A DNA stretch of 26,874 nucleotides from positions 1-26,874 of IMG/VR virus record IMGVR_UViG_3300030491_000222. One strand, 5' to 3'. The position numbers and the translations under genes were made by a program. This DNA is from a virus. This document shows positions 1 through 26,874 of the stretch, one piece after another. Numbering within the stretch: position 1 is the first letter of the stretch; each line of letters starts with the position of its first letter. The notes under the pieces were generated by a model. The model searched no databases and was not told the DNA's origin. It saw only the letters and a program-made list of their open reading frames with translations.

Positions 1-434
1 TCAGCCAAACTTGCGCGCGCGCCGCTTGACGCGCGTCGGTCGTGGGGTGTTCAGCAATTGATCAAGGGCGCTCCGCTGGGCCTCCCACACTCGTTCTCGC
101 GTCACCTTGCGCAGCGTGCGCTCGGTGACGATGGGCTCCTGGCCATCGACGGACTCCAAGAACAGCACCTGCTCTTGGAGGTCCGGCGCCAGCCGGAGCA
201 GGCGGAGCAGCTGCGAGACGCGCGCACGGGTGAGGTCGAGCCGGCGGGCGACCTCGGCCTGGTCGCAGACTCGGCCCTCGGTGATCCGCGCCTGGAGCTG
301 ATGCGCGAGCGCCAACATGACCGCGACCCGCGCGGGGCGGCGGACCGGCTCCGGGGCGACGGGCTGCTCCGCGACGAACCCACAACCGTGGCCGACCTGG
401 ACCCGGTACAGGGGACTGGTGATGATCGTGGCCG

Positions 435-438
<4 letters not shown>
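1..438 (-). CDS. ParB/KorB-type helix-turn-helix DNA-binding protein
   Basis: A 145-residue protein with a helix-turn-helix at about residues 58-90 (DQAEVARRLDLTRARVSQLL followed by RLAPDLQEQVL), the pattern of the ParB/KorB HTH that follows a ParB nuclease-like domain. The N-terminal 50 residues carry no ParB catalytic signature, so this is an HTH-only protein. The C-terminus is basic (RVKRRARKFG), consistent with DNA binding. Its ATG overlaps the TGA of the upstream recombinase by 4 nt (ATGA), so the two are probably translationally coupled. Small ParB-like HTH proteins commonly follow recombinase plus DUF2924 genes in mobile elements; here it may regulate or assist the recombinase. The HTH is clear; the role is inferred. 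Confidence 0.8.
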
Positions 439-2035
<1,597 letters not shown>

Positions 2036-2039
<4 letters not shown>

Positions 2040-2605
2040 CGCGACACCTCAGCGTGCACCTCGGGCGCTGCCTCAGATTCGGACTCCGCCGCGCCCTGGT
2101 CACGGCCGAGGAAGAACACGTAGCCGTTCCAGCTCCGGCCGGTGATCTGCCGGGCGATCCCCGACAGGCTACGGTGCAACGAGCCCTCAAACTCGAAGCC
2201 GCGTTCGAGCACCTTGACCCGATGCACGATCCCCTCGTAGATGCGAGTGATTGTCGTGCCGACCGGCGGCACGCGCGGATCAGGAGCGCGGGGCGCGGCC
2301 GATGCGGGCGACGGATCCCGCTTGGGAAGAGGCTCTTGCCAGCGCGCCGGAGCCTCAGGCGCGAGTTGCGCGATGCGCTCCAGGGCTCGGGGCGACAGGC
2401 TACCGGTCTCGCGTTCCTGCATGCGCCATGCGAGATGGTTGATGAGATATTGCCTGTTCCGACTACGAGTCGGAGTTCCGAACAGCTCCCGATGTTTCGC
2501 CGCGAGCTCTGCCACCGTCATGGCCTCGAGCGCGGCGAGCTCGTGCTGCAGATGCGCCAACTCGGCCAGGTCGGCGCGTTGGGCGACAGCGTTATGATTC
2601 CCCAT
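2036..2605 (-). CDS. DUF2924 domain protein
   Basis: A 189-residue protein matching DUF2924: an N-terminal helix-rich part (ELAHLQHELAALEAMTVAEL, then HRELFGTPTRSRNRQYLINHLAWRMQE) and a C-terminal part (VPPVGTTITRIYEGIVHRVKVLERGFEFEG, then SLSGIARQITGRSWNGYVFF) resembling the small beta-rich DNA-associated modules beside recombinases. The start is fixed by AAGGAG eight bases before ATG at 2605; a longer frame upstream lacks this support. The TGA overlaps the recombinase ATG. DUF2924 genes are recurrent partners of serine recombinases in phage and integrative elements; the biochemical role is not established, and a directionality or accessory DNA-binding role is only a guess. Confidence 0.85.
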
Positions 2606-2640
2606 GTAATAAACTCCTTGTGGCAGCGGGTCTGTCCCGT

Positions 2641-2690
2641 CGCCCTGAGGTATAAGGGCGTCTTTGGGTAAACAAAGCAAGCGAGCTTTG
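2641..2690 (-). promoter_or_regulatory. Candidate promoter/operator of the recombinase cassette
   Basis: Just upstream of the DUF2924 start are two inverted repeats: CGCCCT-N8-AGGGCG (2641-2660) and CAAAGC-N6-GCTTTG (2673-2690). On the minus strand a TATACC hexamer lies in the loop of the first repeat, and a TTTGTT hexamer sits 16 bases upstream, an acceptable -10/-35 pair. A regulator binding the repeat would cover the -10. Seen: the repeats. Inferred: promoter function. Confidence 0.35.
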
Positions 2691-3620
2691 CGGGAACGTG
2701 GTTTTCGCTCAATGGGATCCATGGGAGTTCCTGATCTTCGAATTGCGCCGGCGTCGCCGGCTGGGTACGGGGGGTACGGGTGGCGCGGGTGGCGCGGGTG
2801 GTCCAGGCACGTGACCTTCCAGCAGCAGCGTGAGGATGCCGCTTGCGAGGATCGCGACGACCTCCTCACGCGCCGTGACTCCGGCGGTCTGCGAGCCGAT
2901 GACCTGAGATCCAGAATGAATATTGCTCGTATTCGAAGCCACGTTCGCCTCCAATGTCCTTCGGAGGCGTACTCGTGTTTCGGCGCTCGAGTGAGGCAGC
3001 CAATTCGGTGAAAATGACGGCGAGCTGCGTCGGCCTCGTTGGCCTGCAAGAGCGAGATTCTTGTCGGTCTGTGAAGGGCAGTCCGGCCCCGTCGAAATTT
3101 GACGGCCCCGTCGAAGTCTGTATCGGCGCGAGCTCCAAGGTTTCGTCACATAACCGGAGCAGATCAGCCGGGGCCCCTGCGCATCGATCGTGCTCGTTGC
3201 CTCTCCAGCGCGGCCTGCCACCAAACAACGCATCGCGTCAGCAGCTGCTGCCTGGCAAAGGCAGGCCAAGAAAAGAAAGGTAGGGCAGGCTCTTGCTTAG
3301 GTGAGTCTTACCTCACTATGTGTATCAGGTCTCGCGGTTGTCATGCGCCACCTTGAACAGCGGATCATCGAGAACGCACTGGGCCGGTTGATCGGCGCCC
3401 CGTGCCTCCAGTGGGCGGGGGCGTCCAGCCGCGACGTGGGTCTCGCTGCGGGGCGGCCCGAGGCTGGCTCGGGCGCGTGGTGTTCTCCGGCGTCGCTTTG
3501 CAAGCGCCGCCCCTTCCAGGGTTGTCGCTGCGCGCTGCGCGCGCATGAGGTCCTATCCATCCATCTTACGTCACCCCGATCGCCGCGACCGCGACCCGGG
3601 TGACCCGACAAGGCAGTAAC
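2691..3620. other. Gene-poor gap, no convincing CDS
   Basis: No frame has a ribosome-binding site plus family-like sequence. The best candidate is a minus-strand frame closing at 2709 (open to about 3269), whose last third reads like real protein (TAREEVVAILASGILTLLLEGH, then a proline-rich tail encoded by a GGTGGCGCG-type microrepeat at 2761-2805), but no plausible start was found, so it may be the remnant of a small gene ahead of DUF2924. A small hairpin GTGAG-N6-CTCAC lies at 3301-3316. I see nothing else here. Confidence 0.5.
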
Positions 3621-3704
3621 ATGAAAGGGATTCGGTTCGAGTGGGAGTATCGGGGCACCGGGCGCCTGACCTGGAAGTGCCAGGGGTGCCTGGGTCCACG
3701 ATGA
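3621..3704 (+). CDS. 27-residue leader ORF with a CxxC motif
   Basis: A short ORF begins at ATG 3621, seven bases after AAGGC, and ends in TGA overlapping the ATG of the next gene (ATGA at 3701). The peptide ends in WKCQGCLGPR, a single CxxC as in half a zinc ribbon. The exact stop/start overlap suggests translational coupling and argues for the downstream start at 3701. It could be a real small protein, a regulatory leader, or the vestige of a zinc-ribbon gene. Too short for composition tests by eye. Confidence 0.45.
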   Translation: MKGIRFEWEYRGTGRLTWKCQGCLGPR

Positions 3705-5032
3705 GCTACGACCTCACTGTCTTCTGGGACAAGCTGGAGGCGAACGCTCGATTCGGCGGGCCGCGCCGGTACCTCCGTGAGCTCCTCGGCGACCACCTGG
3801 AGCGCGCGCTGGAGCGCGCCGGTGTGGTCCTGCGGCAGCGGATCGCGACGGTCTATCCGTGCTCGCACTTGCCGGGCACGGGATGTCGACGCGTCCTGTG
3901 GCGCAACGCAGAGGGTGGTGGTGCCCGGGCCACGTGTGAGCGGCGGCCCGGCGCGTGTGCGACCGTCGAGATGATCGCGAGCGACCTCGAGATGCTCGCG
4001 GTCATGCCGGCGCTGCTCGCCACCGCAGTGGGCATCGCACTGCAGATCAGAGTCAACGTGGAGATGACGGAGATTCGGGAGGTGTATCGCGTCGGTTGGT
4101 TCGTTCCCGACGCCGGGGTCAAACACGCGGTCTACTTCCTGACACGGGGCAACGCGTACGACTACAGCGAGGCCATCGACGCACTGCGGTTCCGTGCCCA
4201 GGGCCAGACGCTCGCGATCTTCGTGCCGACCGACCGATTCATCTCCGAGAACCTTCGCAGTCACACCGCGGCGACCGGCGTCCCGCTCCTCTCGCTGGCC
4301 GACAGCGTGGGCCTCAGCGACGAACGTGGGTTCTACCCGCTTGTAGATCCGCTCCGGCTGTTCGCCGGCATCGGCCGCCCGTCGCACGGTAGCGGACCCG
4401 CCGGGACCGCCGCGACCGAGTACGTGGCCCGTGCGTTGGTCCGTGTGGCCGGCCGCGCGGCGGAATGGCGTGATCTCGATCTGTCGGCGTACCAACGCCT
4501 GGTACGAGACACCGCCTTCGACTTTGTCGCCGACGAGCTGCAGAAGACGGTGACCAAGCACGGGGGGATCGAGCGCGAGTCGAACATTTCGCGCTGGAAG
4601 TTCAGGTGGATCCGGAGCTGCCTCGAGAACGATCGGGGCCGCTACGACCCGGGCACCGGCGATAGCGACGGGGTCTCCGCGAAGCAGATGTTTCAGCGCG
4701 CACGCGGCACGTTCGACATCAAGAACCGCAAAGGCTGGAGCTTCTTTCAGACCGAACTCGTCGACAAGCATGCGATGTATCGCTTCGCGCCCCGCGCTTC
4801 GGTAACGTTCGCGTTCATCTTCGAGGCAAACACCAAGCCTGGTGTGCTGCCGGCGGAGTCCTGGGTTGACGATTCGCAGCCCTTCGTCGGCACCAGGGAC
4901 GATCGCTCGGACACCCTCGTCGACGGCAGACACGACTCTTCGCGCACTCCCCTCGACGGCAGACGCGACCACACGGACACGCTCGTGGACGCCAGGCGCG
5001 ACCGATCGCACACACCCGTCGATACGATGTGA
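3701..5032 (+). CDS. Unrecognised 443-residue protein with Cys-rich N-terminus and repeated tail
   Basis: I do not recognise the family. The start at 3701 is chosen because it overlaps the stop of the 27-codon ORF; a GTG at 3641 in frame would add 20 poorly protein-like residues. Residues 54-86 contain C54, H56, C62, C79 and C86, a possible metal site. A hydrophobic segment follows (about 100-115, MPALLATAVGIAL), then a mixed alpha/beta region (YRVGWFVPDAGVKHAVYFL, LAIFVPTDRFISENL) and a basic, Trp-containing part (NISRWKFRWIRSC). The last 43 residues are four imperfect 11-residue repeats. No signal peptide. Codon use is G/C-ending like the neighbours. It sits alone between gene-poor gaps, a typical position for accessory cargo. 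Confidence 0.75.
   Translation: MSYDLTVFWDKLEANARFGGPRRYLRELLGDHLERALERAGVVLRQRIATVYPCSHLPGTGCRRVLWRNAEGGGARATCERRPGACATVEMIASDLEMLAVMPALLATAVGIALQIRVNVEMTEIREVYRVGWFVPDAGVKHAVYFLTRGNAYDYSEAIDALRFRAQGQTLAIFVPTDRFISENLRSHTAATGVPLLSLADSVGLSDERGFYPLVDPLRLFAGIGRPSHGSGPAGTAATEYVARALVRVAGRAAEWRDLDLSAYQRLVRDTAFDFVADELQKTVTKHGGIERESNISRWKFRWIRSCLENDRGRYDPGTGDSDGVSAKQMFQRARGTFDIKNRKGWSFFQTELVDKHAMYRFAPRASVTFAFIFEANTKPGVLPAESWVDDSQPFVGTRDDRSDTLVDGRHDSSRTPLDGRRDHTDTLVDARRDRSHTPVDTM
4901..5029 (+). repeat. 33-bp in-frame tandem repeat, four units
   Basis: Units at 4901-4933, 4934-4966, 4967-4999 and 5000-5029 encode DRSDTLVDGRH, DSSRTPLDGRR, DHTDTLVDARR and DRSHTPVDTM. The units keep length and the pattern D-x-x-x-T-x-V/L-D while diverging in DNA, so the protein repeat seems maintained. 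It forms the charged C-terminal tail of the preceding protein. Confidence 0.8.
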
Positions 5033-5036
5033 GTCG

Positions 5037-5070
5037 CCCCGGCCGGCCCCGGCCGGCCCCGGCCGGCCCG
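5037..5070. repeat. Triple GGCCGGCCCC repeat after the CDS
   Basis: Three perfect 10-bp units (5041-5070), each with the palindrome GGCCGGCC, start nine bases after the stop codon. The array can fold into very stable hairpins and might stop transcription, but there is no T-tract. Confidence 0.6.
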
Positions 5071-5687
5071 CGGCAGTCGCGCATCGACGAGGGACTCCCC
5101 TGACGTGGGCGAGGCACCGCTCGGCGACGTGGCGGTCCCGCGGCTTGAGCGTCGTCGTCGGTGGTGGCGGTGGTGGCGGTGGCGCCGCGTGAGATCCGGT
5201 CGGCGCGATCGCCACGCGCTCTCTGCCGGCGGCTGCCGGCTGCCGGCGGCTTGTACGTGGCCCACCGTCGGCGCTTCGCACGCACCAGCCGTCGCTGGAG
5301 ATCGTGCGGCGTCCTGGATCCTCGCTGCGACCGCGCGCGATGCAGCGTCGCCGCGCGAGGCAACCGCGCGGCGCTACGACCAACGTGGGGAGCTCCGTCC
5401 CAACCATGGGGGTTATAAACCCCATGTCACAGGGGGTGGCCAACCCCAGCATGCTGACGATTGTGCACAAATGAGGTCTATAAACCCCGAATTATGGGGC
5501 CTATGAGCCCCAAAAAGGACCTGTTAACCAGCGACGAAAATAAATTTGGGGGGCTCCCAGCGCCCTCTCAGTGTACCTTATACACAGGAGCAGCGCTGGA
5601 GGACGGGGCTCCTATTACGAATTATTCAGATAGCCTATACGCGTACGAAGCGACGCTGGACTAGCGAGAACACCGCTCATTGTTCAA
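5071..5687. other. Non-coding stretch turning AT-rich before the phage operon
   Basis: No supported gene. The first 300 bases are GC-rich with a GGTGGC microrepeat (about 5159-5188). From about 5460 the DNA becomes clearly AT-richer than anything nearby. An open frame of 56 codons from an ATG at 5494 to 5664 lacks a ribosome-binding site and has unbiased codons, so I do not call it. The stretch looks like a control region for the rightward operon. Confidence 0.5.
5405..5511. promoter_or_regulatory. ACCCC/GGGG inverted-repeat cluster
   Basis: CATGGGG-N8-CCCCATG lies at 5405-5426 with TATAAACCCC inside; TATAAACCCC recurs at 5479-5488 followed by ATTATGGGG, and a third related piece, CTATGAGCCCC, ends at 5511. 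A perfect 10-bp palindrome TTGTGCACAA sits at 5461-5470. Repeated half-sites in an AT-rich upstream region suggest regulator binding; the protein is unknown. Confidence 0.45.
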
Positions 5688-5718
5688 GTCTGTAACGGCG
5701 TTACAGACCACGTTACAG
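5688..5718. promoter_or_regulatory. 21-bp palindromic operator plus third half-site
   Basis: GTCTGTAAC-GGC-GTTACAGAC is a perfect 9+3+9 inverted repeat at 5688-5708, and a further GTTACAG half-site is at 5712-5718. It lies 45 bases before the ATG of the Com-like gene, the first gene of the long rightward operon, which is the expected place for a repressor or activator site. No regulator in the window can be linked to it by sequence alone. Confidence 0.6.
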
Positions 5719-5753
5719 CCCAGGCGGAAGTAAGTCGTGCAGAGTGGGTTTGC

Positions 5754-6017
5754 ATGACCACGGCACAGACAAACAAGCTCTCGACCGCCATCGGCAAGCT
5801 CACCGGCGAGCGAGAATGGCGTTGCACCCGCTGCGGGAAGTTGCTCGGGCATCTCCTCGACGGACGACTGCACCTGCAGATCGCGCGCGGACGCGCGTAC
5901 CTGGTCGGCTTTCCGGCGACGACAGCCTGCACGGGCTGCCGCGCGATGAACGAGCTCGCCACCGCGAACGCGCTGGTCGAACAGCCCAAGCCCAAGGCGG
6001 CGATCACCGCACGTTGA
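5754..6017 (+). CDS. Com-like small zinc-finger protein
   Basis: An 87-residue protein with two CxxC pairs: WRCTRCGKLLGH and ACTGCRAMN, about 35 residues apart. This is the layout of the Mu Com family of phage zinc-finger proteins (Mu Com is a translational activator of mom), which start with a C-x-x-C-G/N-K-L-L element. Here it is more likely a small nucleic-acid-binding regulator; no mom-like gene is in the window. It is the first gene after the 21-bp palindrome. The ribosome-binding site is weak. The 3' end is imperfectly duplicated just downstream. Zinc finger: seen; Com relation: moderate. Confidence 0.7.
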   Translation: MTTAQTNKLSTAIGKLTGEREWRCTRCGKLLGHLLDGRLHLQIARGRAYLVGFPATTACTGCRAMNELATANALVEQPKPKAAITAR

Positions 6018-6076
6018 CCGAGCTCGCGAGCGTGCTGCTCGCGCAACCCAGGCAGGCGCTCACCGCGCGCTGACCG
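5952..6076 (+). repeat. Tandem duplication of the Com-like gene 3' end
   Basis: The stretch 5952-6020 encodes the C-terminus ELATANALVEQPKPKAAITAR plus TGACCG. The adjacent 6020-6076 encodes, in a shifted frame, ELASVLLAQPRQALTAR plus TGACCG. The two share GAGCTCGC at the start and TCACCGC-CG-TGACCG at the end. This looks like the leftover C-terminus of a second Com-like copy after deletion. Confidence 0.5.
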
Positions 6077-6098
6077 TCCGCACATTCCAACGATAGCC

Positions 6099-6117
6099 CA
6101 GGGCGCGCGACGCCCTG
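6099..6117. other. Perfect hairpin before the sigma-like gene
   Basis: CAGGGCG-CGCGA-CGCCCTG is a 7-bp perfect stem 42 bases before the TTG start at 6159. There is no T-tract, so it is not a standard terminator; it could be an mRNA structure or an operator. Confidence 0.4.
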
Positions 6118-6158
6118 CGATTGGCCCAGGCGTCCGCGCCGGGGCCCAAGGAGACCTC

Positions 6159-7679
6159 TTGCGCAAAATCTGGCAGGACACGCGCGCGTTCTTCGCGCGT
6201 TCGATCGCGACGTTCATGGCAGCACAGCAGTTTCAAGACGCCCGACGGACAATGGCAATCTTTGCCAGGTTCGAGAGTATCACCGCGCTCATTGCGTATC
6301 TGACGACGCGCGGAGGAGACCTCGACGAGAAAGATCAGATCTACGCGGCGCTCGTGCGGGCAGTGCAAGCGCGCGCGGCGTGGACCAAGCTCGCCCAGGC
6401 GCTGGTGTGGTGCGGGCTGTGGCCGGCGCTGGATCGGATCTGGCGGCACCGGTCGATCCACTTCAAGTCGGATCCAGGGGAGTTGATCAGCGGGATCTCC
6501 CTGGCGCTCACCGAGCGGATCGACCGCATGGACCTCTCACGCGTGCACCGCGTGATCGCTACGCTCGTGCGCGGCGTCGACCGGGACCTGATGGCCGGGT
6601 GTCGGCGCACGCGGATCGAAGTCGATCGCTGGGACCCGTTGGTCGAAGACGCGCTGGCCTCGCCCGAGCCGGGGCCGTACCGCGATTCGGATCTCGGGCT
6701 GCCGGCCGGGATGTCGTTCGAGGACGAGCTGGCCGCGCTTCGCGAGAAGCTGGAGCCGCACGGCGGCGGCGTTCACACCGAGCTCGTGTTGCGCGTCGCG
6801 GTGCTCGGCGAGTCGAATCGAGAAGTGGCCGACCGCCTCGGGCTCTTGCACGGGACCAGCCGAAAGGCGTTCCACCGGGCGATCTGCCGAATCCGTACGG
6901 GGCTCGCACTTTGTGTGCCTCACTCTCGCGCGCAGACACGAGTACGTCAGGTGGGGATACACGACGCCCCCAAGGAGCGTAGTCATGAGCGAGTTTGCGA
7001 ACGAGTCATCGAGCAGGACAGAGCCATCGAGCAGGACCGAGTCATCGAGCAGGACCGAGCCATCGAGCAGGACCGAGCCATCGAGCAGGAATCCCATCAA
7101 CTGGGACAAGCTCCTGTCCGACATGGAACGGCCGGAGCTGTACTGCCGCCAGCCGGGGCGGTTTCGCCGCTGGGAGATCGGCAGCGTCATCGATGCGGAG
7201 GGGGATTTCCGAGTCATGGACGGTGGTGTGGCGGCGGACAACACCCGGCTCTACGTGGTCTACCGGCGGGATCCGGACCTTCGCGAGGACCTGCAAACGG
7301 TGCTGAGCTTCCTCGGCGTCAACCCCCATCCCAGCGCCGATACGACGCGTGCCGAGGGTGGCGCGCCGCCGGCCAACTCGACACCGGAAGCCGCGGACGC
7401 GATCGGCGTGGCACTGGTGGATCCATCGCACGGGGCCGAGACGCGGGACCGCCCCGCGCCAACGACACCCCCGGCGGGCGAGCTCACCAGCGGTCTCGTC
7501 CGGGACACGCTGCGGTTGCCGGATCCGCTGGTCGATCAGCAGCTCGTACGGCTGCCTGGTCTGTTCGTTCGATGGGAGCTCGAGCCGCTGATCGAGCCCG
7601 GCGTCGAGTACCACATCGAGCCAGCCGGGCGGCTCCGGGAGGGCACCGACCTGTTCGCGGTATTCGAGAAGCGGGATAG
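6159..7679 (+). CDS. Sigma-factor-like HTH protein; frame runs far into the next gene
   Basis: The start is TTG at 6159, supported by AAGGAG six bases upstream. Residues 1-260 look like real protein: helical, with W/R-rich segments, and at about residues 205-240 a sigma-70 region-4-like HTH (LRVAVLGESNREVADRLGLL, then SRKAFHRAICRIRTGLA). A phage-encoded sigma-like regulator is the best reading, though regions 2 and 3 are not obvious. No stop occurs in frame until 7679, so the frame overlaps the next gene by 695 bases; after about 6930 the translation looks like an out-of-frame shadow (Gly/Arg/Ala-rich). The genuine C-terminus is therefore uncertain: a lost stop, a recent frameshift, a sequencing error or programmed frameshifting into the next frame are all possible. 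Confidence 0.6.
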   Translation: MRKIWQDTRAFFARSIATFMAAQQFQDARRTMAIFARFESITALIAYLTTRGGDLDEKDQIYAALVRAVQARAAWTKLAQALVWCGLWPALDRIWRHRSIHFKSDPGELISGISLALTERIDRMDLSRVHRVIATLVRGVDRDLMAGCRRTRIEVDRWDPLVEDALASPEPGPYRDSDLGLPAGMSFEDELAALREKLEPHGGGVHTELVLRVAVLGESNREVADRLGLLHGTSRKAFHRAICRIRTGLALCVPHSRAQTRVRQVGIHDAPKERSHERVCERVIEQDRAIEQDRVIEQDRAIEQDRAIEQESHQLGQAPVRHGTAGAVLPPAGAVSPLGDRQRHRCGGGFPSHGRWCGGGQHPALRGLPAGSGPSRGPANGAELPRRQPPSQRRYDACRGWRAAGQLDTGSRGRDRRGTGGSIARGRDAGPPRANDTPGGRAHQRSRPGHAAVAGSAGRSAARTAAWSVRSMGARAADRARRRVPHRASRAAPGGHRPVRGIREAG

Positions 7680-7722
7680 CGCGCAGACAGGCTCTTCCGA
7701 CATGCAACGACCCGAACGCTAG
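6985..7722 (+). CDS. Unrecognised protein with hexapeptide repeats and a duplicated domain
   Basis: Start ATG 6985 follows AAGGAG by seven bases. The 245-residue product begins with about 4.5 SSRTEP hexapeptides (residues 9-35), a low-complexity Ser/Arg/Glu arm. Two copies of a roughly 43-residue module follow: residues about 54-96 (C-R-Q-PGRFRRWEIGSVID, then NTRLYVVYRRD) and about 193-236 (V-R-L-PGLFVRWELEPLIE, then GTDLFAVFEKRD). A Pro/Ala-rich linker separates them. I do not know the family. It overlaps the sigma-like frame in another frame and precedes the replication genes. Confidence 0.75.
   Translation: MSEFANESSSRTEPSSRTESSSRTEPSSRTEPSSRNPINWDKLLSDMERPELYCRQPGRFRRWEIGSVIDAEGDFRVMDGGVAADNTRLYVVYRRDPDLREDLQTVLSFLGVNPHPSADTTRAEGGAPPANSTPEAADAIGVALVDPSHGAETRDRPAPTTPPAGELTSGLVRDTLRLPDPLVDQQLVRLPGLFVRWELEPLIEPGVEYHIEPAGRLREGTDLFAVFEKRDSAQTGSSDMQRPER
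7003..7092 (+). repeat. 18-bp tandem repeat, five units
   Basis: Five units of GAGCCATCGAGCAGGACC or close variants (starts 7003, 7021, 7039, 7057, 7075). In the ATG-6985 frame they encode SSRTEP; in the overlapping sigma-like frame they encode IEQDRA. Both frames stay open through the repeat because the unit is a multiple of three. Confidence 0.9.
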
Positions 7723-7846
7723 ACCACTCGCTTACATCAGATTCCTAGATCTACTCGGAGGACGTCATACGGACACCTCCGCAGCGCTGCATCGCCACGC
7801 GGCTGAGAGCGCAAGGCCCCAACTCGACCCAAAGGATGAAGTAGCT

Positions 7847-8344
7847 ATGACGAAGAACGATAGAGCGAACACGAACACGAACGGCGCAACGACCCAGCGC
7901 ATCGAACGCGACGAGGCCGCGGTGCAGACGACGGTGGCGCACGAAGACGAGGAGGTGGTGTGGAAGGCGATGGACGACCTGGTCCAGCGTTACGAGCGCG
8001 AAGACGCGGAGGCGGCGGCCGCAACGCGTCGCGCACGGGCAGCGGTCGCCGCCGAGCCCGCGAAGCTGTTCCGGGAGATCGTCCTCAGCGTGGCGCGGAT
8101 CCTTGTCGCCTATCGCGTCGACGAACACGTCGTGCGTCACCTCTCCCGGAGCCTGGCTCGCCTGTACAAGCGGCGCGTCGCTCGCCTGCAGGGTGCGCAC
8201 GAGACCCTTCGTGTTCACGAGGCGCACGAGGCGATGGGAGAGATCGAAGCCGAGGAGATCGTCCCCGTCCCCCGGCCGGCGCACGTCGGGAGCCCATCGT
8301 CGTATCCCAGCGCGGAAGACCTGGCGGTCGGGCTGGAGCGGTAG
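7847..8344 (+). CDS. Unrecognised 165-residue charged helical protein
   Basis: Starts at ATG 7847, with AAGGATG about 12 bases upstream. The first 25 residues are Asn/Thr-rich (NDRANTNTNGATTQRIERDE). The centre is highly charged and predicted helical (DDLVQRYEREDAEAAAATRR, then LFREIVLSVARILVAYRVDEHVVRHLSRSLARLYKRRV), consistent with a coiled coil or four-helix protein. The C-terminus is acidic then Pro/Ser-rich. No family is recognised. It sits three bases before the Sak4-like gene, so it is probably translated with the recombination genes. Codon use matches the neighbours. Confidence 0.75.
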   Translation: MTKNDRANTNTNGATTQRIERDEAAVQTTVAHEDEEVVWKAMDDLVQRYEREDAEAAAATRRARAAVAAEPAKLFREIVLSVARILVAYRVDEHVVRHLSRSLARLYKRRVARLQGAHETLRVHEAHEAMGEIEAEEIVPVPRPAHVGSPSSYPSAEDLAVGLER

Positions 8345-8347
8345 GTC

Positions 8348-9403
8348 ATGCTGCCGACGCAGAAGACCCCGCCGAAGCAGCTCCTCAGCGACCTGAGTGT
8401 TCTGATCTACGGCCGGAACAAGTTCGGGAAGACGACCCTGTGCTCGCAGGCCGAGGGCGCGCTGTTCCTGGCGACCGAGGCGGGGCTCAACAGCCTCGAG
8501 GTGTTCCAGGTGCCTATCGGAAACTGGGACGAGCTCCTGGCGGCCGCCCGGGAAATCGCCGAGGGCAAGCACCCGTTCAAGACGATCATCGTCGACACCG
8601 TCGACATGGCCTATCGAATGTGCTGCGAGCACATCAACCAGAAGCTCAAGGTCGAACACGAAAGCGATGTCGGGTACGGCAAGGGCTACGCGCTTATCAA
8701 TAACGAATTCAATCGGGTATTGAACAAGCTGGCGCTCTTGCCGTACGGGCTCGTCCTCGTCTCGCATGCCCAGGACAAGGAGCTCGAGACCCGCACCGGC
8801 AAGATCACGAAGATCTTCCCGACGCTGCCGGACAAGGCCCGGAAGATCGTCCTGGGGATGGTCGACATCATCGCGTTTTGCGACTTCGAGCCGACGACGA
8901 ATGGCGACGGAAAGCCGGGCTACCGGCGCGTCATCCGGACCAAGCCGAGCGCGACGTATGAGGCCGGCGACCGCACCGGGCGTCTACCCGAGGTCATCGA
9001 CTTCGACTTCGCGGCGTTCACCGCGGCGTTTGCCCGCGGTCGCGGCGCGGCCCCGGCAGCTGAGCCCCCGGGCTCGGCCGCGGCAGCCACGGCACCGGGC
9101 TCCGCCCCCGCAGCCGCGCCACCGGGCTCGGCCGCGGCAGCCCCGCCCGCGTCGGCGGCACCGGTGGCGGCCGCGACACCGCCTCCGCCGGTCGCAACAC
9201 CGGCGCCGGCCGCGACACCGCCGCCGCTCGCAGCAACGCCGGCGCCGGCCGCAACCCCGGCGCCGGCCGCAACCCCCATGCCCGCGGCCGCGCCAACGCG
9301 CGGCGGCGGCCAGGCCACCACCACGTCCCCTACCACGCAACCAGCGCCGCGCGCGCCCGCGCCGGCAAGCCGACCCACTGCTGAAAGGACCGCCAAGCCA
9401 TGA
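8348..9403 (+). CDS. Sak4-like phage RecA-fold annealase (AAA_24)
   Basis: A 351-residue phage nucleotide-binding protein of the Sak4/AAA_24 type, a RecA-core ATPase that promotes single-strand annealing in phage recombination. Walker A is at about residues 19-27 (YGRNKFGKTTL), an acidic pocket follows (LFLATEAGLNSL), and Walker B is at about 78-84 (TIIVDTVDMAY). The LINNEFNRVLNKLALLPYGLVLVSHAQDKE block is typical of the family. From about residue 235 a 110-residue Ala/Pro-rich tail (GSAAAAPP, APAATP units) is attached, unusual for Sak4 and probably disordered. GGAG lies nine bases before the ATG. The TGA overlaps the DUF669 ATG. Acts with the DUF669 SSB-like protein in the same operon. Confidence 0.88.
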   Translation: MLPTQKTPPKQLLSDLSVLIYGRNKFGKTTLCSQAEGALFLATEAGLNSLEVFQVPIGNWDELLAAAREIAEGKHPFKTIIVDTVDMAYRMCCEHINQKLKVEHESDVGYGKGYALINNEFNRVLNKLALLPYGLVLVSHAQDKELETRTGKITKIFPTLPDKARKIVLGMVDIIAFCDFEPTTNGDGKPGYRRVIRTKPSATYEAGDRTGRLPEVIDFDFAAFTAAFARGRGAAPAAEPPGSAAAATAPGSAPAAAPPGSAAAAPPASAAPVAAATPPPPVATPAPAATPPPLAATPAPAATPAPAATPMPAAAPTRGGGQATTTSPTTQPAPRAPAPASRPTAERTAKP

Positions 9404-9903
9404 GTGACCCCTACGACCCCTTTGCCCCCAATGACCCCAACGACTCCAACGCGGCAGACATGGACCTCCGTGCGCTCGATGGCGACTTCGCCGACGCCCC
9501 GGTGGAGGAGAAGAAATTCCAGGAGATCCCCGACGGCAAATATCAAGTCAGCGTCGACGGCGTGGAGATCACCAAGACCAAAGCGTCGGGCAAATCCATG
9601 CTGAAGTGGACGCTCAAGATCCGCGGACCGCGGTTCGCCGGCCGCCTGCTGTGGAAGAACAACGTGATGATCCCTGGCCCGAACATGGGTTGGTTGAAGC
9701 AAGATCTACGCACCTGCGGTCTCGAGCTCGAGCTGCTCTCCCAGCTGCGGGCGCACCTGCCGAGCCTGCTCGGCGTGTGGATTGAGGTGACGAAGAAGAC
9801 GGTGGGCGAGAACAGCAACATCTATTTCAACAAGCGCATCGCGACCGACGAGTCCTCCGGATCCGGGCATGGCGGCGAGAACTACGATGGCGTCCCGTTC
9901 TGA
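9400..9903 (+). CDS. DUF669 protein, likely phage ssDNA-binding protein
   Basis: A 167-residue protein with the DUF669 pattern: IPDGKYQVSVDGVEITKTKA, GKSMLKWTLKIRGPRFAGRLLWK, and a C-terminal beta part ending in VTKKTVGENSNIYFNKRI. DUF669 genes sit next to Sak4/recombinase genes in many phages, and several lines of evidence place them as SSB-like proteins. The extreme C-terminus (GGENYDGVPF) resembles the acidic tip D-D-D-I-P-F of bacterial SSB, which docks partner proteins, supporting that role here. The N-terminal 30 residues are Asp/Asn/Pro-rich. It overlaps Sak4 by 4 nt and the nuclease gene by 17 nt. Confidence 0.85.
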   Translation: MSDPYDPFAPNDPNDSNAADMDLRALDGDFADAPVEEKKFQEIPDGKYQVSVDGVEITKTKASGKSMLKWTLKIRGPRFAGRLLWKNNVMIPGPNMGWLKQDLRTCGLELELLSQLRAHLPSLLGVWIEVTKKTVGENSNIYFNKRIATDESSGSGHGGENYDGVPF

Positions 9904-10336
9904 GCCGCTGTCGGTCGTCGTGGACACGCGCGAGCAAGAGCCGTACGTGTTCGCGTCAGAGCACGTCGCGGTGGTGCGCCGCGCGCTTGCCGCCGGGGAC
10001 TACTCGCTCGACGGTCACGAGACCACCGTCGCGGTCGAGCGCAAGTCCCTCGACGACTACGTCGCGTCGGTGATCGTGGAGCGTGAGCGCTTCCTGCGCG
10101 AGCTCGCGCTGCTCGCGAAGTACGAGCTCGCGTGCGTCGTGGTGGAGGCCACGCTCGAGGACGTGATCGCCCACCGCTACCGGTCGGGGGCGCATCCCAA
10201 CTCGGTTGTCGGAGCGACGCTGGCGATCATCGTGGACCACCGCGTGCCCGTGTACTTCTGCGGCGACCGCCAGCTCGCGTGTCGGATCGTCGAGGGGATT
10301 CTCCGTCGTTACCACAAGAAGGTCCGCGCATCATGA
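9887..10336 (+). CDS. ERCC4-domain structure-specific nuclease
   Basis: A 149-residue protein that is essentially one ERCC4 (XPF/Mus81-type) nuclease domain. The metal-binding and catalytic signature is intact: VVDTREQEPY (D13, E16), LAAGDYS (G37-D38) and VAVERKSLDDYV (E51-R52-K53, D56). The end (CGDRQLACRIVEGILRRYHKK) is the usual C-terminal helix. There is no helicase or HhH2 domain, as in stand-alone phage versions that probably cut branched DNA. Start at 9887 is preferred over ATG 9869, which is also open. TGA overlaps the ATG of the helicase gene (ATGA), so it is coupled to RecD2. Role in processing recombination or replication intermediates is inferred. Confidence 0.88.
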   Translation: MASRSEPLSVVVDTREQEPYVFASEHVAVVRRALAAGDYSLDGHETTVAVERKSLDDYVASVIVERERFLRELALLAKYELACVVVEATLEDVIAHRYRSGAHPNSVVGATLAIIVDHRVPVYFCGDRQLACRIVEGILRRYHKKVRAS

Positions 10337-13300
10337 GCCAACCGGCGAACGCCGCGGCGGTGACCCTGCGGGGTCGCGTCGAGGTCGTGTTCTACTCCAG
10401 CCCGAAGTTCTCGAGCGGACGGTTGCGGGTAGCTCCCGAGAAGACCGTGTCGTTCGCCGGGGCCTTGATGGTCCGCAAACACGACCCCGTGATCCTGCAC
10501 GGGGTCTGGGACATGCACCCGAAGTACGGGCGGCAGTTCAAAGTCAGCCACTTCGAATTCGATCAGCGGCTCGACGCCGAGGGCCTCGCGCACTACCTCG
10601 CGAACCACCCCACCCTCAAGGGCATCGGGCCGGCGAAGGCGCGGCGGATCGCTGATGCCTTCGGCGACGATTTTGACCGCGTCATCGACCAGGCGCCGGA
10701 CCGGATCGGCGAGGTCGCCAAGCTGTCTCGCGCAGCCGTGGAGACCCTGCGCGACGAGTGGACCCGGACGCGGACGCTGAACGCCAGCCTGACCTGGCTG
10801 GCGAGCTTCGAGCTCACCCATCACCAGATGGCGAAGCTGATCTCCAAGTTCGGCAACGCGATCGTCACGGTGCTCCAGAACGACCCGTACCTGCTGGTCC
10901 GGGAGATCCCGGGGTTCGGGTTCAAGCGCATCGACCAGGTCGCGCGGAAGATGGGGATGCCCAAGGACCATCGCTCGCGGGTCCGCGCCGGCCTTGCCCA
11001 CTGCGTGGCAGATCGGCTCGACCAGGGCGACTGCTGGGTCGACTACGCCGACCTCATCGAGCTCGCGAACGCGTTGCTCGTGATGGACGTCGGCGATAGC
11101 CGGGATCGCATCGACGCCGCGCTCGGCGAGCTCGTCGCCGATGGCACGCTCGCGTGCGAGTCGATCGGCGGCCACTTCCTCGTCGCGCAGCCACGCATGC
11201 TCCAGATGGAGCAGGACCTCGCGGCGGTGTTCACCACCAAGCTCGGTCCGAACCCGCACTTCGCCAGCGTCGCGGGTGACGCAGGCGCCGCCGCGACCGC
11301 CGCGCGGATCGATGCCGTGGATTCCCAGCTGAACGTCGGACAGCGCCGGGCGGTCGAGCTGGCGCTGGCGCACAACCTGGTGGTGGCGAGCGGCGGCGCC
11401 GGTGTCGGGAAGACCCGGTTCGTCGCCGCGTTGGCCAAGGTTTACGAAGCGGGCGGGCGCACGGTGGTCCTCGCGGCGCCCACCGGCAAGGCTGCCAAGC
11501 GGATCGAGCAGGTCGTCGGCCGCGCCGCGCTCACGATCCACCGGCTCCTCGGCTACAAGGGCAAGCAGTTCACGCGTGGCATCGACAACCCGGTCGAGGC
11601 CGACGTCGTCATCATCGACGAGGTCTCGATGGTCGACGTGCCGCTCGCCTGGCATCTGTTCCGGGCGATCGACTTCACCAAGACGTGCGTCGTGCTGGTC
11701 GGGGATCACAACCAGCTGCCGCCGGTCGGGCCCGGCAACGTCCTCCGGGATCTGATCGAGCGCCAGCCGGTGCCCACCGTGATCCTGGATCAGGTCGTGC
11801 GCCAGGCCGGCGTGCTCAAGGAGAACTCGATCGCCGTGCTTCGCGGCGCCGTGCGTCCCACCGCGGACAAGGAGGCCGATGGTCGGCGCCCGTGGGTCGT
11901 GCTCAACCAGCTGACCGAGGTCGCCGACGCGCAGCAGAGCGTCCTCGAGCTGTACGACACGGTGCTGGTGGAGAAACTCGGGTTCGATCTACTCGCCGAC
12001 GTCCAGCTCTTGACCCCGACCCGCAAAGGGCCGCTCGGGGTCGACGCGCTCAATGTCGAGTTGCAGCGGCGGGTTCAGCGCAAGCTCTGGGGCGTCGACG
12101 TGCCGCCCGCGCGGCCCGGTTGGCGACCCGAGTTCCTCGCCCACGATCGGGTGATCCAGACGCGGAATAACTATGACCTCGATGTGATGAACGGGTCGAT
12201 CGGCACGGTGATCGAGGTGGGGCCCAACCGCGGCGAGCTCAAGGTGCGGTTCGACGACGACGACGTCACGTACACGGCGGAGACGGCGCGCGAGTTGTCG
12301 CTCGCGTACGCCTTGACCGTCCACAAGTGCCTGCACCCGGACACGCTGGTCGAGACGCCCGAAGGGCTGTTTCCGATCCGCTCGATACGCCGCGACGCCG
12401 GCGTCGTGGCGACCCCAGAAGGCCCGCGCGGATACGACAGCTTCGTCGAGAACCCCAGCGGCGAGTTGCTCGAGCTCGTCACCCAGGATGGATATCGGCT
12501 CACCGTCACCCCCGAGCATGGCGTCGACGTCTGGACCGACGCGGGGCTCTCACGCGTCTGTGCGCGCGACATCTCCGCGGGCGACCTGTTGCGGTTGAAG
12601 CTCGGCGTGACGTGCGATCCGATCGAGGCGCCGCTCCTCGGTGAGCCGCCCGAGGCCCATGCCAGCGCGCGCCGCTATCGATACCCGCGCGTCGTGACCC
12701 TGGAGCTCGCGGAGTTCCTCGGCCTCATGGTGGCAGACGGGACCCTGTTCGAGCGCGGGATCTGCCTGGTCAAGCGGCACGCCGACGTCCGCGACCGGTT
12801 CGCGTCGCTGTGCGAGACGTTGTTCGGGGCCACGCCGCAGCGCTACGCGGTCGGGAAGTCGTACGCTGCCAAGGTCGGCAGCCGCGAAATCGCCGCGTGG
12901 CTGCGCCAGCTCGGCGGCATGGAGCCACGTGCCAAGGCCGTGCCCGACTGCATCCTGCGCTCGCCGGTGGCGCTCCACGTCGCGTTTCTGCGCGGCCTGT
13001 TCGAGAACGGGACGGTCCAGCTTCGCCCGGACGGTGTGCTCGACCGCATCGAGTGGAAGACGACGTACCCCGCGCTCGATCAGACCGTCCGAACGATGTT
13101 GCTCCGCCTGGGCATCATCACCGGCACGACGCCGAGCCGGCCCGGATCGGTCTACCTGTACGGCGCGAACGCGCGCCGGTTCCGCGAGCAGGTGGGCTTC
13201 GTCGCGGCGTTCAAGCAGGCGCGGGCCGCGGGCCCGGTGGGCGTCGAGACGCGGTACGCCCTGCCGCTCACGGATGAAGAGGCGCGGCGCATGTGCGCGG

Positions 13301-13887
13301 CGCTGGTGCCGATCGGCGCGCTCACGCCGGCGATGGCGGGGAGTATCGGCCTCCAGGGGAAGATCAGCCGCCACGTGGCCGGGATCGCGCTGTCCCGAGT
13401 CGCAGCGACGCGGGCAGTCGCCGATGCCGCGGGCGCCACGCCCGAGACGCGCGTGACGTGCGAGACGCCCGAGACGCCCGAGACGCCCGAGACGCCCGAG
13501 ACGCCCGAGACGCCCGAGGAGAGCCTGTTGCGCAAGCGCCTGGGGTTCCACTACAGCGCTGTGCGCGAGGTGCGGCGGCTTGCCGGTCCGTCGATGTGCA
13601 TCCGGGTCCCCGACGGGAGCCGGTTCCTGCAGAACGGGTTCAGCGCCTGGAACAGCCAAGGCTCCGAGTTCCCGTGCGTGATCTTGGTCGTCCACAAGGC
13701 GCACGCGTTCATGCATCACCGCAACCTGTTCTACACGGGCGTGACGCGGGCGCGGAAGGTGGCGATCGTCGTCGGTGACCACTGGGGAATCACCAACTGC
13801 GCCCAGAAGCAGCAGGTCGAGCGCCGCCGGACGTTCTTGTCGCTGCTGGACTTGACCCGCCAGGTCAGGAGTCGAGGGGACGCATGA
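10333..13887 (+). CDS. RecD2-like SF1B DNA helicase, intein-containing
   Basis: A 1184-residue precursor; removing the 442-residue intein leaves about 742, the normal RecD2 size. The N-terminal beta domain precedes two helix-hairpin-helix segments (LKGIGPAKARRIADAFGDDF and IPGFGFKRIDQVARKMGM). Helicase motifs in order: Walker A GGAGVGKTRF at about 355, Walker B VVIIDEVSMVD at about 427, motif III LVGDHNQLPPVG at about 455, and the UvrD_C_2 elements DRVIQTRNNYDLDVMNGSIG at about 606, YALTVHK / SQGSEFPCVI split by the intein, and YTGVTRARKVAIVVGD. Predicted 5'-3' DNA helicase in the replication operon. ATGA overlaps join it to the nuclease upstream and the primase downstream. Confidence 0.93.
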   Translation: MSQPANAAAVTLRGRVEVVFYSSPKFSSGRLRVAPEKTVSFAGALMVRKHDPVILHGVWDMHPKYGRQFKVSHFEFDQRLDAEGLAHYLANHPTLKGIGPAKARRIADAFGDDFDRVIDQAPDRIGEVAKLSRAAVETLRDEWTRTRTLNASLTWLASFELTHHQMAKLISKFGNAIVTVLQNDPYLLVREIPGFGFKRIDQVARKMGMPKDHRSRVRAGLAHCVADRLDQGDCWVDYADLIELANALLVMDVGDSRDRIDAALGELVADGTLACESIGGHFLVAQPRMLQMEQDLAAVFTTKLGPNPHFASVAGDAGAAATAARIDAVDSQLNVGQRRAVELALAHNLVVASGGAGVGKTRFVAALAKVYEAGGRTVVLAAPTGKAAKRIEQVVGRAALTIHRLLGYKGKQFTRGIDNPVEADVVIIDEVSMVDVPLAWHLFRAIDFTKTCVVLVGDHNQLPPVGPGNVLRDLIERQPVPTVILDQVVRQAGVLKENSIAVLRGAVRPTADKEADGRRPWVVLNQLTEVADAQQSVLELYDTVLVEKLGFDLLADVQLLTPTRKGPLGVDALNVELQRRVQRKLWGVDVPPARPGWRPEFLAHDRVIQTRNNYDLDVMNGSIGTVIEVGPNRGELKVRFDDDDVTYTAETARELSLAYALTVHKCLHPDTLVETPEGLFPIRSIRRDAGVVATPEGPRGYDSFVENPSGELLELVTQDGYRLTVTPEHGVDVWTDAGLSRVCARDISAGDLLRLKLGVTCDPIEAPLLGEPPEAHASARRYRYPRVVTLELAEFLGLMVADGTLFERGICLVKRHADVRDRFASLCETLFGATPQRYAVGKSYAAKVGSREIAAWLRQLGGMEPRAKAVPDCILRSPVALHVAFLRGLFENGTVQLRPDGVLDRIEWKTTYPALDQTVRTMLLRLGIITGTTPSRPGSVYLYGANARRFREQVGFVAAFKQARAAGPVGVETRYALPLTDEEARRMCAALVPIGALTPAMAGSIGLQGKISRHVAGIALSRVAATRAVADAAGATPETRVTCETPETPETPETPETPETPEESLLRKRLGFHYSAVREVRRLAGPSMCIRVPDGSRFLQNGFSAWNSQGSEFPCVILVVHKAHAFMHHRNLFYTGVTRARKVAIVVGDHWGITNCAQKQQVERRRTFLSLLDLTRQVRSRGDA
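12328..13653 (+). other. Intein in RecD2 helicase with degenerate LAGLIDADG endonuclease
   Basis: In-frame insertion of 442 residues between host K665 and S1108, splitting the helicase motif VHK/SQGSEF. It starts with Cys (CLHPDTLVETPEG, block A), has block B TPEHGVD, a LAGLIDADG-type domain with LAEFLGLMVADGTL and FLRGLFENGTVQL, and block F/G MCIRVPDGSRFLQNGFSAWN ending in Asn with Ser as +1. The second LAGLIDADG motif has lost one residue and has Asn where the catalytic Asp is expected, so cleavage is probably impaired. The penultimate residue is Trp rather than His. Composition matches the host gene, pointing to long residence. A six-unit ETP repeat lies before the C-terminal splicing part. 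Confidence 0.93.
13462..13515 (+). repeat. 9-bp tandem repeat (GAGACGCCC) x6 inside the intein
   Basis: Six perfect GAGACGCCC units encode (Glu-Thr-Pro)6, a flexible linker between the endonuclease region and the C-terminal splicing block. The perfect identity suggests recent slippage expansion. Confidence 0.95.
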
Positions 13888-16706
13888 CGCCCGGCGCTCC
13901 CTCGGCGGTCGGGGATGCACTTCGGCTCCTGCACGCGCGGTTCCTGAATCGGACCGACCTCGTGGCGATCCATGCGCCGTGGGGCAAGCCGTTCCCGGTC
14001 GACGCGAACAGGACGCTGGACGACCTGCTCCTGGCCCACCTGCTTGGCGAGGCGGCTCCGGTCGCCAAGGTCGCATACTCCAACCGCCGGGGCGCGGGGG
14101 TGATGGCGGGACACTACCGGGTCGGGAGCTACAGCCCGGCGACCGACGGCACAACCCGCTGGGTGTGCCTCGACTTCGACGGCGCGGGCCACGCCAACGC
14201 CCTCGCGGATCCGCAGGCCGCCGCGCTCTTGGCCTGCGACGCGTTCGCGGCTGCCGGGTTGCCCTCGTACCTCGAGCGCTCGGGCGGCGGAACCGGCTGG
14301 CACGTGTGGTGCTTCTTCGATCCACCGCTGCCGGCCGGGGAGGCCCAGGCCCTCGGCCGCGTGATCGCCCCCAAGCAGGCGCCGCTCGCCGGATCGAGCG
14401 CGTTCGCGGACGCGCGATCTGCGCGCGGGATCGAGGTGTTCCCGAAGCAGTCCAAGCTCAGCCGGCGCGGCTTCGGCAACCTGGTGTGGTTGCCGTGGTG
14501 GCACGGAGCCCCGGCCGGCGCGAACGCGTTCTATCGCCGCGCGCACGACCGCACGCTGGAACCCTACGTGCCCACCGAGCTCGAGGTCGCTGCGCCCGAG
14601 GCGGTCGAGCGGTTGCTCGCACAGCTGCCGGTGCCCGCGGTGGGACCGCGGCCCGCACCGCGTCCGGGCACCGGGCCGCGTCCGGACAAGGGAGCCAAGC
14701 AACCACCGCCTCCACCACGTCCGCGACCGGCGCCGGACGCGGCGGCGACCGGCGAGACCGGCACTACCGGCGATAGCGTCTGGGGCGCGTGGCGGCGCAA
14801 GGCGCTCGCGGCGTTGCCGCTCGAACCCATCTACGCTGCGTGGCTGACCGGGCGGGCCGCCGGTGTGGGATGGCTCGAGTGCCGGGATCCAGCGTCGCCA
14901 TCCGGCGACCAGACCCCGTCGGCGGGCGTGGCCGACGGCACCGGCGAGGCCGAGCGCGGAACGTTCCACTCGTTCATCGACGAGCGGAGCCTCTCGGTGT
15001 TCGACTTTCTGGTCGCTCACGGCGGGGTCGCCGACTTTCGCGCCGCGCGCGCGCGCGTCGCAGATCTGTCCGGTGTTCAAGCGCCACCGGGCGGCGTTCC
15101 CGTGCCACCGGCCGGCATTGGCGAGCACCCGGCTGGCGTTGGCGAGCCACCGGCTGGCGTTGGCGCGACAGGATCTGACGAACCGAGTGGGAAACAGGGC
15201 CGGCGACCGGAGATCCAGATCAACGATCGCTTGCTCGACGACATCGTCCGCGACGCGTGGCGGGCCGTCCATGACGCGAACAGTCGCGAACCGACGATGT
15301 TTGTCCGGGACGGCGCGCTCGTGCGCATCGGCCATGGTGAGCAGGGCCGGCGTATCGAGCACATGACCGAGGTCTCGGTGTTCGGCCACCTCGGCAACGT
15401 CGCAGACTGGGTGAGGGTCACCGACTACGGGAGCCACTACACGCTTCCGAGCAAGGACGCCGCGCGCGCCATGCTCGACGTTCCTGACCCTTCGTTGCCC
15501 TCACTCAACGCGATCGTGAGCACTCCCGTCTTTACCCCCCAGGGGACCCTGGTCGCGACCCCGGGTTACCATCGCGAGGCGCGAGTCTGGTACGAGCCGC
15601 CGCACGGGCTGGTCATCCCCCAGGTGCCCGAGCAGCCCACGGCCGCGGCCGTGGCACAAGCTCGCTCGCTTCTTCTGAGTGAGTTGCTTGGCGAGTTTCC
15701 GTTCGTCGACGCCTCGGCCAAGGCGCACATGGTGGCAGCGATCTTGTTGCCGTTCGCTCGCCGGCTGATCCAGGGCGCGACCCCCATCCATCTGGTCGAA
15801 TCGCCGACCGAAGGCACTGGCAAGGGACTGCTTGTCGACATGATCGCGATCATCGCGACGGGGGTCGCCGCCTGTGGCGGTTCACTGCCCGAGAGCGAGG
15901 ATGAGGTCCGGAAGAAAATCGGCTCGGAGCTCTCGAGCGGGCGTCCGCTCCTCTTGCTCGACAACGGCGTCAACAAGCGATCGATCGACAGTGCTGCGCT
16001 CGCGTCGGCAACGACGATGTGGCCGACGTGGACCGACCGCCTCCTGGGCCAGATCAAAATGTTCACTGTGCCCAATGACGTCGTGTGGATCCTCACCGCG
16101 AACAACCCCCGCCTGTCGCGCGAGCTGACGCGGCGAAGCGTGAGCATCCGCATCGACGCCGGCATCGACCGACCCTGGCTGCGCAAGGGCTACCGTCACG
16201 CCAAGCTTGTCCGCTGGGCGCACGGCCACCGCGCGGAGCTCATCCACGCAGCCCTCCTGCTCATCCAGAACTGGATCGCCCAGGGGCGGCCCGCTGGCAG
16301 CTGTGTCATGGGCCGCTTCGAGGAATGGTCGGAAATCATGGGCGGCATCGTCACGGCCGCTGGCATCGAAGGATTTCTCGGGAACCTCGATGTCCTCTAC
16401 GCGACCACGGATGCCGATGGCGCCATGTGGAGTGATTTCCTCGCGGCGTGGTGGGATGCCTACCAGGACCGCCCGGTCCGCGTGGCCGAGCTCGTCGAGC
16501 TTTGCGCACGTGGCGAGTTCATGGCACGGGTACTCGGCGACGGCTCCGTGAAGTCACAGACCACGCGCTTGGGGAATGCCCTGCAGAACGCGCGGGATCG
16601 GGTGTTCGAGGGCCTGCGGATCGAGTTCGCCGGTCGTGACTCCATCTCAAAACGACCCACCTATCGAGCGGTGGAGATCCTACCGACCGAGAAGAAACCG
16701 ACCTGA
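13884..16706 (+). CDS. AEP primase fused to AAA+ helicase-like ATPase
   Basis: A 940-residue replication protein. The N-terminal archaeo-eukaryotic primase domain (about 20-215) has VCLDFDGAGHA (catalytic DxD near 97), SGGGTGWHVWCFF near 132 and RGIEVFPKQ with GFGNLVWLP near 180-195, as in TOTE-type primases. A Pro-rich linker (250-295) follows, then a segment (310-385) shaped like a DnaG/CHC2 zinc finger but lacking most ligands (LECRDPASPSGDQTPS, FHSFIDERSLSVFDFL). A second, four-unit linker precedes the C-terminal ATPase: Walker A SPTEGTGKGLL near 638, Walker B LLLLDN near 688, sensor-1 WILTANNPRLS near 737, arginine finger RELTRRS. Such fusions prime and unwind phage or plasmid replication forks. 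Its ATG overlaps the helicase stop. Confidence 0.9.
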   Translation: MTPGAPSAVGDALRLLHARFLNRTDLVAIHAPWGKPFPVDANRTLDDLLLAHLLGEAAPVAKVAYSNRRGAGVMAGHYRVGSYSPATDGTTRWVCLDFDGAGHANALADPQAAALLACDAFAAAGLPSYLERSGGGTGWHVWCFFDPPLPAGEAQALGRVIAPKQAPLAGSSAFADARSARGIEVFPKQSKLSRRGFGNLVWLPWWHGAPAGANAFYRRAHDRTLEPYVPTELEVAAPEAVERLLAQLPVPAVGPRPAPRPGTGPRPDKGAKQPPPPPRPRPAPDAAATGETGTTGDSVWGAWRRKALAALPLEPIYAAWLTGRAAGVGWLECRDPASPSGDQTPSAGVADGTGEAERGTFHSFIDERSLSVFDFLVAHGGVADFRAARARVADLSGVQAPPGGVPVPPAGIGEHPAGVGEPPAGVGATGSDEPSGKQGRRPEIQINDRLLDDIVRDAWRAVHDANSREPTMFVRDGALVRIGHGEQGRRIEHMTEVSVFGHLGNVADWVRVTDYGSHYTLPSKDAARAMLDVPDPSLPSLNAIVSTPVFTPQGTLVATPGYHREARVWYEPPHGLVIPQVPEQPTAAAVAQARSLLLSELLGEFPFVDASAKAHMVAAILLPFARRLIQGATPIHLVESPTEGTGKGLLVDMIAIIATGVAACGGSLPESEDEVRKKIGSELSSGRPLLLLDNGVNKRSIDSAALASATTMWPTWTDRLLGQIKMFTVPNDVVWILTANNPRLSRELTRRSVSIRIDAGIDRPWLRKGYRHAKLVRWAHGHRAELIHAALLLIQNWIAQGRPAGSCVMGRFEEWSEIMGGIVTAAGIEGFLGNLDVLYATTDADGAMWSDFLAAWWDAYQDRPVRVAELVELCARGEFMARVLGDGSVKSQTTRLGNALQNARDRVFEGLRIEFAGRDSISKRPTYRAVEILPTEKKPT
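15084..15167 (+). repeat. 21-bp in-frame repeat in the primase linker, four units
   Basis: Four 7-residue units, PPGGVPV, PPAGIGE, HPAGVGE and PPAGVGA, start at 15084, 15105, 15126 and 15147. They join the zinc-finger-like part to the ATPase part and look like a slippage-expanded flexible linker. Confidence 0.85.
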
Positions 16707-16727
16707 TTGTCACTGAAGGAAACTGAC

Positions 16728-17303
16728 ATGTCCCGAATCACGAAGGCCCCATTCGGCAAATTCTCGTTGCGCTTTCTCGACAGCTTCGCCGAGGCGATCC
16801 ACGGTATCGTCGCGAAGCCCAGACGGATCGTCGCCTGGCGCGACGAGCACACCCTCAATCGGATTGAGCTATTGCGCTGGGTCTGGCCCAATCAGCACCA
16901 ACCGCGAGCGCCGCGAATCATACGGATCGGCATGAACACGCACTGGTTCAAACCATCCCAAACGCTACTCCGAGGGCTCGGCTTCGATCCGTTGTGGCCG
17001 CCTGACTACCGGGAGTGCCTGCGGCTCGAGTGGAGTCTGCTCGAGCACGAGCTTCTCGAATTCGCCACGTGGCTCCCATCGTGGATCGCGGGCCGGCGGG
17101 ATGGCGCGCTCGAGATCCCCGTGCCCCCGCAGCCCAGTCACGTGTTCGGCGCTGGATTACGAGGCACCTGCTACGCTTGGACGGTCGCCGCGTGGGAGGT
17201 CTGCGCACGGTGGGACCGGCAGAGCGGTCGGCTGCCTTGGTATGCGATCCACGCGTCGCAGGTCGTGCCGGCGGCACCGGAGCTTCAGAATCCGATCGAG
17301 TGA
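16728..17303 (+). CDS. Unrecognised 191-residue protein after the primase
   Basis: Starts at ATG 16728, seven bases after AAGGA; an in-frame TTG at 16707 is less well supported. The sequence is Trp-rich (about ten Trp) and Arg-rich, with no known motif: an N-terminal basic part (SRITKAPFGKFSLRFLDSF), an RIGMNTHWFKPSQTLLRGLGF segment, and a C-terminal AGLRGTCYAWTVAAWEVCARW. Lying 21 bases after the primase stop, it is probably the last gene of the replication operon, next to the repeat-rich intergenic region. A DNA-binding or origin-related role is possible but nothing in the sequence shows it. Confidence 0.75.
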   Translation: MSRITKAPFGKFSLRFLDSFAEAIHGIVAKPRRIVAWRDEHTLNRIELLRWVWPNQHQPRAPRIIRIGMNTHWFKPSQTLLRGLGFDPLWPPDYRECLRLEWSLLEHELLEFATWLPSWIAGRRDGALEIPVPPQPSHVFGAGLRGTCYAWTVAAWEVCARWDRQSGRLPWYAIHASQVVPAAPELQNPIE

Positions 17304-18094
17304 TCGCTTCCACCGCGGAACACTGAGCGTCGCCGGTCGCTGGTCGGCGAGTGTCATAGTCACGGGGTGTCGTGGGGTGCCGTGGCATGCGCCGTGCGTA
17401 GCGCGGACGGCCGAACGTAGTTGACCACGTTGGCGCGGCCCGCACCCCAAGAGCGTGAGCAAGCATCAAGCGCGCGCGCCATCGCGATCCCGCCATCGCG
17501 CCATCGTCGCGCCGTGAGGAGCTCAGGGGCCTTCGTGTGCCATCGAGTACGGCCCAGCACGTCCGGGGCGAGTTCTGACGGCTCGACACGGTGGCGCGCT
17601 TCGCGCGCCAGTTCGCTACGGTGGAGTGCTTCGCGTGTCGGGTGTCCTGGCGCCACCATCGTCGTCAGCCATGCGATCGGCGCCGTGGCCGCGGCCGGCC
17701 CGAGCTACCACGCCATAGTGACTAATACTCACATTGGGTCGCACGATCCGGTCGAGGTGCGGGCCGGGGATCCAGACGGCTACTCACGAGGTGACTAATA
17801 CTCACATTTGCGTCAGCGTGAGCCGGCCGAACGGATCGCGGCGCGCCCCAGATCCCGACGTATCTGCCCGACCTGTCGGATGAATACGCCCGACCTCGAG
17901 GGCAGTGGAGCTGGCGACTCGCCGCCGAGCGAGTCGCGACGAGCACCGTCGGGACTCCGCTTCCTCGGAGGATGCAGCCCGCCACAGACATCAATGAAAA
18001 CAGCGATGTTCGGCACCTCTTGGGTGTTTCGCTGCTGGCGTTCGAATGGCTTCCGAGAAACAACCTAAGTGAAAACAGCTATCTACGAGATCTG

Positions 18095-18391
18095 CGGCAC
18101 CTTCGGCACCTCGAAAACGGTGGGTTTTCAAAGGTGCCGTAAGAATTAGCTCAGTAAAACTCGATATCTATGAGGGTCTACGGCACCTACGGCACCTTCT
18201 CCTGCCCTCTCTAAAGAGCCAACGTGACTATCACTCACATTATGAATATGACGTGTAGTCATAATGTGAGTGTTATGCCCTGACGCTATAGGAGGGGGAC
18301 AGCCAGACGTGCCGTAGGTGCCGAGGTGCCTAAGATATTTGTAATCTAAGGGGAAACTGTTACGGCACCTTGTGGGCACCCTACGGCACCT
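18095..18391. repeat. CGGCACCT iteron-like array, both orientations
   Basis: Exact CGGCACCT starts at 18095, 18104, 18181, 18190, 18363 and 18384 on the plus strand, and its complement AGGTGCCG starts at 18132 and 18316, with degenerate copies at 18324 and 18374. Two pairs are spaced exactly 9 bp. Extended copies read TACGGCACCTT. The density (eight exact copies in about 300 bases) is far above chance and typical of initiator-binding iterons. Confidence 0.75.
18232..18272. repeat. Perfect 14-bp inverted repeat
   Basis: CACTCACATTATGA (18232-18245) and TCATAATGTGAGTG (18259-18272) are exact complements with a 13-base spacer. Each arm contains half of the GTGA-N7-TCAC operator family. It can form a cruciform or bind two dimers face to face. 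Confidence 0.9.
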
Positions 18392-18821
18392 TGCCCAACG
18401 TGGCTTCGCCTGCGGCCGATAACTAATTGTAATCTCGTAGGGGGTCCCCGTCGACCGCCTCGCGCAGCGCGAATGTGAATATTAATCACTATGTGAATAG
18501 CGGTTGGATCTGCCGGCCCGGTAGCGCGGGGCGGACGTGGCCACGGCGCTGATCGCGACGCCGAGCTCGCCCAGCGCGGGCGATGGATCAGCGGCGACCT
18601 CGGTCGTCGCGCTCCTGACCTTGAACGGCACCGCGCTGCGCGTATTCGAAGCTGCACGTTGCTCGACCGGTCGACGGCCGACCGGGCGCACGCGGCGCTG
18701 ACGTTCGCGAAGGCGGCAACGGCGGTGACGCCTTGGGTACCCGGCAGGCACCCGCAGGCACTTCGGATCGTCGCCGTGTCGCAGCAGTCGATCTCGCCGG
18801 CCCCGGGGCTGGCGGCGCTGC

Positions 18822-18990
18822 GTACTGATAGCAATGATGGCCGGCGCTGCGTACTGATAGCAATGAACACCGCGCGCGGCGCTGCGTACTGATAGCAATG
18901 AACACCCCGTGCGGACTGCGTACTGATAGCAATGATGAACGGGGCTGTGTACTGATAGCAATGAACGGCGCTGTGTACTGATAGCAATGA
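18822..18990 (+). repeat. Six-copy GTACTGATAGCAATGA array upstream of terS
   Basis: Six exact 16-base copies start at 18822, 18851, 18886, 18920, 18949 and 18975, at 26-35 bp spacing, each usually preceded by GGCGCTGC or GGCTGT. The array ends 46 bases before the small terminase ATG. Location suggests a terminase-recognition (pac/cos-like) site or an activator array; the gaps between copies are too short for CRISPR spacers. Confidence 0.9.
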
Positions 18991-19036
18991 TCATCATTAG
19001 TGCTGTTCAGGGCTAGACAAAGATATCGGTATCCCT

Positions 19037-19861
19037 ATGCTGGAGTCTGTGAGCGATGCAGTTCCACCCGGCACGCCGCCGGTCGCCGACGGTGCGAAGC
19101 CCAAGCGCCCGAAGGGGCGACCGAAGCGCGAAGACGCGCCGATCATCGACTGGCACGCGGTCGACGCGGCGCTGGTCTTCGGTGAGCGTCTGGTCGATCC
19201 GGAGACCGGCGTCGAGACGCTCCGCTTTCCATCGCTGGCGATCCTCGCAAGGCGCTACGGCGTCAGTGCGAATCGCATGTGGATGTACGCGAACCGGGCA
19301 CGATGCTTCGAACGCCGCAAGGAGGCCCAGCTCAAGGCACAGGCTCGGTTCGAGTCGAAGATGATCGAGAAGCAGTCCAGCTCTCGCGCGGATGCCACCG
19401 CGAACGTCGTCGAAGTTGTGGACGCTTACATCGTCGGTTTCAAACAGGCGCTCGCCGAAGGCAAGGTCCGCTTTGACTCGCCTTCAGACCTCGATCGCCT
19501 CGTCCGTTTGAAGGAGCTGCTGTCTGGCAACGCGGACTCGCGTGGCGATTCGCAGCTCACGATCTCCCTCGAAGAGATCCAGCAGCGCCATCGCCAGGTC
19601 CGCAGCCAACTCGACAATATGACGCCCGAGCTCGCGGGCACCGCGTCCGCACACCAGGACGCGGCGACTCCTCGCGTTGCCACGGCTCCCGCGACCGGTG
19701 CTGGCAGTGCTGGCAGCGCGCCCGGCGGCGACAATCTCGACGCCCGTGGCTCTCTCGACGCCCGTGGCTCGGCTGGCGCCGGCATCGCGGCCCGTGCCAG
19801 CGGCGCGGCTGGCGGCGACGGACTCGACGATGAGGGGGATGGCGATGTCAGCAACCCCTGA
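19037..19861 (+). CDS. terS: Phage terminase small subunit
   Basis: A 274-residue protein. After a basic linker ([13 protein letters not shown]) comes a helix-turn-helix at about residues 55-80 ([20 protein letters not shown]), the DNA-recognition fold of small terminase subunits. Helical segments follow ([20 protein letters not shown], then [19 protein letters not shown] and [15 protein letters not shown]), consistent with the oligomerisation region. The last 70 residues are an Ala/Gly-rich disordered tail with two LDARGS units. No clear ribosome-binding site is seen. It lies 46 bases after a six-copy repeat array and upstream of the large terminase, though separated from it by a reversed recombinase gene. 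It would recognise the packaging site and load DNA onto TerL. Confidence 0.75.
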
Positions 19862-19875
19862 GCGAGTTGGAGATG

Positions 19876-19897
19876 GCCAGGTCTTCACAAACCTGGC
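19876..19897. other. Hairpin just after terS
   Basis: GCCAGGT-N8-ACCTGGC is a perfect 7-bp stem starting 14 bases after the terS stop, followed by another partial copy (GCCAGGCC). There is no T-tract, so termination is uncertain. Confidence 0.35.
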
Positions 19898-20611
19898 AAT
19901 GCCAGGCCCGGATCTGCCCCCCAAGACTACGGAGTTCCAAGGGGTTAGATCGGCCGCTCCCTGGGTCGGACATGGCCAGGTTGCGGGATCCGCAGTGCCC
20001 AGCAGCTCGGCTTGCGGCCCCGGCAGCACGGCGCGGCTCCACACCGCCGCCGCTTGTTCAGCGGCCGTTGTCCCGCCACTCGGCCTCGGTCCCGCGCCCG
20101 ATTCGCCCCTGGGCGTGCTCGCAGGCGGGGCCGCGGTCTACCTGCCCGGACCCATCATCGACGCGCCGTGCGCGAACGTGGCGCGAACCGTGGCCGATCC
20201 GAAGCGACCGGCACCGCACGTGGACGCCGCGCGCGCGACCCGACTGCGCACGTCAGCAAAGGGTGTGCCACCCCCGGCCCCCGTTTCCCCGTTTTCGAAC
20301 GACGCCCCGGGCGTGCCTACTGGCGCCTTCCATGGAGCTGGAAATCGGGAAATAGACGATCTCGCAAGTGCCGAGAATCGCGTGTTCCGAAATCCGGAAA
20401 TGCCCATTTGGGGAAATGGGTCGCCGGAAAAAATGGATGGGCTCGTTTTGTCCGTGAACACGGCCGGGGATCCAGAGTCAGTAGCTTCCACATATGGGCA
20501 GTCCATTACTGCCAATCAGTTGTCAGGCCAGCCACTGCAAGGCTCGGCCCGGCAAGGTGCGCCATGGCAAGGCTCGGCTCGGCCCGGCCCGGCACGCCAA
20601 GGCACGGGGAC
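19898..20611. other. Gap without a supported gene; low-GC island with GGAAAT repeats
   Basis: The frame that leads into the large terminase is open through this stretch but has no ribosome-binding site or family-like sequence, and later it is antisense to the recombinase, so it is not a TerL N-terminus. From about 20280 to 20530 GC falls; GGAAAT-type words recur (20338-20440) and CCCATTT-GGGG-AAATGGG forms a perfect 7-bp hairpin at 20403-20420. After that comes a GGCTCGGCCCGGCAAGG-type GC-rich microrepeat (20540-20605). Confidence 0.5.
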
Positions 20612-20647
20612 GGGTGGGCTCGATGGCGCAAGCGGTCGAGCCCACCC
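20612..20647 (-). terminator. 12-bp stem hairpin behind the tyrosine recombinase
   Basis: GGGTGGGCTCGA-N12-TCGAGCCCACCC is a perfect 12-bp inverted repeat, starting eight bases beyond the stop codon of the minus-strand recombinase. Position and stem strength fit a terminator, but no T-run follows on the minus strand, so a recombination- or protein-binding role is also possible. Confidence 0.5.
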
Positions 20648-20654
20648 TTCCAAC

Positions 20655-21272
20655 TCAGCAGAGCTGATCGCGGACCGCGTCCATGATGTCCTGGTCGCTG
20701 GGCGCGGCGTACCTCATGGTGGTCTCGACGCTTTTGTGCCGGGCGATGCGCTGGACGAGCAAGATGTCGCGCGTGCGTCGCTGAACGGCGGTCAGCGCGG
20801 AATGGCGCAGCGCGTGGAACGGGAACAGCTGGTCGAGCCCGGCGCGTTGCTGCCAGGTGCGGAACAGATGACGGATCGTGCGCAGGGCGATCCGCTGCCG
20901 GCGACTCGAGATGAACAGCGGAGCGTCGGGCGCAAGGCTCTGGTCGTGCGACCGCTTCCAGGCGATGAACTTCGTGAGCTTGTGCCAGACGCGGTCGGGC
21001 AGGAAGATCTCCTGGATCGCCGGCTCGTCGGTGGACCGCTTGAACACGCGCAGGGTGATGCGCCGTCGAACGCGGCCGTCCCGGTTCAGGACGTCTCCAA
21101 TGTCGAGCGCGGCGATCTCGTGCTGGCGCAGCGCGGTGCCGAGCGCGATCGACAGGATGACGTGGTCGCGAAACCCGGCGCGGTGCTCGCCGGTGACCTT
21201 GAGGACGCGGGCCTGCTCGAGCTCGGTGAGGGTGCGGGGCGGGCGGCGGATGCTGGAAGCGTACGCGGGCAT
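20655..21272 (-). CDS. Tyrosine recombinase, catalytic core only
   Basis: A 205-residue tyrosine recombinase. The catalytic set is complete: R49 ([13 protein letters not shown]), H153 and R156 ([13 protein letters not shown]), H179 ([10 protein letters not shown]) and the nucleophile Y188 ([12 protein letters not shown]). The start is firm: AAGGAGG six bases before ATG at 21272. The usual 90-100 residue N-terminal SAM-like DNA-binding domain is absent, leaving a size like FimB/FimE-type invertases rather than classic phage integrases. It lies antisense between the two terminase genes and has its own hairpin after the stop. It could integrate the phage, resolve dimers or invert a segment; the sequence does not decide. 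Confidence 0.88.
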
Positions 21273-21326
21273 GAACAACCTCCTTCCAACACTCACGCTC
21301 TTCCTGGGAACGAAGGCAAGCCGGGA

Positions 21327-22790
21327 TTGCCAGGTTCGTCGACGGCGCAGGGTCCCTTGCTCGTCGGCAAACGCAACGAGCAAGATCTGCTCGATTGGCT
21401 CGGAACTGAGGCGGGTTTCTTGAGCGCCCTTGGGCGCTACAATGAGGAGCCGCTGGTGTTCGAGAAGTACCAGCTGGCTTTTCTCGAATCCAAGTCCCGA
21501 TATCGCTGGGTCGAGAAGGCCCGACAGGTGGGGTATTCGTTTCTGTTTGCCTGCGAGGCCGTCGCGCGCTGCCACCTGCGCGAGGCGCATACCGCAGTGA
21601 TGGTCTCGTACAACCTCGAGGATGCCAAAGAAAAAGTGAATTACGCTCATCAGCTCGCCGAGGAGCTTCCCCTGGCTTATCGGAAAAAGTTGGTGATCGA
21701 CTCCCGCACGGAACTGGGCTTCCTCTCCAATGGTGCGTCGAAGCGGGTCTCGCGCATTATCTCGAATCCCTCGAAGGCGCCACGCGGTAAGAAGGGCGAG
21801 GTCTACCTCGACGAGCTCGCGCACTACGCGAACGACCGCGAGGTCTACAAGGGATCGACCGCGCTCATCCTGCGCTCGCGCGGCCAGCTGACCGGCTGCT
21901 CGTCGCCGCTCGGTCGGCGCGGCGTGTTTTGGCAGATCGCAAGGGAAGAACTCCGGAAGTATCGCGCCTACTGGCGGCAGCAGGTCCCGTGGTGGCTGTG
22001 CAGCTTCCTCTGCATCGACGTGGCGCGCGCGGCGAAAGACGCGCCGCTCATGACGACCGAGGAGCGCGTCCGGACGTTCGGAACGAAGGACATCAACGAC
22101 CAGTTCGACGCCTTGGCTCTGGACGATTTCCAGCAGGAGTTTGAGAACGCCTACTGCGATGAATCCTATTCGTTTTACAGCTATGAATTGATCCTCCCGT
22201 GCACGACGGACGACCTCGTGATGGCCGACGACTTCGCCACGTTCGGCGACGTCTCAGGCCGCCTGGTCGCCGGGTTCGACGTCGGTCGCAAGCGCGACCT
22301 GTCGGAGCTGTCAATCTTCGAGCAGACGGGCGGCAAGCACGTGTGCCGGATGCTGAAGAGCTACGACAAGGTCCCGTTCGCCGACCAGGAGGCCGACCTC
22401 CGCCGCATGCTGACGACGCTGCCGATCGGCCGGCTGTCGATCGACCAGAACGGCATCGGCATGCACCTGGCCGAGAACCTCGGCCGCGACTTCGGCTGCG
22501 TGGTGCCGGAGACGTTCACGAACGAGTCGAAGGAGATCTGGGCGACGGACTTCAAGATCCTCCTGCAGCGCAAGGACGTCGTCTTGCCCAAGGATCGCGA
22601 GCTCGTGGCGCAGATCCACGGCGTGAAGCGCGGGCTGACGCCGACGGGGAAGCCGTCGTTCGAGGTCGAGCGCGACGCGGGTGGCCGCGGGCATGGGGAT
22701 CGCTACTGGTCGGTGGCCCTGGCCTGTCAGAAGGAACGCGGCCCGCTGCCAGGCGCCGTGACCGAAATCAACGTTCGAATCATTGGATAA
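21327..22790 (+). CDS. terL: Phage terminase large subunit
   Basis: Packaging ATPase/nuclease of about 487 residues. Motifs: adenine/Walker-A-like region FEKYQLAFL then [14 protein letters not shown], Walker [12 protein letters not shown], motif [14 protein letters not shown]; nuclease acidic residues in [30 protein letters not shown] and [12 protein letters not shown]. This is a complete two-domain TerL. The start is uncertain: there is no ATG. TTG 21327 or TTG 21357 keep the family-like N-terminus ([20 protein letters not shown]); GTG 21456 has the best ribosome-binding site (GAGGAG, six bases) but would trim it. It is divergent from the recombinase gene, with about 55 bases between. Drives DNA into the prohead through the portal encoded downstream. 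Confidence 0.92.
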
Positions 22791-22801
22791 GGGCTATCAA
22801 G

Positions 22802-22993
22802 ATGAGTATAGTGAAAGACCGAGATGACGAGTCACAGCGGCCGATCGCCACGCCGCATCCGATGGGCCGGCTGCTCCGGTTCCTGGAGCGGCAATCAGCG
22901 AGCGGCTTCTTCGGCAAAGTGACCGTGAGCTTCCAGCACGGCAAGGTCTGCAACATTCAGGTGAAGCAGAGCAAGAAGCTCGACGAGCTATAG
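22802..22993 (+). CDS. DUF2292/YezD-like small protein
   Basis: A 63-residue protein whose C-terminal 40 residues (LLRFLERQSASGFFGKVTVS, then FQHGKVCNIQVKQSKKL) match the DUF2292 pattern G-x-V-x-I-x-x-Q-x-G-K-V-x-x-I-x-x-x-x-K. Family function is unknown; members are found in Firmicutes and in phages. Eleven bases after the terL stop, AGGG nine bases before the ATG, and an intrinsic terminator behind it, so it is the last gene of the terminase transcript. Confidence 0.7.
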   Translation: MSIVKDRDDESQRPIATPHPMGRLLRFLERQSASGFFGKVTVSFQHGKVCNIQVKQSKKLDEL

Positions 22994-23050
22994 ACCCAAC
23001 CGACCCACCGACCCAACCACCACGCGAACGACGGGCTGTCGAATCACTCG

Positions 23051-23099
23051 AGCCCCGGAAGGCAAGTTCCCTGCTTGCTCTCCGGGGCTTTTTCCTTTT
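23051..23099 (+). terminator. Strong intrinsic terminator
   Basis: AGCCCCGGA (23051-23059) pairs with TCCGGGGCT (23081-23089), with a second inner pairing of GCAAG and CTTGC, and is followed by TTTTTCCTTTT. This is a classical Rho-independent terminator and the clearest one in the window. It separates the terminase genes from the portal module. Confidence 0.92.
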
Positions 23100-23109
23100 C
23101 GGGGCGCAC

Positions 23110-23373
23110 GTGAACTATCGAGTCCACATCTTCCAGACCGACTTGCACACCCAGCCAGCGAATCGCCTGCGGTCGGTGGGCGCCTTCCAGGTCACCGCCG
23201 ACACCGAAGCGGCCGCTCGAGCGGCGGCGAACGTGCGGCTCCTGACCTTCGGCCGGGTCGTGCGCGCGCTGTCGCCGATGGCTGGCGGCGATCTCGCGGC
23301 GGTTGTGGATCCGCCCCCGCTGCTGCCTGCTCCGAGCTCATCCGCGGCCGCGCGCGCGCCGGGAGGCCGGTGA
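23110..23373 (+). CDS. Unrecognised 87-residue protein
   Basis: Begins with GTG at 23110 after a weak GGGG. The first 55 residues look folded (NYRVHIFQTDLHTQPANRLR, GAFQVTADTEAAARAAANVR), and the rest is a Pro/Ala/Ser-rich tail. Its TGA overlaps the next ATG (TGATG). Short phage proteins in this place between terminase and portal are often minor structural or assembly proteins; the family is not recognised. Confidence 0.6.
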   Translation: MNYRVHIFQTDLHTQPANRLRSVGAFQVTADTEAAARAAANVRLLTFGRVVRALSPMAGGDLAAVVDPPPLLPAPSSSAAARAPGGR

Positions 23374-23669
23374 TGGCTCGGCCCGAGCAGATGCCGCTCG
23401 AGGTGCCGGCGGCCGCCGGCGTGGGGTCCCCCGCGAATGTGTTTCGGCTGCGCGACAAGACCGTCCAGGTCTCGGGGCCGTTCGTCGGCTCGCTCCAGCT
23501 GGAGGGCAGCATCGACGGTGAGAACTTCGAGGCCATCGGCGCGCCGCTGACCGCGCCCGGCTTCGTCCTCCTCCCGCTGACCGTCGAGTTCGTGCGCGTG
23601 CGGACGAACCAGCTCACCTCCGGCGCGCCGCGGGCGATCGCCGCCGGCTTCGACTTCCGAGCGCTGTGA
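23373..23669 (+). CDS. Small phage structural-like beta-sandwich protein
   Basis: A 98-residue protein; GGAGG seven bases before ATG 23373. The segment KTVQVSGPFVGSLQLEGSID, then GENFEAIGAPL, PLTVEFVRVRTNQL and AAGFDF follows the alternating pattern of a short beta-sandwich seen in many phage capsid-decoration or structural proteins (S-G-x-F-x-G-x-L-x-L-E-G-S-x-D-G). It overlaps the portal start by one base (TGATG), so it is coupled to the portal. Family assignment is by pattern only. Confidence 0.65.
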   Translation: MARPEQMPLEVPAAAGVGSPANVFRLRDKTVQVSGPFVGSLQLEGSIDGENFEAIGAPLTAPGFVLLPLTVEFVRVRTNQLTSGAPRAIAAGFDFRAL

Positions 23670-26600
23670 TGACCGACGAGACCGGCCACACCGCCGATAC
23701 GTCCCCCTCGGGTTCGACCCTCGACGTCGACGAGGCCGTGCGCATGCTGGGCGACCGGATCGCCCTCATCAAGGCGCACGTCCTGGGCGGCGACGCGGGC
23801 CGCGTCGCCGACTCGAACGCGATGCCCTGGGCGGACGCCGAGCAGCGCGAGCAGGTGTTCGCCGGCATGGGCGTGGTCACGCCGCCGTACGACCCCGAGA
23901 CGCTGGCCATCCTGTTCGAGAACTCGTCGTCGCTCCGCCAGAACGTCGACGCCTACGTCACCAACATCGACGCGTTCGGCCACCGCTTCGAGCCGGTCAT
24001 TGACCTCGACGCGAGCGATGCGGACCACCGGATCGCCAACGCGCTGTTCGTGGAGCGCCAGCGCAAGAAGTCCGCCCCCCGGTTCCGCGATGACCCGAAG
24101 GTCCAGGCGCTCGCGAACACGCCGACACCCGACGAGGTCGCGGCGAAAAAGGCCGAGGTCACCGAGCACATGCGGCTCGAGAAGTCCCGGCTCGAGACCT
24201 TCTTCGAGTTCGCGTGCATCGACCTGTCGTTCGTAACGCTGCGGCGGCGCACGCGGCAGGACCTCGAGATGATGGGCAACGGCTACTGGGAGGTCTTGCG
24301 CGACGGCGGCGGCGAGCTCGCGCAGTTCGTGTACCTGCCCGGCTTCACGATGCGGCTCCTGCCGCTCGACGCCGAGCTCGTCGAGGACGACCTGAACATC
24401 AAGGTCTCCGAGCTGTCGTTCGACACGATGAAGGTGCGGAGGCGGTTCCGGCGCTACGTCCAGGTGTTCGAGCAGCAGGTCGTGTTCTTCAAGGAGTTCG
24501 GCGACCCGCGGTGCATCTCGCGCAAGTCGGGGCGGGCGTACGCGTCGATCGACGAGCTCGTCGCTGCCGACCCCGACGACGGGCCGGCGACGGAGGTCCT
24601 CCACTTCAAGATCCACAACGCGCGGTCGGCGTACGGCATCCCGCGGTGGATTGGCAACCTGCTCGCGGTGCTCGGCTCGCGGCAGGCTGAGGAGGTGAAC
24701 TACCTGTACTTCGAAAACAAAAGTGTACCACCACTTGCATTGCTCGTCTCTGGTGGTCGGCTATCTGCCCAGTCGATCCCGCGCATCGAGAGCTACATCG
24801 AGAACAACATCAAGGGGAAGCGGAACTTTCATCGCGTGCTCGTGATCGAAGCCGAGTCGTCGAGCGGCGGCAGTAATCACGAGCACACCGGGCGGATGCG
24901 GATTGAGCTGAAGCCGCTCACCAACGCGCAGCAGTCGGATGCAACGCACCTTGCCTACGACGAGCGTAACCACGACAAGGTCGGTCAGTCGTTTCGACTG
25001 CCACGCTTACTCCGCGGAGACATTCGAGATTTTAATCGGTCGTGTTACTCGGCAGACACCGAGACGCTGACCGAGAACGGCTGGAAACTTCATCAGGAGA
25101 TCGCAGAGGACGAGCGTATCGCGGTGTACGATCCCGAGCGCGACGAGCTCCGGTTCGAAGTTCCGGTGAGCAAGCACGTGTCGTTCGTTCGCGAGGACCT
25201 GATTCGTTTCGTTGGCAAGCATACGGACGTGCTCGTCACACGTGATCACAAGATGCTTGTCCGATGCCCGGATCGGTCCTGGACGATAGAGCCCGCCGAA
25301 GAGACCGCCCGTCGACGCGTGTTCGAGTTCATCTGCGTGCCGGGGACCGATGCTGCCGGAGAGGAGCTGATCGACCTCACCCTTCCCAAGGTCTGCAAGA
25401 TCGAACGCGGGCACCGGCATGAGCCGATCCGAGGCGATCTCTGGATCGAGTTCCTCGGCTACTTCATGTCCGACGGAGGGCTGCTCGAGACCGACCACCC
25501 GACAGCGCCCTACCTCGTGTTCGTTCGCCAGAAGAAGCGGCCGTACCGGACTCGTATGCAGACCTGCCTCGAGCTCATTGGCTGGAAGTTCTCCACCCAG
25601 ATCAAAGAGGACGGCACGCACGTGTTCTGCATCTCGAACCGCTGCCTGCGCGATTGGCTCGTGACCCACTGTGGTGGGCGGAGCGCGGGACGGCATCTGC
25701 CGTGGTCCTACGTCACCGGGCTTCCGGTTCGCCAGCTCCGGATTTTGTTTCGCGCGATGATGGACGGTGACGGAACACGCACCGCGAACCTGCGAGGTGG
25801 CAGCTACTACACCGCGTCCTCCGTACTGGCCGGTCAAGTGCAAGCCATGTGTTTGCGGCTCGGGTACCGCGCTCATTACCGGTGGGTAGCGCAAACCGGT
25901 GTATTTCGAGTTCAGCACGTCGAGCGTTGGAGCACGATCATGACGAGCGCTCGACACGTTGAGGTCGTTCCGTACGAGGGCGAGGTCTACTGCTACTTCT
26001 GCCCCGGCGCCGGGTTCTTTGTCACCCGCCGCAACGGCAAGGTTGCCATCCAGGGCAACACCGGCGACGCGGCGCTCATGTTCGCCGAGATGCAAGTGTT
26101 TCAGCCCGAGCGCGAGGAATTCGATTTTGTCATCAACCGCAAGATTCTCGCCGACATGGGCATTCGGTTCTGGCGATTTCGATCGAACTCCCCCGTCACG
26201 CGCGACCCGGCCGCGATGGCGGAGATCGTCCGCAGCCTCACCAACGCAAACATCCTCACGCCCGAGGAAGGCCGGCTACTCGCGAGCGACGTGTTCAATC
26301 GCGAGTTCAAGAAGATCTCCGCCGCGTGGGTCAAGCAGCCCGTCGCGCTGACCTTGGCCGGCATCGCCGCCGCGCCCGAGCCCGAGAGCACGCTGGCCGG
26401 GCCCGACGTCCAGAAGGGCGACACGACGACGGGCGACCTGGCCGCTGCGGGCGGCATCCGCGCACCCGCCCAGGGCCAGGGCCCAGGCGGACGTCGGCGC
26501 CGCGGCACGCCGGACCTCGTCGACGAGGCGGCACGACTGATCGCGATCCGCAACGCGTTGCGCGACGCCGAGGGCCGCGAGGCCCAGCGCGCATTCGAGA

Positions 26601-26701
26601 GCGACAAGCGCGCCGAGCTCGAGCTCGAGCGCGAGGTCATCAAGGTGCCAGCCGACGAGCTGGCCAGCTGGTTCGAACCCGAAAGCACACCGTCCCCATG
26701 A
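23669..26701 (+). CDS. Phage portal protein (PBSX-type), intein-containing
   Basis: A 1010-residue precursor; without its 339-residue intein it is about 671 residues. Portal features: early LAILFENSSSLRQNVDAYVTNIDAFGHRFE, the wing/stem part FACIDLSFVTLRRRTRQDLEMMGNGYWEVLRDGGG, VLHFKIHNARSAYGIPRWIGNLLAVLGSRQAEEVNYLYFEN, and SFRLPRLLRGDIRDFNRS, the PBSX-family signature just where the intein is inserted, continuing TGDAALMFAEMQVFQPEREEFDFVINRK. The C-terminal 100 residues are a Gly/Ala-rich then charged tail. The portal forms the dodecameric channel at the capsid vertex that docks TerL. Coupled to the genes on both sides by overlaps. From about 24713 to the intein the codons become A/T-richer than the first kilobase. 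Confidence 0.92.
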   Translation: MTDETGHTADTSPSGSTLDVDEAVRMLGDRIALIKAHVLGGDAGRVADSNAMPWADAEQREQVFAGMGVVTPPYDPETLAILFENSSSLRQNVDAYVTNIDAFGHRFEPVIDLDASDADHRIANALFVERQRKKSAPRFRDDPKVQALANTPTPDEVAAKKAEVTEHMRLEKSRLETFFEFACIDLSFVTLRRRTRQDLEMMGNGYWEVLRDGGGELAQFVYLPGFTMRLLPLDAELVEDDLNIKVSELSFDTMKVRRRFRRYVQVFEQQVVFFKEFGDPRCISRKSGRAYASIDELVAADPDDGPATEVLHFKIHNARSAYGIPRWIGNLLAVLGSRQAEEVNYLYFENKSVPPLALLVSGGRLSAQSIPRIESYIENNIKGKRNFHRVLVIEAESSSGGSNHEHTGRMRIELKPLTNAQQSDATHLAYDERNHDKVGQSFRLPRLLRGDIRDFNRSCYSADTETLTENGWKLHQEIAEDERIAVYDPERDELRFEVPVSKHVSFVREDLIRFVGKHTDVLVTRDHKMLVRCPDRSWTIEPAEETARRRVFEFICVPGTDAAGEELIDLTLPKVCKIERGHRHEPIRGDLWIEFLGYFMSDGGLLETDHPTAPYLVFVRQKKRPYRTRMQTCLELIGWKFSTQIKEDGTHVFCISNRCLRDWLVTHCGGRSAGRHLPWSYVTGLPVRQLRILFRAMMDGDGTRTANLRGGSYYTASSVLAGQVQAMCLRLGYRAHYRWVAQTGVFRVQHVERWSTIMTSARHVEVVPYEGEVYCYFCPGAGFFVTRRNGKVAIQGNTGDAALMFAEMQVFQPEREEFDFVINRKILADMGIRFWRFRSNSPVTRDPAAMAEIVRSLTNANILTPEEGRLLASDVFNREFKKISAAWVKQPVALTLAGIAAAPEPESTLAGPDVQKGDTTTGDLAAAGGIRAPAQGQGPGGRRRRGTPDLVDEAARLIAIRNALRDAEGREAQRAFESDKRAELELEREVIKVPADELASWFEPESTPSP
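25043..26059 (+). other. Intein in the portal protein with intact-looking LAGLIDADG endonuclease
   Basis: In-frame 339-residue insertion between host S458 and T798. It begins CYSADTETLTENGW (block A, Cys nucleophile), has block B TRDHKML, two LAGLIDADG-like motifs (FLGYFMSDGG and LFRAMMDGDG) each ending in the catalytic-position Asp, block F YCYFCPGAGFFVTRRNGKVA, and ends IQGN with Thr as +1. The penultimate residue is Gly instead of His. Its GC and G/C-ending codon share are visibly lower than the host, in contrast to the helicase intein, pointing to more recent arrival and a possibly active homing endonuclease. Confidence 0.95.
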
Positions 26702-26874
26702 GCCCCATGAGAGAGCGTCCCCATCACCTGCATCCCTCCCTCGACACCGTGCGCGTCGCGCTGGTCTATCGCGACGTCACCGGCGTCGGGGTGTCTCACG
26801 TCGGCCTCGGCGTCAGCGCCGCGTACACCGCGAAGACCTTGCGGCAGCACGGCCTGTGGGCCGAGGTCTGGCCG
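26698..26874 (+). CDS. Start of a further phage gene, cut by the window end
   Basis: ATG at 26698 overlaps the portal stop (ATGA); a second in-frame ATG is at 26707. Fifty-nine codons remain open to the window edge. After a short His/Pro-rich start, TVRVALVYRDVTGVGVSHVG, then LGVSAAYTAKTLRQHGLWAEVWP, looks like the first beta-alpha unit of a Rossmann-like domain, as at the start of GT-B glycosyltransferase-like proteins. Too little is visible to assign a function. Confidence 0.6.
   Translation, partial: MSPMRERPHHLHPSLDTVRVALVYRDVTGVGVSHVGLGVSAAYTAKTLRQHGLWAEVWP

Follow-up and report, generated by a model that had tools for sequence, protein, structure and literature searches.

A candidate iteron replication origin in a temperate phage and its probable recognition by the phage's own primase-helicase

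We present evidence that an array of short repeats at positions 18011-18391 of a 26.9-kb temperate phage fragment from a virus record (26,874 nucleotides; the whole stretch analysed, which we refer to as the window) is very probably a replication origin, and is best explained as one bound by the phage's own primase-helicase. An earlier note, made by reading the DNA letters, had proposed a candidate iteron origin at this location. That proposal is supported by the conservation of the array together with the helicase gene, by the fixed geometry of the repeats, by covariation of the helicase's winged helix with the letters of the repeats, and by the DNA footprints of RepA, the homologous helicase of the Streptomyces plasmid pWTY27 (PMC3583192). 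Because of the covariation, the shared layout and the RepA footprints, we take the array to be a self-loading-helicase origin, which is a known kind. The initiator would most likely be the primase-helicase itself and not a separate Rep protein.

The array and its surroundings in the window

The left part of the window contains a serine recombinase gene (435-2039) beside a DUF2924 gene, and genes for a Sak4-like annealing protein, a DUF669/SSB-like protein and an intein-bearing RecD2 helicase (ORF 10132-13887) lead up to the gene for a primase-helicase of 940 amino acids (13884..16706, + strand), which was assigned by a Pfam AEP-TOTE match (1.4e-18), an AF2 model and fold matches. This gene is followed by a small ORF (16707..17303, + strand) that matched no known family and has counterparts of about 58% identity in the sister prophages L028 and L035. 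A non-coding gap of 1.7 kb then extends to terS (19037), beyond which lie, in order, an antisense tyrosine recombinase gene, terL and an intein-bearing portal gene. The earlier note had left room for a phage-plasmid, which finds no specific support here; the terS, terL and portal genes together with two recombinases indicate a temperate phage, whose closest relatives are mostly prophages of myxobacteria.

Some other features of the window deserve mention. The tyrosine recombinase gene (20655-21275, - strand) is odd next to the serine recombinase gene at 435-2039, and its antisense placement between terS and terL makes the terL ORF appear falsely long (19677-22790); the same arrangement occurs in nine relatives (L009, L010-L012 and L014-L018; 51-100% identity). 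Probable inteins with LAGLIDADG domains occupy approximately residues 733-1161 of RecD2 and 528-797 of the portal protein (ORF 23666-26701), and both are missing from the copies in several relatives. Within the RecD2 insertion, at 13438-13518, ACGCCCGAG is repeated nine times in tandem and encodes a short tripeptide repeat.

The array lies 0.7-1.1 kb past the small ORF and 0.65-1.0 kb upstream of terS. Eight exact copies of CGGCACCT, on both strands, had been reported in 18095-18391, a count we find to be correct, and a ninth exact copy lies just beyond that range (18011..18018, - strand). The window holds ten copies in all, a number that none of 100 dinucleotide shuffles reached (mean 1.6), and nine of them lie in 18011-18391; the Poisson probability of nine copies in 381 bp is approximately 4e-21. 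With one copy outside the array, the motif is not evenly spread over the 26.9 kb of this fragment, contrary to the equal genome-wide frequency that the earlier note named as a refuting result. The two pairs at 9-bp spacing described earlier (18095/18104 and 18181/18190) are real, but the ordered part of the array had been undercounted, as a third pair with one mismatch is present on the opposite strand at 18307/18316 (followed by a repeat at 18324). Both of the 38-bp stretches that separate facing repeats are 63% AT, compared with 33% for the window.

With repeat orientation written as > or <, the window reads > 18132, 49, < 18181, 9, < 18190, 117, > 18307, 9, > 18316, 47, < 18363. Outside this core on the left are the exact outer iteron at 18011 and an outer-left tandem pair (18095..18111, - strand). 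The core itself opens with the left facing iteron, AGGTGCCG on the + strand (18132..18139), which is followed by the left AT-rich interval, a candidate unwinding element (18140..18180; 63% AT over the 38 bp at 18143-18180), and by the inner-left tandem pair, "< 9 <" (18181..18197, - strand), a candidate primary binding site whose pWTY27 equivalent has been footprinted with DNase I. Beyond the central spacer (18198..18306) come the inner-right iterons, "> 9 > 8 >" (ACGTGCCG, AGGTGCCG and AGGTGCCT; 18307..18331, + strand), the third of which is overlapped by the right AT-rich interval, a second candidate unwinding element (18325..18362; 63% AT). The right facing iteron at 18363 and the outer iterons, a degenerate GGGCACCC at 18374 and a further copy at 18384, complete the array (18363..18391, - strand). 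The central spacer is polypyrimidine by the left inner pair and polypurine by the right, as it is in many members of the family.

Two other repeat families share the gap with the array. Several copies of the palindrome GTGACTAATACTCAC (17718, 17791, 18224, 18258-18275 and 18475) are operator-like and confined to the gap, and two of them form an inverted pair (18224-18275) within the central spacer; for these reasons a regulator binding the palindromes might gate the origin. The palindrome was not found in sister phages. Six direct repeats of TACTGATAGCAATG (G[CT]GTACTGATAGCAATG-like) at 18820-18989, spaced 26-35 bp apart and ending 47 bp before terS, are a candidate for a pac site bound by the small terminase or for a late regulatory element, and were not found in the relatives scanned for them. 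Neither of these two families was found in the sister prophage L035, even though the array is kept there.

A shared geometry among relatives

Searches of viral contigs with the primase as a single protein or as two proteins gave no matches, and an alignment of 15 helicases was required to find relatives. A genome scan with two helicase domains returned 16 loci, mostly from Myxococcota, and nearly all of them contain a dense array of related, differing repeats. Relatives of the primase-helicase occur mostly in phages and prophages and in some plasmids, and the letters of the equivalent arrays differ by lineage, being AGGTGCCG in the window and AGATCCCG, AAGTCCGG and ACGTTCCC in others. Contig G003 (loci L011 and L022), a terminase relative, has the window's replication genes in unchanged order and a helicase domain approximately 42-44% identical to that of the window; its array precedes terS and is made of TGCGGGATC[T], against TACGGCACC[T] in the window, in overlapping 9-bp tandem pairs of both orientations with AT-rich gaps. 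In L035 the order is primase-helicase, small ORF, array, terS, intY and terL, and the iteron is nearly identical to that of the window.

Read in one direction, the repeats share a dyad-symmetric layout, > 47 < 9 < ~100 > 9 > 47 <, and in most cases further repeats at 11-13 bp lie outside it. The distance from facing iteron to tandem pair is 47-49 bp, the tandem spacing 9 bp and the central spacer 63-124 bp. The complete layout was found in 10 of the 12 lineages of the first set (random positions, mean 0.001 and maximum 1; shuffled orientations, mean 0.2 and maximum 3). The layout rule had been derived from these data, so it was retested on new loci using a detector blind to the letters of the repeats. 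Among 80 viral loci fetched later, approximately 52-53 scored 4 or less and approximately 70-71 scored 6 or less, as compared with 0 and 1 of the 80 shuffles, respectively. When relatives above 85% identity were removed, leaving 27 held-out loci, 19 scored 4 or less and 21 scored 6 or less (order-2 shuffles, 0/270), and clusters of at least seven copies of an 8-mer were present in 25 (shuffle maximum 5). Relatives that share the terminase and have no detected helicase give layout scores of at least 7.

The pattern has exceptions. Six of the 27 held-out loci miss the layout threshold, four of them still with iteron clusters; L053 and L098 are without clusters (the L098 locus stops soon after the helicase gene). 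One facing site is missing from L034 and likewise from L037, and the iterons of vir525 (L026) do not follow the layout. No array was found near the gene in large phages with distant homologues (DSS3_MAL1 and phiCbK). In some members (L028 and L039) the intervals are weakly enriched in AT, and the shift in GC skew across the array is slight and uninformative (mean +0.020; 25 of 34 loci, which are not independent).

Among 86 relatives, 66 have the whole core embedded in the helicase ORF, at its 3' end and in open frame (for example, L122:11440-11743). Many of these embedded cores are followed by a conserved C-terminal peptide resembling PDWLRELDP, and the ending in Myxococcus relatives is E(V/L)DPW; it is possible that this tail binds a replication partner. 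Comparison across the relatives shows that the array and the helicase behave as one unit.

The helicase, its winged helix and the letters of the repeats

The primase-helicase comprises an N-terminal AEP primase, an AAA+ helicase of the D5/SaPI-like type and a predicted C-terminal winged helix (approximately residues 843-931), whose recognition helix (approximately residues 889-902) includes K890 and T894. In the AF2 model of residues 440-940 (pLDDT 91), the AAA+ helicase ends in a helix-helix-helix-hairpin winged helix. Foldseek matches to solved relatives have E values of 1e-8 to 1e-6, and VIA-align, with a Z of 14.3, aligns 373 residues to 7ola (rmsd 6.2) and 317 to 8apl (rmsd 5.1). The closest relatives of known structure are the SaPI5 primase-helicase (7ola; 7pds with dsDNA), poxvirus D5/E5, NrS-1 and ASFV PrimPol. 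Since sequence identity is about 8-10%, the tie of the modelled domain to SaPI5/D5 helicases is one of fold.

The N-terminal primase is variable. Among 37 relatives it matches a TOPRIM family in 25, AEP-TOTE in seven and Prim-Pol in one. The G003 gene (L022:9187-12285) and the window gene (13884-16706) are syntenic and encode the same helicase with unrelated primases (DnaG-type CHC2/TOPRIM versus AEP), a difference that reads as domain replacement within one gene. The primase module thus appears exchangeable (AEP, DnaG-type TOPRIM or Prim-Pol), while the helicase, the winged helix and the array stay linked.

We compared the repeats with the proteins in a set of 36 non-redundant relatives, whose iteron registers were assigned by eye. 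The consensus over these proteins is A-N-R-Y-N-C-..., with A1 invariant. With the ATPase corrected for, iteron distance correlates with the distance between winged helices (r 0.38, p 0.001), and the reverse comparison gives r -0.12, indicating that the letters of the repeat follow the winged helix and not the ATPase. Phylogeny dominates the raw mutual information computed from repeat bases and protein columns; the top pair joins iteron base 8 to W130 of the model, and the winged helix holds 6 of the top 60 pairs against 12 expected. We therefore relied on coincidence of changes on branches and on held-out proteins. Residue 894 (T894 of the window, residue 455 of the model) was itself picked from the mutual-information list, in which it was second of all pairs, so that its agreement in the first set is no independent test: T or S occurs where base 3 is G in 28/28 proteins, V or I where it is A in 7/7, and C in one further protein with A. 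On a tree that leaves out the winged helix, the class of residue 894 and iteron base 3 switch on the same 6/6 branches (0/2000 permutations). Changes at residue 890 (K890 of the window, residue 451 of the model) and at repeat base 4 have four branches in common.

The held-out proteins were further relatives, less than 93% identical to the first set, with the register set from other positions only. Where the register was unambiguous, V or I at residue 894 went with A in 6/6 and T or S with G in 31/31 (p 4e-7); without the register-margin filter the counts were 9/9 and 34/37. For residue 890, again with unambiguous register, K or R went with T in 32/33 and other residues with non-T in 4/4. The pairing at this position is of K/R with T4 and of Q/H/L mostly with C4. 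The exceptions to the base 4 rule are L240 (R with C4), which is real, and L170 (Q with G4), which misfits the pairing of Q with C4; automatic register assignment fails on some arrays, and the apparent exceptions L156 and L149 are probably off by one base. These patterns are strong statistical support for the idea that the winged helix reads the repeats directly.

Such covariation bears on whether the repeats might instead be operators through which a phage regulator switches early or late transcription, a reading we consider improbable. The array does lie in a long non-coding gap ahead of the late (packaging) genes, and one promoter-like and one terminator-like match occur in or near it, no more than about two standard deviations from the mean of the shuffles. 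Operators would nevertheless be poorly sited inside the end of the helicase ORF, where most relatives have the core, and neither the symmetric geometry nor the tracking of the winged helix by the repeat letters is what this reading would lead one to expect; the gap, moreover, has in GTGACTAATACTCAC a separate and more operator-like palindrome, one not found in sister phages.

Known systems, proposed mechanism and significance

The array of pWTY27 provides an experimental parallel. The minimal replicon of this plasmid consists of repAB and a 300-bp iteron, and replication is bidirectional and of the theta type (PMC3583192). RepA alone binds the array specifically in vitro, with footprints at 405-447 and 462-509 (PMC3583192). 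We find that RepA is 32% identical to the protein of relative L106 over 96% of it, and that the array, in record coordinates, is palindromic and reads < 11 < 16 > 40 < 9 < 72 > 9 > 40 < 16 > 11 >, with the footprints coinciding with the two inner tandem pairs. Like the window, pWTY27 has a homologous helicase, iterons oriented both ways, 9-bp inner tandem pairs on either side of a central spacer, facing sites and an array downstream of the helicase gene (directly so in pWTY27). Unlike the window, it has a separate primase (RepB), facing intervals of 40 bp rather than 47-49 bp and the iteron GTTCCCAC. The original authors proposed that RepA recognizes a long stem-loop (PMC3583192); comparison across the family favours two mirrored half-origins, and the stem-loop model could be reread in those terms.

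Plasmid iterons are often bound by a separate Rep protein, and one could imagine that host DnaA, such a Rep or a ParB-like factor binds the array as an origin or partition site onto which the helicase is merely loaded. The small ORF at 16707-17303, kept beside the helicase gene in L028 and L035 and of no known family, might encode such a factor. That binding by another protein is the correct explanation seems to us unlikely, given that the covariation implicates the helicase's own winged helix, that pWTY27 RepA needs no partner to bind its array in vitro (PMC3583192), and that a sequence search of part 1-19900 of G003, which has an array, did not find the small ORF. Still harder to credit is a packaging (pac/cos) site read by the small terminase, which the position of the array upstream of terS in the window, L035 and L011 would suit, since the array follows the helicase gene where no terS is adjacent, in plasmids such as pWTY27 among others, and is missing from terminase-sharing relatives with no detected helicase, and since the six TACTGATAGCAATG repeats directly before terS are a better pac candidate.

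A replication origin bound by the primase-helicase also has parallels elsewhere. SaPI Rep uses its C-terminal domain to recognize iterons just past its own gene, and two hexamers have been proposed (PMC7581432). The SaPI Rep/SaPI5 primase-helicase and SCCmec Cch2 (PDB 7ola and 7pds) are self-loading initiators that combine a primase, an AAA+ helicase and a C-terminal DNA-binding domain, and the SaPI5 protein is the best structural match of the window helicase, at approximately 8% sequence identity. By analogy, the pWTY27 replicon and the SaPI parallel support the view that the array is an origin. In the phage/satellite P4, the alpha protein unites primase, helicase and origin binding and acts on short type I iterons, and P4 also requires the distant crr site. 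The origin of λ sits within the initiator gene O, as the core does in most relatives here, whereas the window array lies outside the gene; λ O is not a helicase.

We infer that each origin receives two hexamers, which melt the AT-rich intervals and give rise to bidirectional forks. The winged helix would bind each 10-bp repeat (5'-AGGTGCCGTA) and read base 3 through T894 and base 4 through K890. In each half-origin the inner tandem pair would nucleate one helicase hexamer, and the two hexamers, oppositely oriented and face to face, would melt the AT-rich 47-bp intervals and encircle single strands. They would then depart in both directions to establish the forks, with the fused AEP domain providing primers.

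Self-loading helicase initiators with iterons are already known. A literature search that covered few subscription journals returned no account of the fixed geometry, residue-base code or in-gene placement of this helicase family. We think it likely that the primase-helicases of many phages and prophages form a large family, most of it undescribed, with one fixed dyad origin geometry, read by the C-terminal winged helix through a residue-base code (T/S with G3 and V/I with A3 at the 894-equivalent; K/R with T4 and Q/H/L mostly with C4 at the 890-equivalent), such that specificity is predictable from the protein, primases are exchanged without change of origin, and the origin mostly lies inside the 3' end of the helicase gene. 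If the code is true, T894I or T894V would shift the preference from AGGTGCCG to AGATGCCG, and K890Q would shift it from AGGT to AGGC.

The origins of temperate phages are rarely known beyond a few models, and here a candidate origin, its proposed initiator and a testable protein-DNA code have been obtained from sequence alone for approximately 100 elements. The family offers a route to studying the paired placement of self-loading hexameric helicases on duplex DNA and the joint change in specificity of an initiator and its origin, and to asking why the primase module swaps while the helicase and origin remain linked.

Follow-up and report, generated by a model that had tools for sequence, protein, structure and literature searches.

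The window, that is, the whole stretch of DNA analysed, is a genome fragment of 26,874 bases forming an IMG/VR virus record. An open reading frame for a PBSX-type portal protein precursor, the portal being the ring by which DNA passes into the head of the virus, occupies positions 23669–26701 on the + strand, with ATG 23669 or GTG 23666 as its start and the stop at 26701; it codes for 1010 aa with the putative intein and for 671 aa after predicted splicing. The frame was matched by Phage_portal PF04860 (55.4 bits, cut-off 39.1, E = 7e-15). TIGR01540 (portal_PBSX) covered model positions 2–300 in the unspliced frame (147.9 bits) and 2–315 of 320 after in silico splicing (163.7 bits, slightly below the cut-off of 166.05). 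The phrog_12 portal match (E = 1e-32) became one continuous stretch, 172–530, once the flanks were spliced in silico. The N-extein (23669–25042, +), with the terminal residues ...GDIRDFNRS, and the C-extein (26060–26701, +), which starts TGDAALMFAEMQVFQPER, both aligned with intein-free portals. Between them lies the putative intein (25043–26059, +), 1017 nt or 339 codons in frame, running from Cys1 to Asn339, so that ...GDIRDFNRS is followed by CYSADTETLTENGW and, at the other border, TRRNGKVAIQGN is followed by TGDAALMF.... The earlier note had placed the insertion inside the PBSX portal signature DFNRS / TGDAA, and this observation was confirmed.

All the parts that the same note had listed for a 339-residue in-frame insert, namely blocks A, B, F and G and two LAGLIDADG motifs that keep Asp, were present, all on the + strand. 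Block A (25043–25084, CYSADTETLTENGW) supplies the Cys1 nucleophile and block B (25226–25264, DVLVTRDHKMLVR) the TxxH motif with T66 and H69. In block F (25973–26035, YEGEVYCYFCPGAGFFVTRRN) Cys317 takes the place of the usual Asp. Block G (26036–26062) reads GKVAIQGN then T, with Asn339, a +1 Thr and a penultimate Gly. The putative LAGLIDADG homing endonuclease domain (25418–25954, residues 126–304, limits approximate), delineated from PF14528, profile, fold and dN/dS, contains motif 1 (25451–25477, FLGYFMSDG, residues 137–145, catalytic acid D144) and motif 2 (25748–25774, FRAMMDGDG, residues 236–244, catalytic acid D243).

An IMG/VR scan with the N-extein alignment gave 78 loci, the majority without the insert. 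In six intein-free portals whose N-exteins are 80–87% identical to that of the window (L107, L108, L109, L111, L114 and L122), DFNRS is joined directly to T[GS]D[AS]ALxFAEMQVFQPER. The S/T junction proposed earlier thus corresponds to a seamless DFNRS-to-T joint in these relatives, and the 339 residues are missing from homologous portals. An independent contig from a different metagenome (L002) carries the identical intein (100% aa) in a slightly different portal, and a third (L003) carries one 81% identical to the window's, the portals being 83% identical. Because L002 and L003 carry the insert independently, an assembly error is excluded.

The residues expected for splicing are all in place in the window copy (C1, T66xxH69, N339, +1 Thr), and they are conserved among the portal inteins compared: C1, H69 and N339 in 66/66 and T66 in 64/66, with the +1 residue T in 56 and S in 10. 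Two positions depart from the common pattern. The penultimate residue is Gly338 instead of the common His (G in 63/66), and block F has Cys317 in place of the common Asp (C in 65/66); the pair is non-canonical yet near-universal in this portal intein family. A class 3 intein was ruled out by inspection, since Cys1 is present and the Trp and Thr of the WCT triad are absent (M71, not Trp, in block B; no Thr before the block G Asn). Neither Pfam Intein_splicing PF14890 nor NCBIfam TIGR01445 matched the portal intein; within the window, general intein models scored a RecD2-like intein alone, below the cut-off. A profile of 51 relatives matched PI-PkoII (9e-18) and the VMA intein (2e-14), as well as the Hint domains of AceL NrdHF and PI-MtuI and the LAGLIDADG enzymes I-Tsp061I and I-DmoI. 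The AlphaFold2 model of the intein was confident over nearly its full length (mean pLDDT 94.7, pTM 0.93), and a Foldseek search of the PDB with it returned the TliVMA intein at the top (E = 3e-17, TM 0.70), followed by PhoVMA, PI-PfuI, PI-SceI and PI-PkoII, so that its closest structures in the PDB are endonuclease inteins of full length. As modelled, the insert is a Hint domain, with the Hint fold recovered, plus a two-motif LAGLIDADG endonuclease. Of the model support that the earlier note had looked for, LAGLIDADG_3, the 51-relative profile and the fold came out in favour and Pfam Intein_splicing stayed silent; Hint/LAGLIDADG inteins were matched both by profile and by fold.

LAGLIDADG_3 PF14528 scored the insert at 26.9 bits (cut-off 22.5), and the two motifs with their acids come with a predicted fold like those of I-DmoI and I-Tsp061I, in which the alpha-beta-beta unit occurs twice. 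The claim of an intact endonuclease held at the residue level, D144 and D243 both being kept. Among the 66 portal inteins, an acid (D/E) is retained in motif 1 in 62, in motif 2 in all 66, and in both in 62. For the endonuclease domain, dN was 0.143 and dS 0.98 between the window and L003, and 0.020 and 0.114, respectively, between L086 and L087. The domain is under purifying selection (dN/dS 0.15–0.18), similar to the splicing domain. Pairs from other lineages gave dN/dS of 0.05–0.15 where dS was measurable and not tiny. The first catalytic acid was lost in L220, L221, L226 and L233. The window holds a second intein (12328–13653, 442 aa) in a RecD2-like helicase, at HK^C...N^SQGSEF (^ marks an intein border), with the second LAGLIDADG acid changed to Asn (FLRGLFENG) and an ETPETPETP repeat; from these two features its endonuclease looks decayed. 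Decay of the endonuclease therefore occurs, an acid having been lost in those four relatives and in the RecD2-like intein.

The intein-free homologue L111 was modelled as an HK97/GTA-type portal, its best fold matches being the HK97 and GTA portals; a sequence search of the PDB for a portal relative returned none, and the fold search did match. In the secondary structure of the L111 model, the junction (residues 439/440) falls at the N-end of helix 438–472, preceded by a loop. By analogy with solved portals, we take the loop and the long helix to be the tunnel loop and its helix. The insertion site would then lie where the tunnel loop gives way to the long helix, at the helix's N-end. Inteins generally prefer conserved sites (PMC2814812), and this site is conserved without being topmost in the portal family, ranking about 37th among 644 stretches of six residues.

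Relatives were collected by IMG/VR scans with an intein profile (A1; 237 matched, best 80 fetched) and a portal-site profile (A4; 329 matched, best 80 fetched). A GTDB scan gave 16 matches, among them contigs from Myxococcales and Polyangiaceae bins (54–71% identical), which hints at a myxobacterial host. At least 126 distinct inteins, from the best 80 of each IMG/VR scan plus GTDB, were sorted by their flanks. At least 50 of the 126 share the insertion point of the window intein (site b, NR[A/S]^T/S). Site a holds at least 12, mostly a few residues upstream (GD^TSNRATA, GD[PS]S^TGNLATA), with L180 further upstream, and site c at least 4 just downstream (ATA^SME or NRAVAF^T). Portals with inteins at the same position as the window's have identities down to 8–15%, and the host portals span phrog_12, 2662, 9232 and 10963, with L024 in 104. 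One contig (L215, IMGVR 3300020193_000026, from 3001) carries two portal inteins that are 34% identical, at GD^C..N^TSNRA^C..N^TAD, with the five extein residues TSNRA between them. Judged from these flanks, the window's portal motif is an intein insertion hotspot.

Near-site inteins were seen at several distinct positions (L019, L029, L030, L035, L206, L217, L240, L246, L247 and L259; L038, L040 and L235; L034; L180). In L013 and L024 the portal gene contains additional inteins ahead of the one at site b; the endonuclease is of the HNH type in one of them and of the LAGLIDADG type in another. In the contig L004 (1–2931), which belongs to a phage with a site-b intein, a terminase ORF is also interrupted, apparently by two inteins. 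The inteins of three archaeal contigs (L089, L091 and L092) cluster with some site-b portal inteins (support 87); the host protein is MCM, by Pfam for L089 and by similar flanks for L091 and L092, and by sequence a link between archaeal MCM inteins and phage portal inteins is possible. Four queries against 50,697 phage records gave no site-b portal intein among the listed matches that were inspected. The cultured Bacteroides phage BF766P4 (L261:2471–3889) has an unannotated intein at SDH^C...GN^CKGFAADI; the phage was discounted as a carrier of a portal intein at site b, the protein that hosts the intein looking instead peptidase-like (M15-type) by sequence.

The distribution of the inteins was compared with that of their hosts. 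On a tree of the 126 inteins, site labels need 8 changes versus a shuffled mean of 52; therefore, inteins that share a site are for the most part related to one another. Site b does not form a strict single clade (5 changes, of which supported branches force at least 2). Among 75 portals placed on a tree, 14 of them intein bearers, intein presence needs 13 changes versus a shuffled mean of 13.0, supported branches forcing at least 10; presence across the portal tree looks random. L164 and L163 are natural plus/minus alleles: the site is occupied by an intein of exactly 1062 bp in one and empty in the other, with 98.6% identity over 2371 bp upstream and 92.6% downstream. Inteins were more alike than the surrounding portals in 1000/1035 pairs, to which rate differences contribute. 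The inteins of L011 and L016 are 55% identical and their portals 15%; those of L032 and L042 have 16 differences in 1053 bp (98.5% nt) and lie in portal flanks that are ~92% and 88% identical, with a step near the insertion borders. In the window, GC3 is 0.78 for the intein versus 0.90 and 0.87 for the exteins. Because the distribution, the allele pairs, the divergence contrasts and GC3 point the same way together, homing is the best explanation for the family at this site. The earlier statement that the element, if active, would spread among related phages thus gains comparative support from patchy presence, plus/minus alleles and inteins less diverged than their portals. Close to the window, intein and portal divergence are similar (81% versus 83% against L003), so the last events in the window's sub-clade may have been vertical.

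The low GC3 (0.4) of the last N-extein codons was rejected as a co-conversion scar beside the window intein and is not evidence of homing, because the intein-free L107, L108 and L114 share it. An exact 23-nt search for an empty, intact portal allele nearly identical to that of the window phage found L002 alone, which itself bears the intein; no such empty allele came up. L106 (position 5367; IMGVR 3300031726_000850) is 99.9% identical to window 19669–25035 and then continues in a major-capsid-like frame 7 bp before the site. It was discarded as a clean empty allele on account of this jump to the capsid gene, which is a deletion or a chimeric assembly, possibly caused by mixed alleles.

From sequence and models, we hold with high confidence that the portal gene harbours a full-length bifunctional intein that is both self-splicing and a homing endonuclease. 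The portal precursor would be translated with the insert included, and the Hint domain (Cys1, TxxH, Asn339, +1 Thr; class 1-like chemistry) would excise itself and ligate ...DFNRS to TGDAA..., which leaves an ordinary portal of 671 residues. In a cell infected by two phages at once, the LAGLIDADG endonuclease would cut portal genes that lack the intein, at the codons for the conserved NR[A/S]^T, and repair from the intein-bearing copy would insert the element. We infer splicing, DNA cleavage and homing for the window copy, and the window intein is very probably mobile. For the family, the same data make it probable that a portal-specific homing intein lineage occupies one codon boundary (NR[A/S]^T) across phage families, homing between portals with identities down to 8–15%, with derivatives at adjacent positions (GD^TSNRA^TA^) that are even paired in L215. 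If so, the motif would have been attracting mobile inteins among tailed phages over a long time.

Four other readings were weighed. That the insert is a metagenome assembly chimera must be asked of any virus fragment taken from IMG/VR, such as the window; the recurrence of the same junctions in L002, from another metagenome, and in L003, L086 and L087 leaves this next to no probability. We give equally little credence to the 339 residues being an extra domain that stays unspliced in the mature portal: intein-free homologues run seamlessly across the junction, the splice-site residues are invariant across 66 relatives, the insert has the fold of an intein, and its insertion point is at the N-terminal end of a portal helix that is long and conserved.

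The other two readings concern what the element does now. The intein may splice while the endonuclease of the window copy is dead, leaving a vertically inherited passenger late in the homing cycle and awaiting loss. Activity is not readable from sequence alone, and decay was seen in the four relatives and in the RecD2-like intein; we nevertheless consider this unlikely, given that D144 and D243 are both present and that purifying selection acts on the endonuclease domain in both the window/L003 and the L086/L087 pair. Intein-less portals are moreover plentiful nearby, and unoccupied targets for a homing element therefore exist. Alternatively, the intein could be retained as a regulator whose conditional splicing delays portal assembly or senses conditions. 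Some other inteins are known to splice conditionally, and because head assembly starts from the portal ring, the timing of the ring could matter; splicing as a control has been proposed for the Mic1 terminase (PMC7156551). However, presence is scattered randomly on the portal tree, many close relatives do without the intein, and the endonuclease is conserved as expected for a selfish element. Retention for regulation appears quite improbable to us, although it and a selfish element are not mutually exclusive.

Portal inteins had been called less familiar in the earlier note, which is right but needs context: they are published in mycobacteriophage C1 and annotated in Lahirium, at other positions. 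Six portal (PORT) inteins have been published in mycobacteriophage cluster C1 (PMC5050341). Like the window's, they lie in portal genes and are endonuclease-type inserts; unlike the window's, those of Gizmo and BeanWater, themselves different, are at two other positions (HW^C...N^CRLF and KFS^C...HN^TLNL), and the window intein was rejected as a C1 PORT allele because these insertion sites differ. In Gordonia phage Lahirium, the portal is annotated 'contains intein'; that intein has a GN C-terminus and 24% similarity to the site-b relative L011, but is upstream of the window's motif, at VEYLE^C...GN^SQMRG. The HyRo gp3 intein, from a mycobacteriophage C1 nucleotidyltransferase, is homologous over residues 1–339 (26%, E = 3e-17) with equal size and architecture, and differs in host protein and site (GWD^C...N^TKTGY). 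TliVMA, PhoVMA, PI-PfuI, PI-PkoII and PI-SceI, the best structural matches at ~10–15% identity, share the Hint plus LAGLIDADG architecture and reside in cellular proteins. The haloarchaeal MCM inteins a–d occupy several close sites in one conserved protein with patchy single or double occupancy (PMC10643990); there the host is a cellular helicase, whereas here it is a phage portal motif, with sites mere residues apart. Cyanophage CL131 offers a close functional precedent for phage inteins built in this way: its dCTP deaminase intein self-excises in E. coli (PMC6293099). In the open-access literature searched, neither the NR^T portal site nor the range of portals that carry an intein there was found described; the portal-site intein family is apparently undescribed and broadly spread.

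The added interest lies in the family, in which one conserved portal motif is a repeated landing place for homing inteins in tailed phages that differ widely. Tailed phages cannot do without the portal, and the targeted motif is common to very different portals. An intein homing to it can cross between phages that otherwise share little. The plus/minus allele pairs are natural material for studies of phage homing, and the 66 inteins at known, close-set sites bear on how an endonuclease target shifts by a few residues. The insertion also explains the annotation trouble at such genes, the portal match being split and the intein being missed by Pfam's intein model.

Other features were noted in passing. 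A glycosyltransferase-like gene is downstream of the intein-bearing portal in L002, L003 and L004, quite different phages, from a look at the sequence only. Shortly upstream of the terminase, a tyrosine integrase (20655–21824, –) is encoded in antisense orientation, and a separate large serine recombinase (435–2039, –) is at the left end, so that two integrase types are found on one fragment. At about 18350–19000, a repeated peptide pattern (SVRSAAP / ISTQRR) appears in six-frame translations, which suggests a minisatellite-like DNA repeat.
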